A stretch of DNA of 63,049 nucleotides, taken from assembly GCA_028714315.1 (NCBI GenBank), contig JAQTMN010000006.1, forward strand, positions 1 to 63,049. The letters are read 5' to 3'. The notes beneath the pieces were generated by a model. The model did no database searches. It was not told the DNA's origin and worked only from the letters and a program-made list of their open reading frames with translations. The DNA is from Sulfuricella sp. GTDB taxonomy: Bacteria; Pseudomonadota; Gammaproteobacteria; Burkholderiales; Sulfuricellaceae. The position numbers and the translations under genes are program-made. Below are positions 1-63,049 of this stretch, piece by piece (positions within the stretch are counted from its first letter, which is position 1; the number at the start of each line of letters is the position of its first letter).

Positions 1-432
1 CAGGATCAGCGCGGCCATAGCCTGTTGCGCTTTCTGCTTGGCTTTTTTTGGGGCGTTTTCAAAAGCTGTCCATACGGTATTCAGTTCGTCCTGATCGACT
101 GGCACCGGCCGGAGTTTTATCTTTCGCGGGGGCTTGCCTGCTGCGGCATCTTTGCGGGCTAGTTCCAGGGTTTCGGCGTTCCACAGTTCCGCCTGTACCT
201 TGGGGTCAGCCATGCGGTCAGATTCTTCGCGGGCTAGCTTCATAAGGTAGGTATGCTGGGCGGATTGGGGGAGGCTAGAAAGTGGGATGCGGTACTGTTG
301 CCCGCCGTTGGATTTCACTTGCACTACGGGATATTTTTCAGCTTTTATTTGGCGCTGTAACGTGCTTCGATCTACACCAAGCAATGCACAACCTTCTTTC
401 AATGAAATAAATATGTTATTGGTTTTACCCAT
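1..432 (-). CDS. Mu-like phage transposase, N-terminal part (cut by window edge)
   Basis: The reading frame opens at an ATG at 432 and stays open for 144 codons to the window edge, so the catalytic core is not visible. The N-terminus (about residues 8-50) looks like a winged-helix/MerR-type DNA-binding module with GVDRSTLQRQIK and QQYRIPLSSLP. Residues 115-144 have the WTAFENAPKKAKQKAQQAM type of linker seen in Mu/BcepMu-family transposases. Its place downstream of a BcepMu gp16-like gene and opposite a repressor fits the early operon of a transposable phage. In the family, the protein binds the phage ends and performs replicative transposition. The call rests on the N-terminus and context only; a DDE core in the missing part would confirm it. 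Confidence 0.68.
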   Translation of the reverse strand, partial: MGKTNNIFISLKEGCALLGVDRSTLQRQIKAEKYPVVQVKSNGGQQYRIPLSSLPQSAQHTYLMKLAREESDRMADPKVQAELWNAETLELARKDAAAGKPPRKIKLRPVPVDQDELNTVWTAFENAPKKAKQKAQQAMAALIL

Positions 433-506
433 TTGATTTATCGTTATTTATTTGGTTGTGCAAGGGTTGTGCATTGATGCACAACCTTTTTTTATAGGGT
501 TGTGCA
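385..506. repeat. Cluster of five GGTTGTGCA / TGCACAACC 9-mers
   Basis: The 9-mer occurs as GGTTGTGCA at 454-462, 465-473 and 498-506 and as its complement at 385-393 and 478-486. The cluster spans the start of the transposase gene and the gap before it. Such spacing suggests binding sites for a phage DNA-binding protein (regulator or transposase), but the protein is not known. Confidence 0.6.
465..493 (+). terminator. Perfect 9-bp hairpin followed by seven T
   Basis: GGTTGTGCA (465-473) pairs perfectly with TGCACAACC (478-486) around a TTGA loop, and TTTTTTT follows at 487-493. Read on the plus strand this has the form of a Rho-independent terminator and would shield the repressor gene from transcription entering from the left. 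The same bases belong to the 9-mer cluster, so a protein-binding role is also possible. Confidence 0.5.
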
Positions 507-508
507 AA

Positions 509-709
509 TTATTCGATTTCCCCGTTTTTGATGCCCAGTAGGACGGCGATCTTGTGGCTATACCCAAACCGGCAAGGAGTGTTCTTGCGCAACACGTCCC
601 TGACTTGGCCGGGCTTGAATCCATTTTCATTCGCCCATTGAGTGACGGATATCCCTTTACGAAATAGCTCTTCTTTGGCTTCTTTCCTGGTCTTTATTCG
701 CTTTTCCAT
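509..709 (-). CDS. BcepMu gp16-family phage DNA-binding protein
   Basis: The 66-residue protein has the features of the short BcepMu gp16 family found in transposable phages: an N-terminal KEAKEELFRKGISV stretch, the helix-turn-helix core SVTQWANENGFKPGQVRDVLRK, and the closing SHKIAVLLGIKNGE. Length is typical for the family. It is the first gene of the leftward early operon, directly below the early promoter and facing the repressor, the position of a Ner/Cro-like early regulator. The family's exact role is not established; regulation of early transcription is inferred from position and fold. Confidence 0.72.
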   Translation of the reverse strand: MEKRIKTRKEAKEELFRKGISVTQWANENGFKPGQVRDVLRKNTPCRFGYSHKIAVLLGIKNGEIE

Positions 710-747
710 AATTCTTTCCTCTGTTACGATGGGGACAACATGGGAAA

Positions 748-776
748 ATTATGGATATGTTTGTATCCATTGTCAA
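748..776 (-). promoter_or_regulatory. Phage early promoter with internal operator palindrome
   Basis: On the minus strand TTGACA (771-776) and CATAAT (748-753) are separated by 17 bases, a near-consensus sigma-70 promoter reading into the gp16-like gene. The spacer carries the perfect inverted repeat TGGATA-6-TATCCA at 752-769, which overlaps the -10 box. The divergent repressor starts at 792, so bound repressor would block early transcription. Confidence 0.65.
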
Positions 777-791
777 CAAGAAAGTGAATGA

Positions 792-1376
792 ATGGGCGCA
801 ATAATAGGAAATCGCATCAGGGAAGAGCGCAAGCGGTTGGGTTTGTCTCAAGATGCATTTGCCAAGCAGGTTGGCGTTCATCGCCGCTCACAGATCAATT
901 ATGAGTCAGGAGATAGGGAGCCTGACACGACCTACTTAGAATCCATTTCGAGGGTGGGTGTTGATGTCGGTTTTGTTCTTACCGGCGAGTCGTCGGAGTT
1001 ATCACGTAGGGCGTTATGGCATATCCTGATGGTGATTCAGGAATTCCTGAAACTTACGGGCCACGACAAAGAGCTTGAAAGCGCTTGCCGTTTGGCTGCT
1101 GAAGAAATCAAGGCCTTCGAGAGTAAAGGAGTGAGTGCAACTGAATCAGATAATGCAATCTTGGCGCTTCTCAAGAAAAGCCCCATATTGCTTTTGGATC
1201 AGCTGGAATTTGAGGAGCTACTTGAAAAGCTGGAATTCGTATTAGAGACAACAGGGCAAGTCTTGACGCCACCAAGCAAGGCGCGCGCTATCCTGCATTT
1301 GTATAGGGCTCTTAAAAGCAGTGAGGGGCGAATTGATCTGACAATGGTTAAAACGGCTATTGATTCGGCTATTTAA
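792..1376 (+). CDS. CI-like phage repressor (XRE-family HTH)
   Basis: The 194-residue protein begins with an XRE/HTH_3 domain (about residues 5-65: IREERKRLGLSQDAFAKQVGVHRRSQINYESGDREPD). The rest is helical and acidic, with no LexA/S24 Ser-Lys protease motif that I can see, so it is probably not self-cleaving. It diverges from the early operon across an operator-containing promoter, which is the usual arrangement of a transposable-phage repressor. It would bind the palindrome at 752-769 to maintain lysogeny. The HTH call is firm; the repressor role comes from position. Confidence 0.75.
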   Translation: MGAIIGNRIREERKRLGLSQDAFAKQVGVHRRSQINYESGDREPDTTYLESISRVGVDVGFVLTGESSELSRRALWHILMVIQEFLKLTGHDKELESACRLAAEEIKAFESKGVSATESDNAILALLKKSPILLLDQLEFEELLEKLEFVLETTGQVLTPPSKARAILHLYRALKSSEGRIDLTMVKTAIDSAI

Positions 1377-1439
1377 TGGCATGCCTTTGCGTTAGACAAA
1401 GCAGCGTGCAAGCCACGTTTTTGCGGCGTCTTTTTTGTT

Positions 1440-1774
1440 TCGCTTCTTATTCGCTCACACATAGAAAAATAGCGGAATATTTCAAACCTAAAAAAGGGTG
1501 AGGCGGCGCCGGACTCGAACCGGATCATACGGGCAAGGCCCATAACCTTTCCACTAGGAAACTACCGCCTAACCGAATTATAGATCAGGCTATTGCGCAT
1601 TCGTGGAGAATTTTTCCGGCGTTGCAGTTGTTCTTTATGTGTCGTTTCTTGTGCGCTTAATAGGTAAAACGGACGGAATATTTCAAATCTAAAAAGGTGA
1701 TCCGCTGCTCACCTTATCCCGTAATGCGTCAGGTTATCCCACTTTCTTTGGTCGGGAGTTCATATTTCAAACCT
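1440..1774. repeat. Repeated ATATTTCAAAYCT sites near the prophage end
   Basis: A 13-bp core occurs at 1477-1489, 1678-1690 and 1762-1774 in the same orientation. The first two copies sit in longer imperfect direct repeats (about 1424-1500 and 1632-1700) that share CGGAATATTTCAAA and a following A-run plus GGTGA. In Mu the transposase binds three such sites (L1-L3) at the left end, and these copies lie just outside the repressor gene. A plausible terminus is the CA at 1787-1788, giving TG on the other strand. The exact end is not proven. Confidence 0.55.
1501..1570 (-). tRNA. tRNA-like sequence, probably a pseudo-tRNA
   Basis: The minus strand folds as a 70-nt cloverleaf. It has a 7-bp acceptor (AGGCGGT with GCCGCCT, one G-U pair), a short D arm, a 5-bp anticodon stem with loop GCCTTGC, and a T arm with TTCGAGT in which four of five pairs form. 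The anticodon would read CTT (Lys), but position 33 is C instead of the near-universal U, the D loop is very short and no CCA is encoded. Those defects argue for a degenerate or non-decoding tRNA. It sits between two of the phage-end repeats. Confidence 0.45.
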
Positions 1775-1923
1775 CATGAGCCATAACAGGTATTACGGGA
1801 GGAAGATTAATTCCCATAGCCTTTGCCCGGCGGGGCGAAAAGGCTATGGAGATATCGTTATATCCAGTTGTTGGCGGCAAAATCAAGGTGGCTCGCGGAG
1901 CGCGGAGATCCCTTGTGCGAGCT

Positions 1924-2937
1924 TTACGGGGCGCGTCCCGCCCATCGGTCATCGATCATGCTTTCAATGCGCAGCGCCTGGGCTCGCGCGTTGCCTTCGC
2001 TGGTGGTGCGGAAAAACAACTCCGTTTCTTTAAGCTGGCGGGTGGAGAACCTGCCGTCCTTGCTGAACGCATGCGGATATTTTTTCAGCGAAACCAGCAG
2101 GGAGTTGCGCTCGTCCGGGTTGGTCACCCCCAGCTTGGCGACGATCTCCTCGGGAGTGTGGCTCGCCATCCATTGCAGGGTTTCGCGCAGCATGGCGACC
2201 ATCTTGCCGACTTTCCGCGGCGAGTCTTTCAGTACGTCGCTGCGCGTTTCCAGCGCGGCGTGGAGGAAGTTTGTGCCGGCGATGCCCTTCACGGTTTCCG
2301 GATCGGCCAAGTTGGCGAGAAAAAACACCTTGCCGTCGGCCAGCAGGCGAGTGGCGAATGGTTCGTCGCCCATCACCGCGTCCGCCGCGCCGGTGATCAT
2401 CAGCGAGGATTGCTCCACCCAGCTTTGCCCCGCCGGCACGATGCGGACGGTATCGGGCGCCACGCCGTCCGATTTGAGCAGCAACTCCGCCAGTTGCTGC
2501 GAGGTGGTCTTGCTGTTCTTGGTGCTGGTGTTCACGCCGATCACCCTGCCCTTGAGGTCGGCGATCCGCTTGACCTGCCCCTTCAGGCCGGAGCGCACCA
2601 TCAGCACGAACAGCGGCGCATCGTCCACTGCCGCCACGCCCACCACGTCGCCGCCGTTCGCCCGCAGCGACATGACGGCGGGAAAGCCGGCCACGGCGAA
2701 GTCGGCATTGCGTGTCACCAGGTTGTTCAGCGCCACCGCGCCGCCGCCGGTGTGGAGCAACTCGATACTGGCGCCGGCTTTTCTGTCGGCGCCGATTTTC
2801 GGGATCAGGTCGATCGGCAGGTAAGAAATATTGCGCGGCCCCGGTACGCTGACGACGATGCGCTCGTCGGCCCACGCGGCAAATACGCTCAATGCGAACA
2901 CCAAGGCGATTGAAAATCCTGCGAGTTTCCTGAACAT
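1924..2937 (-). CDS. ABC-transporter substrate-binding protein (SsuA/NMT1-like)
   Basis: The 337-residue protein starts at an ATG at 2937 with GGAG upstream on the minus strand and a clear signal peptide (MFRKLAGFSIALVFALSVFAAWA). The mature part has the periplasmic-binding-protein type 2 pattern of the nitrate/sulfonate/taurine/THI5 group: an opening strand, LLHTGGGAVALNNLVTRNADFAVAG, and the ADLKGRVIGVNT hinge. Permease and ATPase genes are not adjacent. The phage end lies about 140 bases downstream, so partner genes may have been separated by the insertion. The ligand cannot be told from sequence; sulfonates or related small compounds are typical. Confidence 0.7.
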   Translation of the reverse strand: MFRKLAGFSIALVFALSVFAAWADERIVVSVPGPRNISYLPIDLIPKIGADRKAGASIELLHTGGGAVALNNLVTRNADFAVAGFPAVMSLRANGGDVVGVAAVDDAPLFVLMVRSGLKGQVKRIADLKGRVIGVNTSTKNSKTTSQQLAELLLKSDGVAPDTVRIVPAGQSWVEQSSLMITGAADAVMGDEPFATRLLADGKVFFLANLADPETVKGIAGTNFLHAALETRSDVLKDSPRKVGKMVAMLRETLQWMASHTPEEIVAKLGVTNPDERNSLLVSLKKYPHAFSKDGRFSTRQLKETELFFRTTSEGNARAQALRIESMIDDRWAGRAP

Positions 2938-3009
2938 GTCTCTACTCCGCCAAGAACCGGACCGGCCGTTCTGATGCATCCAGTGGAACGGTGGGGTGAA
3001 AATGCCGCT

Positions 3010-4014
3010 TTAAATCGCCGCCAGATCCCAGCGCGGGCGGATATTGAACTTCCATTCCCGCGTCGTCGCCCGGTCGAGCCGCATGGCGCCGGCAAAGGCG
3101 ATCATGGCACCGTTGTCGGTGCAGAACTCCAGTTTCGGGTAGTACACTTCGAAACCCCGCCGCGCGGCCAGCGCGGAAAGGCGTTCGCGCAGTTGCCGGT
3201 TGGCGCCCACGCCTCCCGCCACGACCAGGCGGGAGAGCCCGGTCTGGCTCAACGCTGCGAGGGATTTTGCGGCGAGGACCTCGACGATGGCGTCCTGGAA
3301 CGCGCGGCAGATGTCGGCCACGGTCTGCTCATCTCGAGCTTGCTGGCCGGCCAGCGTCAGCACGGCGGTTTTCAGGCCGCTGAAACTGAAGTTGAGATCG
3401 CCGCTGTTGAGCATCGGGCGCGGCAGCCTGAAGCGGCCCGGCGTGCCGTGCTCGGCCAGCCGCGACAGCGCCGGTCCGCCAGGGTAGCCCAGCCCGAGCA
3501 GCTTGGCGGTCTTGTCGAAGGCTTCTCCGGCGGCGTCGTCCAGGGTTTCGCCCAGTGTTTCGTAGGCGCCGACGCCGGATACTTTCATCAATTGGCTGTG
3601 TCCGCCGGAAACCAGCAGCGCGACGAAGGGGAAGGCGGGCGGGGCGGGCTCCAGCAGCGGCGCCAGCAGGTGTCCTTCGAGGTGGTGGACGCCGAGCGTC
3701 GGCACGCCGAGCGCGAAACCGAGCGAGGCGGCGATGCTGGCGCCGACCAGCAGCGCCCCGGCCAGTCCCGGCCCTTCGGTGTAGGCGATGGCGTCGATGT
3801 CGTTCAGCGCGCAGCCCGCTTCGGTCAGGATTTGCCGGGTCAGCGGCAGCACGCGCCGGATATGGTCGCGCGAAGCGAGTTCAGGCACCACGCCGCCGTA
3901 CTCGGCATGCATCGCCACCTGCGAGTGCAGGGCATGGGCGAGGAGGCCGCGCTCCGTATGGTACAGGGCGACGCCGGTTTCGTCGCAGGAGGATTCGATT
4001 CCGAGAACTAGCAT
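3010..4014 (-). CDS. tsaD: tRNA N6-adenosine threonylcarbamoyltransferase TsaD
   Basis: TsaD transfers the threonylcarbamoyl group to A37 of ANN-decoding tRNAs, acting with TsaB, TsaC and TsaE in the cytoplasm. The 334-residue protein shows the ASKHA ATPase-like fold from its first residues ([12 protein letters not shown]). The metal-binding HLEGHLLAP lies at about 112-120, followed by [10 protein letters not shown] and, near the C-terminus, the aspartate in [11 protein letters not shown]. The length is normal. It is divergent from rpsU, the usual arrangement in proteobacteria, and the 104-bp gap carries the rpsU promoter. Confidence 0.96.
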
Positions 4015-4042
4015 GGGCCAACATGATACCGGTAATCGGGCT

Positions 4043-4070
4043 TTGAAAAAAACGCTTTCGCTGGTAAAAT
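4043..4070 (+). promoter_or_regulatory. Sigma-70 promoter for rpsU operon
   Basis: TTGAAA at 4043-4048 and TAAAAT at 4065-4070 are 16 bases apart, about 50 bases before the rpsU start. Placement between divergent tsaD and rpsU supports the call; no transcript evidence is available. Confidence 0.55.
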
Positions 4071-4118
4071 GGAAAATTCCGTTTCAAATCCATAAACTTT
4101 ATTTAAGGTGATTTGCTC

Positions 4119-4331
4119 ATGCCGAGTGTACGCGTCAAGGAAAACGAACCGTTCGATGTAGCCCTGCGCCGCTTCAAGCGCGCCGTGGAAAAAACCGGTC
4201 TGCTGACCGAACTCCGCGCCCGCGAGTTCTACGAAAAACCCACCGCCGAGCGCAAGCGCAAGATGGCCGCCGCCGTCAAGCGCCACTACAAGCGCCTGCG
4301 CGGTCAGACCCTTCCCCCCAAGCTCTACTAA
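4119..4331 (+). CDS. rpsU: 30S ribosomal protein bS21
   Basis: The 70-residue basic protein has the bS21 pattern: [21 protein letters not shown] at the start, [24 protein letters not shown] in the middle and a short LPPKLY tail. It binds the 30S subunit near the anti-Shine-Dalgarno region and helps initiation. An AAGGTG ribosome site precedes the ATG at 4119; an in-frame codon two residues upstream is less likely. It is the first gene of the rpsU-yqeY-dnaG-rpoD unit. Confidence 0.97.
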
Positions 4332-4338
4332 GCGTTTC

Positions 4339-4785
4339 ATGAGTCTCAGGCTTCAAATCGCCGAGGATATGAAATCGGCGATGCGCGCCAAGGATGCGCC
4401 GCGCCTGGCGGCTATCCGGCTGCTTCTGGCGGCGATGAAGCAGCGCGAGGTGGACGAGCGCATCGAGCTGGCCGACGATCAGGTGGTCGCGGTCATCGAA
4501 AAGATGCTCAAGCAGCGGCGCGATTCGATTTCCCAGTACGAAGCCGCCGGTCGGCAGGATCTGGCGGATGTCGAGAAGTTCGAGGTGTCGGTGCTGCAAG
4601 GCTATATGCCCCAAGCCTTGTCCGAGAGCGAGATCGAAGCGTTGATTGCCGCCGCGGTGGCTTCGTCCGGCGCCGCCGGCGTGAAGGACATGGGCAAGGT
4701 GATGGCGATCGTCAAGCCGCAAATGGCCGGGCGCGCCGACATGGGTAAAGTCTCCGCCCTGATCAAGGCCAGGCTGGGCGGGTAA
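4339..4785 (+). CDS. GatB/YqeY domain protein
   Basis: The 148-residue protein matches the stand-alone YqeY family: MSLRLQIAEDMKSAMRAKDAPRLAAIRLLLAAMKQREVDER at the start and a C-terminal helical domain ending MGKVSALIKARLGG. This tail resembles the tRNA-binding tail of GatB/GatE amidotransferases. It starts 8 bases after rpsU and lies upstream of dnaG, a position conserved in many beta- and alphaproteobacteria. The function is not established; binding to a tRNA or to the translation machinery is inferred from the domain. Confidence 0.9.
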   Translation: MSLRLQIAEDMKSAMRAKDAPRLAAIRLLLAAMKQREVDERIELADDQVVAVIEKMLKQRRDSISQYEAAGRQDLADVEKFEVSVLQGYMPQALSESEIEALIAAAVASSGAAGVKDMGKVMAIVKPQMAGRADMGKVSALIKARLGG

Positions 4786-4910
4786 ATCTGCCCACGGTAG
4801 GCGGGCTTTGTCCGCCGAGGCGCGTGGAATGCGTCCTACTTGCCGTCTATGGCGTATTTGGCGCCGGACGAACGTAATCGGCGGGAGGCGCCCCTGGCGT
4901 TGAAAATCTG

Positions 4911-6656
4911 ATGATTCCGCAGTCCTTCATCCAGGATCTCCTCAACCGCCTGGATATCGTCGACGTCGTGGACCGTTATGTCCCGCTCAAAAAAGCCGGC
5001 GCGAATTACCTCGCCTGCTGTCCGTTTCACGGCGAAAAAACCCCTTCTTTTTCGGTTAGCCCCGCCAAGCAGTTTTATCATTGCTTCGGCTGCGGCGCCC
5101 ATGGCACGGCCATCGGCTTTGTCATGGAATATCAGGGGCTGGGTTTCGTCGAGGCAGTGGAGGAGTTGGCGAAGAGTGCCGGCTTGTCGGTGCCGAAGGA
5201 GGAATCCGGCAATTTCGAGCGCCGGCCCGAAGGCGAGATCGATGCGCTTTCCGATGCGCTGCAACGCGCCACCCGCTTTTACCGCGACGAGCTGAAGCGC
5301 TCCGAGACGGCAATTGCCTACCTGAAAAAACGCGGGCTTTCCGGCGAAATCGCGGCGCGCTTCGGCATCGGCTACGCGCCAGGCGGCTGGCAGGGCCTGG
5401 CCGGCGCCGTGCCCGACTACCAGGCGAAATCCCTGGTGCAGGCCGGGCTGGTGATCGAGGGGGAGGGCGGCAAGCGCTACGACCGCTTCCGCGACCGCGT
5501 CATGTTCCCCATCCTCAACCAGAAGGGTGCGGTGATCGGTTTCGGCGGACGCGTGATGGGAGTGGGCGAACCGAAATACCTCAATTCTCCCGAAACGCCG
5601 CTGTTCGAAAAAGGCCGCGAACTCTACGGCCTGTTCCAGGCGCGCCAGGCGATCCGCGCCGCCGGCAAGGTGATCGTGGTCGAAGGCTACATGGACGTGG
5701 TGGCGTTGGCGCAGCACGGCGTCGAATATGCCGTGGCCACGCTGGGCACCGCGACCACGTCGGTGCACGTGCAGAAACTGCTGCGCCAGACCGACAACGT
5801 GGTGTTCTGCTTCGACGGCGACGCGGCCGGCCGCAAGGCGGCATGGCGCGCGCTGGAAAACAGCCTGGCCTTGGTCGGCGACGAGAAAAGCGTCAAATTC
5901 CTGTTTCTGCCGCAGGGCGAAGACCCCGACAGTTATGTGCGCCAGCAAGGCAAGGCGGCGTTCGAGGCGCTGCTCGACGGCGCCATGCCGCTGTCGGAGT
6001 TCATGCTGCGCGAGCTCGCGGCCGGCGTGGACATGCAAACCATGGAGGGGCGGGCGCACTTTCTCAAGCTGGCGCAGCCCCTGGTGCAGCAGGTCGCGGC
6101 GCCCGCTCTTGGCCTGATGCTGCGGCAGCGGCTGGCGGAGCTGGCCGGTGTATCGCGGAATGAACTCGCGCAACTGGCGCCGGTCAAACCCGCCGTAACA
6201 CCAGTAGCCCAAAGGAATAAATCTTCCCGCAAGCCGCCTTCCCTGACCAGAAAATTGCTGCAGCTCCTGCTTTATCAACCTGGGCTGGCGGCGGAATTCG
6301 ATGCGAGCCTGTCGGGCGAAGGCTCGGAAGAACTGAAAACCTTGCGGGCGCTGCTCGATTTCGCGGCGATTACCAGCGGCTCGCCCAGGACCACCGTCGC
6401 CGTGCTGGAGTATTTCCGGGGAACGCATCACGAGGCCCTGCTGAGCGAGGTGTCGGGCGAGACGCTGCTGTGGGACGACGGCTTCGAGGTGGCGGCGGAA
6501 TTCGCCGGCGCGCTGGAGCAGTTGCACAAGCACGAGCGCCAGCGCCGCGTCGAATCCTTGCTCGCGCGGTCGCGCACGCAAGGGTTGTCCGCGGAGGAGA
6601 AGCAGGAATTGCAGCGTTTGTTGCAGGGTGGTTCGGTTTCGAACCGCTGCGCATAA
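4911..6656 (+). CDS. dnaG: DNA primase
   Basis: DnaG makes RNA primers at the replication fork. The 581-residue protein shows the N-terminal CHC2 zinc-binding domain (CPFHGEKTPSF...HCFGCGAHG at about residues 38-66), the RNA-polymerase core (YDRFRDRVMFPI, IGFGGRVMG) and the TOPRIM motif VVEGYMDVVAL near residue 257, followed by FCFDGDAAGRKAA. A helical C-terminal DnaB-interaction domain closes the protein. It follows yqeY by 125 bases and precedes rpoD by 104 bases, the classic macromolecular-synthesis arrangement. Length is normal. Confidence 0.97.
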   Translation: MIPQSFIQDLLNRLDIVDVVDRYVPLKKAGANYLACCPFHGEKTPSFSVSPAKQFYHCFGCGAHGTAIGFVMEYQGLGFVEAVEELAKSAGLSVPKEESGNFERRPEGEIDALSDALQRATRFYRDELKRSETAIAYLKKRGLSGEIAARFGIGYAPGGWQGLAGAVPDYQAKSLVQAGLVIEGEGGKRYDRFRDRVMFPILNQKGAVIGFGGRVMGVGEPKYLNSPETPLFEKGRELYGLFQARQAIRAAGKVIVVEGYMDVVALAQHGVEYAVATLGTATTSVHVQKLLRQTDNVVFCFDGDAAGRKAAWRALENSLALVGDEKSVKFLFLPQGEDPDSYVRQQGKAAFEALLDGAMPLSEFMLRELAAGVDMQTMEGRAHFLKLAQPLVQQVAAPALGLMLRQRLAELAGVSRNELAQLAPVKPAVTPVAQRNKSSRKPPSLTRKLLQLLLYQPGLAAEFDASLSGEGSEELKTLRALLDFAAITSGSPRTTVAVLEYFRGTHHEALLSEVSGETLLWDDGFEVAAEFAGALEQLHKHERQRRVESLLARSRTQGLSAEEKQELQRLLQGGSVSNRCA

Positions 6657-6686
6657 TGGGCCGAATTCCCCATGAGGGATGAGAAG

Positions 6687-6716
6687 TGGCCAAATTGGCC
6701 GGAATTGGTGTATAAT
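6687..6716 (+). promoter_or_regulatory. Possible promoter for rpoD
   Basis: A perfect TATAAT lies at 6711-6716, 45 bases before rpoD. The -35 candidate TGGCCA (6687-6692, spacing 18) is weak. rpoD often has its own promoter inside this operon, which makes an internal start reasonable. Confidence 0.4.
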
Positions 6717-6760
6717 CTAACCCTTTTTTCCACCGAAATCTTTAGCTGGAACAAATTGTT

Positions 6761-8644
<1,884 letters not shown>

Positions 8645-8660
8645 GCCAGGCCTGGCGCCG

Positions 8661-8733
8661 TTAACGTGAACCTCGCGAAGCGAGACTTCGTTCCCCTCGC
8701 CCGCTTGCGGGGAGAGGGTTAGGGAGAGGGAAA
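8661..8733. repeat. Intergenic repeat, family F copy 1
   Basis: The stretch begins TTAACGTGAA, contains the palindrome CTCGCGAAGCGAG and ends GGGAGAGGGAAAC. A longer relative lies at 10148-10275. It sits between rpoD and the tRNA and has no coding potential. Confidence 0.65.
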
Positions 8734-8747
8734 CGGCGCAGATTTAC

Positions 8748-8824
<77 letters not shown>

Positions 8825-8828
8825 TAAA

Positions 8829-8866
8829 ACAAAAGCCCAGGGTTGCCCCTGGGCTTTTGTCTTTTT
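8829..8866 (+). terminator. Rho-independent terminator after the tRNA
   Basis: AAAAGCCCAGGG (8831-8842) pairs perfectly with CCCTGGGCTTTT (8847-8858) around a 4-base loop, and a TTTTT run follows at 8862-8866. It lies 5 bases after the tRNA CCA. Confidence 0.88.
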
Positions 8867-8899
8867 GGCGGCGAAGCTATAACGGCAGGGAGAAACGAG

Positions 8900-9418
8900 A
8901 TGAGATTCCTGACAGCATTTTTGTTTGCCGCCTTGCTCGCGGGCTGCGCTGCTTACAGCGGCAGCGGGCTCAAACCCGGAGAGGCGCGGCTTGACGACGT
9001 GCTGAAAACAATGGGCCAGCCGGCGATGCGCTGGCAGGACCCGGCGGGCTCGGTGCAGTTGTCCTATCCTCGCGGGCCGATGGGCGATCACAGCTACATG
9101 GCCTATATCGGGCCGGACGGAAAGTTGCAGCGCATCGAGAACGTGCTGGACGCGAAGCATTTTGCGCGCATCAAGCCAGGGATGACCGAGGGTGAGGTTG
9201 CCCGTATCCTCGGGCCTGCCGAGCCAGCCTGGACGGTCTACTTCAAGGCGCGCGACGAACTGGTGTGGGAATGGCGCTATTGCGATGAGTGGAACGAGTT
9301 GGCGCGTTTCAACGTGCTGTTCGACGGCGGCAAGCTGATGGTGCGCTCGACCATGAGCCTGACCGAAGCGCAAAGAGGTTTGTGCGGAGGCGACGGAAGC
9401 TGCTGGTGCGGGCACTAA
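8900..9418 (+). CDS. Outer-membrane lipoprotein, SmpA/BamE-like
   Basis: The 172-residue protein starts at ATG 8900 after GGGAGAAACGAG. It has a lipoprotein signal peptide with lipobox LLAGC, the modified cysteine being about residue 16. The body holds two repeats of the BamE/SmpA-type pattern: LKPGEARLDDVLKTMGQPAMRWQDP and IKPGMTEGEVARILGPAEPAWTVYF. A cysteine-rich tail (CGGDGSCWCGH) is unusual. BamE-like proteins are small outer-membrane lipoproteins, but two copies in one chain differ from true BamE, so the role is unknown. A longer upstream frame runs into the terminator and is rejected as the start. Confidence 0.75.
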   Translation: MRFLTAFLFAALLAGCAAYSGSGLKPGEARLDDVLKTMGQPAMRWQDPAGSVQLSYPRGPMGDHSYMAYIGPDGKLQRIENVLDAKHFARIKPGMTEGEVARILGPAEPAWTVYFKARDELVWEWRYCDEWNELARFNVLFDGGKLMVRSTMSLTEAQRGLCGGDGSCWCGH

Positions 9419-9437
9419 ATAAGCCGGCTACCAGCCC

Positions 9438-10043
9438 TCACCGCCCCGCGACCCGCTTGGCGATTTCCGCCGTGTGCCTGCCCTGGAAGCGCGCGATCTT
9501 CAGTTCGTTCGAAGTCGGCATGCGCTTGCCGTCGGTGCCGGCCATCGTGGCGGCGCCGTAAGGCGAACCGCCGCTGATTTCGTCCATGTTCATCAGTTCT
9601 TCGCAGGAGTAAGGTACGCCGACGATGACCATGCCATGATGGAGCAGCGTTGAATGAAACGACGTCACCGTCGTTTCCTGGCCGCCGTGCTGGGTGGCGG
9701 TGCTGGTGAACACGCTGGCGACCTTGCCGATCAGCCCGCCGGAAAGCCACAGCTTGCCGGTCTGGTCGAGAAAGTTGCGCATCTGCGCGGTCATGTTGCC
9801 GAATCGGGTCGGCGTGCCGAAAATAATCGCATCGTAATCGGCGAGCTCGTCGATGGAGGCAATCGGCGCCGGCTGGTCCAGCTTGACGCCGATCGCCCGC
9901 GCCTTGTCTTCGGGGATGATTTCCGGCACGCGCTTGATCACCGCGTCCGCGCCATCCACCTGGTTTGCGCCTTCGGCCACGGCCTGCGCCATTTCCTCGA
10001 TATGCCCGTACATGCTGTAATAGAGAACCAGCACTTTGATCAT
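9438..10043 (-). CDS. wrbA: NAD(P)H:quinone oxidoreductase WrbA
   Basis: WrbA is an FMN-dependent flavodoxin-fold enzyme that reduces quinones by two electrons. The 201-residue protein shows the FMN phosphate loop ([19 protein letters not shown]), [22 protein letters not shown] and the WrbA signature [15 protein letters not shown]...[16 protein letters not shown]. The ATG at 10043 has a perfect AGGAGG seven bases upstream; a TTG two codons earlier is less likely. It converges on the lipoprotein gene with a 19-base gap. Confidence 0.94.
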
Positions 10044-10357
10044 GATCAATCCTCCTTTTGGCGGTTTTTTTCAATCCACAACCCAGTATAGTTGCCCTTT
10101 TCGCAAGCATGGCGCTGCCGGGAACCACACGACCCGGTGGTGCCATGCTTAACGTGAAACTCGCGAAGCGAGACCTCGTCCCCTCTCCCGTCTCGCCAGA
10201 GCGAGCGGCTTCGCCGCCGCTCTCGGCGGGGATACTCCTTGCGGGTGCAGGGGGAGGGTTAGGGGTGAGGGAAACAGTCATGGACGCATCGTCGTTCATG
10301 GTTTGGGGCGGCGATGCGTCATGGCCGTTAGCCTGAATGTTTTTACCTGGATCGGCG
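10044..10357. other. Intergenic region between wrbA and the kinase gene
   Basis: The stretch lies between divergent genes and is dominated by the repeat at 10148-10275. I see no further coding sequence; promoters for both flanking genes must lie here but none is clear. Confidence 0.5.
10148..10275. repeat. Intergenic repeat, family F copy 2
   Basis: It starts TTAACGTGAAACTCGCGAAG and ends GGGGTGAGGGAAAC like the copy at 8661-8733, but carries an extra internal block with the palindromic CGAGCGGCTTCGCCGCCGCTC region. Non-coding. Confidence 0.65.
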
Positions 10358-11236
10358 ATGTGGAACTTCATCGACAAGGAAATCTCGGCGGCAACCGGCA
10401 CGGAATTTTTCGCGGCAACACGCAGTTCCGTCGGCGGTGGCTGCATCAATTCCACCTACCGGGTGGAGGATGATGCGCGGCGATTTTTCGTCAAGATCAA
10501 CCGCGCGGAGCGCCTGCCGATGTTCGATGCAGAGGCCGAAGGCCTGCGCGAAATCGTTGCTGCCGGGGCGATTCGCGCGCCCCGTCCGGTGTGCGCTGGC
10601 ATAGCGGCGGATTGCGCTTTCCTGGCGATGGAATACATCAATTTTTCCGCACCGGGGAAAGGGGCTGGAGAAGAGCTGGGGCGCAGGCTGGCCGCCATGC
10701 ACCAGGTGGCCGGCCCGCGCCATGGCTGGCGCCTCGACAACACCATCGGCGCCACTCTCCAGGTCAATTCTCCGGCGGAGAACTGGGCGGAATTCTGGCG
10801 CGAACGGCGGCTCGGCCACCAGCTGGCGCTGGCCGCGCGCAACGGCTACCAGGGTGTGCTGCAGCGCCAGGGCGGACGCCTGCTGTCGAAGCTGGATGGG
10901 TTTTTCGCGGGTTATGCGCCGCCGCCTTCGCTACTGCACGGCGATTTGTGGGGCGGAAACTTCGGTTTCGATCGCGCCGGGGCGCCGGTCATTTTCGACC
11001 CGGCGGTTTATTACGGCGACCGCGAAACCGATCTCGCCATGACCGAGCTGTTCGGCGGTTTCCCGCCGTCATTTCATGCCGCTTACCGCGAGGCTTTCCC
11101 GCTTGATCCCGGTTATCGAGTGCGGAAGACGTTGTACAACCTGTATCACATCCTCAATCATCTCAATCTGTTCGGCGGCGGTTACCTGGGCGAGGCGGAG
11201 GGAATGATCGCGTTGCTGCTGAGTGAGGTGGGTTGA
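10358..11236 (+). CDS. Fructosamine kinase family protein
   Basis: The 292-residue protein matches the fructosamine/ketosamine-3-kinase family (PF03881), which phosphorylates sugar adducts on proteins as a repair step. Visible motifs are SVGGGCINSTYRV near residue 23, the conserved lysine in FFVKIN, EYINF, the Brenner-type LLHGDLWGGNFGF and VIFDPAVYYGDRETDLAM. Length is typical. I chose the ATG at 10358 (MWNFIDKEI), where GGA lies eight bases upstream; a start seven codons earlier is possible. It stands alone. Confidence 0.86.
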   Translation: MWNFIDKEISAATGTEFFAATRSSVGGGCINSTYRVEDDARRFFVKINRAERLPMFDAEAEGLREIVAAGAIRAPRPVCAGIAADCAFLAMEYINFSAPGKGAGEELGRRLAAMHQVAGPRHGWRLDNTIGATLQVNSPAENWAEFWRERRLGHQLALAARNGYQGVLQRQGGRLLSKLDGFFAGYAPPPSLLHGDLWGGNFGFDRAGAPVIFDPAVYYGDRETDLAMTELFGGFPPSFHAAYREAFPLDPGYRVRKTLYNLYHILNHLNLFGGGYLGEAEGMIALLLSEVG

Positions 11237-11345
11237 GCCAGCGGCGCTGGTCTCGCGACACCTGTCTGCGGCGCATCGTCACAGGTCGTGATTGTTGGAG
11301 GCCGCGCTGGGGGTAGGGCTCTTGTGTCTATTACGCGCAGCCATA

Positions 11346-11368
11346 GTCAGGCTGAAGCCTGACTCACA
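11346..11368. repeat. Degenerate half of a REP element (family A)
   Basis: GTCAGGCTGAAGCCTGAC followed by TCACA is the right-hand hairpin of the family A REP; the left-hand hairpin is decayed here. Confidence 0.6.
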
Positions 11369-11397
11369 GGATAGAGATGCGTGACCCTATGGAGGAA

Positions 11398-11598
11398 TTA
11401 TGCCGTGGTATTGACGTTCTGCCCCAAATGCGGCGGCAGGTTGGCCGAAGAAGGTTTGGCCGGGTGCTGCGTCTCATCGGTTTGCGCTGCGGTTCGAGCG
11501 CCCGTTTCCAGCGCTTTTTTTAGTACCTGACTGTCTGCGCTGTCGCCGACCGCCTGGCCGGACAGTGGGCTGACCGTGGCTGCGCTGGAGATGTCCAT
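11398..11598 (-). CDS. YjfB-like putative motility protein
   Basis: The 66-residue protein starts MDISSAATVS and ends PPHLGQNVNTTA, both hallmarks of the small YjfB family (PF14070), with VLKKALETG in the middle. The family is annotated as putative motility protein from its co-occurrence with flagellar genes; its biochemistry is unknown. AGGA lies about eight bases before the ATG at 11598. No flagellar genes are nearby, so it is an orphan copy. Confidence 0.72.
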   Translation of the reverse strand: MDISSAATVSPLSGQAVGDSADSQVLKKALETGARTAAQTDETQHPAKPSSANLPPHLGQNVNTTA

Positions 11599-11855
11599 GG
11601 CGAATTTCCTATATCGAAGAAGCAACGATTTAAATATAACACATACCCTGCACGCGCGGGCGTGAAACGGTATTTAATCATATGCTGATTCGTATAGTAC
11701 ATATGTACTAACTATCAGAAAAAACACGGGTTTTTTCAAAAAAAGCTTGCCAGTGACGAAAAAAATTCAGTATGCTTGCATCACCTACAGAAAACATTCC
11801 CGGCGCGAAGAAAATGCCCCGGAGGATGATCGAAACAGCGGAGAAGGAGATCGTG

Positions 11856-12215
11856 ATGATGAAAAAACCAGCTCTTTTGTTTGTGCTTGTTGCCGGTTTG
11901 GGCGCGGCCAGTCTGGCAATGGCGGCCGAGGGAGGCAAGGAACCCGCCGGCCGCGTGCTGGCGTTCGACAAGGCGAAGGGAAATTGCCTGGCTTGCCATG
12001 CGATTCCCAACGATCCGAAGGCTGTATCGCCGGGTACCATCGGGCCGCCCTTCATCATGATGAAAGAACGCTTCCCGGACAGGGCCAAGCTGCGCGCCCA
12101 GATTTGGGATGCTACCATGGCCAACCCCAGGACCGCGATGCCGCCGTTCGGCAAGCACCAGATCCTGACGGAGCAGGAAATCGATCAGGTTGTCGATTAT
12201 GTATTGAGTCTTTAA
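11856..12215 (+). CDS. soxX: Sulfur-oxidation cytochrome SoxX
   Basis: SoxX is the small c-type cytochrome of the SoxAX complex, which couples thiosulfate oxidatively to the SoxY carrier in the periplasm. The 119-residue precursor has a signal peptide (MMKKPALLFVLVAGLGAASLAMA), one heme-binding CLACH near residue 48 and a likely distal methionine in NPRTAMPPFGKH. The last part, LTEQEIDQVVDYVLSL, is the usual SoxX ending. AAGGAG lies six bases before the ATG at 11856, which marks this start over more distal in-frame ones. It is the first gene of soxXYZAB. Confidence 0.95.
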   Translation: MMKKPALLFVLVAGLGAASLAMAAEGGKEPAGRVLAFDKAKGNCLACHAIPNDPKAVSPGTIGPPFIMMKERFPDRAKLRAQIWDATMANPRTAMPPFGKHQILTEQEIDQVVDYVLSL

Positions 12216-12237
12216 CTTTTTAACGGGAGAACAAACG

Positions 12238-12708
12238 ATGAACCAGTTGCGCAGAACATTTTTGAAAGGCACCAGTGCTGCCGGCACGGTCGCGGTGGCG
12301 ATCGCGGCGGGCTTGCTCAAGCCCGGCCAGGTGATGGCCGCGGAATGGAACAAGGTGGCTTTCAACGCGACCACCACGGCGGACGCGATGAAGGGCGTCA
12401 GTGCCGCCGGCGCGGTCGAGAGCAAGGATATCCTGATCAAGGCGCCGGATATCGCGGAAAACGGCGCGGTAGTGCCGGTGGAAGTTACCAGCAAGATTCC
12501 GGGCACGACGTCGATCATGATTTTCGTGGACAAGAACCAGAACCCGCTGATCGCCGATTTCGAGCTGTCCAATGGCGCCGAACCCTATGTTTCCACGCGC
12601 ATCAAGATGGCCAATACCTCCTTCGTCCGGGTAGCGGTCAAGGCGGGTGGCAAGGCTTACACCGCGGGCAAGGAAGTCAAGGTCACGATCGGCGGCTGCG
12701 GCGGCTGA
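12238..12708 (+). CDS. soxY: Thiosulfate carrier subunit SoxY
   Basis: SoxY carries sulfur intermediates covalently on the cysteine of its C-terminal GGCGG swinging arm, which is present here as the last residues. The 156-residue precursor begins with a twin-arginine signal (RRTFLKGTSAAGTVAVAIAAGLL), as expected for a protein exported folded with SoxZ. The mature domain is an Ig-like fold. It lies 22 bases after soxX with a GGGAG ribosome site and 50 bases before soxZ, its partner. Confidence 0.97.
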   Translation: MNQLRRTFLKGTSAAGTVAVAIAAGLLKPGQVMAAEWNKVAFNATTTADAMKGVSAAGAVESKDILIKAPDIAENGAVVPVEVTSKIPGTTSIMIFVDKNQNPLIADFELSNGAEPYVSTRIKMANTSFVRVAVKAGGKAYTAGKEVKVTIGGCGG

Positions 12709-12758
12709 TCGAGACTGGATTGATTTGATTCCACCTAATTTTTACCAAGGATACGAAC

Positions 12759-13073
12759 ATGGCTGAAGGAATGAAAATTCGCGCGACGATGCAAGGCGAT
12801 GTCGCCGACGTGAAGGCACTGATGAACCACATCATGGAAACCGGCTTGCGCAAGGATTCCAAAACCGGGCAATTGATTCCCGCCCACTTTATCAACCAGG
12901 TCACCGCCACCCTGAATGGCAAGACGGTGCTGGACGCCCAGTGGGGCGCGGCGGTCGCCAAGAACCCGTTCCTCGGCTTCAAGGTCAAGGGCGCCAAGGC
13001 CGGCGACAAGATCGTGATCAACGCCGTGGACAACCATGGCGAAAAAATCACCGGCGAAGCGACCGTAGCCTAG
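12759..13073 (+). CDS. soxZ: Sulfur carrier partner SoxZ
   Basis: SoxZ has no signal peptide and is co-exported with SoxY as a heterodimer through Tat. The 104-residue protein shows the conserved MKIRA start of the domain, VKALMNHIMETGLRKD, AHFINQVTATLNGKTV and the final KAGDKIVINAVDNHGEKITGEATV. It forms the platform against which the SoxY arm docks with SoxAX and SoxB. AAGGA precedes the ATG. Confidence 0.97.
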   Translation: MAEGMKIRATMQGDVADVKALMNHIMETGLRKDSKTGQLIPAHFINQVTATLNGKTVLDAQWGAAVAKNPFLGFKVKGAKAGDKIVINAVDNHGEKITGEATVA

Positions 13074-13146
13074 CAGCAAACTGGCCGGGCGCTTGGTCCG
13101 GCCAGGTTTTACCCCACAATTCCTATAGATTCCTGAGGAGGGAGCA

Positions 13147-13977
13147 ATGATGAAACGGAGACTCACTGCTTTCCTGGCCGGCCTGCTGCTTGGCGCCAGC
13201 GTTGGTGCCCATGCCGGCCCTGCGGAAGAACGCAAGGCCATGCTCGACTATTACAAGCAGCGCCTGCCTGGCATCAAGCCTGGCGATTACGTCTATGGCG
13301 CCCTGGCCCTGAACCCAGACGCCAAGGATCAGTACGACAGCATCATGATTTTTCCGCCTTTTGTGAACGATGTGGACGAGGGCAGGAAGACATGGGAGAA
13401 GCCGTTCGCGAACGGCAAGCTGCTGGCCGACTGTTTTCCCGGCGGCGGCAAGAATGTCGCGGGCAACTATCCCTATTTCGACAACGCCGGCGGCAAGGTC
13501 GTGACGTTCGAGAACGCCATCAACGCCTGCCTGAAGGCGAATAACGAGGCGGAGCTCAAGTACGGCAGCCGGGAGATGGGACTATTGACCGCCTATGTCA
13601 AAAGCCTGTCGGACGGCATGAAGGTCAACGTCAAGGTGGAGGGGCCGGGCGCTCTCGCCGCCTACGAGAAGGGCAAGCAATTTTATTATGCCCGGCGCGG
13701 CCAGCTGAATTTCGCCTGCGCCACCTGCCATATCGATTATGTCGGCGCCTTCATCCGCAGCGAGCAGCTTTCGCCGATGATCGGCCAGGCCGCCCACTGG
13801 CCGGAATTCCGCGCCGGCACCGAGCTGTTCACGCTGCAAACCCGCTTCCGCCAGTGCAACAGCCAGGTGCGCGCCACACCGCTGGAATTCAACAGCGAAG
13901 AGTACAACAACCTGGAATACTTCCTCACCTACATGAGTAACGGCCTGCCGATGCAGACGCCGGTGTTCCGCAAATAA
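13147..13977 (+). CDS. soxA: SoxA, monoheme type, of the SoxAX cytochrome
   Basis: SoxA joins thiosulfate to SoxY-Cys. The 276-residue precursor has a signal peptide (cleavage near GAHA-GPAEE) and one heme motif, CATCH, near residue 196. The catalytic heme-ligand cysteine lies in FRQCNSQ near residue 238. The N-terminal domain has only isolated cysteines (LADCFPG, INACLKAN), probably a disulfide, so the second heme of diheme SoxA is absent. Such monoheme SoxA proteins are known in several sulfur oxidisers. It follows soxZ by 73 bases with a GAGGAGGG ribosome site. Confidence 0.95.
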   Translation: MMKRRLTAFLAGLLLGASVGAHAGPAEERKAMLDYYKQRLPGIKPGDYVYGALALNPDAKDQYDSIMIFPPFVNDVDEGRKTWEKPFANGKLLADCFPGGGKNVAGNYPYFDNAGGKVVTFENAINACLKANNEAELKYGSREMGLLTAYVKSLSDGMKVNVKVEGPGALAAYEKGKQFYYARRGQLNFACATCHIDYVGAFIRSEQLSPMIGQAAHWPEFRAGTELFTLQTRFRQCNSQVRATPLEFNSEEYNNLEYFLTYMSNGLPMQTPVFRK

Positions 13978-14038
13978 ATTAACATCAGGCACGAGGCTGG
14001 TAGTCAGTCAACAGAACCAGCTCAGATGCGGGAGTCTT

Positions 14039-14103
14039 TGTGGGCACGGCTCTTGCGCCCTTTAGGGCGCAGCCGTAAATGTCAGGCTGAAGCCTGACCC
14101 ACA
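14039..14103. repeat. REP element, family A, long form
   Basis: TGTGGGCACGGC opens it, GCGCCCTTTAGGGCGC forms an extra middle hairpin, and GTCAGGCTGAAGCCTGAC plus CCACA closes it. It lies between soxA and soxB and may attenuate read-through. Confidence 0.75.
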
Positions 14104-14192
14104 GACCCCAACAATCTGGCGGGCCACCGGGGCGGTAGTCGCGTTCCCCGAGCCGCTCGTCTCGTGTCTCAAGCCTAACCTGGAGCCCATTC

Positions 14193-15908
14193 ATGTCCAT
14201 GAACCGTCGCGAATTCCTGCAAATTCTGGCCGTCGCCGCGGCCTCCGGCTTCGCCCTGAACAGCCGCTCGGCGCTGTCGGCGGGTAGCGCCGGCAGCTTC
14301 TACGACCTGCCCGCCTTCGGCAACGTGTCCCTGCTGCACTTCACCGATTGCCACGCCCAACTCTTACCGATCTATTTCCGCGAACCCAACGTCAACATCG
14401 GCCTCGGGGTCAGCCACAACCGCGCGCCGCACCTGATCGGCGAAAACTTGCTCAAGGCCTACGGCATCCGGCCCGGCACGGTCGAAGCCTACGCCTTCAG
14501 CTATCTCGATTTCGACAACGCTGCCCGCACTTACGGCAAGGTCGGCGGTTTTCCCCAGCTCGCCACGCTGGTGAAGAAAATCCGCGCCAGCCGGCCGGGA
14601 TCGCTGCTCCTGGATGGCGGCGACACTTGGCAGGGATCGGGCACGGCGCTGTGGACCAAGGGGCAGGACATGGTGGACGCCGGCAAGCTGCTCGGCGTGG
14701 ACGTCATGACCGGCCACTGGGAATTCACGCTGGGCGCGGAGCGGGTCAAGGAGATCGTTGACAACGACTTCAAGGGCAAGGTGGATTTCGTCGCGCAGAA
14801 CGTCAAGACCAACGATTTCGGCGACCAGGTGTTCCAGCCCTACGTCATCAAGCACATCAACGGCATCCCCGTCGCCATCATCGGCCAGGCCTTCCCCTAC
14901 ACGCCCATCGCCAACCCGCGCTACATGACCCCGGACTGGAGCTTCGGCATCCAGGACGAAAACATGCAGAAGCAGGTGGACGAAGTGCGCGCCAAGGGCG
15001 CCCAGGTGGTGGTGGTGCTGTCGCACAACGGCATGGACGTGGACCTCAAGATGGCCAGCCGCGTCCGCGGCATCGACGCCATTCTCGGCGGCCACACCCA
15101 CGACGGCGTGCCCGCCCCGGCCATCGTCAAGAACGCCGGCGGCCAGACGCTGGTGACCAATGCCGGTTCCAACGGCAAGTTCCTCGGCGTGCTCGACCTG
15201 GACGTCAAGAACGGCAAGGTCGCCGGTTTCAAGTACAAATTGCTGCCCGTCTTCTCCAACCTGATCGAGCCGGACGCGGACATGGCGGCGCTGATCCAGA
15301 AAGCACGCGCGCCGTACCAGGCCAAGCTGAGCGAGAAGCTGGCCGTGACCGAGGGCACGCTGTATCGCCGCGGCAACTTCAACGGCACCTTCGACCAGCT
15401 GATCCTCGACGCGCTGATGGAGGTGAAAGGCGCCGATGCGGCCTTCTCCCCCGGCTTCCGCTGGGGCACCTCGCTCCTGCCGGGCGAGGCCATCACCATG
15501 GAGCACGTGATGGACCAGACTGCGATCACCTATCCCTATACCACGCTGACCGAAATGAGCGGCGAAACCATCAAGACGATCATGGAAGACGTTTGCGACA
15601 ACCTGTTCAACGCCGACCCCTACAAGCAGCAGGGCGGCGACATGGTGCGCGTCGGCGGCATCAGCTACACCTGTGACCTGCGCCAGGGCTTCGGCAAGCG
15701 CATCGGCCACATGACCCTCAAAGGCAAGCCGGTCGATCCGCACAAGACCTACAAGGTGGCAGGCTGGGCGCCGGTGGCCGAAGGCGCGACCGGCGAGCCG
15801 ATCTGGGATGTGGTGGCGGGCTACTTGCGCGACAAGAAAACGATCACGCCGCGCAAGCTCAACCTGCCCAAGCTGATTGGAGTGGACGGCAACGCCGGGA
15901 TTGCGTAA
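14193..15908 (+). CDS. soxB: Thiosulfohydrolase SoxB
   Basis: SoxB is a di-manganese periplasmic enzyme that hydrolyses the terminal sulfone from SoxY-bound thiosulfate and releases sulfate. The 571-residue precursor has a Tat signal (NRREFLQILAVAAASGFAL) and the metallophosphoesterase motifs LLHFTDCHAQ, LLDGGDTWQGSG, TGHWEF, VLSHNGMDVD and GGHTHDG. A 5'-nucleotidase-like C-terminal domain follows. TGGAG lies eight bases before the ATG at 14193. A 215-bp gap with a REP element separates it from soxA. No soxCD genes follow in the window. Confidence 0.97.
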   Translation: MSMNRREFLQILAVAAASGFALNSRSALSAGSAGSFYDLPAFGNVSLLHFTDCHAQLLPIYFREPNVNIGLGVSHNRAPHLIGENLLKAYGIRPGTVEAYAFSYLDFDNAARTYGKVGGFPQLATLVKKIRASRPGSLLLDGGDTWQGSGTALWTKGQDMVDAGKLLGVDVMTGHWEFTLGAERVKEIVDNDFKGKVDFVAQNVKTNDFGDQVFQPYVIKHINGIPVAIIGQAFPYTPIANPRYMTPDWSFGIQDENMQKQVDEVRAKGAQVVVVLSHNGMDVDLKMASRVRGIDAILGGHTHDGVPAPAIVKNAGGQTLVTNAGSNGKFLGVLDLDVKNGKVAGFKYKLLPVFSNLIEPDADMAALIQKARAPYQAKLSEKLAVTEGTLYRRGNFNGTFDQLILDALMEVKGADAAFSPGFRWGTSLLPGEAITMEHVMDQTAITYPYTTLTEMSGETIKTIMEDVCDNLFNADPYKQQGGDMVRVGGISYTCDLRQGFGKRIGHMTLKGKPVDPHKTYKVAGWAPVAEGATGEPIWDVVAGYLRDKKTITPRKLNLPKLIGVDGNAGIA

Positions 15909-15919
15909 ACAACCAGGCC

Positions 15920-15987
15920 GTAGGATGCGGTGAGGCACGAACCGCATCGTTCGCGATTGATGCGGTTCGTGCCTCACCGCATCCTAC
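15920..15987. repeat. Palindromic intergenic element between soxB and the sensor kinase
   Basis: GTAGGATGCGGTGAGGCACG is repeated in inverted orientation as far as 15987 with a loop near TTCGCGAT. It lies between convergent genes and can work as a bidirectional transcription barrier. No other copy is seen in the window. Confidence 0.7.
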
Positions 15988-16014
15988 AGGTAGACGTCGG
16001 GCTCCGTGCCCGAC

Positions 16015-17319
16015 CTACCCTTCCGCAACCGGCCATTCCACCCGTGCTTCCAGCCCGCCCTCGCGCCGGTTCGCCAGGATGAACTCCCCACCGTGCAGCC
16101 GCGCGATGCGCTCGACGATCGCCAGCCCCAGCCCGGTATTCCCCTTGCCGCCGCTACGGGCGGCGTCGAGCTGGGTAAAAGGCTGCTTCATCCGTTCCAT
16201 CTCGACTTCGGGTATGCCCGGCCCGTGGTCGATCACGCTCAAGGCGATTTTACCCGGCGTGCTCGATATCCTCACCTCGACCGGTTCTGCGCCGTAGCGC
16301 AGGGCGTTGTCGATCAGGTTGCCGAGCAGGCGCTGCATGGCGGTCGGCTTGATCCTGACCGGCGGCAATGGCGCGAGATCGGTTTTGATTACATGCCCGA
16401 GCCGGCGGTAACGTTCGCAAACACCGTCGATCATTTCACTGACATCCACCAGTTCCTCCGCCTCGTTGCCGCTGTCGCGCACGAACGAAATGAACTGGCC
16501 GACGATCCGGTCGATGTCCTCGATATCCTGGATCATGCCGCCGCGCAGCGAAGCGTCGCTCATCATCTCGGTGCCGAGGCGCAGCCGCGCCAGCGGCGTG
16601 CGCAGATCGTGCGAGACGCCCGCCAGCAGGAGCGCCCGGTCGGCATCCAGTTTTCTCAGGTCTTCCGCCATGCGGTTGAAGTTACGGCTCAGATTGCGCA
16701 CTTCTGCCGGGCCGGTGACTTCCACCGGCGCGGGCTCTTCGCCCCGGCCCAGAGCGCTGGCTGAAACCGCGAGCTGGCGCAGCGGGCGGTTGATGCGCCA
16801 GACCACCAGAAACGCGCTGCCGACGGCCACGCCGACCAGGCCGAATATCACCCAGATCAGTTTCCAGGGCGTTTCGATTTCGAAGCGGCTGGTGGGGTAG
16901 CCCACCCAGTAATCCTCATTGGCGGCGCGAAACTTCACCCACAGGGTCGGGCGCTCCCCGCGCTGGAACCGCACCTCGGTGTCCGGGCCGAGAACCGGCC
17001 TCAGCCGTCTGGCGATTCTTCGCGTGAACGGCGGGCCGGGTTCCGACACGGAAGGGGAGAATTGCGCGGCCGGGAACAGCGGCGCCGTGGCATCCTGCTG
17101 CAATTTTTCCACCAATACCCGGCGCTGCGCCGGGTCGAGCGCCTCCAGCGCCAGCGTCATCGAGCGCGCATGGCTGGTGACGATTTCCGCCACGCGCTGC
17201 GACACCAGTCCGCTGCGATGCTGCCGGAACAGCCCCACCGTGACGATCTGGCTGCCGAGCATCACCAGCACGATCAACAGCGCGATGCGGCCGAACAGGG
17301 TGTCGGGCAACAGCTTCAT
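16015..17319 (-). CDS. Sensor histidine kinase, EnvZ-like
   Basis: The 434-residue inner-membrane protein has a transmembrane helix near residues 12-30, a periplasmic domain of about 120 residues and a second helix near 150-172. A HAMP domain ([21 protein letters not shown]), the H-box [15 protein letters not shown], the N-box [10 protein letters not shown] and the G boxes DHGPGIP and [13 protein letters not shown] follow. Overall order and length match EnvZ. It lies downstream of the response regulator, 82 bases away, with a palindromic repeat in the gap. The signal is unknown. Confidence 0.9.
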
Positions 17320-17332
17320 CGTGATGACGCCG

Positions 17333-17390
17333 GTAGGTGCGAATTCATTCGCACATGACGCATCGATTGTGCGAATGAATTCGCACCTAC
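17333..17390. repeat. Palindromic element between regulator and kinase genes
   Basis: GTAGGTGCGAATTCATTCGC at 17333 has its inverted copy ending at 17390, with a spacer of about 18 bases. It could reduce transcription into the kinase gene relative to the regulator. Non-coding. Confidence 0.7.
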
Positions 17391-17401
17391 AAATTTTACG
17401 T

Positions 17402-18127
17402 TCACTGCTTCTGCCCGTTGGGGACGAAAACGTAGCCGAAGCCCCACAGCGTCTGGATATAGCGCGGGCTGGCGGGGTCGGCTTCGATCAGCCGGCGCAG
17501 GCGGGAAACCTGCACGTCGATGCTGCGGTCGAACGCATCGTAGGCGCGGCCGCGGGTGAGCTCCAGCAGGCGTTCGCGCGACATGGATTTCATCGGATGG
17601 GACGCCAGCACCAGGAGCAGCGCGAATTCCCCGCTGGTCATCGGCACCGGCTCGCCGCGCCGGGTCAGGGTGCGCGTCGAGGGTTCCAGCACGAATTCGC
17701 CGAAGGCGATCGGCGCGCCGCTTTCCACCGGCGCGCTGGCCGGGGCGCCGGAACGGCGGCGCAGGACGGCATGGATGCGCGCGACCAGTTCGCGCGGGTT
17801 GAACGGCTTGGGCAGGTAGTCGTCGGCACCCATCTCCAGGCCGATGATGCGGTCGATTTCGTCGCCCTTGGCGGTGAGCATGATGATCGGGATATCCTCG
17901 CCCGCGCCGCGCAACCGGCGGCAAATCGCCAGGCCGTCTTCGCCGCCGGGCAGCATCAGGTCGAGCACCACCAGGTCGGGACGATTGCGCTCCAGCCGCT
18001 TGTCCAGCCCCGCGCCGCTTGGTTCCGCTCCGACCTCGAAGCCTTGCTCCGCGAGGTAGCGCAGCAGCAGTTCGCGCAGGCGCAGATCGTCGTCGATCAC
18101 CAGGATTTTCGTCTTGTTCGCTGTCAT
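17402..18127 (-). CDS. Response regulator, OmpR family
   Basis: The 241-residue protein has a receiver domain with acidic pocket DDD near residue 12, phosphorylated aspartate in VVLDLMLPG, and the conserved threonine and lysine in IIMLTAKG and [10 protein letters not shown]. The C-terminal winged helix ends [33 protein letters not shown]. This is the OmpR/PhoB architecture. The ATG at 18127 ([14 protein letters not shown]) gives the normal length; upstream in-frame codons would add an unlikely tail. It is transcribed with the EnvZ-like kinase. Confidence 0.94.
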
Positions 18128-18307
18128 GGGTTCAAGTCTACCGTCAAACAAATGGGCGACGAAGCGCTTTGTTGCAGAATGTTGCCGCGAGATGCTGAAA
18201 TAACAAATTCTTACAATTTCCCCTGGCACCGCAATAAACGGGAAACGGATAATCGCCAGTATGCGAACTGTTGTTAGGCCGCGCTAACCGGTTTTGTGGA
18301 TGGTTTT

Positions 18308-18372
18308 TGTGGGTACGGCTTTAGCCGTACAAGTCAGGCTACGCCCTAAAGGGCACAAGAGCCTGACCCACA
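18308..18372. repeat. REP element, family A, long form
   Basis: TGTGGGTACGGC with its hairpin partner, an inserted middle block (ACGCCCTAAAGGGC) and a final CCTGACCCACA match the copies at 14039 and 62779. It lies between the OmpR-type gene and the Spy-like gene. Confidence 0.75.
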
Positions 18373-18430
18373 ACTCAAAAATGGCTGCGGGCCGACTCTC
18401 TTATCACCCATTCATTATCAGGAGAAAGCC

Positions 18431-18919
18431 ATGAAAGCATTTAAAATTTCCGTACTGGCCGCGGCGTTGTTGATCGGAGCCGGTGTCGCCGTCGCGGATG
18501 CGGGCAAGTACGGGCCGGAAGGCGGCCCGATGATGGCCGGCATGGAAAAGGTCCATACCCAGCTCAAGCTGAACCCCGAGCAGGAAGCCGCCTGGAAAGC
18601 GGCCCAGGAGAAATCGCGCGCGGTCATGCAGCAGTCGCGCGAATCCCACCGCAAAATGCACGAAGCCATGAAGCAGGAATTGGCGAAGAGCGAGCCGGAT
18701 TTCGCCGCGGTCGCCAGAATCTCCGACGAGACCCAGGAAGGTAATCTCAAGGCCCGGCATGAGGCCCGCGATCAATGGCTGAAACTCTATGCCACCTTTA
18801 CGCCCGAACAGAAGCTCGTCGCGCGGGATTTCATGCGGGAGCGGATGGCGCGGATGGATAAAATGGGGGACAAGATGCAGGAAAGGTTCCAGCGCGGGGC
18901 GCATCGCCAAGCTGATTAG
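18431..18919 (+). CDS. Spy/CpxP-like periplasmic protein
   Basis: The 162-residue protein has a signal peptide (MKAFKISVLAAALLIGAGVAVA) and a helical mature part rich in charged residues and methionine. It contains two LTXXQ-type segments, LKLNPEQEAAWK and ATFTPEQKLVARDFM. These are the marks of the Spy/CpxP/ZraP group of periplasmic chaperones and stress sensors. GGAG precedes the ATG. It diverges from the OmpR/EnvZ-like pair and may be one of its targets, which is only an inference from position. Confidence 0.78.
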   Translation: MKAFKISVLAAALLIGAGVAVADAGKYGPEGGPMMAGMEKVHTQLKLNPEQEAAWKAAQEKSRAVMQQSRESHRKMHEAMKQELAKSEPDFAAVARISDETQEGNLKARHEARDQWLKLYATFTPEQKLVARDFMRERMARMDKMGDKMQERFQRGAHRQAD

Positions 18920-18940
18920 CCATCGTTCCGGCGTTGAATT

Positions 18941-19012
18941 TTCACGTCATTTCCACGGGAATCCATACCGCTCAAATACGCTTATGGATTCCCGCCTGCT
19001 TTGCGCAGCGAC
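18941..19012. repeat. Decayed palindromic intergenic repeat
   Basis: CACGTCATTTCCACGGGAAT and TGGATTCCCGCCTGC form an imperfect inverted repeat of the type seen at 61318-61387. The 285-base gap to cysC holds nothing else I can name. Confidence 0.4.
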
Positions 19013-19204
19013 AATTAATCAGCCTTCAGGCGGCATTGCCAAGTTAAAACCTTGTCATCTTTGCTGTCGATGCGCATCACTTCCACATCCTGTTACAATT
19101 TCAGACTAGGGAGTTTGAGAGCGGGAAAATGGAGAGTGTGGTGGCGAACTTGGAGAACTGGGTAAATTTAATCGCGATTTTGTGGCCAGGTTGCGAGGTT
19201 TGTC

Positions 19205-19813
19205 GTGGATAAAAACGCCAACATCGTCTGGCATCATGCCACTATCACCCGCGAGCGCAGGGAAAAGCTGAACGGCCATCGCAGCGCGATCATCTGGTTT
19301 ACCGGCTTGTCGGGCTCCGGCAAATCGACCCTGGCGCATGCCGTCGAAGAAAAATTGCATTTGATGGGCTGCCGGACATTCGTATTCGACGGCGACAACG
19401 TGCGCCACGGCTTGTGCAGCGATCTGGGCTTTTCCGAGCGAGACCGCGAGGAGAATATCCGCCGCATCGGCGAGATGTCCAAGCTCTTCATAGAGGCTGG
19501 CGTGATCGCGCTGACCGCCTTCATTTCACCATTCCGCGCCGACCGGCGCAGAGTCAGAAGCCTGGTGGCATCGGGCGATTTCATCGAAATCTACTGCCGC
19601 TGCCCGATCGAGATATGCGAAGAGCGCGATGTGAAGGGGCTCTATCGAAAGGCCCGTGCCGGCGAGATCAAGAATTTTACTGGGATTTCTTCTCCTTATG
19701 AGGAGCCGGTGCAGCCGGAATTGTCCATTGATACGGGCAGTATGCCGCTTGATCAATGTGTCGATCAGGTTGTCAGTTATTTGCAGGATCATGGGGTGAT
19801 TCGGAAGCCGTGA
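19205..19813 (+). CDS. cysC: Adenylylsulfate (APS) kinase
   Basis: CysC phosphorylates APS to PAPS, the sulfate donor for sulfotransferases. The 202-residue protein has the P-loop GLSGSGKST near residue 36, [10 protein letters not shown], the [16 protein letters not shown] stretch, [10 protein letters not shown] and [17 protein letters not shown], all standard for the family. It starts with GTG at 19205; the conserved [21 protein letters not shown] follows at once, so no earlier start is needed. It overlaps the wzm start by one base (TGATG), which ties PAPS formation to the glycan export genes rather than to assimilation. Confidence 0.95.
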
Positions 19814-20622
19814 TGAGTTCAGAGGTTCTTAACCCGCTGAGAATATTCGCCGATATCTGGCAACATCGCTATCTGCTTGGCCAACTCATCAAACGGGATG
19901 TTCTATTGCGCTATCGGGGCGCAATGTTCGGTGTGTTGTGGATTTTTCTTAGCCCGTTATTGATGCTGGGTATTTTTTCGTTTGTGTTCGGCCATATTTT
20001 TCAAGCTCGCTGGCCCCAGCAGCAGGAAGGGTTGCCCTTCTGGCTGATCCTGTATAGCGGCCTGATAATATTCAATATCTTTGCCGAGGCCGTATCGCGT
20101 TCGCCCTCCGCAGTACGCAGCTATCCCAGCTACGTAAAGAAAATCATCTTTCCCGTGAACATTCTGCCTCTGGTTCCTCTTGGGGCAGGGCTGGTGCATG
20201 GCGCATTCAATTTTCTTGTTCTACTGGCGGCGCTGGCCTGGACGGGCAATCTGCATGGGCCAATACTGCTCTTCCCCTTCCTGCTTATTCCTGTTTTGCT
20301 GCTCGCTTTGGGCTTTTCGTGGTTTCTCGCCGCTTGGGGGGTGTTCATCAAGGACATGACCCAGATCGTGCCGCTGTTTGTGCAGATGCTGATGTTCTTG
20401 TCGCCCGTGTTCTACCCGGTGAGCGCTGTGCCCGAAGCCCTGCGCCCCATCTATTTGCACAACCCGCTTGGCGCAGTGATAGAGGCGGGACGGGCTGGCG
20501 CCCTGGGAATGTCGATTGCCTGGGCGCCCTGGATTACAGCGCTGGCTATTGGTTTGGTATCCGCCATGCTGGGCTATGCCTTCTTTCAGCACAGCCGAGA
20601 GGAATTTGCCGATGCTCTTTGA
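19813..20622 (+). CDS. wzm: ABC-2 type polysaccharide export permease (Wzm-like)
   Basis: The 269-residue inner-membrane protein has an N-terminal amphipathic stretch (LLGQLIKRDVLLRYRGAMFGVLWIFLSPLLML) and about six transmembrane segments. It has the ABC2_membrane signature LSPVFYPVSAVPEALRPIYLHNPLGAVIEAGR. Such permeases pair with Wzt ATPases to move undecaprenyl-linked O-antigen or capsule chains across the inner membrane. The start codon overlaps the cysC stop, and wzt lies after a small nucleotidyltransferase-like gene. Confidence 0.9.
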   Translation: MSSEVLNPLRIFADIWQHRYLLGQLIKRDVLLRYRGAMFGVLWIFLSPLLMLGIFSFVFGHIFQARWPQQQEGLPFWLILYSGLIIFNIFAEAVSRSPSAVRSYPSYVKKIIFPVNILPLVPLGAGLVHGAFNFLVLLAALAWTGNLHGPILLFPFLLIPVLLLALGFSWFLAAWGVFIKDMTQIVPLFVQMLMFLSPVFYPVSAVPEALRPIYLHNPLGAVIEAGRAGALGMSIAWAPWITALAIGLVSAMLGYAFFQHSREEFADAL

Positions 20623-20667
20623 TGTAAAATCGTTTAGCACTGATGTGGCTATTATTCGAGGAAGATC

Positions 20668-20955
20668 ATGCTAAGCCCGGAACATATCTCGGAAGCCGCA
20701 CAGCGCCTGATTGCGCAAGCTGCCACGCCAGTCAATGTCATACTGTTTGGTTCCTATGCCAGCGGAGAGGCTGACGACACTTCCGACTTGGATCTGATGG
20801 TCTTGGAATATGATCTCCCAGATAAGGCTGCGGAATACCTCCGCCACAAAGGCGCCATTGGCCGTGTAGGCGTTGGCGGCGATATTCTGTTGCTATCGCC
20901 GCAGCGTGAAGACGCCGAAATCACTGGAAACGGCGGCACCAAAAACGATGGCTGA
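20668..20955 (+). CDS. Minimal nucleotidyltransferase (MNT) domain protein
   Basis: The 95-residue protein carries the polymerase-beta-like motif GSYASGEADDTSDLDLMV (GSx10DxD) near residues 29-46, which binds metal and nucleotide. Small MNT proteins usually pair with a HEPN protein as a toxin-antitoxin or AMPylation system, but no HEPN gene is next to it. It starts 46 bases after wzm and overlaps wzt by eight bases. It could be an orphan antitoxin-like remnant or a regulator of the export operon; the sequence does not decide. Confidence 0.72.
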   Translation: MLSPEHISEAAQRLIAQAATPVNVILFGSYASGEADDTSDLDLMVLEYDLPDKAAEYLRHKGAIGRVGVGGDILLLSPQREDAEITGNGGTKNDG

Positions 20956-22276
20956 CAACATCGCCATTTCGGTCCAGAACCTCACCAAAAAATACCGTAT
21001 TTTCGGCCACCCCGGCGACCGCATCAAACAGGCCCTAGCATTTGGCCGGGTCCGCTTTCATCGCGAATTCACCGCCTTGCAGGATGTTTCCTTTGAAATA
21101 AAAAAGGGGGAAACAGTCGGCATCATCGGGCGGAATGGATCGGGCAAGAGCACTTTACTGCAGCTTATCTGTGGCATCCTCAAGCCAACAACTGGCACCG
21201 TGCAGGTCAATGGACGTATCTCCGCCTTGCTGGAACTAGGAGCTGGCTTTAATCCGGAATTCACGGGGCGGGAGAATGTTTATTTCCAGGGCGCGTTGAT
21301 GGGACTGAGTAAGGAAGAGATGGCCGCGCGTTTTCCTGACATTGCTTCCTTTGCCGATATTGGCGAGTTCATAGATCAGCCGGTACGGACGTACTCAAGT
21401 GGCATGTTCGTTCGGCTGGCATTTTCAGTTATGGCGAATATTGATGCGGAAGTATTAATCATTGATGAGGCGTTATCTGTCGGGGATGCAGCATTTACAC
21501 AGAAATGCATGCGCTTCCTTGTGAACTTTCGGCAACATGGCACCGTAATATTTGTCAGCCACGACCTTGCCAGCATTGCCGCATTTTGTGACCGCGCGGT
21601 GTGGCTAGACAAGGGGAAACTCCACGCTATTGGAAGTGCAAAAGAGGCTTGCGAGGCCTATCTTTCCTCTATGCTCGGCGTTCCTCATAGAGAGAAAGTG
21701 GTTGCTCCGATAATAACTGAATGCCTTGCCGATCAGCGGCAGCAGTTGATGAATTGCAGCATATTGCGAAATGATCTCGAGGTTTTTTGTTTTGATCCTA
21801 CGGTTGACGCGGCGGGATCTGGGCGCGCTCAAATTACCGATGTTTATCTGGCAAACGATGAAGGAGAGCGATATGGATGGGTAGTGGGAGGGGAACTGGC
21901 TACACTCACTATTTGTGCTAAAGTTTTTGAAAATTTGGCTTCGCCCATTCTGGGGTTTGTGGTCAAAAACCGGTTGGGGCAGGCGCTATTTGGGGATAAT
22001 ACCTATTTGAGCTATGCCGATGCCCCACTGACTATAGAAAAAGAGGGGCTGATGGAAGCTCGCTTTCGTTTTCGCATGCCAAGACTGCCTGTTGGCGGTT
22101 ACACCATCACGGCGGCTATTGCTACCGGAACTCAAACACAATGGGTTACGCATTATTTACTTCATGAGGCTCTTGCTTTTGAATCCCACTCTAGCAGCAT
22201 TGGCCAATCTCTAATGGGTCTACCTATGCTGGATATTACCCTGACTGCACACTGCAAGAATGAAACCGCTTACTGA
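20948..22276 (+). CDS. wzt: Polysaccharide export ABC ATPase with carbohydrate-binding tail (Wzt)
   Basis: The 442-residue protein has an ABC domain with Walker A GRNGSGKST near residue 62, the H-loop-linked ELGAGFNPEFTGRENV, the signature YSSGMFVRLAFS, Walker B VLIIDEALSVGD and the switch histidine in FVSHD. From about residue 285 an extra C-terminal domain (DVYLANDEGERYG..., FVVKNRLGQALFGDNT, LPVGGYTITAAI) matches the Wzt C-terminal fold that recognises the modified glycan end. A modification-dependent export mechanism like that of capped O-antigens is likely. The start at 20948 overlaps the upstream gene. Confidence 0.92.
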   Translation: MADNIAISVQNLTKKYRIFGHPGDRIKQALAFGRVRFHREFTALQDVSFEIKKGETVGIIGRNGSGKSTLLQLICGILKPTTGTVQVNGRISALLELGAGFNPEFTGRENVYFQGALMGLSKEEMAARFPDIASFADIGEFIDQPVRTYSSGMFVRLAFSVMANIDAEVLIIDEALSVGDAAFTQKCMRFLVNFRQHGTVIFVSHDLASIAAFCDRAVWLDKGKLHAIGSAKEACEAYLSSMLGVPHREKVVAPIITECLADQRQQLMNCSILRNDLEVFCFDPTVDAAGSGRAQITDVYLANDEGERYGWVVGGELATLTICAKVFENLASPILGFVVKNRLGQALFGDNTYLSYADAPLTIEKEGLMEARFRFRMPRLPVGGYTITAAIATGTQTQWVTHYLLHEALAFESHSSSIGQSLMGLPMLDITLTAHCKNETAY

Positions 22277-23126
22277 CCTTCCTTGGACAGGTGAACGCTT
22301 CGTCCCTGGAGTGCAAGGAGAAACCGCACTGGAGCATTTGCATCGTTATGCATTGGCGCAATTGCTTGCACCTGGAAAACGTGTATTGGACATAGCCTGC
22401 GGGGAAGGTTATGGAAGCCGACTGCTGGCTGAAAAAGCCGTTTTGGTTATAGGGGTGGATCTCGATGCTACGGCGGTGATTCATGCCAAGGAAAAATATT
22501 CCCTTCCCAACTTAAAGTTTATTCAAGGGGACTGTACCTCCCTTCCGCTAGATGACCAAAGCATCGATTTGGTTGTCAGTTTTGAGACGCTCGAGCACCA
22601 TTCTGAACATGATGCAATGATGTCTGAGTTGTATCGCATACTCTCACCGACTGGCGTATTAATCATCTCAACTCCAGATCGGCAGCATTATTCTGACGAG
22701 CGCAACTATAGCAATCCCTTCCATGTGCGCGAACTGTATGCTAGCGAATTTCGTCAACTAATTCAGCGTTATTTCGCTTATGCTGATTTTTATGGTCAAC
22801 GTGTTGTTTATGGTTCTCTGGTTGCCCCTCTTACAGGGAAAGTCGAGTTCACCTCGTTCTCTGGCGATTGTAATCGTTTGGCAGGAAGCCCAAGTGTTAT
22901 GGTGCCATTGTATTTGGTCGCGGTTGCTTCTCGCCATACGCTGCCAGCCATTCCTTCCAGTCTTTTCGACGATACCCTTGCGTTGGTTCTTGAAACGAAC
23001 GCACTGCGCCAAGCGTTGGCAGAGACTAAGTTTGAGCTAAACACGGTGTACGGTTCGATTTACTGGCGTATCACGGCCCCTTTACGGTTTTTGCGTAAGG
23101 GAATAAAGCGGATAACCGGAATCTAA
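22260..23126 (+). CDS. SAM-dependent methyltransferase of the glycan cluster
   Basis: The 288-residue protein has a class I methyltransferase core: motif I VLDIACGEGYGSRLLA near residue 42, VIGVDLDATAVIHAK, IQGDCTSLPLDD and VVSFETLEHHSEH. The C-terminal 100 residues are not assigned; they end in a basic RFLRKGIKRITGI. Motifs suggest methylation of a sugar or lipid-linked glycan, perhaps the cap read by the Wzt tail. It overlaps wzt by 17 bases, so the two are likely translated together. The substrate is unknown. Confidence 0.82.
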   Translation: MKPLTDLPWTGERFVPGVQGETALEHLHRYALAQLLAPGKRVLDIACGEGYGSRLLAEKAVLVIGVDLDATAVIHAKEKYSLPNLKFIQGDCTSLPLDDQSIDLVVSFETLEHHSEHDAMMSELYRILSPTGVLIISTPDRQHYSDERNYSNPFHVRELYASEFRQLIQRYFAYADFYGQRVVYGSLVAPLTGKVEFTSFSGDCNRLAGSPSVMVPLYLVAVASRHTLPAIPSSLFDDTLALVLETNALRQALAETKFELNTVYGSIYWRITAPLRFLRKGIKRITGI

Positions 23127-23852
23127 GTGTTGCTCCGACTTTTCTCCCATCCTGTTTTCCGACCTACTGGAAGCTGTCCCATATGCGGAGGCATGGCGTT
23201 TGAACAGCGTACAGTGCTATGGAGCGAGCTGATAGCTGAATGGCAATTGACCAATGACGAAGTGGCCTACATTGAGCGGCAGCAGGGGCATATCTGTGTC
23301 GCCTGCCAGTCCAACTTGCGCAGCCGAACTCTAGCCGCAGCACTTCTGGATTATTTCGGCTTTACAGGAAATTTGCGTGAATTTTGCATGGCCTCGCGCC
23401 AAGCCAGGTCCTTTCGACTACTGGAACTGAACGAAGCCGGCAGTCTTTCTTCTTGGCTGAGCCACTTTCGGCGTCATACCTTGGCCAGTTATCCCGAGGT
23501 TGACATGCAAGCTCTTCCGTATCATAGCGAAAGCTGGGAGATTATTCTTCATTCCGATGTATTGGAGCATGTTCCCAACCCACTGCAAGGATTGCGGGAG
23601 TGCCACAGGATTCTGGTTACCGGCGGAGTTTTGATTTATACCATACCAATTGTCTTCGGCCGGCTTACGCGAACTAGGCAAGGCTTGACCCCCAGCCATC
23701 ATGGAGCGCCAGGGCAATCGCAGCAGGACTGGATGGTGCAAACAGAATATGGTGCAGATTTTTGGCGTCAGCCTATCGAAGCGGGTTTCAAGAAAATCAG
23801 TATATTTACCCTGGATGGCCCTGAATCATTGGCATTGGTATGCGAGAAATAG
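23127..23852 (+). CDS. Methyltransferase with N-terminal zinc-ribbon-like motif
   Basis: The 241-residue protein begins with GTG directly after the stop of the preceding gene. Residues 17-60 carry CPICGG and ICVAC pairs, a likely zinc site. The central part includes LPYHSESWEIILHSDVLEHVPNPLQGLRECHRIL, typical of class I methyltransferases, although the glycine-rich motif I is weak. Proteins of this kind are common in surface-glycan clusters. The large fusion protein downstream has the same Cys-ribbon plus methyltransferase order, so the two may be related. Substrate unknown. Confidence 0.7.
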   Translation: MLLRLFSHPVFRPTGSCPICGGMAFEQRTVLWSELIAEWQLTNDEVAYIERQQGHICVACQSNLRSRTLAAALLDYFGFTGNLREFCMASRQARSFRLLELNEAGSLSSWLSHFRRHTLASYPEVDMQALPYHSESWEIILHSDVLEHVPNPLQGLRECHRILVTGGVLIYTIPIVFGRLTRTRQGLTPSHHGAPGQSQQDWMVQTEYGADFWRQPIEAGFKKISIFTLDGPESLALVCEK

Positions 23853-23907
23853 TCTGCGCTATAAAATACTCAAGTTCCGCGTATATTTTGCATAGGGCTT
23901 ATATGGA

Positions 23908-24594
23908 ATGATTGCAGAGTGCGAGAACCTTATTATTAATAGACCCATCCTGTCCGTTCATACACCAAAAACTGCAGGAACGACTCTGCTTCACCTCCTT
24001 AAAAGAACTGTCGGTTCCGCCGCGGTACTGGTTGATAATGCAGATGACCCGTGCAATCCAGCAAGCCCGCGTAATCTGGATCCCGAGGGATATTTTTCCA
24101 ACCCGGTAACTCCTCCGCCGGAGTTTATGGTGGTTCATGGACATTTTCATATCCATAAGTACTCAGCGCTACACCCCGCTTTCCGGATGACATTCCTGCG
24201 AGACCCGGTCGATACAATGCTTTCGATCCATACGTTCTGGCAGACATTCGGTTATGGACATAACGCTTTACATGACTACTTTCTGAAAAATAAACTCAAC
24301 GTTCTTGAAATGGCCCGGCTGCCGATATTGCGACATATGTTGTCTCATCACTATTTCGGTAATGTAAATATGCGTATGTTCGATTTTATCGGTTGTTTTG
24401 AAACGTTCTCCAAAGATATGGAAGTGCTTTCGTTAAAACTAGGGATTCCAATTGTGGCCGATGTGCACCTAAATCGAATAAATAAAGAGAAGCAATCTGA
24501 CGAGTCGGAATGCAACGCAAAAACAAGGACCATGTTGCGCGATATTTTGATTGATGACTCGAGATTTTATGAAAATACCGTTTCAAGGGGGTAA
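23908..24594 (+). CDS. Sulfotransferase family protein
   Basis: The 228-residue protein has the PAPS-binding 5'-phosphosulfate loop HTPKTAGTTLLHLL near residue 18 and a 3'-phosphate-binding segment MTFLRDPVDTMLSIH near residue 95. These are the two defining motifs of the sulfotransferase family. VVHGHFH between them is a common substrate-side motif in the group. Its nearest PAPS source is cysC at the start of the same cluster. It likely sulfates the exported glycan, but the acceptor is inferred. The region is visibly AT-richer than the flanking chromosome. Confidence 0.8.
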   Translation: MIAECENLIINRPILSVHTPKTAGTTLLHLLKRTVGSAAVLVDNADDPCNPASPRNLDPEGYFSNPVTPPPEFMVVHGHFHIHKYSALHPAFRMTFLRDPVDTMLSIHTFWQTFGYGHNALHDYFLKNKLNVLEMARLPILRHMLSHHYFGNVNMRMFDFIGCFETFSKDMEVLSLKLGIPIVADVHLNRINKEKQSDESECNAKTRTMLRDILIDDSRFYENTVSRG

Positions 24595-24603
24595 GAGGAT
24601 TCG

Positions 24604-24653
24604 TGCCTAATCGCAAGCGACGCCATTGAGGCGCAGGAGCGGCCGGTTAGGCA
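24604..24653. repeat. Small inverted repeat between sulfotransferase and fusion genes
   Basis: TGCCTAA at 24604-24610 and TTAGGCA at 24647-24653 bracket a GC-rich stretch with CGCAAGCG-type pairing. It could weaken transcription before the large fusion gene. Confidence 0.35.
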
Positions 24654-24656
24654 TAA

Positions 24657-27600
24657 ATGGATGCTATGAGCAGCTTGTTGATATCTACTTTTAGATTGCT
24701 TTCTCGACCACGCCAGCTCATCGAGCTCGTCACTGATTGGCGGATGAGGCGCACCTTTTACTATCTCAGTACCGGTCAGTACAGAATCGTCATATCCCGC
24801 ATCAAGCGGCTGATCATGAATGAGTACTATGGTCGAATGAGGCGATTTCCCCAGCTTATGGCGCCCATCGACCTTTCCATCCCCCTGGCTTTCCCTTCCA
24901 TGGAAAACCCGGAAATTTCCATCATCATTCCGGTCTATAACCAGGTTGGCTACACTCACCGCTGCCTGGCCTCGATCCAGGCCAGTTCTGGCCGTTACAA
25001 CTTTGAGATCATAGTCGTCGACGATTGCTCCAGCGATGCTACACGGGAGGTAATGCAACAGGCGAAGAACCTGCGGTTGGTTACCAACGAACACAACTTG
25101 GGCTTCATACTTTCCTGCAACAAGGGAGCAGCCTTGGCGCGCGGAAAATATTTGTTATTTTTGAACAACGATACCTACGTTTTGCCGGGCTGGATGGATG
25201 AGCTACGTGGAACCTTTGATCTATTTCCCGAAGCGGGTCTGGTAGGGTCCAAGCTGCTATTTCCCAACGGCGTCCTTCAAGAGGCAGGGGGCATCATCTG
25301 GTCCGACGCCTCAGGATGGAATTTTGGTCGCAACGACGACCCGGAAAGCCCTAAGTACTGCTATCTGCGGGAAGTGGATTACTGCTCCGGAGCCAGCATC
25401 ATGGTGCCGAAACAACTGTTTCAGGACTTAGGCGGCTTTGATGCTCGCTTCGTGCCCGCCTACTTTGAGGACGCAGATTTGGCGTTCGCCATGCGAAGCG
25501 CCGGCTACAAGGTGTTCTGCCAGCCGTTGTCACAAGTAGTACATTTCGAGGGGGTCAGCTCGGGTACCGATACTTCCAAGGGAGTCAAAGCCTATCAAGT
25601 GACCAACCGTCAGAAATTCCTCGCCAAGTGGGGGGCGGAACTGTCCCAACATCGCTTGCCTGGCCATGACGCGGAACAGGAAAAAGAACGTGGAGTGGCG
25701 GGCCGCATCCTGGTTCTTGACAACTGCATACCTATGCCTGATCGGGACGCTGGTTCGGTCACGGCCTTCTTCTTTATGCAAATTTTCCGCCGGTTGGGCT
25801 ACAAGGTGACCTTTATCCCCGCCGCCAACTTCGCCCAGCTAGAGCCCTACACCTCGGCTTTGCAACGCATTGGCGTGGAATGTCTGTACGCCCCCTACGT
25901 CACCAGTGTCACCCGACATCTACGCCGCCATGGTCGTGACTACGATTTCGTGTTGCTATACCGGGTGGACAATGCCGCACAGTATTTGAAGCCGGTGCGC
26001 CGGTATTGCCCGTCGGCACGGGTGATATTCGACACCGTCGACCTTCACTTCCTGAGGGAGCAACGCCAGGCAGAGGTTGAGCGCTCGGCCAGCTTGCTGC
26101 GCAAGGCAAACAAGACCAAGGCCAGGGAACTTCATGCCATGGAGGCGGCGGATTGCACCATCGTGCTGAGCGAAGAAGAGCGCAAACTGTTGCATGTCGA
26201 AAACCCCGCCCTGGAGTTGAGTGTTGTTCCCCTGTTGCTGGAAATTCCTGGCTGTCGCCAGGATTTTGCCCACCGGCAGGACATTCTGTTCATTGGGGGT
26301 TTCATGCACAAGCCGAACGTGGACGCCGTGCTTTTCTTCGGCCGCGAAATCTGGCCCCTGCTACGCCGCGAGCTGCCTGATCTGGAGTTCTTTGTCATCG
26401 GCAGCGACCCGCCCCCTGAGGTGCGGTCTCTGGACGGCAACGGCATCCATATCGTCGGTTACACGGAAAAACTGGCGCCCTATTTCGACCGCTGCCGTCT
26501 GTCAGTCGTTCCCTTGCGCTATGGTGCCGGTATCAAGGGAAAAATTGGTACCAGCCTCAGCTTCGGCGTTCCCAGCGTGGCCACCTCGCTCGCAGTTGAG
26601 GGCATGGGCCTTGAAGACGGCGAAAACGTCCTTCTCGCCGATGGTGCGGAGCCCTTTGCGGATGCCGTCGCCCGCTTGTACCTGGATGAAACCCTATGGA
26701 ATCGACTATCTGCAGGAGGGTTGGAATTCGTTTCCCGGCACTATTCTTTGGAGGCTGGCCAGCAACGGCTACGCACCATTCTGGAGCGTCTGGATGCCAA
26801 GCGTTCTCCGTCAAGGATGAGCATGGCCTCTCTTCGCTCAGGGAAAAATACTGAAATGCCGCCCCTGCATCTGAAAATGGTGGCGTCCGGTGCGGAGTAC
26901 GACGAATATCGCTTTCTGATGGCGGACGAGTATGCCCGGCGCGAAGCCCTTGAGTTTTCCTTGGTCAAGGAGGGCAAACTCAGCTTTAAAACTGCGGTGC
27001 AGTTGCTGGTGAACCCAAAACTCCTGATCAAGGGCGGTACGCCCCGTTTTGAGATTGCTGCATCCTGTTATGTCTGTGGAAGACAATCCCATTTCCTGAG
27101 CGATTTTCAGTATGGGGCAGTGGAGAAAGAAGGCGTGAGGATGCCCAACTGGCGGGAACGGTTGGTGTGCCTTGGGTGCAATCTCAACAACCGCATGCGT
27201 GCCGCTATCCAATTGTTCGAACTCGTGGGCTCGCCTACGCTTGATAGCAGAATTTATGTAACCGAACAGGTCACACCCCTTTACGAGTGGCTGCATGGTC
27301 ATTATGCATTAACGGTCGGGAGCGAGTACTTGGGGGAATCCAGGCCTTGGGGTAAAACCAACTCATATGGTGTGCGAAACGAGAGCATCACGCACTTGAC
27401 GTTCCCTGATAACAGTTTCGATTACATCCTGTCATTTGATGTGTTCGAGCATGTGCCTGACTATGCCAAAGCTTTTCAGGAGTGTCTGCGTTGCCTCAAA
27501 TCGGGCGGCATGCTGATGTTTACTGTTCCTTTTCGACTGGATTCCCCAGCGCATTTGGTGCGTGCAAGATTGACCGGGAATGGCGATGTGGAGCATCTGC

Positions 27601-27788
27601 TTCCCGCCGAATATCATGGCGACCCCCTGAGTTCGCAGGGCTGCTTGTGTTTCCGTCACTTCGGTTGGGAATTGCTGGACGAATTGCGGGCAATCGGCTT
27701 CGTTCGGGTCGCTGCTTATCTTTATTGGTCAGATAAACTTGGCTATTTGGGCGGTGAACAGGTGGTCTTTGCAGGATTCAAAGCATGA
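24657..27788 (+). CDS. Trifunctional GT2 - GT4 - methyltransferase fusion
   Basis: This 1043-residue protein joins three enzymes. Residues about 85-330 are a GT2 domain (ISIIIPVYNQ, VVDDCSSDATREV, FLNNDTYVLPGW, YFEDADLAFAMRSAGY). Residues about 350-750 are a GT-B domain of GT4 type (DNCIPMPDRDAGSV, LLYRVDNAAQY, LRYGAGIKGKIGTSLSFGVPSVAT). Residues about 800-1043 are a methyltransferase with a Cys ribbon (CYVCG near 803, CLGC near 838) and FDYILSFDVFEHVPDYAKAFQECLRCL. It may add two sugars and a methyl group to one chain, a plausible way to set or cap glycan ends. ATG 24657 is used; ATG 24666 is an alternative. Confidence 0.85.
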   Translation: MDAMSSLLISTFRLLSRPRQLIELVTDWRMRRTFYYLSTGQYRIVISRIKRLIMNEYYGRMRRFPQLMAPIDLSIPLAFPSMENPEISIIIPVYNQVGYTHRCLASIQASSGRYNFEIIVVDDCSSDATREVMQQAKNLRLVTNEHNLGFILSCNKGAALARGKYLLFLNNDTYVLPGWMDELRGTFDLFPEAGLVGSKLLFPNGVLQEAGGIIWSDASGWNFGRNDDPESPKYCYLREVDYCSGASIMVPKQLFQDLGGFDARFVPAYFEDADLAFAMRSAGYKVFCQPLSQVVHFEGVSSGTDTSKGVKAYQVTNRQKFLAKWGAELSQHRLPGHDAEQEKERGVAGRILVLDNCIPMPDRDAGSVTAFFFMQIFRRLGYKVTFIPAANFAQLEPYTSALQRIGVECLYAPYVTSVTRHLRRHGRDYDFVLLYRVDNAAQYLKPVRRYCPSARVIFDTVDLHFLREQRQAEVERSASLLRKANKTKARELHAMEAADCTIVLSEEERKLLHVENPALELSVVPLLLEIPGCRQDFAHRQDILFIGGFMHKPNVDAVLFFGREIWPLLRRELPDLEFFVIGSDPPPEVRSLDGNGIHIVGYTEKLAPYFDRCRLSVVPLRYGAGIKGKIGTSLSFGVPSVATSLAVEGMGLEDGENVLLADGAEPFADAVARLYLDETLWNRLSAGGLEFVSRHYSLEAGQQRLRTILERLDAKRSPSRMSMASLRSGKNTEMPPLHLKMVASGAEYDEYRFLMADEYARREALEFSLVKEGKLSFKTAVQLLVNPKLLIKGGTPRFEIAASCYVCGRQSHFLSDFQYGAVEKEGVRMPNWRERLVCLGCNLNNRMRAAIQLFELVGSPTLDSRIYVTEQVTPLYEWLHGHYALTVGSEYLGESRPWGKTNSYGVRNESITHLTFPDNSFDYILSFDVFEHVPDYAKAFQECLRCLKSGGMLMFTVPFRLDSPAHLVRARLTGNGDVEHLLPAEYHGDPLSSQGCLCFRHFGWELLDELRAIGFVRVAAYLYWSDKLGYLGGEQVVFAGFKA

Positions 27789-29539
27789 GTGCGTTCGTGG
27801 ACGAGCGCTTCGGGCCCTTGTTGGGAGAATCGGTCTGGCACACCGTCACTGTCGACCCTACCCTGCAGGAGGTGAGTGACCGCCATTTTTACTCCGTCCG
27901 CGATATCCTGATGCGGCACGGGCAACATCTTCCCTCGGCCCCGCAAATCCTGGAAGTCGCGGCTTACGCCCATACCACCGGTTATGTCCTGGCTCAACGC
28001 CTGGAAGCCCGCTCCACCCTGCTTGATGTCTCGGCCAGCACTCTCAAGTTGGGGCGCCAAAACGCTCGCCAACAGGGGCTGCCGCTCGACCGGACACGCC
28101 TGATCGCGGCAGATTTCCATACGCTGCCGTTTGAGGATGGGCAATTCCACATCGTGTACATTTGCTCCGCCCTTCACCATACCTGGAACTGGCAGCAAGT
28201 GCTCGCCGAACTCATCCGCGTACTGGCGCCAGGCGGTTTGTTGCTCTTGGAGAATGAACCGTGTCGGCGGGAGTTCTGCTGCTACCGTTTCCGAACCAAC
28301 CGCCTTAATAACTTTACCCCTTTAGAAACCAAGCTGGACCAGCTAGGTATCGTCAGAACGGTTGCCGAGCCTTACTTGGGCAGCCGCCCGGAAACCCTGT
28401 TCGGCATGGTGGAAAATCAGGCCATCCCTCTGGACGAACTGAAACGAGCGGTCGAGAACTCATGCCGCCTGCTCGAATTTTCCGTCGCGCCGGAAGTTTG
28501 CATGGGCTCATTAGAGCAAGAAATGCTCGAGCATCGCACCATGGACACCGACAAACTTGCTGTGTGGCTTTCATCCAGACTGGACGGGCTTTTGTCTCAA
28601 GCACTTCCATTTCTGAGGGAAACGGAAAAAGGATTGGGTTTTTCCCTGCCGGAAAAAAATGAAGTTGCTACCCTATGCAATCGCGCCGCTGAACTGCTGA
28701 CGAGCCTTCCTGTGCCACCAACACCTGGTTTTCGACAACGGGCCGTCGCATTATTGCTCCGTCTGGCGCGAGTACGCAGGAAGCTTCTTCGATACTTGGC
28801 GTTGTTTCCTCTGCCCGCTATTCGTAACCGCCTAACTCATGTCATGAGCGTGCCAGCGGCGCTACAAAACCAGGTCGCGAGAGCCGTGAGTTTCACAGAC
28901 GACCCCTACAGGGAAGGATTGGCGCAACTATTCGGCGGAAGCGTCAAAATCGTTGCCCGGAAATCTGGAGATACAGTAGGCCTCCCGGAAGGAAGGCTGC
29001 AAGCTTCATATCAGGAAAAAGAGGGGGTGGTGCTCGGCTTCGAGCCGGACATGCTGCGCCTTCTGGGGCAGTGCAGCTCTTTTTTTCCTGATCTGCAAAG
29101 CTCACCAGAAGAGGACGTGCGTCTTATTTTCCCAACAGAGGATTGGATCATTGAAACATCATCTCCTGGGAAAGCCATCCAGGGGGTCCTGCCTGAAGAG
29201 TGGGTCGAAAAAAGTGCAGAACGCGGCATTCGCACATTGATTTCGCGTTCGGACATGGGAAGAATTCAGTTCCACCTTCTTCCTGGTCGCTCTCTGATTT
29301 TACTTCGTTGTCATGGGGCTTATCGCGACCAGCCGTACCGCATCTTGTTGCTTGTGCGGGGGCAGGAGCTGGCCCGGATGGACGTCCATCAGTCCGAGTC
29401 CTTCATCTTGGCGGGTATAGCGGAAATAGGAGAGCCTTCCAGCAGCGGCATTTCGCTCAGGATGGTTGCGTTGGACGGAGGGTCGGCGCCGTCTTGCGCT
29501 CGCGTGTCGCTCACCTATGCCAGCGCGATCAGCCTTTAA
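27785..29539 (+). CDS. Methyltransferase with long unassigned C-terminal region
   Basis: The 584-residue protein overlaps the previous gene by four bases (ATGA), which suggests translational coupling. Residues about 50-180 are a class I methyltransferase: ILEVAAYAHTTGYVLAQRL, LLDVSASTLKLGRQNA, AADFHTLPFEDGQFHIVYICSALHHTWNWQQVLAELIRVLAPGGLLLLENEP. Motif I lacks the usual GxGxG. The remaining 400 residues show no motif I recognise; there is a basic stretch near 340-355 (LLLRLARVRRKLLRYL), and the end looks like a beta-rich domain. It may be a glycan-modifying enzyme. Confidence 0.68.
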   Translation: MSAFVDERFGPLLGESVWHTVTVDPTLQEVSDRHFYSVRDILMRHGQHLPSAPQILEVAAYAHTTGYVLAQRLEARSTLLDVSASTLKLGRQNARQQGLPLDRTRLIAADFHTLPFEDGQFHIVYICSALHHTWNWQQVLAELIRVLAPGGLLLLENEPCRREFCCYRFRTNRLNNFTPLETKLDQLGIVRTVAEPYLGSRPETLFGMVENQAIPLDELKRAVENSCRLLEFSVAPEVCMGSLEQEMLEHRTMDTDKLAVWLSSRLDGLLSQALPFLRETEKGLGFSLPEKNEVATLCNRAAELLTSLPVPPTPGFRQRAVALLLRLARVRRKLLRYLALFPLPAIRNRLTHVMSVPAALQNQVARAVSFTDDPYREGLAQLFGGSVKIVARKSGDTVGLPEGRLQASYQEKEGVVLGFEPDMLRLLGQCSSFFPDLQSSPEEDVRLIFPTEDWIIETSSPGKAIQGVLPEEWVEKSAERGIRTLISRSDMGRIQFHLLPGRSLILLRCHGAYRDQPYRILLLVRGQELARMDVHQSESFILAGIAEIGEPSSSGISLRMVALDGGSAPSCARVSLTYASAISL

Positions 29540-29541
29540 AG

Positions 29542-30402
29542 ATGGCCATATTCCTAGTTGGTAAAAGTGGTTTTATTGCCGCCCGGTTGGCGGCTAGGTT
29601 GCATGGTCTCGATCATTTGTTTTTTACCTCATCTCGTGGCGATGGCGGCGCGCAGCCATTGGATCTGGCACACCCCGAGATTTTCGATTTTGACGCGGTG
29701 AAAAATGGAGACCGGGTATTAATGCTCGCCGCGGTTTCGTCGCCGGATATTTGCCAGAATGATCTCGCCTATGCACGTTCCGTGAATGTGGACGGAACAA
29801 TTCGCTTCGTTGGCAATTGCCTGAAGCGGGGTGCACGGGTAGTATTTTTCTCTAGCGACACGGTGTATGGTGGAGGCGGCCCATTTGACGAATTCAGCCC
29901 CTGCCGTCCGATTGGTTCCTATGCCGAAATGAAGCACGAGGTGGAAAGCCGCTTCCAGGGGAAATCCGCCTTCAAGACATTGCGGCTGTCCTACGTAATG
30001 TCACTGGACGATAAATTTACCTCCTATTTGCATCATTGCTCCGCCAGTGGCGAAGAAGCCAATGTGTTCCACCCTTTACGGCGTCGCGCCGTGCATATCG
30101 ACGATCTGGCCGATGCCGTCGCCGCTGTTTGTCAGAATTGGGACAGCCTCGACTTTTCCGTGCTCAACGTTGCCGGTCCAGAACTGCTGTCCCGGGTGGA
30201 TATGGCCGAATTGTTCCAAAGCATCGACCCTCGCCTTCATTTTCGGGTCACAGAGCCGGGACAGGAGTTTTTCGCCGCTCGGCCGCAGACAATCGACATG
30301 GGATCGTGCTATCTTTCCACCTTGCTGGGCCGCGAACCGCGCACGTTGCGGGAAGCCCTGGCAAAGGAATTGAGCCTTCAGGATGCCAAGCATGACCGTT
30401 AA
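29542..30402 (+). CDS. NAD-dependent reductase/epimerase, RmlD-like (possible GDP-6-deoxyheptose synthesis)
   Basis: The 286-residue protein is an extended SDR. It opens MAIFLVGKSGFIAARLAARL (a slightly divergent GxxGxxG dinucleotide site) and has AAVSSPDICQNDLAYARSVNVDGTIRF, the S-x-Y-x3-K type FFSSDTVYGG and YAEMKHEVE, and an RmlD-like middle. In Yersinia-type GDP-6-deoxyheptose synthesis a reductase of this class (DmhB) acts after a dehydratase like the next gene. The start at ATG 29542 has little upstream signal. It overlaps the next gene. Specificity is inferred from the neighbours. Confidence 0.7.
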   Translation: MAIFLVGKSGFIAARLAARLHGLDHLFFTSSRGDGGAQPLDLAHPEIFDFDAVKNGDRVLMLAAVSSPDICQNDLAYARSVNVDGTIRFVGNCLKRGARVVFFSSDTVYGGGGPFDEFSPCRPIGSYAEMKHEVESRFQGKSAFKTLRLSYVMSLDDKFTSYLHHCSASGEEANVFHPLRRRAVHIDDLADAVAAVCQNWDSLDFSVLNVAGPELLSRVDMAELFQSIDPRLHFRVTEPGQEFFAARPQTIDMGSCYLSTLLGREPRTLREALAKELSLQDAKHDR

Positions 30403-31408
30403 AAAAGCTTTGATAACCGGGGTCACCGGCATGGTCGGTTCCCACTTGGTGGACTATTTGCTGGAGCACACCGATTGGGATATTTACGGCATGTGCCGCT
30501 GGCGCAGTCCGCTAGACAATTTATCCCATCTGATTCCCCTGGTTAATGCCAACCGCCGGGTGTTCCTGCTTTACGGCGATCTGCGGGACTATCTGTCGGT
30601 CAACGACGTAGTGCAGAAATCCAGGCCCGACTATGTATTCCATCTCGCTGCCCAGAGCTATCCCCGCACCAGCTTCGAATCTCCTCTTGATACTCTCGAT
30701 ACTAATATCCAGGGTACGGCCCATGTGCTGGAGTCCATGAGACTGAACCAGATAGACGCTACTGTTCACGTTTGCGCCTCCTCTGAAGTGTTTGGCCGGG
30801 TGCCAAGGGAGAAGCTGCCCATTGACGAGGAATGCACGTTCCACCCTGCCTCCCCCTACGCCATCTCCAAGGTGGGCACCGACCTGTTGGGGCGCTATTA
30901 TGCCGAAGCGTATGGCATGAAGGTGATGACCACTCGAATGTTCACCCACACGGGTCCGCGACGGGGCGATGTGTTCTCCGAATCCACTTTTGCCAAGCAG
31001 ATCGCCCTGATCGAGGAAGGCCTGATCCCGCCGGTGGTGAAAACTGGAAACCTGGATTCCCTACGCACATACGCCGATGTGCGTGACGCGGTGCGGGCAT
31101 ATCACATGCTGGTTACCGTCAATCCAATACCCGGGGAGTACTACAATATCGGCGGCAGCTACTCATGCAGCATTCGCGACATGCTCAACACTTTAATTGG
31201 CATGTCTTCCGCCCGCGACCGCATTACCGTCGAGACAGACCAGGCTCGCCTGCGTCCCATCGATGCTGATCTGCAAGTGCCGAATATTGAAAAATTCACC
31301 CGCCACACCGGGTGGAAGCCGGAAATTCCCTTCGAAAAGACCATGGCGGATTTGCTCGACTACTGGCGGGAAAATGTCCATGGCGAGCGCCACTTTCTTA
31401 CCCGCTGA
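30392..31408 (+). CDS. GDP-mannose/heptose 4,6-dehydratase-like enzyme
   Basis: The 338-residue extended SDR has the NAD(P) motif ITGVTGMVGSHLVDYLL and FHLAAQSYPRTSFESPLDTLDTNIQGT. The catalytic elements are SSEVFGRVPREKLPIDEECTFHPASPYAISKVGTDLL, with Tyr-x3-Lys as YAISK. This is the GDP-mannose 4,6-dehydratase subfamily. Because a heptose kinase and a heptose-1-P guanylyltransferase follow, the substrate is probably GDP-D-glycero-D-manno-heptose, as for DmhA. I chose ATG 30392 (MTVKKALITG); ATG 30383 also fits and both overlap the previous gene. Confidence 0.8.
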   Translation: MTVKKALITGVTGMVGSHLVDYLLEHTDWDIYGMCRWRSPLDNLSHLIPLVNANRRVFLLYGDLRDYLSVNDVVQKSRPDYVFHLAAQSYPRTSFESPLDTLDTNIQGTAHVLESMRLNQIDATVHVCASSEVFGRVPREKLPIDEECTFHPASPYAISKVGTDLLGRYYAEAYGMKVMTTRMFTHTGPRRGDVFSESTFAKQIALIEEGLIPPVVKTGNLDSLRTYADVRDAVRAYHMLVTVNPIPGEYYNIGGSYSCSIRDMLNTLIGMSSARDRITVETDQARLRPIDADLQVPNIEKFTRHTGWKPEIPFEKTMADLLDYWRENVHGERHFLTR

Positions 31409-31429
31409 AGCGGACTCCACGGCCCAACC

Positions 31430-32458
31430 ATGATTATCCGCTCCCGCGCTCCCCTTCGCCTCGGCCTGGCTGGAGGCGGGACGGATGTCTCGCCGTTTTG
31501 TGACCTACATGGCGGCTACATTCTCAACGCTACCATCGATAAGTACGCCTACACCATCATCGAAACCAACGAAGAAGAACGGGTGCGCTTCATTGCGGCA
31601 GACCAAGGCAAGACTTGGGAGGGTGGCACGCAATCATTTTTTGAACCAGACGGCACCCTGGACCTTCACAAAGGGGTATACAACAGCATCATTACCCGTT
31701 TCAACGATGGCCGGCCCATCGGTCTGACCCTCACCACCTTCACCGACGCGCCGCCAGGATCGGGCCTCGGCTCCTCCTCTACCTTGGTAGTGGCGATGGT
31801 AAAAGCTTTTGCTGAGCTCCTGAACCTGCCTTTGGGCGAATATGAGATCGCCAATTTGGCCTATGGCATAGAGCGCATCGACATCGGCCTCAACGGCGGA
31901 AAGCAGGATCAGTATGCCGCCACCTTCGGCGGTTTCAACTTCATGGAGTTTTACGCCGGCGACCGCGTGCTAGTGAACCCTCTGCGGATCAAAAACTGGA
32001 TCATCTCCGAACTGGAGGCGTCACTGGTGCTCTATTACACCGGCGTTTCCCGCGATTCGGCAAAAATCATCGATGAGCAATCCGCTAATGTCAAGGAGGG
32101 TAACGTCGAGTCCATCGCCGCAATGCTGGCTCTCAAGGATGAGGCGCTGCTGATGAAGGAAAGTCTGCTCAAGGGCGACTTCCCCTCTTTTGCTCAGTCC
32201 ATGGAAGCTTCTTGGGCATCTAAGAAACGTACTGCCCAAAACATTTCCAACGACGCCATCGACATGGCCTATGAAGCTGCGCGCAGAGCGGGCGCCATGG
32301 CAGGCAAGGTGTCGGGAGCAGGCGGCGGCGGCTTTATGATGTTCTTTACCGACCCTGTCCGGCGTATGGAGGTGATCGGTGCCCTCCATGGCCAAGGTGG
32401 GCAGGTTTTCAATTGTCACTTCACCAAATACGGCACCCAGGGCTGGCGTCTGCCGTGA
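31430..32458 (+). CDS. hddA: D-glycero-D-manno-heptose 7-phosphate kinase (GHMP family)
   Basis: The 342-residue protein matches the GHMP kinases of the HddA type, which phosphorylate the anomeric carbon of heptose 7-phosphate. Motifs are [22 protein letters not shown] at the start, the ATP loop [22 protein letters not shown] near residue 105, and the C-terminal [14 protein letters not shown]. Substrate selectivity follows from the [10 protein letters not shown] start, shared by sugar-1-kinases for heptose and fucose. The following gene encodes the guanylyltransferase expected for the next step. Confidence 0.85.
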
Positions 32459-32471
32459 AGCTGGGAGGCTG

Positions 32472-33173
32472 ATGGAAGCCATTATATTGGCGGGAGGGCG
32501 TGGTACCCGGCTGCAAACTGTCGTGCCCGACCGCCCCAAGCCCCTAGCCCTTGTAGGCGGTCGTCCCTTTCTTTCGCTGCTGCTGGGTTATCTTGCCAGA
32601 CAGGGCTTTCGTCGTGTTCATCTCTCCGTCGGCTATTGCCGACAAGCAATCATGGATACCATCGGTCGGTGCCATGGCGGCATCGATGTCAATTATGTCA
32701 CCGAAGAGTTTCCCCTCGGTACCGGCGGTGCCCTGCGCAAAGCGCTGTCTGAGGCCTCGGATTCCCCGGTGTTTGCTCTCAACGGGGATACCTTCTTTGC
32801 TCTCGATTATCAGGCTATGCTAGCCCAACATCGCGAAACCGGAGCTAAACTCACTGTGGCATTGCGACACATCGCCGATACCAGCCGCTACGGTCGGGTG
32901 GAAGTGGAAAAGAAACGTATCATATCGTTTCGGGAAAAAGGCGAGGCAGGGGGCGGATGGATCAACGGCGGAATCTATCTGTTGAATCAGGATATATTTG
33001 CCGCCTACGAATTGCCGGAAACCTTCTCCTTCGAGCAGGATTTCCTGCAGCAATACCCGGAGCGACTCGCTCCCCACGCTTTTCTTTCCGCCGCTTATTT
33101 CATTGACATAGGTATTCCCGAAGACTACCAGCGTGCCCAGGAGGAGATTCCCCATTTGTTGCTAGGAAGCTAG
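32472..33173 (+). CDS. hddC: D-glycero-D-manno-heptose 1-phosphate guanylyltransferase
   Basis: The 233-residue nucleotidyltransferase has the signature MEAIILAGGRGTRLQTVVPDRPKPLALVGGRPFL. The metal-binding NGDTFF lies near residue 104, and SRYGRVEVEKKRIISFREKG, WINGGIYLLNQDIF and the final IDIGIPEDYQRAQ follow. This is the HddC subfamily, which makes GDP-heptose. GGGAGG lies just before the ATG at 32472; the earlier in-frame start would overlap hddA by 80 bases and is rejected. gmhA and gmhB are not in the window. Confidence 0.84.
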   Translation: MEAIILAGGRGTRLQTVVPDRPKPLALVGGRPFLSLLLGYLARQGFRRVHLSVGYCRQAIMDTIGRCHGGIDVNYVTEEFPLGTGGALRKALSEASDSPVFALNGDTFFALDYQAMLAQHRETGAKLTVALRHIADTSRYGRVEVEKKRIISFREKGEAGGGWINGGIYLLNQDIFAAYELPETFSFEQDFLQQYPERLAPHAFLSAAYFIDIGIPEDYQRAQEEIPHLLLGS

Positions 33174-34204
33174 CGCACTTGTGGTAGCCCATGACGCAGC
33201 AGCATGCGCAGCTTGTGAGGTGCCCAAGTGAAAACTGAGAAAAACCTCATTGCGCTAATGCAGCGATTTTTTTGGATATTGCCACGCATTTTTCGCAAAT
33301 GATGGCGCTTGCGCCACAGAGCCAGGAAACAGGGCGCGTAAATTTCATGCCAGAAGCGGCGGTCCCTTTTTGCGATCGTCAGCAGGCCTCCCTCCAGCAG
33401 CAAGAGCAGCAGATGCAGGAAAAGCATGGGATATATCCATGGCGCTGGGTAAATCATGACCATTACCAAACTCTTGTTGCGCTCCGACAGGGCACGGCGG
33501 CGAAAGGTGGTAGAAAGGCGGTTATCCGCTACGCGGTTGCCACTGAAGCTTTTCCCCTGCCAATGACGATAACCTGACACACTCAGCGCCCGGACAGTAT
33601 GGCCCGCCAACCGTGCTCTGCAGCTAAGGTACATATCCTCGGCAATGGAGCCAAACCACTCCGGAAATCCTCCCAGTTCGTCCCACAAAACTTTCGGAAT
33701 CCATAGGCATGCGCCGATGACCATCGCCACTTCCTGCAGGTTCGGATCGAGATTGGGGACCGGATTGAGGAAGGGGTCGAACGTGCTGCCCATATCGATC
33801 AACTCGCCGGTAGTGGCGTCGTATTGAGGTAGGCCGAGAATGGCCGACTGCCCGAGCCGCAGCGCTTCGCAAAGCAGAGTTTTAAGGGCGTCGGGAAACA
33901 GTTCGGCATCATTGTTGAGCAGTAATAGATATTCTCCTTGTGCGGATGATGCCATACGATTATTGGAAACGCAGAAGCCAACGTTTTCATCGCTCTCGAT
34001 CAAGATGATGTCTGGATGCCTATCGCGAATATACCGCGCGGAGCCGTCTGTTGACGCATCGTCGTGAACGATGATTTCGACTAAACAATCGCAATCCTGC
34101 GCCCGTACCGACGCGATACAGGCATCGATGATGCCCATGCCGTTATAGTTGGCGATGCACACGGAAACCATGGGTTGATTCACGTTCGCTGCATCCATGC
34201 CCAT
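33170..34204 (-). CDS. Glycosyltransferase family 2 with C-terminal membrane anchor
   Basis: The 344-residue protein has a GT2 domain: VSVCIANYNGMGIIDACIASVRAQ, the UDP-binding HDDASTDGS, LLLLNNDAELFPDALKTL and EDMYLSCRARLAGHTV with the catalytic-base-like ED. A hydrophobic segment (YPMLFLHLLLLLLEGGLLTIAKR) near residues 255-280 anchors it. It overlaps the plus-strand hddC end by four bases, so the two operons converge tightly. It is the last gene of the minus-strand block starting at 37062. The sugar is unknown; rhamnosyltransferase-like proteins share this form. Confidence 0.82.
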   Translation of the reverse strand: MGMDAANVNQPMVSVCIANYNGMGIIDACIASVRAQDCDCLVEIIVHDDASTDGSARYIRDRHPDIILIESDENVGFCVSNNRMASSAQGEYLLLLNNDAELFPDALKTLLCEALRLGQSAILGLPQYDATTGELIDMGSTFDPFLNPVPNLDPNLQEVAMVIGACLWIPKVLWDELGGFPEWFGSIAEDMYLSCRARLAGHTVRALSVSGYRHWQGKSFSGNRVADNRLSTTFRRRALSERNKSLVMVMIYPAPWIYPMLFLHLLLLLLEGGLLTIAKRDRRFWHEIYAPCFLALWRKRHHLRKMRGNIQKNRCISAMRFFSVFTWAPHKLRMLLRHGLPQVR

Positions 34205-35037
34205 GTCAGCCGCAATCCCTTCTCCAGCCCAACTGCCGGCTGCCAGTCCAAAGTCACGCGGAGCCGCGATACGTCGAGCACGACACCACGCACATCCGCG
34301 CCCCGTGCCGGTTTATATGCGGTGCTCAATTGCACACCGCATACCATCTCTGCCGTGGCAACCGCCTCCTTGAGGGTATATCCCCGTCCACTGCCTATAT
34401 TGTAGGTGCCGGAATCGGCCGGCAAATCGATGAAGCGCGTGCAGGCTTCGACCACGTCGTCCACGTAAACAAAATCCCGCACGTTCTCGCCGTCACCCCA
34501 GATTTCGAGCGTTGTGCCGCGACGGGCGTGTTCGAGCATGGCACGGATCAGGCCGAAGCCGGCGCGGAGAGTCTGTGCCGGCCCGTAGGCGTTGGCTGGC
34601 CGCAGTATGGTCACTGCGCGTTCCCGGCGAAAAACCTGGAGCAGGGTTTCCAGCGCTACCTTGCCGGCGCCATGATAGGAAAGCGGGGCGAGGGGCGCAC
34701 TCTCAGGCACGGGCAACCGATCCGGGTTGCCGTAAACGGTGCCGCCGGAAGAAAAGAAGATCAGGTGCGTTTCCGGTCGATGTTGCATAGCCTCCAGCAA
34801 TCGCAGGGTGGGGGCGAAGTTGTTCAGTTCCAGGCCAGGATGACCGCTCGATGAGCCAGGGGTGGTTGCCGAGGCAAGATGTACTACAGTGCCGCACTGC
34901 GGCAGCAAATACGCCAGTTGGTCGGCATTGTGCCGGCCAAGGATATGCACTTTACATCCTTCTCGGCAAAGCCGCTGCGCCAGCGCGCTGCCGATAAAGC
35001 CTGTGCCGCCGAAAAGTAGAATGCCATCGCGAGTCAT
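34180..35037 (-). CDS. NAD-dependent sugar epimerase/dehydratase
   Basis: The 285-residue extended SDR has the dinucleotide motif LLFGGTGFIGSALAQRL, VVHLASATTPGSSSGHPGLELNNFAPT, the catalytic FFSSGGTVYGNPD and YHGAGKVALE (Y-x3-K), and RPANAYGP. This is the UDP-glucose 4-epimerase / UDP-sugar dehydratase group. It supplies an activated sugar or alters its configuration for the neighbouring transferases. It overlaps the upstream GT4 gene by four bases and the downstream GT2 gene by 25, so all are in one operon. Substrate unknown. Confidence 0.84.
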   Translation of the reverse strand: MTRDGILLFGGTGFIGSALAQRLCREGCKVHILGRHNADQLAYLLPQCGTVVHLASATTPGSSSGHPGLELNNFAPTLRLLEAMQHRPETHLIFFSSGGTVYGNPDRLPVPESAPLAPLSYHGAGKVALETLLQVFRRERAVTILRPANAYGPAQTLRAGFGLIRAMLEHARRGTTLEIWGDGENVRDFVYVDDVVEACTRFIDLPADSGTYNIGSGRGYTLKEAVATAEMVCGVQLSTAYKPARGADVRGVVLDVSRLRVTLDWQPAVGLEKGLRLTWAWMQRT

Positions 35038-36143
35038 GTTTGTTGTTCCAGCAGCTGACGGTAGGCGACGACATAACGGTTGGCGCAGTCGCCCCAGGTG
35101 CCGATGCTTTCACTGATCCAACTGCGCGCAATATCTCCGGCCTGGCGGTTATGTTGCGGAATTTCAAAATGAGCCAGCGCTTCACGATAGGTATCCGCGG
35201 AATCTGCCAGCCAGCCGGTTTGTCCGTGCCGCACAAGAGTCCGGTGGGCGGGCAGGTCGGAAGCTATGACGGGGAGCCCGGCCGCCATGGCTTCCAGCAT
35301 CACCTGCGGGCGGCCTTCGTCGTGGCGGCTCAGGCTGATGAGGCCGGCGGCACGAGGGAACCAGTCATTAAGCAGTTGCATCGGATGGGTCGGCCCGTGA
35401 TAACGAACCCAGGACGGCAAAGTCATCTCTTCCTGCATCGGGCCGAACAGATGCAGCTGGCGGTCTTGACCGAACAGGCCATCACTCCAGGCGAACAGGT
35501 CGCCAATTTTGTTTTTGGTCAGGCGAGTGACGGCCAGCCAAAGGTGCTTGCCGTCATGCGGCAGTTTACGCTGTACACCAAACCAGGCTGCATCCACGCC
35601 GAAAGGGATGGGCCGGATTTCGGCGATATCGCCGAAATTGGTTTCCAGCTCTGCACACATCCATTCCGCATTGGGGGCGAGGATAACCTTCCGCTGTTTG
35701 AAGACGGCGCGCAGCAGCGCTTTCATGCCAGGCAGGCGCAGCAACCCGAAATCGCTGCCCAGCACGCTGACGACGGCGGGCGTTTTTGTGCCCCACAGCG
35801 GCAGCGCATTTTGCAGCCAGTTGACGTGGACCACATCGGCCGGGGCGCGCCGATAGGCACTGCGCAACCGCTTTAGCAAACCGATCACGGTTGCGGCGGC
35901 AAGTGGGCCGCGGCTCCGCAACTGATGCGCAATTCCTCCATCGCGGGATAACTGTCTGAGCCAGGCGGCTTCTTCGGGTGTGGCTGCACTCATGACCTGA
36001 CAAGGCAACTCCCCGGGCGGTGCCCACAGAGACAGATTGATTCCCTCCGTATTTGCCACCGAGGTGGCCAGGTTGGCGATGAAGCGTCCCTGCCAGTCCT
36101 GACTGTTTTCAGGATAGGAGGAGCTCGTCATCAAGACGTTCAA
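35034..36143 (-). CDS. Glycosyltransferase family 4
   Basis: The 369-residue protein has the GT-B fold. Residues 1-170 form the acceptor domain (MNVLMTSSSYPENSQDWQGRFIANLA, VVHVNWLQNALPLWGTKTPAVVSVLGSDFG). The donor domain has LWLAVTRLTKNKIGDLF, HGPTHPMQLLNDWFPRAAGLISLSRHDEGRPQVMLEAMAAGLPVIASDLPAHR, the family's EGxPxxLEAMAxGxPVV signature. It lies one base downstream of a GT2 gene and just upstream of the epimerase. It would transfer one sugar onto the growing lipid-linked chain; the sugar is unknown. Confidence 0.85.
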   Translation of the reverse strand: MNVLMTSSSYPENSQDWQGRFIANLATSVANTEGINLSLWAPPGELPCQVMSAATPEEAAWLRQLSRDGGIAHQLRSRGPLAAATVIGLLKRLRSAYRRAPADVVHVNWLQNALPLWGTKTPAVVSVLGSDFGLLRLPGMKALLRAVFKQRKVILAPNAEWMCAELETNFGDIAEIRPIPFGVDAAWFGVQRKLPHDGKHLWLAVTRLTKNKIGDLFAWSDGLFGQDRQLHLFGPMQEEMTLPSWVRYHGPTHPMQLLNDWFPRAAGLISLSRHDEGRPQVMLEAMAAGLPVIASDLPAHRTLVRHGQTGWLADSADTYREALAHFEIPQHNRQAGDIARSWISESIGTWGDCANRYVVAYRQLLEQQT

Positions 36144-36144
36144 A

Positions 36145-37062
36145 CTATTCGCCTTCGCGTTCTTCGTTGGGGTCGATATCCTTGTAATGCAGCGCGGATA
36201 TCTGCTCCGACACGATGCCGATGAGGAAGGTGAGAATGGCCGAGATGAACAGCAGCGCGCTCATGTTGGTGAAGCGCCCGGCGCTCAGATAAGTGTAAAG
36301 ATAATAGCCCAACCCGGTCAGGAAAAAGCCCGCGCTGATGGGCAGAAACAGTTTTTGCGGCGAGTAGAGCGTGCCGACCTTGATGATGATCAAAAGGAAC
36401 CGCACGCCGTCGCGTAATGGCCGGATATGGCTTTTCCCGGCCGAGCGTTTGGGTGTGTGGATAGGCACATAACTTACGTCAAATCCTGCGCGGAAGAAGC
36501 TCATGGTAATGGTGGTCGGGTAAGAAAAACCATTGGGCAGGAGGTAAAGAAACCGGTGAAACTTGGCCGCCTTGACGATGCGAAACCCGGAGGTCAGATC
36601 TTCCACTGGTTGCTGCACCATCCAGGATGCGAAGCGGCTGAACAGATCATTGGCCACTGCCCGATGCACGCCTGCTTGGGAGCCGCTGGTGCGCGCTCCA
36701 ACTACCATGTCATAGCCGGTATTGAATCGTTCAAGTAGGCAGGGAATATCCTCCGGTCTGTGCTGTCCATCCGCGTCCATAAAAATCAGGGTGTTGCCTG
36801 CCGCGGCGCGGACACCGCTTTTTATCGCCGCACCGTTTCCTTTTGGGTGAGCATGGTTGACCACGGTGACGTTATGTTTTTCGCAGACCGTCTGCGTATC
36901 GTCGCTTGAGCCGTCATTGACGACAATAATTTCGGCAGACGGCAACATGTTTTTTAATTCGGGGAGCAGGCGACGCAAACTCTCCGCCTCATTACGAGCA
37001 GGAATAATTACGCTCAGCGGTTGTTTTCTTGTTGTCGGGGAAGTGTCGTGCTTGTTTCCCAT
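36145..37062 (-). CDS. Dolichyl-phosphate-mannose-synthase-like GT2 with C-terminal TM helices
   Basis: The 305-residue protein shows the polyprenyl-phosphate glycosyltransferase pattern: LSVIIPARNEAESLRRLLPELKN, IIVVNDGSSDDTQTV, the metal-binding IFMDADGQHRPEDI, GARTSGSQAG, and SGFRIVKAAKFHRFL. Two hydrophobic helices (about residues 235-258 and 266-290) follow. Such enzymes charge undecaprenyl phosphate with a sugar or initiate transfer. It is the first gene of the minus-strand operon 37062-33170, with no clear promoter found upstream in the 198-bp gap. Confidence 0.84.
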   Translation of the reverse strand: MGNKHDTSPTTRKQPLSVIIPARNEAESLRRLLPELKNMLPSAEIIVVNDGSSDDTQTVCEKHNVTVVNHAHPKGNGAAIKSGVRAAAGNTLIFMDADGQHRPEDIPCLLERFNTGYDMVVGARTSGSQAGVHRAVANDLFSRFASWMVQQPVEDLTSGFRIVKAAKFHRFLYLLPNGFSYPTTITMSFFRAGFDVSYVPIHTPKRSAGKSHIRPLRDGVRFLLIIIKVGTLYSPQKLFLPISAGFFLTGLGYYLYTYLSAGRFTNMSALLFISAILTFLIGIVSEQISALHYKDIDPNEEREGE

Positions 37063-37260
37063 ATTATTAGCATTGCGCTACCAGTAAGTTAGAATATCGT
37101 CGTGCGAAATGATCTTTCGATGGCAAAATATTGTGAGAAGCTCATCAGTATCAGCCGCCAACGGATCAATATTACTCCATCGCGATCATCGGTAGCCAGC
37201 GGGTAATCATGGATTAATGATGTTTATAGCATCTTGAATAAAAATTGGCTGGAGGGATAA

Positions 37261-37551
37261 ATGATTTTGAATTGGTTTGATGCGACAGAGGCAAAAAAAT
37301 TCGGTAGCTCTCTAGCCCGTTTTTATATGGAAAGAATGCCTCCTGACTCTGATGAAAAAAAGACGAGAACCAAGGGCCCCGAAGTTATTGGCAAACTATT
37401 GCAGCAGGCGGTGCGATTCCGCGCCGAACATAAACTCAATATCTACAAGAAAGCACAGGTTGGAAATGTTTTTAAGTGGACATTGAAAGATGCCGGATAC
37501 GATCCAGTGTTTGTGGATCAGTTAACCAAAGAATTGATGTTGAAACTCTAA
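37261..37551 (+). CDS. Small conserved-looking protein upstream of a TPR glycosyltransferase
   Basis: I do not recognise a named family in this 96-residue protein. It is charged, with about 15 lysines, and has no signal peptide or membrane segment. It contains ILNWFDATEAKKFGSSLARFYMERMPP and ends in DPVFVDQLTKELMLKL. TGGAGGG lies six bases before the ATG, a strong ribosome site. It precedes the OGT-like gene by 17 bases in the same direction, so a chaperone or partner role for that enzyme is possible but unproven. Confidence 0.65.
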   Translation: MILNWFDATEAKKFGSSLARFYMERMPPDSDEKKTRTKGPEVIGKLLQQAVRFRAEHKLNIYKKAQVGNVFKWTLKDAGYDPVFVDQLTKELMLKL

Positions 37552-37568
37552 GCTCTTCGCAAAGCATT

Positions 37569-39554
37569 ATGATAAATTGGCTTAAAACTCGTTTAAAAAA
37601 TTTAAGGCACCCAGACGTCGTAGAAGTGTCGAACGATAGTTTAATGTCGGAAGTCGATTTATTGGACGAATGCGTCTCATATAAAAAAAGAGGAAACGCA
37701 TTCTTGGCTGACGGAAACCTGGCGGGTGCGGAGAAATGCTACCGCCAAGCTGTTGCGATCAATCCGGACTATGCCGAAGGCTTCCTGAACCTCGGGTTCG
37801 TACTTAAGGAACAAGGTGTTAGTGTTGAGGCGGAACGCCATCTCAGGCGGGCGATCCTGATCAACCCAAAACTGGAAGATGCTTACTACATTTTAGGTTC
37901 CATTCTTCAAGAGCGTGGAGATTCAGTCGGAGCTATCTCGTGTTACGAGACAGCCATCGAATTAAAACCTGATTTCCAAAATATTTATGTTGATCTGTGC
38001 CATTTGTTATTCCTGAATGGGCAGATCGATAAAGCGAAAAAAATCATTCTACAAGGAATTCAGGTATATCCTCAGATTGCCGAATTTCATGGTTCATTAG
38101 GGAACCTATATGTTTATGAAATGCAGTTGGAGAAGGCGATTGCTTGTTATCAAAAAGCGCTATCGCTTCAACCAAATCATGCCTTGACGTATTCTAATCT
38201 GGGAAAGGCATATATAGAACTGGGCAATATAGACGAGGCCGTTAGATGCTATCAAAAGACGCTCAGTCTGGATCCCTCCGACCTGAACTCACAGAGCTGC
38301 TTACTTTTTATCCAGAGTTTCAACGCAAAATGTTCGCCCGCCCAGCGTCTGAAAGACGCCTTGAGCTATGGAAAGAAGGCGATTTCCAAAGCAAAGCCAT
38401 ATACATACTGGCATGCATGCCACCGCTCAGAAGGCAATTTGCCGCCATTGAAGGTGGGCTTGGTTTCCGGGGATTTAAAAAACCACCCTGTAGGGTTTTT
38501 TCTGGAAAGTATTCTCGTGCATCTGGATCGCTCCAAAATAGAGCTGGTGGCGTATCCTACGCAAACTCAAGAAGATGAGCTCACTGCACGTATCAGGCCT
38601 TGCTTTGCGGCGTGGAACACTATCGCAGGCCTGGACGACGAAGCGGCGGCCCATAGAATACACGACGATGAAATTCACGTCCTCATAGACCTTTCAGGTC
38701 ACACTACATATAACCGCCTCCCGGTATTTGCGTGGAAACCCGCCCCCGTACAAGTGAGTTGGCTCGGCTATTTTGCCAGTACCGGGGTGCCCGGAATGGA
38801 TTTTCTGCTAGCAGATCGAGTGTCGGTACCAGAATCTCACCGCAACCAGTTTTCCGAAACAGTGTGGTATTTACCGGACACCCGGCTTTGCTTTACGCCG
38901 CCAGCCGCCAATCCAAGGCTAGCGCTTACTCCGCTGCCCGCGGTACGTAACGGCTTCGTCACTTTCGGCTGCTTTCAAAATGTCGGGAAGGTCAACGATG
39001 CCGTGCTGGCTTTATGGGGGAAGATTTTCCATCTTTTGCCGCAGGCCCAACTGAGGCTGCAAAACAAGCAGATGGACTGCCCGGAAGCACGTAAGAAATT
39101 GCTGCAGCGGTTGGCTTATGTTGGAATATCGCAAGAACGTGTCGTAATCGAAGGGCCGATGTCCCGGGAGGACTATTTGGCCGCGCATGCTGATGTCGAC
39201 ATCATTTTGGACACTTTCCCATACCCGGGAGGGACGACTACGTGCGAAGCATTGTGGATGGGAGTGCCTACGCTGACGCTCGCGGGGGATGTATTGCTCG
39301 CGCGTCAAGGGGCTAGCATGCTGATCTGTGCCGGGCTTGACGAATGGATTGCCGACAATGAAGACGGATATATCGAGCTTGCTTTGGAGCACTCCGCCGA
39401 CATCGATCGATTGGCTCAACTACGCTCTGAACTGCGCGAGAAGGTGCTTGCTTCACCGCTGTTTGACGCTCCCCGCTTTGCCCGTAATTTGGAAGATTCA
39501 CTTCGAGACATGTGGCAAGAGAAATCGCAACTCGCCAATTCCATGCAGGCATAG
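37569..39554 (+). CDS. TPR protein with O-GlcNAc-transferase (SPINDLY/GT41) domain
   Basis: The 661-residue protein starts at ATG 37569. Residues about 38-270 hold six TPR repeats with the canonical A8/A20/P32 pattern (AEKCYRQAVAINPDYAEGFLNLGFVLKEQG). Residues about 310-640 are the GT41 catalytic region: KVGLVSGDLKNHPVGFFLES, VLIDLSGHTTYNRLPVFAWKPAPVQVSWLGYFASTGVPGMDFLLAD, FTPPAANPR, TFGCFQNVGKVNDAVL and DTFPYPGGTTTCEALWMGVPTLTL. It transfers a sugar to Ser/Thr of a protein substrate in the family. Pilin or another surface protein is a candidate because of the neighbours. Confidence 0.9.
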   Translation: MINWLKTRLKNLRHPDVVEVSNDSLMSEVDLLDECVSYKKRGNAFLADGNLAGAEKCYRQAVAINPDYAEGFLNLGFVLKEQGVSVEAERHLRRAILINPKLEDAYYILGSILQERGDSVGAISCYETAIELKPDFQNIYVDLCHLLFLNGQIDKAKKIILQGIQVYPQIAEFHGSLGNLYVYEMQLEKAIACYQKALSLQPNHALTYSNLGKAYIELGNIDEAVRCYQKTLSLDPSDLNSQSCLLFIQSFNAKCSPAQRLKDALSYGKKAISKAKPYTYWHACHRSEGNLPPLKVGLVSGDLKNHPVGFFLESILVHLDRSKIELVAYPTQTQEDELTARIRPCFAAWNTIAGLDDEAAAHRIHDDEIHVLIDLSGHTTYNRLPVFAWKPAPVQVSWLGYFASTGVPGMDFLLADRVSVPESHRNQFSETVWYLPDTRLCFTPPAANPRLALTPLPAVRNGFVTFGCFQNVGKVNDAVLALWGKIFHLLPQAQLRLQNKQMDCPEARKKLLQRLAYVGISQERVVIEGPMSREDYLAAHADVDIILDTFPYPGGTTTCEALWMGVPTLTLAGDVLLARQGASMLICAGLDEWIADNEDGYIELALEHSADIDRLAQLRSELREKVLASPLFDAPRFARNLEDSLRDMWQEKSQLANSMQA

Positions 39555-39589
39555 TGATTGATCCTTAATCAAGTCAAATTTTGTACGCT

Positions 39590-41884
39590 ATGTTCAAATT
39601 CCTTGGCCAAATATTTACATCGGTAAGAAAAAACTCCCCTGGCCCCATTTCGGTAACCGGTACTTCAGACCAAATTTTGCCCGGCCAGTTTGATGCGCCC
39701 GGTCGAAGTCTTGCTTACAAAAAACAAGGCAATGAATATCTGGCACAGGGTGATTTGCCGAATGCGGCGGAATGTTATCGTAAAGCAATCGAGGTTAGCC
39801 CTGATTATGCCGAAGGATTTATCAACCTCGGGTTTGTCTTAAAAGAGCAAAAGCTGTATGAAGACGCAGAATGCAGCTTGAGACGGGCAATTCTGTTATG
39901 CCCTGAGTCAGAGGATGCTTATTATCTCCTCGCAACGGTTTTGCGGGAGTTGGGCAACCTTGATGAGGCAGTTATCAATTATTCCAACGCCATCAGGTTG
40001 AAGCCTGATTTCGAAATGGCCTACGACGATATGAGCCGTGCGCTTTTTGAAAGCGGGCGAGTAGAGGAGGCCAAGAGCCTCTTGGTGACGGCAATCGGTT
40101 TTTCCCCGGGCAACGCGGATTTTCATTATCACTTGGGGAAATTATTCGTCAGCGATGGGGACATTAATCGGGCGATTGATTGTTTTGCAAAAACGCTAAC
40201 AATCCAGCCGGAATTTGCCGAGGCGCACCACGACATGGGGCTAGCCCTCCAGACGGACAAGAAGCTGGATTTGGCTGTTGAAAGTTATCGAAGAGCATTG
40301 TCACTCAAACCGGATTATGCAGAGGCCTATGGCAATTTAGGATTTGCGCTTCAGAGAAAAGGCCAGTTGGACGAGGCTCTTGAAAATTACCAGAAAGCGC
40401 TCGCCATCAAGCCCAACTTTGCGGCGGTACATAACAATTTGGCTAGCGTCCTCCAGGCTCAGAATAGGCTGGAGCAAGCGGTAGAACACCTTCGACAAGC
40501 TCTCGCGATCAACCCGGCTTATGTCGAAGCACACAGCAATTTGGCGGTAGCGCTAAGGATGCAGGGAAACTTGGAGGGTGCCATCCAAAGCTGTGAAAAG
40601 GCCCTTTCGATTAATCCAAATTGCGCACAAGCCTATAGCAGGCTTGCCGACGTGTTTCAGGCCCAGGGAAAACTGGATGTGGCGGTTGAAAATTATCGCC
40701 GCGCTTTAGCGCTTGAGCCGGACTTTGCGGAAACTCATTACAACTTGGGAAATGCCTTAAAAGCGCAAGGCAACCTCGACGCTGCAATCGACCGATATCA
40801 GCAGGCGATTTTACTCAATCCGGATTTTGCGGACGCGCATCATAACTTGGCCTTGGTATATACCGAGAAGGGGATGCTCCAGGAATCAATCCGATGTTTC
40901 CAGGATGCCATTTCGGTTAGTCCAGACTTCGTCAATGCACATCTAAATATGAGCCTAAGCCAATTACTGATGGGGTCTCTTGAACAGGGTTGGGCTGAAT
41001 ATGAATGGCGTTGGCAAAGCGATCATATGCAGGCGATAAAATATAATTACAAGCAACCGCTCTGGCTGGGAAAGGAATCTTTACGGGGCAAGACGATCTT
41101 GCTCCATCATGAACAGGGGTTTGGAGATACGATTCAGTTTTGCCGATACGCCAAGCTCGTTGCCGGACTGGAAGCAACGGTCTTGTTATTGGTGCCAAAG
41201 CCCCTCAAGTCGCTCATGACCGAGTTGGAAGGGGCGAGCCAGGTGTTGGCCGAGGGCGAAACATTGCCCAAATTTGATTATCATTGTCCGCTGATGAGTT
41301 TGCCTTTGGCGTTTTCTACCGGGCTAAATACGATCCCGGTAGAGGACTCCTATCTGCGCTACGGCCCTGATCATGCGTCAAAATGGGCCGAAAAGTTGGG
41401 CAATAAAACCCAGCCTCGGGTTGGTTTGGTCTGGTCTGGAAGTCAAACGCATAAAAATGATCACAATCGATCTATTCCGCTTAATGAAGTGACCGCGTTC
41501 TTATCGGACGGCGTGCAATTTGTGAGCTTGCAGAAAGAAGTCCGGCCGCTTGATCAGCGGGTGTTGGAGGACACAAAAAATATAGCTTACTTTGGCAGGG
41601 AATTGCATAGTTTCGCCGATACCGCCGGTTTGATCGCTAACATGGATTTGGTGATCTCCGTTGATACTTCGGTGGCGCACTTGGCAGCGGCATTGGGCAA
41701 GACAGTCTGGTTGCTGTTGCCGTTTAACCCCGACTGGCGGTGGATGTTAGGGCGCACGGATTCTCCCTGGTATCCTTCCATGAAGCTATTTCGACAAAAA
41801 GAGATAGGAGATTGGAACTCGGTTTTATCAATGGCTGCACAAGATTTAAAACAGCACGATTTCCGATCGGTTGCGCCTGATTAA
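39590..41884 (+). CDS. Long TPR protein with heptosyltransferase-like (GT9-type) C-terminal domain
   Basis: The 764-residue protein has about twelve TPRs (residues 45-470) and a C-terminal domain with GKTILLHHEQGFGDTIQFCRYAKLV, RVGLVWSGSQTHKNDHNRSIPL, VQFVSLQKE and NMDLVISVDTSVAHLAAALGKTVWLLLPFNPDWRWM. This C-terminal part matches the TPR-associated glycosyltransferase-9-like domain. The first 180 residues closely resemble those of the preceding OGT-like protein, so the two arose by duplication or domain exchange. The ATG at 39590 is preferred over a TTG three codons earlier. A glycosylation role is likely; substrate unknown. Confidence 0.82.
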   Translation: MFKFLGQIFTSVRKNSPGPISVTGTSDQILPGQFDAPGRSLAYKKQGNEYLAQGDLPNAAECYRKAIEVSPDYAEGFINLGFVLKEQKLYEDAECSLRRAILLCPESEDAYYLLATVLRELGNLDEAVINYSNAIRLKPDFEMAYDDMSRALFESGRVEEAKSLLVTAIGFSPGNADFHYHLGKLFVSDGDINRAIDCFAKTLTIQPEFAEAHHDMGLALQTDKKLDLAVESYRRALSLKPDYAEAYGNLGFALQRKGQLDEALENYQKALAIKPNFAAVHNNLASVLQAQNRLEQAVEHLRQALAINPAYVEAHSNLAVALRMQGNLEGAIQSCEKALSINPNCAQAYSRLADVFQAQGKLDVAVENYRRALALEPDFAETHYNLGNALKAQGNLDAAIDRYQQAILLNPDFADAHHNLALVYTEKGMLQESIRCFQDAISVSPDFVNAHLNMSLSQLLMGSLEQGWAEYEWRWQSDHMQAIKYNYKQPLWLGKESLRGKTILLHHEQGFGDTIQFCRYAKLVAGLEATVLLLVPKPLKSLMTELEGASQVLAEGETLPKFDYHCPLMSLPLAFSTGLNTIPVEDSYLRYGPDHASKWAEKLGNKTQPRVGLVWSGSQTHKNDHNRSIPLNEVTAFLSDGVQFVSLQKEVRPLDQRVLEDTKNIAYFGRELHSFADTAGLIANMDLVISVDTSVAHLAAALGKTVWLLLPFNPDWRWMLGRTDSPWYPSMKLFRQKEIGDWNSVLSMAAQDLKQHDFRSVAPD

Positions 41885-41889
41885 AAAAG

Positions 41890-42033
41890 TTCCTGATTAG
41901 CCACCAACCTCAGCTGAAGGATGAACGGTGTCGAAATATTGCAACGTAGGAGCGGCCTCAGGCCGCGATAGTGTGTATCGCGGCCGGGAGGCCGCTCCTA
42001 CATATGCTGCTGAACATTATGGCTAATCAGGAA
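41890..42033. mobile_element. MITE-like palindromic element (family B)
   Basis: The 144-bp element has perfect 13-bp ends, TTCCTGATTAGCC and GGCTAATCAGGAA, and a large inner palindrome from GTAGGAGCGGCC (41946) to GGCCGCTCCTAC (42001). It carries no coding sequence. A second copy lies at 57309-57455. Short length, terminal inverted repeats and absence of genes match a MITE or REP-type element. Confidence 0.68.
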
Positions 42034-42069
42034 AATGTTTACGGATGCAACCGGTTGAATTTTTCCACT

Positions 42070-43824
42070 CTACGGCTTTTTATTTGAATGGTATTCGGTT
42101 TGCCACGACAGCAACAACGTCCGCATCGATTGCGCGCCCGGATTGGCGAGCGTCGATTCAAAGAGTTTATCCACATCGTTTTTTTCCAGGCAAATCGCCC
42201 CTGTCCGCGACATTTCTACTATGTTGAACAGGATATTTCGGTCCGCCGGTGCAAGAGGGGTTTCCCGTAATCTGCGGGCCAGTTCGTCGATGAACTTGTG
42301 GTCGGGCGATTTGCCGAGCATGCAGTCCAGATGTATCAGCCCCAACAATCCCAGTTTAAAGTTGGGATCGAGATCGCCGACATGCAGATAATGATTGCGC
42401 GCGAGCACATACGCAAACTGGTTGTCCTTGTTTGCGTCGAATGCGGCATCCAGCATTATTGCAGCGTCATAGATGGTTCTTGTCGAGTCCGGATGGTGTT
42501 GTGCCTCGATTTGCGTTCGATTCCATTCATTGCCATATAGATGGGCGCGTAAGGCGGTAATGGAACCAAGGTATGCAATGATGACGGCACAAAGTGTAAT
42601 GGCGATCTTCTTTTGTTTTTCGGCTGTTCGCAAGAAATCTGCGGCAAAACCAGCCAACATAAAACACAAGCCCAGTAGAGGCAGATAATTCCGGTGCTCA
42701 TGCATAATTTCGAGCGGCAACACGGTTGACTCCAAACCGTGTCCGATCAGGAAAAAAGCGCCTCCGAAGGCAACGAGCGGAAATCGCTTTCTCATTGACC
42801 AAATTGCCGCCAGCAACCCGGCATTGCCGATAAGCGCGGCGAGCGTCGTCCAAGGACGCAGCAGCCCGGTGGAAACGGCCACATCATCATGATAAAGACT
42901 GAACGCTTCAAATCCGGGTGTTAGGATAAGCCCCAAGTACGACCAGATGACTCGGCTTTCGGTCAGCAGGCGTTCAGTGAGCGTAAAACTGCGGATTTCG
43001 TATCCCGCCCAGAGCCAGTCTGCCAGAGGCGAAAGCATATAGAGCGCCAAACCTGAGGCTGTTCCGACCAACAAAATAAGATAGGTCCGGCCAAATTTAT
43101 CCAGGCCGCCTTGCGCATCCTTGCGGAGAATAAACTCATATGCTGCAACAAATATAGGGAACAGCACCCCCGTTTCCTTGCAGGCGATCGACAATGGCCA
43201 GCAAACCAGCCAAGCCGCCGTCACCTGGAGTATGGCGGTTTTTCCGAAAATCTCCCGCCGGCGAGCAGTAATATGAAGTAGAAATGCGATCAGTAAAAAG
43301 AATGCGGAGAGGCTGGTCATCCGCTGTACGACGTAAAGTACTGACGTAAGCTGTATCGGATGCAATCCCCATGCAAGCGCAACAGCACCGGCGAACAGCC
43401 AATGATCCCGCTTGCCGTAGCTTGGATAAGCCGCCGAGATTAACTTTTCCGAGACCAAAAATACCAGAATGCCGTTCAGGCAATGGATGATGACGTTAGT
43501 GAGTTTAAAGGCAAACGGGTCGAAACCAGTCCAAAGATAATTAAGCGCGAAGCTAAGCTGACTGACGGGGCGGCCGGACGGACCGGATGTGCCGGTGGAC
43601 AGCGCCGACCGGATGGACTCGATGGTGAAGAAGTCCATGCGTAGACCCGTGCGCCGGAGTATGTTGGCCTCGTCATCGAAAAAGAACGAACCGCCAAGGC
43701 CTGCCCAGTATATTGCAACCGCAAGTAGTGGCCAAACAAGAGCAAACCAGAAAATTACAAAGGAAGGGCGGTTCAATCGACGATTACGCCTGTTGGGAGA
43801 TGCACAATTAAAAACGCCCCACAT
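42070..43824 (-). CDS. Multi-pass GT-C-like membrane protein, likely glycan/pilin transferase
   Basis: The 584-residue protein has about ten hydrophobic helices and a C-terminal soluble tail of 150 residues. After the first helix comes FFFDDEANILRRTG, an acidic pair in the first periplasmic loop like the catalytic pair of GT-C transferases and TMTC-type O-mannosyltransferases. HEHRNYLPLLGLCFMLAG near residue 370 is the TMTC-like motif. It lies directly downstream of a pilin gene in the same direction, as tfpO/tfpW do in Pseudomonas, so transfer of sugar to pilin is plausible. Its nominal ATG (43824) falls inside a terminator hairpin; a TTG near residue 17 may be the true start. Confidence 0.68.
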   Translation of the reverse strand: MWGVFNCASPNRRNRRLNRPSFVIFWFALVWPLLAVAIYWAGLGGSFFFDDEANILRRTGLRMDFFTIESIRSALSTGTSGPSGRPVSQLSFALNYLWTGFDPFAFKLTNVIIHCLNGILVFLVSEKLISAAYPSYGKRDHWLFAGAVALAWGLHPIQLTSVLYVVQRMTSLSAFFLLIAFLLHITARRREIFGKTAILQVTAAWLVCWPLSIACKETGVLFPIFVAAYEFILRKDAQGGLDKFGRTYLILLVGTASGLALYMLSPLADWLWAGYEIRSFTLTERLLTESRVIWSYLGLILTPGFEAFSLYHDDVAVSTGLLRPWTTLAALIGNAGLLAAIWSMRKRFPLVAFGGAFFLIGHGLESTVLPLEIMHEHRNYLPLLGLCFMLAGFAADFLRTAEKQKKIAITLCAVIIAYLGSITALRAHLYGNEWNRTQIEAQHHPDSTRTIYDAAIMLDAAFDANKDNQFAYVLARNHYLHVGDLDPNFKLGLLGLIHLDCMLGKSPDHKFIDELARRLRETPLAPADRNILFNIVEMSRTGAICLEKNDVDKLFESTLANPGAQSMRTLLLSWQTEYHSNKKP

Positions 43825-43835
43825 TTCGTGGGGCG
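43810..43835 (-). terminator. Hairpin terminator after the pilin gene, overlapping the next start codon
   Basis: CGCCCCAC (43815-43822) pairs with GTGGGGCG (43828-43835) around a 5-base loop, and TTTTT follows on the minus strand at 43810-43814. The annotated ATG of the GT-C gene lies in the loop, so read-through or conditional termination decides its expression. Confidence 0.78.
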
Positions 43836-43860
43836 CGTCTTAAACTAAACCGCTACAAAA

Positions 43861-44286
43861 TTATTTGCAGCTGGCGGGCAAATATTTCTTGGGGATGGTG
43901 CCACCGCAAGTCCAGTTTACCGTGCCGGTGGCAGTGTCGCCGGCGCCGGTCAAGGTAACCGTGTTGCCATTTACTGCAGTATTAATGTTTTGCGCAAAAG
44001 CGGCAATTGAACCGGCAGTACTGCTAGTGCCGGTCCAGGTCACCGAGGAAACCTTGTTGGTCGCGGTATCGAACCCTACCGATCCGGTTCCCGGCATTAC
44101 CCCCTTGGTCTGGAAAAATTCCGCTACCGGAACCTTGCCGGCGGTCGCGGCCAACACGACTTCGCTGACCTTGGCGCGAACCGTATAATCCTGGTAAGCG
44201 GGCAGCGCCACAGCGGCCAGAATGCCGATAATCGCAATCACGATCATCAGTTCGATAAGCGTGAAACCTTGTTGCATTGTTTTCAT
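43861..44286 (-). CDS. pilA: Type IV pilin PilA
   Basis: The 141-residue prepilin starts [39 protein letters not shown], with prepilin-peptidase cleavage after glycine and Glu5 of the mature chain conserved. The rest is a Thr/Ser-rich globular head that ends with a disulfide pair ([17 protein letters not shown]). AAGGAG lies six bases before the ATG at 44286; an earlier in-frame codon is not used. It has a sigma-54 promoter upstream and a terminator downstream. The Thr/Ser-rich head offers many O-glycosylation sites. Confidence 0.95.
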
Positions 44287-44343
44287 GTCGAGCTCCTTTG
44301 GTGAATGTAACAGCAACACTCGGAAGTGTCTGCTCGTTACAAA

Positions 44344-44359
44344 AGCAATCGGTATGCCA
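44344..44359 (-). promoter_or_regulatory. Sigma-54 (-24/-12) promoter of pilA
   Basis: On the minus strand the sequence is TGGCATACCGATTGCT, which fits TGGCACG-N4-TTGCW with GG and GC exactly placed. It lies 58 bases upstream of the pilA start. pilA is RpoN/PilR-dependent in Pseudomonas, which agrees. PilR sites would lie above 44400. Confidence 0.8.
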
Positions 44360-44500
44360 GCAACGGAATGGTGGGTGGGTATCTGGAAATTTTCTTAAAA
44401 TTCAGTGCATGAAGATAGGCGGGTCGCATGGTTTTATGGCTTGGTGATCGACTCCGGCACAAACTGACGTTTTTCGTCACATCTCGGCTTTGCGGCGATA

Positions 44501-46153
44501 TCAGGCTGAAGCCCGGCTCAATGGAGCCATAAATCCCGGTATCCCGGCTACATCCACCTTATCGATCTGCCCCGGCTCCAGAAACTGCTCGGCATACTTC
44601 AGGTAAACCTTCTCGCGGATGAACACGTCGAACAAATCCGGGTCGATGTGGTGCTCTTCCTTCATGAACCCCAGTATCCGCAGCGATTCGGTCAGGGTTT
44701 TGCCCGGCTTGTAGGGGCGGTCGCGGGCGGTGAGGGCTTCGAAGATGTCGGCGATGGCCATGGTCCGGGCCTGGATCGACATCTGCCCGCCCGTCAGCCC
44801 TTTCGGGTAGCCCTTGCCGTCCATGCGTTCGTGATGACCGCCGGCGTATTCCGGCACGCGCTTGAGGTGCTTGGGCCAGGGCAGGGCTTCGAGCATCTTG
44901 ATGGTGGCGACGATGTGGTTGTTGATGATCTCGCGCTCCGCGTCGGTCAGCGTGCCTTTTGCGATCTTGAGGTTGTTCGCCTCGTCGTCCGACAGGAAGG
45001 GAGCGTTTCCCCCGTTTTCGTCCACCCAGACGTGGCGGGCGATGGCTTCTACCCGTTCCTGCTGCTCGGGTGTCATGAATTCGCCGCCGATGTTGCACTT
45101 GCGCAGGAATTCGCGGTCGGCGTCGAGCTGGCCGATGCGTTGCGCGTAGGCCTGCTCCAGCGCGTCGAGGTCATCCTTGTTCCCTTGTTCCAGACTGGCG
45201 ATCCTGGCGTTGAGCAGTTCGATGCGGGCGTCGCGCTTCAATACCTCGAAGCGGGTGTCGATCAGGTGGATGCGGTCGAACAGGGTGTGCAGCTTGGTGG
45301 CCTTGTCCACCACGTGCACCGGCGTGGTGATCTTGCCGCAGTCGTGCAGCAGGCCGGCGATTTTCAGCTCCTTGCGGTCCGCCTCGGTCATGCGGAAATC
45401 CTTGAGCGGGCCGGCGCGGGTGGTGCTGGCCGCTTCCGCCAGCAGCATGGTGAGCACCGGCACGCGCTCGCAGTGGCCGCCGGTATAGGGCGATTTTTCG
45501 TCGATGGCGATGTTGATCAGCTTGATGAAAGCCTCGAACAGGTCTTCCAGCTGCTTGATCAGCAACTGGTTGGTCAGCGCGATGGCGGCCTGGGAAGCGA
45601 GGGACTCGGTCAGGCGCTGGTCGGCGTGGGAAAACGGGACGATCACGCCGCTGCTCTGGTCCTTGGCGTTGATCAGCTGCAATACGCCGATGATTTCGTT
45701 TTCGTGGTTTTTCATCGGGATGGTGAGAAAGGATTGCGAGCGGTAGCCGGTGTTCCGGTCGAACGCGCGCGTGCCGGAAAAGTCGAACCCTTCCGTGGTG
45801 TAGGCGTCCTCGATGTTGACCGTCTTGTCGTGCAGCGCCGCGTAGACGGCCACCATCGAGTTGTTGGGATTGCCCTTCGCGTCATACAGGGGCAGCAAGT
45901 CGAACGGGATCGGCGTCCCCGTGGTGCCGCCCATGGCGATGCCCAGCGTATCGTTGCGCATGATCTCGAAACGAAGGCAGCGGCCGCCTTCCGCCATGCG
46001 GTACAAGGTGCCGCCGTCCGCGTTGGTGAGGTTTTTGGCGGCGAGGAGGATCGCTTCGAGCGTCCGGTTGGTATCCTTTTCCGCGGACAGCGCGACGCCG
46101 ATGGCGTTCAGCTGCTCCAGGCGGTCGAGGAGGTCGTTGTTCGAGTTGTTCAT
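44501..46153 (-). CDS. GAF - HD-GYP cyclic-di-GMP phosphodiesterase-like protein
   Basis: The 550-residue protein has no transmembrane segment. Residues about 25-195 are a GAF domain (TLEAILLAAKNLTNADGGTLYRM, SFLTIPMKNHENEIIGVLQLINAKD). Residues about 215-515 are an HD-GYP domain with YTGGHCERVPVL, the metal site LLHDCGKITTPVHVVDK near residue 268, GGHHERMDGKGYPKGLTG near 441 and ADIFEALTARDRPYKPGKT. In HD-GYP proteins this GYP triad hydrolyses c-di-GMP to GMP. An insert with charged helices sits between HD and GYP. It likely affects pilus or motility control; AAGGAA precedes the ATG. Confidence 0.92.
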   Translation of the reverse strand: MNNSNNDLLDRLEQLNAIGVALSAEKDTNRTLEAILLAAKNLTNADGGTLYRMAEGGRCLRFEIMRNDTLGIAMGGTTGTPIPFDLLPLYDAKGNPNNSMVAVYAALHDKTVNIEDAYTTEGFDFSGTRAFDRNTGYRSQSFLTIPMKNHENEIIGVLQLINAKDQSSGVIVPFSHADQRLTESLASQAAIALTNQLLIKQLEDLFEAFIKLINIAIDEKSPYTGGHCERVPVLTMLLAEAASTTRAGPLKDFRMTEADRKELKIAGLLHDCGKITTPVHVVDKATKLHTLFDRIHLIDTRFEVLKRDARIELLNARIASLEQGNKDDLDALEQAYAQRIGQLDADREFLRKCNIGGEFMTPEQQERVEAIARHVWVDENGGNAPFLSDDEANNLKIAKGTLTDAEREIINNHIVATIKMLEALPWPKHLKRVPEYAGGHHERMDGKGYPKGLTGGQMSIQARTMAIADIFEALTARDRPYKPGKTLTESLRILGFMKEEHHIDPDLFDVFIREKVYLKYAEQFLEPGQIDKVDVAGIPGFMAPLSRASA

Positions 46154-46200
46154 GATCTTTCCTTCGTGCGCCGTTGTGGGTCACCCATTAGCTATCTTGT

Positions 46201-46442
46201 TGTGGGTACGGCTTTAGCCGTACATGTCAGGCTGAAGCCTGACCCACAGAGAGTGTATTTGCTTTTTCCATGAAGCTACAGCCACGGCCATAGTTGTTGT
46301 GGGTACGGCTTCAGCCGTGCATGTCAGGCTGAAGCCTGACCCACCGAGAGTGCATTTGCTTTTTCAATGAAGCTACAGCCACGGCCATGGTTGTTGTGGG
46401 TACGGCTTCAGCCGTACATGTCAGGCTGAAGCCTGACCTACA
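46201..46442. repeat. REP array, 97-bp tandem units (family A)
   Basis: Copies of a 48-bp REP core start at 46201, 46298 and 46395, exactly 97 bases apart. Each core has two hairpins, GTACGGCTT-AGCCGTAC and GTCAGGCTGAAGCCTGAC. The spacer between cores (about 49 bases with GCTTTTTCCATGAAGCTACA) is repeated as well. The array lies directly next to the transposase gene. Confidence 0.88.
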
Positions 46443-46451
46443 GAGAGCAAG

Positions 46452-46901
46452 CTACAACCACATCGCATCCCACAGCGGGTAATCCGCAAGGCGCGCCACA
46501 AGGCCTGCCCGCAATGGATTCGCAACGATATATCTCGCAATATCAACAATATCTTCCTCGCTGCGCAGCGCATGTTCGTGATAACCCCGTTGCCAAACAG
46601 CGCCATTCTCGCGGGAGCGGTGGTTGATGGTTCTTGCGCTGCGACCCTTTAGCAGACGCATCGCATCGCCAAGTTTCGATCCTTCGCCTAGCGCCAGCAA
46701 CCAATGAAGGTGGTCGGGCATGATCACCCATGCCAAGGACTGCACGACCTTGGTCTCGTCCAGCAAGCGCATTTCCGCCACCAAAAGGCGGGCGTTGCCA
46801 AAATCCTCGAATCGGCGGGCGCGTCCATGGGTGACGGCGGTGACCAGGTAGGTTTGACCTGGCAGGGAGGCACGGCCTTTTAACAGATCGGTGTAGGGCA
46901 T
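46452..46901 (-). CDS. REP-associated tyrosine transposase (RAYT, Y1/IS200-like)
   Basis: The 149-residue protein is a Y1 HUH nuclease: YLVTAVTHGRARRFEDF, WVIMPDHLHWLLALGEGS with the HUH motif as HLH near residue 66, and NGAVWQRGYHEHALRSEEDIVDIARYIVANPLRAGLV, where the tyrosine of QRGYHEH is the likely nucleophile. RAYTs differ from IS200 by not having left and right ends of their own; they act on REP palindromes. This gene is flanked by a REP array on one side and REP copies on the other, the expected REPtron arrangement. It looks intact. Confidence 0.9.
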   Translation of the reverse strand: MPYTDLLKGRASLPGQTYLVTAVTHGRARRFEDFGNARLLVAEMRLLDETKVVQSLAWVIMPDHLHWLLALGEGSKLGDAMRLLKGRSARTINHRSRENGAVWQRGYHEHALRSEEDIVDIARYIVANPLRAGLVARLADYPLWDAMWL

Positions 46902-46927
46902 GATGGCGATCCCAACCTGGATATCGT

Positions 46928-47011
46928 TGTGGGTACGGCTTCAGCCGTACAGTCAGGCTGAAGCCTGACCCACGGGTGCCGCGCCTATGTCAGGCTGAAG
47001 CCTGACCTACA
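46928..47011. repeat. REP copy and half-copy at the other side of the RAYT gene
   Basis: A full REP with GTACGGCTTCAGCCGTAC and GTCAGGCTGAAGCCTGAC lies at 46928-46973, and a second right-hand half at 46987-47011 ends in CCTACA. Together with the array at 46201-46442 these bracket the transposase gene. Confidence 0.85.
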
Positions 47012-47050
47012 AGTGTTGCGGCTGGAGCCTCCACATGACGGCGACAGCCG

Positions 47051-49420
47051 CTATTTAATACACACCGCCCGCACCTGCTTCAGGTCGGTGATGCCCTGCA
47101 ACACCTTCTCGATGCCGTCCTGCTTCAGGGTGCGCATGCCTTCGCCCAGCGTGGTGGCGAGCATTTCCGCGACGCGGGCGTGTTCCTGGATGTTTTTTTT
47201 GATGGCGTCGGTGCCCACCAGCAGTTCGTGCAGGCCGAGCCGGCCCTTGTAGCCGGTGTTGTTGCAGGCCTCGCAGCCGACCGGGTCGTAGAGCGTGAAC
47301 TGGCCCTTGTCGTTGGCGAACTGTTTGACCCAGTCCTTGTAAATGGCTTCCATCGCGGCCTTGGGGTCTTTTTTCCAGGAATCGATATTGGCGAGTTCGA
47401 GGCAGTATTCGTTGAGCAGGTGCTTGATGTCGTCGGCGCCGGCGACGCGCGCTTTCTTGCACTTCGCGCACAGCCGCTTCGCCAGGCGTTGCGCCAGGAT
47501 GCCGAGCAGGGCATCGGCGAAGTTGAACGGGTCCATGCCCATGTCGAGCAGGCGGATGATCGATTCCGGCGCGCTGTTGGTGTGCAGCGTGGCGAACACC
47601 AGGTGGCCGGTGAGCGAGGCTTCGATGCCGGTGGAAACCGTTTCCTTGTCGCGCATTTCGCCCACCATGATCACATCCGGATCGGCGCGCAGGAAGGCGC
47701 GCATGGCGATGGCGAAGGTCAGTCCGGCCTTGGGGTTCACCTGTACCTGGCGCAGGCCCTTCTGGGTGATTTCGACCGGGTCCTCGGCGGTCCATATCTT
47801 GGTTTCCGGCGTATTGAGGTGTTTCAGCACCGAATGCAGCGTGGTGGTCTTGCCGGAGCCGGTCGGCCCGCACACGAAGAACAGGCCATAAGGCTTGGCG
47901 ACCACTTCCTTCAGCGTTTTCAGGTTGTAGTAGGAAAGCCCCAGTTTTTCCAGCGGAATCGGTTCGCCGGCGGCGAGGATGCGCATCACCACGTCCTCCA
48001 CGCCGCCCGCGGTGGGCAGCGTGGCGACGCGCAGCTCGATGTCGAGCGGGCCGAATTTCTTGAACTTGATTTTGCCGTCCTGCGGCTTGCGCTTCTCCGA
48101 GATGTCCAGGTCGCACATGATCTTGAGCCGCGCGATCAGGGCGTTGCGATAGCTGGCGGGAATTTCGATGTAAGGCCCGAGCGTGCCGTCGCGGCGGAAG
48201 CGCACTTCGATTTTTTCCTTGCCGGCGCCGGGTTCGATGTGGATGTCGGACGCGCCCTGGTGATAGGCGTCGATGATGATCTTGTTGACCAGCTTGACCA
48301 GCTCGTTGTCGGCGGCAGCGCTGATCTCGTCGGCGGCGGCTTCCTCCGTGCCGTCCTCCTCCAGGTTGGAAAGCAGGTCGCCGATGGACGCGCTGCCGCC
48401 CCCTTCGCCGAAAAACAGGTCGATGGTTTGCTCGAATTCGCGCAGGGTGGTGGTGAGGTAGACGAGGTTGTGCTTGGGGAACACGTTGGCGGCGATGCGC
48501 GAGGTTTTGATTTTTTCCGGGTCGGGCGTCAGAATCGCCAGCCCTTGCGTCGTCTCCTCGATCGGCAGCCACTGGCTGTTTTCGACGTACTCGCGCTTGA
48601 GGTTCCTGAGCAGGTCCATCGGCTTCATCCGGTCGGCGCGGAACGGTTCGTAGGGCACCTGATAGAACGCAGCGATGGATTTGCCGAGATCGCCGGTCCT
48701 GACCTGGAACTCGTCGATCAGCACATCTTCGAGATTTTCGCCCTTTTTGCGCGCGGCGCGGCTGGCGAGTTCGAGTTCGCCCACGGAAAGAAGATTTTCG
48801 CCGATGAGGTGATCGAACTTGGTCCTGATCCCCGGTGCCGGGGCCCGGCGCTGCTCGAAGGCGATGGCCAGCGTCTTCGCCAGCTCGCCCGATCCTTCCA
48901 GCGCGGCGGGCGGAAACGGCAGGCCGGACAGGGTGTTGATCAGCTGCACCACGCCGAGCAGTTCGCCTTCTTCGCTGACGATCGGTGCGACCAGCATTTG
49001 CCTGGTGCGGTAGCCGGTTTTCTGGTCCACTTCCTTGAGGAAGCGGATTTTCGGGCTGAAGCTGGCGAGTTCCTGTTCGTCGTACACGTCGGCAACGTTG
49101 ATCGCCGTCTTGTGGAAGGCGACGTAGCCGGCCATGCTGGCCGGCGAGATCGGCAGTTTCAGATCCTTGAAGCCGGTCAGCCCGGTCTTGACCTTGGAAA
49201 CGATGGCGGCGCCGTCGTCGCTCACCGCGTAAATCGTCAGCCGGTCCGCCTCGAACAGCGCGCAGATGTCGGCGCCGAGCTCCAGCATGATTTCGTCGAT
49301 GTTGCGCGTGGCGTGGATCTTGTTGGTGACCGCCTGGAGCTTTTTGGTGAACACCAGCTTGCGGCTGATTTCGGCCACCGGGTCGCTGGATTTCGTTTCG
49401 ATGGGTTGGGCGACAGTCAT
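47051..49420 (-). CDS. GAF-containing type IV pilus/type II secretion ATPase (PilB/GspE-like)
   Basis: The 789-residue protein starts at ATG 49420. Residues about 30-190 form a GAF domain (IDEIMLELGADICALFEADRLTIYAVS, MLVAPIVSEEGELLGVVQLINT). Residues about 205-335 match the MshEN/T2SSE N-domain, and the rest is the ATPase: VCGPTGSGKTTTLHSVL (Walker A, near 520), the Asp box EDPVEI, Walker B DPDVIMVGEMRDKET, His box LTGHLVFATLHTN and a zinc tetracysteine (CAKCKKA, CEACNNTG). GAF on the front is unusual for PilB and suggests regulation by a small ligand, possibly a cyclic nucleotide. It closes the signalling operon. Confidence 0.9.
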   Translation of the reverse strand: MTVAQPIETKSSDPVAEISRKLVFTKKLQAVTNKIHATRNIDEIMLELGADICALFEADRLTIYAVSDDGAAIVSKVKTGLTGFKDLKLPISPASMAGYVAFHKTAINVADVYDEQELASFSPKIRFLKEVDQKTGYRTRQMLVAPIVSEEGELLGVVQLINTLSGLPFPPAALEGSGELAKTLAIAFEQRRAPAPGIRTKFDHLIGENLLSVGELELASRAARKKGENLEDVLIDEFQVRTGDLGKSIAAFYQVPYEPFRADRMKPMDLLRNLKREYVENSQWLPIEETTQGLAILTPDPEKIKTSRIAANVFPKHNLVYLTTTLREFEQTIDLFFGEGGGSASIGDLLSNLEEDGTEEAAADEISAAADNELVKLVNKIIIDAYHQGASDIHIEPGAGKEKIEVRFRRDGTLGPYIEIPASYRNALIARLKIMCDLDISEKRKPQDGKIKFKKFGPLDIELRVATLPTAGGVEDVVMRILAAGEPIPLEKLGLSYYNLKTLKEVVAKPYGLFFVCGPTGSGKTTTLHSVLKHLNTPETKIWTAEDPVEITQKGLRQVQVNPKAGLTFAIAMRAFLRADPDVIMVGEMRDKETVSTGIEASLTGHLVFATLHTNSAPESIIRLLDMGMDPFNFADALLGILAQRLAKRLCAKCKKARVAGADDIKHLLNEYCLELANIDSWKKDPKAAMEAIYKDWVKQFANDKGQFTLYDPVGCEACNNTGYKGRLGLHELLVGTDAIKKNIQEHARVAEMLATTLGEGMRTLKQDGIEKVLQGITDLKQVRAVCIK

Positions 49421-49425
49421 GGCAT

Positions 49426-50196
49426 TCAGGCTTTTAAATTGAACAGTTGCCCATTCGAAAGCATGCGCGGCCGGAATTCCGCCGCGGACGCCATTATTTC
49501 CTTCATGGTGAGCTCGATCTCGTTCGGCTTCAAGTGGGTAATGTAGATTTCCGCCGGCCGCCGCAGCTTGCGCAAATCCTCGGCGAGCAGGCTGGGGCAA
49601 TAGTGCTTGGCGAGGACGGCGAGTTCCTTCTCGCGTTCGCAAAAGGCGGTTTCGATGATCAGGTAGCGCAGGTTTTCGATCCGGTTGACCGCTTCCCACA
49701 AGGCGTCGCAGGTGGTGGTGTCGCCGGAAAAGACCAAGCTGTGCGCGCCGCTGTCGATGTGAAAGCCGACGGTGGGCACGACATGGTTGGCGGGCAGCGG
49801 CGTGATCCTGCGGCCGCCGAGTGCCACCGTTTCGCCGAGGGCGATGGTTCGATACGCCATGAACGGTTTTTCCGCGCTGGGGATGACGCTGAAATCCGGC
49901 CAGATGTGCCAGTTGAACAGGTGCTGCTTGAGCACCAGCTGGGTTTCCGCGGTGGCGTGCAGGGTGATCGGCTTGTCGCGCAGCCAGCCCACGGTGTCCA
50001 CCAGGAACGGGATGCTGGCGATATGGTCGAGATGGGCGTGGGTGATGAAAATGTGGTCGATGCGCCGGAGTTCCTCCAGCGTCAGGTCGCCCACGCCGGT
50101 GCCGGCGTCGATCAGGATGTCGTCATCGAGCAGGAACGAGGTGGTGCGCAAATCCTTGCCGATGCCGCCGCTGCAACCGAGTACTTTGAGTTTCAT
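49426..50196 (-). CDS. Metallo-beta-lactamase-fold cyclic nucleotide phosphodiesterase
   Basis: The 256-residue protein has the MBL signature ITHAHLDHIASIP near residue 52, the metal residues in PANHVVPTVGFHID and FSGDTTTCDALWEAV, and a final THLKP. The overall form matches class II-type 3',5'-cyclic-AMP phosphodiesterases and other MBL-fold hydrolases. It lies six bases before the ATPase gene and downstream of an adenylate cyclase, so hydrolysis of cAMP is the likely role. A glyoxalase or RNase-type MBL function cannot be excluded by motif alone. Confidence 0.82.
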   Translation of the reverse strand: MKLKVLGCSGGIGKDLRTTSFLLDDDILIDAGTGVGDLTLEELRRIDHIFITHAHLDHIASIPFLVDTVGWLRDKPITLHATAETQLVLKQHLFNWHIWPDFSVIPSAEKPFMAYRTIALGETVALGGRRITPLPANHVVPTVGFHIDSGAHSLVFSGDTTTCDALWEAVNRIENLRYLIIETAFCEREKELAVLAKHYCPSLLAEDLRKLRRPAEIYITHLKPNEIELTMKEIMASAAEFRPRMLSNGQLFNLKA

Positions 50197-50218
50197 ATTT
50201 GGTTTTCCGGAAATCGTT

Positions 50219-50343
50219 GGCCGCGAAAAGGCGCAAAAAACACAAAAAGACAGCTTGTAGCTGGTAGCTTGCAGCGGGTAGCTAAAGCGAGTGCGTCGCC
50301 AGCTACCCGCTATTTTCTTGTGTTTTTTGTGCCTTTTCGCGGC
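50219..50343. mobile_element. Palindromic element family E, short form
   Basis: GGCCGCGAAAAGGCGCAAAA opens at 50219, and its inverted form closes at 50343 (about 28-bp ends). The middle has its own inverted repeat around AGCTACCCGC. It lies between cyclase and phosphodiesterase genes. The same ends bracket 57255-57487. Confidence 0.7.
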
Positions 50344-50367
50344 TATCGGCTTGCTGTTGCAATTCGC

Positions 50368-52593
50368 TCATTTGGCGTGAAACACGAACACGCCGTCCCA
50401 CTCCGCGCCGGGAGGGTGCTCGCGGAAATAGGCGATCCGCTCCAGGTACAGATCATAAACCGGGCGTGCTTCGGCCTGCCGCAAATTGAGCAGATGCAGT
50501 TCCGCCAGGTCCCAGTCCTGCGCGCGATACAGCCCGATCGCCGTCTGGAATAGCGCGCGTTCGTCAAGCGCGGGCATTTCGACCTGTCCGGTCAGGCCGA
50601 GCGGTTCGTAAATGGCAACCGGCTTGTCCTTGCCCTTGACCCTGACCCGGTCCAGCTCGCGGAACACGAACTCCTGGTTCAGGATTTTCTGCGTGTTTTC
50701 GCCGACGATGATGCCGGCGCCGTATTGCTTGGTCAGGCTTTCCATGCGCGAGGCGAGGTTGACCGAATCGCCCATCACGGTATAGGCCATGCGGAATTCC
50801 GAGCCCATGTTGCCGACGCTCATGCTGCCGGTGTTCACGCCGACGCCGATCCTGATTTCCGGCCAGCCTTCGGCTTTGAACTTTTCCCGCAGGGCGGCCA
50901 GCGCGGCCTGCATTTCCAGCGCCGCGAGCACGCCGTGGCGCGCGTTGTCGGGGTCGGCGAGCGGCGCGCCCCAGAACGCCATGATCGCGTCGCCGATGTA
51001 TTTGTCGATGGTGCCGCGCTGCTTGTGGATGATCTGCGTCATCGGCGTGAGATATTCGTTCATCAGCCGGCTGAGCTGCTTCGGGTCCAGCCCTTCGGAA
51101 ATGTTCGTGAAGCCGCGCACGTCGGAGAACAGCACCGTCATTTCCCGGCTTTCGCCCTCCATGGTGAAGTTTTCCGGATTTTCGCTCATCTCGTCCACCA
51201 GTTCCGGCGGCACGTATTGCCCGAACAGTCCGGTGATCTGGCGCTTGGCGCGCGATTCGACGAAAAAGCCGTAGGACATGCTGAGGATGAACTGGGCCGC
51301 GACCATCAGCATGGTGGCGGCGAGCGGCATGACCATGTTGGCGTATTGCCACAGCGCGAGATTGATGCCGACGACCACCGTCAGCGCGGCCAGCGCGGCC
51401 AGCGTGGCGCGTATCGGGCTGAGCAGCGGCAGGGCAACCGCAAGCAGGAGGCCGAGCAGCAGCATTTCGCTGAGGTCGGCGCCGAGCATGTAGGCGGGCT
51501 TTTCCTTGATGTTGCGGTCCAGCATGCCGGCGATCAGGTTGGCGTGGATTTCCACGCCGGGATACACGGTGCCGACCGGGGTGGAGCGCAGATCCATCAG
51601 GCCGGGCGCGGTGGTGCCGACCAGGACGATGGCGCCGGCCAGTTCCCGCGCGTCGACCCGGCCGTGCAGCACGTCGGTCGCGGAAAAATAGGGAAAGCTG
51701 CCCTGCTTGCCGCGATACGGCACCAGCGCGCTGACGTTTTCGTCCACCGGGATTTTCAGCTGGCCGACGCCGAGCCATTCCAGCGCATCGCCGACGTTGC
51801 CGGCGCCGGTTTCGAAGCCTGGGCGCAACGGCTGGTCGCCGGCCAGCGTGCGCATCATCGCCAGGGAAAGCGCTTCGTAGTAGGCGCCATTGTATTCCAT
51901 CAGCATCGGCACCCGCCGCGCGACGCCGTCGAAATCGGTCATCGGGTTGAAATGGCCGGCGCCGTGGGCGGCCTGCTGGAATTGAGTGAGGTTCGCGCCG
52001 TAGCCGCTGGCGTCGATGAAGGCGGTGTTGCTGGTTTTGAGCGCGCCGGACGGCAGCGAGGCGGCGGGCAGCTGCCCCGATACCCGGTTTTGGTTGTTGG
52101 TGAAATAGTAGCCCAGCACCACCGGACGCCCGGCCAGCTTCTGGGCGAAGAGGCGGTCATGGTCGAGCTGCGGGCGCAGCTGCGCCAGCCGGGCCTGGAA
52201 CTGGGGCAGGTCGCTCAGTTCCTTCTGGCCGAGCCGCTCCAGCACTTTCAGGCCGGAACTTTCGTCCTTTTCGGCAAACACCACGTCGAAGCCGACCGCC
52301 TTTACGTGGTCGCGCTCGAACAGCTGGTCCAGCATCGCCGCCAGCTTGTCGCGCCCCCACGGCCAGCGCCCTTCCTCGGCCAGGCTCTTTTCGTCGATAT
52401 CGACGATGGCGATGCGCCGGTCCAGCGTTTGCGGCATGGTGAGCCGCAGCCTCACGTCGTAGCTGATCGCCTCGATACTCCGGATCAGGGGGATTTCAAA
52501 GATTTTCGCCGCGTGCAGCAGGAACGGCAGCAGCATCGCCACGCCCAGCGCGATGGGAATGACGTGTTTTTTCAGCGCCGGGGCCAGCTTCAC
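50368..52593 (-). CDS. CHASE2-domain adenylate cyclase (class III)
   Basis: The 741-residue protein has an N-terminal transmembrane helix, a CHASE2 sensor (about 35-350: RSIEAISYDVRLRLTMPQTLDRRIAIVDIDEKSLAEEGRWPW), three helices (370-450) and a class III cyclase domain (485-670). Catalytic elements are VLFSDVRGFTNISEGL (metal Asp), IDKYIGDAIMAFWGAP with a Lys for adenine, YTVMGDSVNLASRME with Asp, Asn and Arg. The Lys/Asp pair indicates cAMP rather than cGMP. It begins with GTG overlapping the FHA gene stop. An external signal would set cAMP, which the next gene could degrade. Confidence 0.93.
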   Translation of the reverse strand: MKLAPALKKHVIPIALGVAMLLPFLLHAAKIFEIPLIRSIEAISYDVRLRLTMPQTLDRRIAIVDIDEKSLAEEGRWPWGRDKLAAMLDQLFERDHVKAVGFDVVFAEKDESSGLKVLERLGQKELSDLPQFQARLAQLRPQLDHDRLFAQKLAGRPVVLGYYFTNNQNRVSGQLPAASLPSGALKTSNTAFIDASGYGANLTQFQQAAHGAGHFNPMTDFDGVARRVPMLMEYNGAYYEALSLAMMRTLAGDQPLRPGFETGAGNVGDALEWLGVGQLKIPVDENVSALVPYRGKQGSFPYFSATDVLHGRVDARELAGAIVLVGTTAPGLMDLRSTPVGTVYPGVEIHANLIAGMLDRNIKEKPAYMLGADLSEMLLLGLLLAVALPLLSPIRATLAALAALTVVVGINLALWQYANMVMPLAATMLMVAAQFILSMSYGFFVESRAKRQITGLFGQYVPPELVDEMSENPENFTMEGESREMTVLFSDVRGFTNISEGLDPKQLSRLMNEYLTPMTQIIHKQRGTIDKYIGDAIMAFWGAPLADPDNARHGVLAALEMQAALAALREKFKAEGWPEIRIGVGVNTGSMSVGNMGSEFRMAYTVMGDSVNLASRMESLTKQYGAGIIVGENTQKILNQEFVFRELDRVRVKGKDKPVAIYEPLGLTGQVEMPALDERALFQTAIGLYRAQDWDLAELHLLNLRQAEARPVYDLYLERIAYFREHPPGAEWDGVFVFHAK

Positions 52594-53342
52594 CGGAGAT
52601 AGAACTCCATCTTGATCCCGCCGAGTTCGATCACGTCGTGATCCGCCAGCTGGCGCGGATGGGCGTCGAGCGCCTGGCCGTTCACCGCCGGCCGCCGGTC
52701 GCCCTGGACGTGGGTGACGAAATAGCCGTGCGGGCGCCGGGTGATCACCGCGACCTGCACGCCGGGCTTGCCGAGCGAGGTCAGGGTCTTGTTCAAGTCC
52801 AGTTCCTTGCCGGCGTTCGGGCCATTGAGAATCTGGATCGCGGCGCGGTTTTCCTCCGGTTTTGCCGGCTCCGGCGGGATTTCCGCCGGCGGCGCGGCCT
52901 CCTGGCTGGCCGGTTCCGCCATGGGTTCGCGGTGCTCGGCCAGGGAAATGGTATGCGCGCCGAGATCGCTGCCGCCCTGAGTCGGGACGATCGCCGGTTT
53001 GTCTGGAATCGCGGGTTTGTTGAAATCGGCCGGTTCTTTTCTGGCGCCGATGGCCTCGGGATTGGCGTAGCGCAGGCGATACTTGCCGATTTCGATCTCG
53101 TCGCCATGCTGAAGCGGTGCCCGCCCGATTGGGGCGTCGTTGACCAGGGTGCCGTTGGTGCTGCCCAGGTCTTCCACGTAGGACTGGCCGTGGAGGGTGG
53201 TGACGGCGACGTGCTCCCCGCTCACCGCCAGGTTGTCGATGACGATATCGTTGTGCGGCTTGCGCCCGATGGTGACGCGCTCCTTGCCGAGTTCGAGCTC
53301 GGTGATCGGTTGTCCGTCCAGGGTTACGATCAGTTTCGCCAT
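52590..53342 (-). CDS. FHA-domain protein with two FHA-like domains
   Basis: The 250-residue cytoplasmic protein has a first FHA domain (residues 20-95) with the phosphothreonine-binding motifs VTIGRKPHNDIVID, VSGEHVAV and DLGSTNGTLVND. A Pro/Ala-rich linker follows, then a second, more degenerate FHA-like domain (170-250: IQILNGPNAGKELDLNKTLTSLG...). FHA domains bind phosphothreonine on partners of Ser/Thr kinases. It is located between a PP2C phosphatase and the cyclase, so it is the expected adaptor for the CHASE2 kinase. Confidence 0.9.
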   Translation of the reverse strand: MAKLIVTLDGQPITELELGKERVTIGRKPHNDIVIDNLAVSGEHVAVTTLHGQSYVEDLGSTNGTLVNDAPIGRAPLQHGDEIEIGKYRLRYANPEAIGARKEPADFNKPAIPDKPAIVPTQGGSDLGAHTISLAEHREPMAEPASQEAAPPAEIPPEPAKPEENRAAIQILNGPNAGKELDLNKTLTSLGKPGVQVAVITRRPHGYFVTHVQGDRRPAVNGQALDAHPRQLADHDVIELGGIKMEFYLR

Positions 53343-53355
53343 CAGTCTATCCCCC

Positions 53356-54133
53356 TTATTTCAGCCAGGTGCGCAGCCGGGCCAGGACGCCCCGCCTGGC
53401 CGGAAAGTCACGCAAGATCCGCACCAGGATGACCGACACGTTGTCGCGCCCACCGTTGTCGTTGGCCATCCGCACCAGCTGGTTCGCGGCCAGCTTGGGA
53501 TTGGCGCCGAAGGTGCCGAGGGTGAGCCGGATGTCCTCGTCGGCGACCATGTCGTTGAGGCCGTCGGAGCACAGCAGGTAAATGTCGCCCGGCAGCGCGG
53601 CGTGTTCCTGGATTTCCACCGCCACCGTCGGGTCGACGCCGAGCGCGCGGGTGACCAGGTTTTTGTTGTGCGACCGCCTTGCTTCTTCGCGGCTCACCAT
53701 GCCGCTGTCGATCTGCTCCTGCAGCAGGGAATGGTCGCGCGTGACCTGCTCCAGCCGCGCCTCGCGGTAGCGGTACAGCCGCGAATCGCCGATGTGCGCC
53801 ACGGTGACGCGGTTGTCGTGGAACAGCGCGAACACCAGCGTGGTGCCCATCCCGGAAAACTGGGGCTGGCTTTGCGCCGCCTGGTGGATGGCGGCGTTGG
53901 TTCGCTCGATCTCGGTCTGGACCAGCGGGCTCGTTTCCCCGTCCGCCAGGCCGTCGCGCAGCGCCGATTTCAGGCTGTCGGACAGCATCGTCACGGCGAT
54001 CCCGCTGGCCACCTCGCCGGCGTTGTAGCCGCCCATGCCGTCGGCGAGGATGACGAAACCTGCTTCGGCATCGACGGCGAGGCTGTCCTCGTTGTGCGAG
54101 CGCACCTTGCCTGGGTCGGTCAGGCTGGCGATG

Positions 54134-54156
<23 letters not shown>
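53356..54156 (-). CDS. PP2C-family serine/threonine phosphatase
   Basis: The 266-residue protein has the PP2C motif set: KVRSHNEDSLAVD, the metal site FVILADGMGGYNAGEVAS, GMGTTLVFALFH, VAHIGDSRLYRYR, DIYLLCSDGLNDM and the terminal GGRDNVSVILVR. This is the Stp1/PppA type that reverses Ser/Thr kinase phosphorylation. It overlaps the kinase gene by 23 bases, which gives coupled expression of kinase and phosphatase. No membrane segment is present, and the length is normal. Confidence 0.94.
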
Positions 54157-56698
<2,542 letters not shown>

Positions 56699-56797
56699 TG
56701 CGCTGCCCGGCCGTTATCGATTTTTATTGGATTGATCAATGAATTATTCCATGATTCTATCAAAACTGATAGCCTGTCACGCGAAAGGACGGACCCG

Positions 56798-57238
56798 ATG
56801 GATCTGATTCTATGGCGCCACGCCGAAGCCGAGGACGGCTTCCCCGACGAGGCGCGCAAGCTTACCGCCAAGGGCGGTAAACAGGCGGCGAAAATGGCGG
56901 CGTGGCTCAAGGCGCAGCTGCCGGCCGATGCCCTCATCCTGGTCAGCCCCACGGCTCGCACCCGGCAAACGGCGGCCGCGCTGACCGAGGATTGCCGTAT
57001 CGCCGAGGCGGTCGCACCCGGCGCCTCCGCCGCCGCCGTGCTCGCCGCCGCCGGCTGGCCGGATGCCCAAGGGACGGTCGTGGTGGTGGGTCATCAGCCA
57101 ACGCTGGGAGAAGTGGCGGCTTACCTGCTCGCCGATAGCCGCGACAGCTGGAGCATCAAGAAAGGCGCGGTGTGGTGGTTCGGCCGCCGCGAAGCCGAAA
57201 CCGTCTTGAAGGCGGTGATGTCGCCGGAGTTCTTGTGA
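56798..57238 (+). CDS. sixA: Phosphohistidine phosphatase SixA
   Basis: The 146-residue protein is a small histidine phosphatase: LILWRHAEAEDGFPDEARKLTAKG at the start, with the nucleophile His in RHAEAE, LVSPTARTRQTA, and the second active-site GHQPTLGEVAAYLL. SixA removes phosphate from phosphohistidine proteins such as the ArcB HPt domain or PTS proteins. The ATG at 56798 follows AAAGGA. It is divergent from the kinase operon. Confidence 0.88.
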   Translation: MDLILWRHAEAEDGFPDEARKLTAKGGKQAAKMAAWLKAQLPADALILVSPTARTRQTAAALTEDCRIAEAVAPGASAAAVLAAAGWPDAQGTVVVVGHQPTLGEVAAYLLADSRDSWSIKKGAVWWFGRREAETVLKAVMSPEFL

Positions 57239-57254
57239 GCCGATAAAAACTATT

Positions 57255-57487
57255 GGCCGCGAAAAGGCGCAAAAAGCGCAAAATAAATACGGCGTCCTCG
57301 ATCCGGGATTTTCCTGATTTTAGCCACCAACCTAAGCTTGAAGGATGGATCGTGTCGAAGTGCTGGAGCGTAGGAGCGGCCTCCCGGCCGCGATGCCGGT
57401 ATTCGCGGCCGGGAGGCCGCTCCTACACGTTCCATTGAACATTGTGGCTAAGCCAGTTTTTTTGTGTCTTTTGCGCCTTTTCGCGGC
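57255..57487. mobile_element. Family E element containing a nested family B element
   Basis: The outer ends GGCCGCGAAAAGGCGCAAAA (57255) and its inverted form (to 57487) match those at 50219-50343. Inside lies a family B element from about 57309 to 57455 with the palindrome GTAGGAGCGGCC ... GGCCGCTCCTAC and the flanks TTAGCCACCAACCT and GAACATTGTGGCTAA seen at 41890-42033. This is one palindromic element inserted into another. Confidence 0.72.
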
Positions 57488-57504
57488 TAACAAGGGTTTG
57501 ATAA

Positions 57505-58125
57505 GTGAAAACCATCCTGATCGCCAATCCCAAGGGGGGCAGCGGCAAGACCACGCTGGCGACCAATCTCGCCGGCTATCTCGCCGGCCGGGGCAGCCGC
57601 GTGCTGCTGGTCGATCTCGACCGCCAGCGTTCCGCCACCGACTGGCTGGCGCGGCGGCCGGACGCGCTGCCGGCGATTCGCGGCTGGAACGGCCAGAGCG
57701 ACAAAAAGGCCATGGGCGACGCCCGCCCCGACTGGCTGGTGGTGGATTCGCCCGCCGGCATGCACGGCGACAAACTGACCAACGCGCTCAAGCGGGCGGA
57801 GCGGGTGATCGTGCCGGTGCAGCCGTCGGCCTTCGACATGGCGGCGACGCGGCATTTTCTCGACGCGCTGCGCGCGGAAAAATCGGTGCGCAAGGAGAAA
57901 ATCGGGGTGGCGATGATCGGCATGCGGGTCGATGCCCGCACCCGCGCCGCCGCCGACCTGTCCGCCTTCCTCGACGAAGCCGGCTTCCCGGTGCTGACCC
58001 TGCTGCGCGACGCGCAAATCTACGTCCAGGCCGCCGGCGAAGGCTTGAGCCTGTTCGACATGGCGCCGTCGCGCACCGCCCGTGAAATGGAGCAGTGGCA
58101 GCCTTTGCTGGACTGGCTGGGGTAG
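57505..58125 (+). CDS. ParA/MinD-like ATPase without a partner gene
   Basis: The 206-residue protein begins at GTG 57505 with AAGGG upstream. It has the deviant Walker A NPKGGSGKTTLATNLA near residue 8, the DLDRQRSATDWLARRP segment, the Walker A' DWLVVDSPAG and no membrane anchor. This is the ParA family that positions DNA, chemoreceptors, or pilus proteins. No parB is adjacent. A role in positioning is possible; a plasmid-type origin is not supported. It is followed by repeats and the CYTH-CHAD gene. Confidence 0.82.
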   Translation: MKTILIANPKGGSGKTTLATNLAGYLAGRGSRVLLVDLDRQRSATDWLARRPDALPAIRGWNGQSDKKAMGDARPDWLVVDSPAGMHGDKLTNALKRAERVIVPVQPSAFDMAATRHFLDALRAEKSVRKEKIGVAMIGMRVDARTRAAADLSAFLDEAGFPVLTLLRDAQIYVQAAGEGLSLFDMAPSRTAREMEQWQPLLDWLG

Positions 58126-58260
58126 TTTTCAGTTGTCAGTTGTCAGTTTTCAGTTGTCAGTTGTGAGTTGTCAGTTTTTTGAGCGGCTGCGCCGCGTGTT
58201 TTTACTGAAAACTGAAAACTGACAACTCACAACTCAAAACTCAAAACTCAAAACTCAAAA
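58126..58260. repeat. Short tandem CAGTTGT / CAAAACT repeats
   Basis: The left half repeats TCAGTTGTCAGTT four to five times, then a GC-rich core (GCGGCTGCGCCGC) follows, and the right half repeats the complement, ending with AAACTCAAAACTCAAAA. The array forms a long imperfect hairpin that reaches the start codon of the CYTH-CHAD gene. Confidence 0.7.
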
Positions 58261-59808
58261 ATGAACAATACCGAAATCGAGCTCAAGCTCCTGATCGATC
58301 CCGCCGACGTTCCCCGGCTGAGGCGCCACCCGCTGCTCAAGGCGCTGTGCCCGGCCGGGCCGAAAGCGCGCAAGCTGTCCAGCACGTATTTCGACACCGA
58401 CGACTTTCTCCTGAAAAACCGCGACATCGCCCTGCGCGTGCGCCGCGACGGCCGCCGCTGGATCCAGACCGTCAAGGGCGGCGGCAGCGTGCGGGCCGGG
58501 CTGCACCAGCGCGACGAGTGGGAAGCGCCGGTGGCGCATAACCAGCCCGATTTCACCAAGTTCGCCGATGCCGGCGTGGTCAGGCTGTTCGCCGACGAAA
58601 CCTTGCGCCGGCGCCTGCATCCCGTGTTCACCACCGAATTCACCCGCACCATCTGGCTGCTTGAAACCGAAGCCGGCGACCAGGTCGAGATGGCGCTGGA
58701 TCGGGGCGAAGTCCGCGCCGAGCAAGGCAGCGCGCCGATTTCCGAAGTCGAGCTGGAGCTGAAGGCCGGCGATCCGGCCGCGCTTTACGAACTGGCGCTG
58801 GCGCTGCTGGAAGTTGTTCCGCTGCGGCCCGAAAACGCCAGCAAGGCCGAGCGCGGCTATGCCCTGGGCGCGCCGCCGCCGATGCTGCCCGCGGTCAAGG
58901 CGGCAACGCCGGAGGTGGGGCCGGAGATGACGGCGGAGGCGGCATTTCGCGCCATCGCCTGGAACTGCATCGGCCAGTTGCAGGACAACCAGGCCCGTCT
59001 TCAGCATGGCTACGATGCCGAATATATCCACCAGATGCGCGTCGCCGTCCGGCGCCTGCGCTCCGCGCTCAACCTGTTTTCCTCCGCCGCGCCCGCCATC
59101 AAGGACGCCGCGCTGGCCGGCGAGCTGCGCTGGCTGGTCGGCGAGTTGGGCCCGGCGCGGGATTGGGACGTGTTCCTGGCCGAAACGCTGCCGCCGGCGA
59201 TCGAGGCGCGGCCCGACGATGCCGGGCTGGTGCGGCTGCGCCAGGCCGCCGTCGGGATGTGCCAGGCCGCGCGCACGCGGGCGTGCGCGGCGGCGGCTTC
59301 GGCGCGCTACTACCGTCTGCTGCTGGAGCTGGGGCGCTGGCTCTGGCGCGCGCCGTGGCGGGAGGGCGCGTCCGCGGAAACGCTGGCGCTGCTGGACCAG
59401 CCGTTGGCGTCGTTTGCCGCCGCCATGCTCGCCAGACGCCACCGCCGCTTGCGCCGGCGCGGCCGCCGGCTCGACCGGCTGAGCGTGGATGAGCGCCACG
59501 AATTGCGCATCGCGGCCAAGAAAGTGCGCTATGCCGCCGAGTTCTTTTCCGAACTTTACCCGACCAAGGCGGCTCGGGCGTACGTGCAGTCGCTGGCGGG
59601 CCTGCAGGACGAACTGGGCGTGCTCAACGACCAGGCCGTGACCGAACGGCTGCTGGCGCAAATCGAGGCGGGCGGCGGAGATTTGTTGCGGGAACGCGCA
59701 GTCGGCGTGATAATCGGCTGGAATGCCTGCAATACCCGGACACGGCTTGCCGGCATGGCGCGGGTGTGGAAGCGTTTTCGTCGCTGCAAGGTCTTCTGGG
59801 GAGAATAA
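58261..59808 (+). CDS. CYTH-CHAD domain protein
   Basis: The 515-residue protein has a CYTH domain (residues 1-200) with EIELKLLIDPADVPRLRRHP, STYFDTDDFLLKNRDIALRVRR, IQTVKGGG and EVELELKAGDP; this is a triphosphate tunnel fold. The CHAD domain (about 225-500) has HQMRVAVRRLRSALNLF, RDWDVFL and ELRIAAKKVRYAAEFF, with conserved His and basic residues. CHAD domains bind polyphosphate, and CYTH domains hydrolyse or bind tri- and polyphosphates. It lies three bases upstream of a polyphosphate phosphotransferase, so they very likely act on the same polymer. Confidence 0.93.
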   Translation: MNNTEIELKLLIDPADVPRLRRHPLLKALCPAGPKARKLSSTYFDTDDFLLKNRDIALRVRRDGRRWIQTVKGGGSVRAGLHQRDEWEAPVAHNQPDFTKFADAGVVRLFADETLRRRLHPVFTTEFTRTIWLLETEAGDQVEMALDRGEVRAEQGSAPISEVELELKAGDPAALYELALALLEVVPLRPENASKAERGYALGAPPPMLPAVKAATPEVGPEMTAEAAFRAIAWNCIGQLQDNQARLQHGYDAEYIHQMRVAVRRLRSALNLFSSAAPAIKDAALAGELRWLVGELGPARDWDVFLAETLPPAIEARPDDAGLVRLRQAAVGMCQAARTRACAAAASARYYRLLLELGRWLWRAPWREGASAETLALLDQPLASFAAAMLARRHRRLRRRGRRLDRLSVDERHELRIAAKKVRYAAEFFSELYPTKAARAYVQSLAGLQDELGVLNDQAVTERLLAQIEAGGGDLLRERAVGVIIGWNACNTRTRLAGMARVWKRFRRCKVFWGE

Positions 59809-59811
59809 TAA

Positions 59812-61293
59812 ATGTTCGAATCCGCCGAGCTGGGCCACAAGATCGACAAGGCCACTTATGACAAGGAAGTGCCGCCGCTGCGCGAAGCCTTGCTCGAAGC
59901 GCAGATGGATCTTTCGCGCGCGGCGAATTTCCCGGTGGTGATCCTGATCGGCGGGGTGGACGGCGCCGGGCGGGGCGAAACCCTCAACCTGATCAACGAG
60001 TGGATGGACCCGCGCTTCGTCCAGAGCCACGGCATGGGCGCGCCCTCGGACGAGGAGCTGGAGCGCCCGATCATGTGGCGTTTCTGGCGCGCGCTACCGC
60101 CCAAGGGCAAGGTCGGCATTTTTCTCGGCTCCTGGTACACCTGGGATATTCTCAACCGCGTGTTCAACCGCATCAAGAACGCCGACCTCGACCAGAGCAT
60201 GGAACGCACCGTGCGCTTCGAGAAGATGCTCAGCGCCGAAGGCGCGCTGATTCTCAAGTTCTGGCTGCATCTGTCCAAGGACAAGCAGGAAAAGCGGCTG
60301 AAAACCCTGGAAAAAAATCCCAAGACCCGCTGGCGCGTGACCGAGCGCGACTGGATGCATTTCAAGATGTACGACCGCTTCCGCAAGGTGTCCGAGCGCG
60401 TCATCCGCCAGACCAGCACCGCCGAGGCGCCGTGGATCATCGTCGAGGGCGAGGACGAGCGCTACCGCAGCCTGACCATCGGCAAGGTCATCCTGGAGGC
60501 GATCCGCAAGCGCCTCGACGAAACGGCGGCGCCGGTCCACGCGGTGCATGCGCCGCCGCTCTTGCCGTCCATCGACCATCTGCACATCCTGAAAACCCTC
60601 GATCTCGGCCAGAAGCTGACCAAGAAGAAATACGACGAGGAACTGGAAAAATACCAGGGCAAGCTCAACCTGCTCACGCGCAACCCGAAATTCAAGAACA
60701 TCAACGTGGTCGTGGTGTTCGAGGGCAACGACGCCGCCGGCAAGGGTGGCAGCATCCGCCGCCTGACCGGCGCGATCGACGCGCGCCAGTACCAGGTCAC
60801 CCCGATCGCCGCTCCCACCGAGGAAGAACGCGCCCAGCCCTATCTGTGGCGCTTCTGGCGCCATGTGCCGCGCAAGGGCCGGGTCAACATCTTCGACCGC
60901 TCCTGGTATGGCCGGGTGCTGGTCGAGCGGGTCGAGGGCTACTGCTCCAACGTCGACTGGATGCGCGCCTACAGCGAAATCAACGATTTTGAGGAGCAGC
61001 TGGTGAAGAACGACACCGTTCTGGTGAAGTTCTGGCTTTCCATCAGCAAGGAAGAGCAGCTCAGGCGCTTCGAGGAGCGCCAGCAAACCGGCTTCAAGCG
61101 CTTCAAGATCACCGACGAGGACTGGCGCAACCGCGAGAAATGGGATGCCTACGAAATGGCCGTGTGCGACATGGTGGACCGCACCAGCTCGGCGATGTCG
61201 CCGTGGACGCTGGTCGCAGCCAACGACAAGAATTTCGCCCGGATCAAGATATTGAAAACCTTGTGCGAGCGGATCGAGGCGGCGCTCAAGTAG
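59812..61293 (+). CDS. Polyphosphate:AMP phosphotransferase (two-domain PPK2 class)
   Basis: The 493-residue protein has two PPK2 domains. The first (about 40-240) has ILIGGVDGAGRGETLNLINEWMDPRF with a degenerate Walker A. The second (about 295-480) has VVFEGNDAAGKGGSIRRLTGAIDARQYQV, the intact Walker A, and IFDRSWYGRVLVERVEGY, the lid and Walker B. This is the PAP architecture, in which polyphosphate phosphorylates AMP to ADP; the first domain is usually inactive. A GGGGAG site precedes the ATG. Length matches PAP rather than the single-domain PPK2. Confidence 0.9.
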   Translation: MFESAELGHKIDKATYDKEVPPLREALLEAQMDLSRAANFPVVILIGGVDGAGRGETLNLINEWMDPRFVQSHGMGAPSDEELERPIMWRFWRALPPKGKVGIFLGSWYTWDILNRVFNRIKNADLDQSMERTVRFEKMLSAEGALILKFWLHLSKDKQEKRLKTLEKNPKTRWRVTERDWMHFKMYDRFRKVSERVIRQTSTAEAPWIIVEGEDERYRSLTIGKVILEAIRKRLDETAAPVHAVHAPPLLPSIDHLHILKTLDLGQKLTKKKYDEELEKYQGKLNLLTRNPKFKNINVVVVFEGNDAAGKGGSIRRLTGAIDARQYQVTPIAAPTEEERAQPYLWRFWRHVPRKGRVNIFDRSWYGRVLVERVEGYCSNVDWMRAYSEINDFEEQLVKNDTVLVKFWLSISKEEQLRRFEERQQTGFKRFKITDEDWRNREKWDAYEMAVCDMVDRTSSAMSPWTLVAANDKNFARIKILKTLCERIEAALK

Positions 61294-61317
61294 TCTCCAG
61301 GGAAGTGTCGAATAAGC

Positions 61318-61387
61318 CGTCATCCCCGCGAAGGCGGGGATCCAGGATTTTGATTTGACTGGGTTCCCGCCTTCGCGGGAACGACGA
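61318..61387. repeat. Palindromic intergenic repeat (GAAGGCGGGGATCC type)
   Basis: CGTCATCCCCGCGAAGGCGG and CCGCCTTCGCGGGAACGACG form the arms, with a loop of about 25 bases. This is a widely distributed proteobacterial intergenic repeat type. A decayed relative is at 18941-19012. Confidence 0.72.
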
Positions 61388-61482
61388 CATGGACTTGCTG
61401 ATCAGCGCCTCCCTAGGAGCCTGTCGGACTTAAAACATCATTCTCGCGAAAGCGAGGATGATCGAACGCGAAGAGCGCTCAA

Positions 61483-62061
61483 TCATCGTTCCATCTCCCG
61501 CGAATGCTCGCGGTGCCGCCGCCAGTTCTCCAGATAAGCCGCCGTCAATTCCCGGTTCTGCCGGAAGATCAGCAGGTTCTCCGCGTTCCTGAACTGCGCC
61601 GCGTGGGTGAAGTTGAAGCTGCCGGTGATCACCACCGGGTTGCCGCCGCCGGCGTCGATCACCATGATCTTGTTGTGGGCGCTGTCGTGCCGGCTATCGA
61701 CGAACACCGGCACGCCGCCGGCGGCGATTTCCGGCACCTTGCCGTTTCCCGTTTTGCGCAATTGCTCCGCGTCCGCGATCACCTGGACATCCACGCCGCG
61801 CTGCCTGGCGCCGATCAGCGCGTGGGCGATTTCTTTGCTGGTGAAGCTGAAGGTCTGCACCAGCACCTGCTTTTGCGCATGCTCGACAGCCTGCACGATC
61901 TGGCCGGTGGCGTCGTCTTCCGGCGTGAACAGCACCTGCACGGTGCCGCTCGCGGCGAGGGTATTGCCTTTGCCGTGGAAGGAGAAGTCGAAGGCCGGAG
62001 CGGCCGGGGCGAGCAAAGTCAGCGAAACGAGCAGAAAGGCGCGTCGGAAAGGGCGGTTCAT
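61483..62061 (-). CDS. Phospholipase D-family nuclease-like protein with signal peptide
   Basis: The 192-residue precursor has a signal peptide (MNRPFRRAFLLVSLTLLAPAAPA) and one HKD motif, HNKIMVIDAGGG near residue 129, with GSFNFTHAAQFRNAENLL after it. A single-HKD chain of this length matches bacterial Nuc-type nucleases (PF13091), which are active as dimers. It would be periplasmic. The start at 62061 is the first that gives a good signal peptide. It is divergent from msrA. Confidence 0.84.
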   Translation of the reverse strand: MNRPFRRAFLLVSLTLLAPAAPAFDFSFHGKGNTLAASGTVQVLFTPEDDATGQIVQAVEHAQKQVLVQTFSFTSKEIAHALIGARQRGVDVQVIADAEQLRKTGNGKVPEIAAGGVPVFVDSRHDSAHNKIMVIDAGGGNPVVITGSFNFTHAAQFRNAENLLIFRQNRELTAAYLENWRRHREHSREMER

Positions 62062-62153
62062 GTTGGAGTCCTGTCGGCGAAGGTGGAGCGAATATCGGCT
62101 ATTATGCATGATATGAACGGCTTTCCGCCGTGGATGCGGCGCGAGGAGAGGCG

Positions 62154-62696
62154 ATGAATCAGGGAACGGGCAAGGAAACCGCGACGCTCGCCGGCGGCTG
62201 CTTCTGGTGCCTGGAGGCGGTGTTCGAACTGCTGCGCGGCGTGGAAAAGGTTGAGTCGGGCTACACCGGCGGCGGCAAGCCCAATCCCACCTACGAGCAG
62301 GTTTGCGGCGGCGCCACCGGCCACGCCGAGGCGGTGCGGATCGCTTTCGATCCGGCTGTGATTTCGTTCCGCGACTTGCTGGAAGTCTTCTTCGCCATTC
62401 ACGATCCCACGACATTGAACCGCCAAGGCAACGACGTGGGCAGCCAATACCGCTCCGCCATTTTTTACCACAGCGCCGAACAGAAGGCGATTGCGGAGGA
62501 GATTATCGCCGGGCTGGACGTCGCGCCGGTAGTCACTGAAATCGTCCCCGCCGGGATTTTCTACCCGGCCGAGAACTACCACCAGGAATATTTCCGCCTG
62601 CACGGCGAGCAGCCCTACTGCCAGATCGTGGTCGCGCCCAAGGTGGCGAAACTGAGGCAGAAGTTCAAGGACCGGCTGAAAGGCCAATCAATGTAG
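62154..62696 (+). CDS. msrA: Peptide-methionine (S)-S-oxide reductase MsrA
   Basis: MsrA reduces the S epimer of oxidised methionine in proteins. The 180-residue protein has the catalytic [27 protein letters not shown] near residue 15, the GHAEAVRI motif, [14 protein letters not shown] and a C-terminal [29 protein letters not shown] second cysteine, PYC near residue 160, is the likely resolving residue. GAGGAG lies just upstream of the ATG at 62154. No msrB is adjacent. Confidence 0.94.
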
Positions 62697-62776
62697 GGTG
62701 CGAAGCGCAGCGCATTGCACCGTTCCCTCTCCCGCAATCATTCGGTGCAATGCCCTTCGGTTATTGCACCCTTCGG
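62694..62776. repeat. Intergenic inverted repeat downstream of msrA
   Basis: AGGGTGCGAAGCGCAGCGCA followed by CGGTGCAATGCCCTTCGG and TTGCACCCTTCG form an imperfect inverted pair. It lies between msrA and the next REP. Non-coding. Confidence 0.5.
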
Positions 62777-62778
62777 TC

Positions 62779-62843
62779 TGTGGGTCAGGCTTCAGCCTGA
62801 CATGTACGGCTGCGCCCTGAAGGGCACAAGAGCCGTACCCACA
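62779..62843. repeat. REP element, family A, long form, inverted
   Basis: TGTGGGTCAGGCTTCAGCCTGAC is followed by ACATGTACGGC, GCGCCCTGAAGGGC and AGCCGTACCCACA. This is the reverse complement of the copies at 14039 and 18308, including the same middle hairpin. Confidence 0.78.
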
Positions 62844-62885
62844 TAACTGCATCCTGCCGTTTTTTTTTCCGACTGACTATTACCA

Positions 62886-63049
62886 TCATGCGGATTTTTC
62901 CATCGCCGCGGCGAAGAACCCATCCGTGCCATGCACATGAGGCGCGAGCTTGAGGTATTTGCCGGTGTCGAGGACGATATGTTGCTGCGCCAGTATGCCG
63001 GATGCCTCGACCAGCCGGAACTCGGGGTGGGCTTCGAGGAAGGCTTCGA
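62886..63049 (-). CDS. rsmB: 16S rRNA (cytosine-967-C5)-methyltransferase RsmB, C-terminus
   Basis: The frame on the minus strand enters from the right window edge and ends with TGA at 62886-62888. The visible 53 residues are EAFLEAHPEFRLVEASGILA and, after ten residues, KYLKLAPHVHGTDGFFAAAM with EKSA at the end. The GTDGFFAA-type ending is the C-terminal signature of the Sun/RsmB RNA methyltransferases. The catalytic part lies outside the window, so this is a partial call. Confidence 0.82.
   Translation of the reverse strand, partial: EAFLEAHPEFRLVEASGILAQQHIVLDTGKYLKLAPHVHGTDGFFAAAMEKSA

Follow-up and report, generated by a model that had tools for sequence, protein, structure and literature searches.

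Can a run of six bacterial genes carry a signal all the way to a pilus-type motor? The question is raised by a locus in a 63,049-nucleotide window (the whole stretch of DNA analysed here) from Sulfuricella sp., where a first-pass annotation had noticed six co-directional genes and proposed a complete signal-to-machine path. All six open reading frames are indeed present on the minus strand within positions 47051-56698, and each of the domains named in them scores above its Pfam curated cut-off. The path does not end with them, as a gene for an HD-GYP protein and often one for a pilin follow downstream. This continuation of the conserved unit, together with an MshEN domain in the ATPase, had been overlooked at first. 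Listed 5' to 3' along the minus strand, the features are as follows.

54134..56698, minus strand: CHASE2 - TPR-like linker - Ser/Thr protein kinase, 854 aa (Pfam)
53356..54156, minus strand: PP2C-type Ser/Thr phosphatase, 266 aa (NCBIfam, Pfam)
52590..53342, minus strand: FHA-domain protein, 250 aa (Pfam)
50368..52593, minus strand: CHASE2 - class III adenylate cyclase, 741 aa (Pfam)
50197..50367, no strand: intergenic gap of 171 bp with a dispersed repeat
49426..50196, minus strand: metallo-beta-lactamase-fold (MBL) hydrolase, candidate class II cAMP phosphodiesterase, 256 aa
47051..49420, minus strand: GAF - MshEN - T2SSE (PilB/GspE-like) ATPase, 789 aa (Pfam)
46452..46901, minus strand: IS200/Y1-transposase-like ORF, outside the conserved unit (Pfam Y1_Tnp, 39.3 bits)
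44501..46153, minus strand: GAF - HD-GYP c-di-GMP phosphodiesterase, 550 aa, conserved seventh gene (Pfam)
43861..44319, minus strand: type IV pilin (PilA-like), frequent eighth gene (Pfam Pilin, 73 bits)

By their coordinates, the kinase and PP2C genes overlap by 23 bp, the PP2C and FHA genes are 13 bp apart, the FHA and cyclase genes overlap by 4 bp, and 171 bp separate the cyclase from the MBL gene. Only 5 bp remain between the MBL and ATPase genes with the ATPase start placed at the ATG at 49420, as done here; a longer frame with a GTG start at 49699 overlaps the MBL gene. The tight spacing and the single larger gap with its repeat are thus as originally described, but the repeat turns out to be a genome-wide element. 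It is a 50-nt imperfect inverted repeat (arms 50215-50264 and 50299-50348) belonging to a dispersed family with 125 matches in the same genome, and is therefore not special to the block. A role as the block's regulatory site was rejected on this ground, and because in 42 of 47 loci the cyclase-MBL gap does not exceed 60 bp. The six genes may share one transcript; a scan for promoters and terminators returned counts at chance level.

The gene order is not unique to this genome. All six genes occur in order in 42 of 82 homologous loci, a census drawn from 200 genomes sampled evenly across the same order (Burkholderiales), and in 41 of 80 loci of a named-genome set, which overlaps with the sample so that the two counts are not additive. 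Conservation on this scale across a bacterial order is far beyond chance and bears out the proposal of a unit in which CHASE2 sensing and Ser/Thr phosphorylation are joined with a cyclase and a PilB-like ATPase. Among the named carriers are Sulfuricella, Sideroxydans, Gallionella, Ferrigenium and Azospira, several of them iron or sulfur oxidisers. In Azospira oryzae DSM 21223 the locus (L195) has genes for kinase, PP2C, FHA, cyclase, MBL, a cNMP protein, ATPase, HD-GYP and pilin. No block gene accompanies the ATPase more constantly than the MBL gene, found upstream of it within 3.3 kb in 77 of the 82 loci; the HD-GYP gene follows the ATPase in 65, and a pilin gene lies within 3.3 kb downstream in 43. 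A cyclase of at least 45% identity was not found in the block at 35 of the 82 loci, some of them cut at contig edges and three (L063, L065 and L134) having a more distant cyclase there. Among class- and phylum-level relatives, 16 of 20 had no other block gene found nearby.

The GAF-type ATPase itself was counted in 90 of the 200 genomes, spanning 28 family groups. An ATPase match was obtained in 94 genomes; four of them, with core-domain matches only (G057, G078, G134 and G187), were scored as lacking the GAF-type ATPase, and in three of the 90 (G140, G162 and G174) the gene is split or truncated at a contig end. The census lacks eight of the 90, namely the genome of the window and seven whose contigs are short or split. 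It likewise leaves out 12 of the 94 regions fetched: six family members from outside the sample (L135-L137 and L141-L143), three split-contig pieces (L138-L140) and three other ATPase loci (L144-L146). A plasmid system was considered and rejected, the best 5,000 plasmid records all showing less than 60% identity and none covering 80% of the query, as was a phage system, one scan of viral contigs with six exact peptide patterns having returned no relative.

The incomplete loci bear on whether the block is one system or two. Eight keep only the MBL and ATPase genes (two of these near contig ends), two keep the ATPase alone, and a PP2C-FHA-MBL-ATPase arrangement without kinase or cyclase also occurs. 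Such modular losses, along with an FHA-cyclase gap that is often larger than most of the others (median 70.5 bp), would be expected if two separate modules were simply neighbours: a CHASE2 kinase-PP2C-FHA-cyclase set, and an MBL-ATPase-HD-GYP pilus set whose GAF domains bind another ligand, for instance cGMP. This arrangement seems to us rather unlikely. The PP2C-FHA pair stays with the ATPase even after the kinase and cyclase have been lost, and in 53 of 195 sequences a cNMP-binding/rhodanese gene lies immediately upstream of the ATPase, in 51 of them right after the MBL gene.

Two of the signalling proteins carry CHASE2 domains. In the kinase (Pfam CHASE2 179.7 bits, Pkinase 192.7 bits), the HRDxKPxN, DFG and SPE residues are invariant in 46 of 46 aligned sequences; the apparent TPR-like linker was read by eye, without a library match. 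The phosphatase scores 247.8 bits against the Stp1-type model NF033484 of NCBIfam (cut-off 230) and 52.8 bits against Pfam PP2C_2, and the FHA protein (Pfam FHA, 78.5 bits) has G26, R27, S41, H44, S61, T62, N63 and N68 in 55 of 55 aligned sequences. A second FHA domain was suspected by eye in its C-terminal third; a search for solved relatives of that region gave none that was convincing (best E 0.21). The class III adenylate cyclase signature comprises two metal aspartates, a Lys/Thr adenine pair and an Asn/Arg pair. Matching residues in the cyclase (Pfam CHASE2 196.2 bits, Guanylate_cyc 98.3 bits), D491, D535, K531, T605, N612 and R616, are found in 51 of 51 aligned sequences, and K531 and T605, which we take to be the Lys/Thr adenine pair, would fit an adenylate rather than a guanylate cyclase.

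The candidate enzyme to oppose the cyclase is the MBL-fold protein, in which H53, H55, D57, H58, H138, D159 and H221 are present in 81 of 81 aligned sequences. RNase Z models also match it. It could be an enzyme like RNase Z, or some other phosphodiesterase with no link to cAMP, which would leave the block with no dedicated cAMP off-switch. We consider this doubtful. Pfam PDEase_II (PF02112) matches above its cut-off (39.3 against 23.7 bits), over a short stretch only; a 25-sequence profile of the family finds its best solved relative in the cyclic-nucleotide phosphodiesterase 1 (4OJV, E 1.3e-11); and the constancy of the MBL gene as a partner of the ATPase points the same way.

At the motor end of the proposed path stands an ATPase that is PilB-like, as first proposed, in belonging to the T2SSE family (Pfam T2SSE 392.9, GAF 40.5 and MshEN 26.8 bits, scored on a version 6 residues longer), and yet is an extra paralogue beside the canonical PilB. 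Its nearest family models, with which it shares the T2SSE core, are type IV-A PilB (TIGR02538, 473.4 bits, cut-off 675.65), GspE (TIGR02533, 440.6 bits, cut-off 630.25) and TfpB (NF053534, 395.8 bits, cut-off 850), the last described as a second extension motor. Unlike members of these families, it scores below all three cut-offs, possesses a GAF domain and sits in a signalling block. It was rejected as the cell's ordinary PilB on the strength of its PilB score and of a separate canonical PilB in the genome (L016, 840.9 bits against the cut-off of 675.65), which is followed by a PilC/GspF-family gene (best 393.3 bits, under that model's cut-off). With 16 T2SSE matches in the genome in all, and no PilC encoded within the block, the GAF ATPase might instead modulate the canonical PilB, whether in a mixed hexamer, as a PilC competitor or as a decoy, or power another T2SS-like export process rather than extend a filament. 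This strikes us as improbable, for the motifs of its ATPase core show strong conservation across 90 sequences and a pilin is encoded nearby at about half of the census loci.

The extra paralogue also departs from motors that respond to c-di-GMP. In Vibrio cholerae, the type IV pilus ATPase MshE is gated by c-di-GMP and requires R9, according to the part of the report available (PMC4624772). Like MshE as described there, the block ATPase is a PilB/GspE-family protein with an N-terminal MshEN domain, and second-messenger control is proposed to act on the motor itself; unlike MshE, it has an additional N-terminal GAF domain, its presumed ligand is cAMP, and none of 90 aligned sequences has an arginine at the R9 position (PMC4624772). 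The c-di-GMP motif NF053729 is absent from the 18 NCBIfam families matching the ATPase at E up to 0.001. Control by c-di-GMP through an MshE-type arginine was therefore rejected. The GAF-less sister ATPases behave differently, six of six tested scoring above the cut-off for the c-di-GMP motif, as does an MshE-like ATPase of the same genome (L017, 74 against a cut-off of 38). Among 49 aligned sequences of the clade, 38 have the GAF signature without the c-di-GMP motif and 11 the motif without GAF, so that by sequence signature the two are mutually exclusive in this set.

What the GAF domain may bind is suggested by its relatives. The best solved one is 1YKD, an adenylate cyclase tandem GAF (E 2.7e-26 by single sequence and 8.5e-37 by profile), that of the cyanobacterial cyclase CyaB2. 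Judged by its closest solved relatives, the domain appears to belong to the cyclic-nucleotide-binding type, which supports the earlier suggestion of cAMP sensing at the level of family. Q159, N162 and F169 are present in 90 of 90 aligned sequences, T135 in 87 and T139 in 85. The domain resembles the GAFs of CyaB2 and of cyclic-nucleotide phosphodiesterases in sequence family and in its TGYRT, Q, N and F positions, whereas its output is a pilus-type ATPase (or, in the neighbouring protein, HD-GYP) in place of a cyclase or cyclic-nucleotide phosphodiesterase. NKFDE, a motif of cyclic-nucleotide-binding GAF domains of the CyaB2/PDE type, is only partly kept: its N and F occur in 90 of 90 sequences, and its K and D positions vary. 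Matching residues are not unique to cAMP binders, occurring also in the HD-GYP structure 4MCW, for which we know of no cAMP role, and the GAF of the block's own HD-GYP protein finds its best solved relative in 3LFV, from a cGMP-specific phosphodiesterase, followed by 1YKD. The ligand could therefore be cGMP, as two separate modules would allow. Against such a separation stand the closeness of the ATPase GAF to that of an adenylate cyclase and the presence of a class III cyclase (PF00211) in 90 of 90 genomes with the GAF ATPase versus 58 of 110 without it (Fisher 2.6e-17, uncorrected for phylogeny or genome size).

The HD-GYP protein (Pfam HD_5 141.6, GAF 51.1 bits) displays the motifs of a c-di-GMP phosphodiesterase, its HD, HHE and DGxGY residues being present in 70 of 70 aligned sequences and the final P in 67. 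Its gene follows the ATPase with a median gap of 30 bp in the census, and in the window the conserved unit is interrupted at this point by the transposase-like ORF. As these gaps are short, the ORF is presumably absent elsewhere. Gaps between the HD-GYP and pilin genes are long (median 257 bp, none of 38 at 60 bp or less), so the pilin is probably transcribed apart from the block. The pilin of the window is the only PF00114 match found in its genome, which is 85% complete.

Taken together, the reading we prefer, and consider about equally likely to be right or wrong, is that the block, as one inherited signalling unit, encodes a pilus extension motor gated by cAMP and linked both to c-di-GMP breakdown and to Ser/Thr phosphorylation. 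Two periplasmic CHASE2 sensors would respond to an envelope or environmental cue. One would act through the Ser/Thr kinase, opposed by the PP2C phosphatase, with the FHA protein as a reader of putative kinase targets; the other would drive the adenylate cyclase, whose product the MBL-fold hydrolase would break down as a cAMP phosphodiesterase. Binding of cAMP to the GAF domain of the PilB-like ATPase would switch the motor, cAMP taking the role that c-di-GMP plays in MshE-type motors, whose binding motif the ATPase lacks. A similar signal at the GAF domain of the HD-GYP protein would lower c-di-GMP, so that c-di-GMP-gated motors would lose activity as the cAMP-gated one gains it. The latter would probably use the cell's ordinary machinery for pili to assemble the PilA pilin encoded nearby. 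More tentatively still, with somewhat less than even confidence, we suggest that in this ATPase lineage cAMP directly switches a type IV pilus extension motor by way of the motor's own GAF domain, which takes the place of the c-di-GMP-binding motif, and that the block also destroys c-di-GMP by means of its second GAF protein. With one gene block the cell would thereby trade c-di-GMP-driven for cAMP-driven filaments, under tuning by the CHASE2 kinase, phosphatase and FHA protein.

In well-studied bacteria, cAMP affects pili through transcription (Vfr/CRP), and c-di-GMP acts directly on some pilus motors. A cAMP-gated motor combined with c-di-GMP removal and a eukaryotic-like phosphorylation circuit would, if correct, represent a new control point for attachment and twitching. 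With a c-di-GMP site that has apparently given way to a GAF domain, the rewiring of pilus motors from one second messenger to another can be put to a direct test. The block looks like an undescribed way of switching surface filaments, with its order kept across many environmental bacteria; in agreement with the first-pass annotation, no description of it was found in the literature searched, which covers few subscription journals. One of the closest described systems is the CHASE2-FecR biofilm operon of Burkholderia, in which a CHASE2 sensor kinase is joined by a FecR envelope protein and which uses a histidine kinase and a response regulator; unlike the block, it is described, in the available part of the report, with neither a Ser/Thr kinase nor a cyclase or pilus ATPase (PMC5192318). 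The likeness lies in the CHASE2 sensor kinase, and it extends further in some relatives of the block, where FecR and TPR proteins are encoded near the MBL and ATPase genes.

Pfam searches bear out the six genes that the first-pass annotation had placed in one direction in a single block, and they add two genes downstream and an inserted transposase-like ORF:

56698-54134, minus strand: CHASE2 Ser/Thr kinase
54156-53356, minus strand: PP2C
53342-52590, minus strand: FHA protein
52593-50368, minus strand: CHASE2 class III cyclase
50196-49426, minus strand: MBL-fold hydrolase
49420-47051, minus strand: GAF-MshEN-T2SSE ATPase
46452-46901: IS200/Y1-transposase-like ORF, inserted between the ATPase and HD-GYP genes
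46153-44501: GAF-HD-GYP protein, downstream of the ATPase
44319-43861: type IV pilin, downstream of the HD-GYP gene

By window coordinates, neighbors within the six genes overlap or lie at most 13 bp apart, the sole exception being a 171-bp cyclase-MBL gap (50197-50367). This gap carries a 50-nt imperfect inverted repeat, part of a dispersed palindromic element with 125 matches in its own genome (an 85%-complete assembly, 2.92 Mb over 148 contigs). Further copies lie at 57253-57283 and 57456-57491, upstream of a ParA-like gene, and the Y1-transposase-like ORF is, at a guess, a REP-associated transposase in a genome rich in this repeat. The nearest named record to the N-terminal part of the ATPase is a Sulfuricella MAG (88% identity) among the matches listed, from which very near records may be missing.

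It is nearly certain that the block is a conserved unit in itself. The window's proteins were searched against 94 regions around ATPase homologues; 12 rows were dropped and the 82 loci from an evenly drawn set of 200 Burkholderiales genomes entered a census, which required the same strand as the ATPase, block order, minimum identities of 30-50% and gaps below 3.3 kb. Its counts are lower bounds because contig ends truncate some loci. The MBL gene neighbors the ATPase gene in 77 of the 82 loci, and FHA (66), PP2C (64), cyclase (47) and kinase (45) are likewise kept with it in block order. All six genes stand in order in 42 loci, 40 of them with HD-GYP as well; eight hold the MBL-ATPase pair alone, and in two no further block gene accompanies the ATPase. 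The annotated order is thus found elsewhere, while the six-gene extent was drawn too narrowly, as HD-GYP and pilin are kept besides in 65/82 and 43/82 loci. Median gaps from kinase to HD-GYP are 9, 20, 70.5, 10, 83 and 30 bp in gene order, and the HD-GYP-pilin median is 257 bp; the pilin is therefore a frequent neighbor, probably on a separate transcript. A scan of named genomes matched at least 591 stretches, 558 of which encode relatives; the best 80 include 41 with all six genes in order, at least 9 kb of upstream sequence being available in 56 of the 80. Carriers include Azospira oryzae DSM 21223, Sulfuricella sp. T08, Sideroxydans, Gallionella, Ferrigenium and Rhodocyclaceae. Two metagenome-assembled records titled Bordetella parapertussis (L204, L225) hold blocks like those of environmental relatives, and their titles look mislabelled.

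At class or phylum level, 16/20 loci have no other block gene nearby. One locus of the same order (L259) reads PP2C-FHA-MBL-ATPase-pilin. In three loci with a second GAF type of ATPase (L256, L258, L261), an HD-GYP homologue is encoded close by on the other strand; two of the three also have a CHASE2-cyclase homologue and one an MBL homologue. The ATPase/HD-GYP/cyclase link therefore exists in another arrangement too, though outside the order such a link is not the rule.

The block enzymes look active, judging from orthologues aligned from fetched loci. Kinase motifs (46/46), cyclase metal, purine and transition-state residues (51/51), MBL metal ligands (81/81), HD-GYP motif residues (70/70) and the FHA phosphopeptide site (55/55) are invariant. 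The cyclase has the Lys-Thr pair that marks adenylate-type enzymes.

In kind, the block belongs with the nucleotide-controlled pilus motors, as a variant of them; a full-text literature search, with subscription journals thinly covered, found no published description of it. The best-supported model, to which we give an even chance, has cAMP gating a pilus extension motor; the block's own gene content would lower c-di-GMP, and the kinase-phosphatase-FHA circuit would be part of the same block. Its chief competitors are a pair of loosely coupled modules whose GAF ligand is not cAMP, an MBL enzyme with no relation to cAMP, and an ATPase that modulates PilB instead of acting as a motor.

On the ligand, the best solved relative of the ATPase GAF domain is the adenylate cyclase tandem GAF 1YKD (E 2.7e-26 by single sequence, 8.5e-37 by profile). 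Q159, N162 and F169 are invariant in 90/90 ATPases, and T135 and T139 are Thr in 87/90 and 85/90; in the NKFDE motif, Lys and Asp are not kept among these 90. The HD-GYP structure 4MCW likewise matches this domain, so its conserved residues are no proof of cAMP. For the HD-GYP GAF domain, the cGMP-specific phosphodiesterase 3LFV (E 1.7e-18) ranks before 1YKD (E 3.6e-10), which makes cGMP a possible ligand. By profile, the MBL protein comes closest to 4OJV, cyclic-nucleotide phosphodiesterase 1 (E 1.3e-11), with RNase Z ranking behind it; single-sequence searches do not tell the two apart. A cNMP-binding/rhodanese gene (domains from a Pfam run on one sequence; example at L085:11171-12244) occurs in 53/195 sequences, directly upstream of the ATPase in all 53 and directly after MBL in 51, the other two being without an MBL match. 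It is found in 12/82 census loci, and the window's genome yields no homologue at E up to 1e-10. Class III cyclase PF00211 is present in 90/90 GAF-ATPase genomes versus 58/110 others, in raw counts that ignore kinship and genome size, and CHASE2 in 81/90 versus 61/110. The cNMP-binding gene, the PF00211 co-occurrence and the MBL profile are independent hints as to the ligand.

As to the motor, the ATPase scores under the family cut-offs for PilB, GspE and TfpB. Its own genome encodes a canonical PilB (L016), followed by a PilC/GspF-family gene that itself falls short of its model cut-offs; the genome also encodes an MshE-like ATPase (L017) with the c-di-GMP motif. MshE requires the R9 arginine for c-di-GMP (PMC4624772), whereas 90/90 GAF ATPases have no Arg at the aligned position. 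Class- and phylum-level relatives were added to this comparison. All six GAF-less relatives tested, including two from the order sample, exceed the NF053729 cut-off with no Pfam GAF match, and the second GAF type is without the c-di-GMP motif in 3/3 tested. Of the 49 sequences in the clade alignment, 38 bear the GAF signature but lack the motif; the other 11 have the motif (9 RLG, 2 KLG) and no GAF. In the core tree, the window's type groups with GAF-less ATPases (node with L246, L145 and L146, support 0.998) and the other GAF type falls outside (0.948); support for the window's type as a monophyletic group is weak (0.49). Alignment and placement together suggest that the two input modules were repeatedly exchanged, or gained and lost.

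Several neighbors deserve mention. A divergent cluster at 56798-61293 encodes a SixA-like phosphatase (by eye), the ParA-like ATPase, a CYTH-CHAD protein and a polyphosphate:AMP phosphotransferase; it lies beside the block, in part or whole, in L053, L054, L135 and L136, and CHAD/SixA homologues are near it in L154, L159 and L195. After the pilin, a 584-aa ORF (42070-43824) that matches no Pfam or NCBIfam family at E values up to 0.001 has a homologue in 18/194 other sequences searched; our guess is that it is possibly a pilin O-glycosylation enzyme. In five loci of another genus in the same family (L063, L065, L137, L141, L142; Pfam run on L063 only), MBL-ATPase is preceded by a more distant CHASE2 cyclase and a homologue of M48 peptidases. 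Homologues of TPR/SlipAM and FecR-domain envelope proteins (Pfam run on L091; FecR also on L256) lie near MBL/ATPase in L054, L091, L095, L136, L138 and L256, and might partner the CHASE2 sensors in the periplasm.
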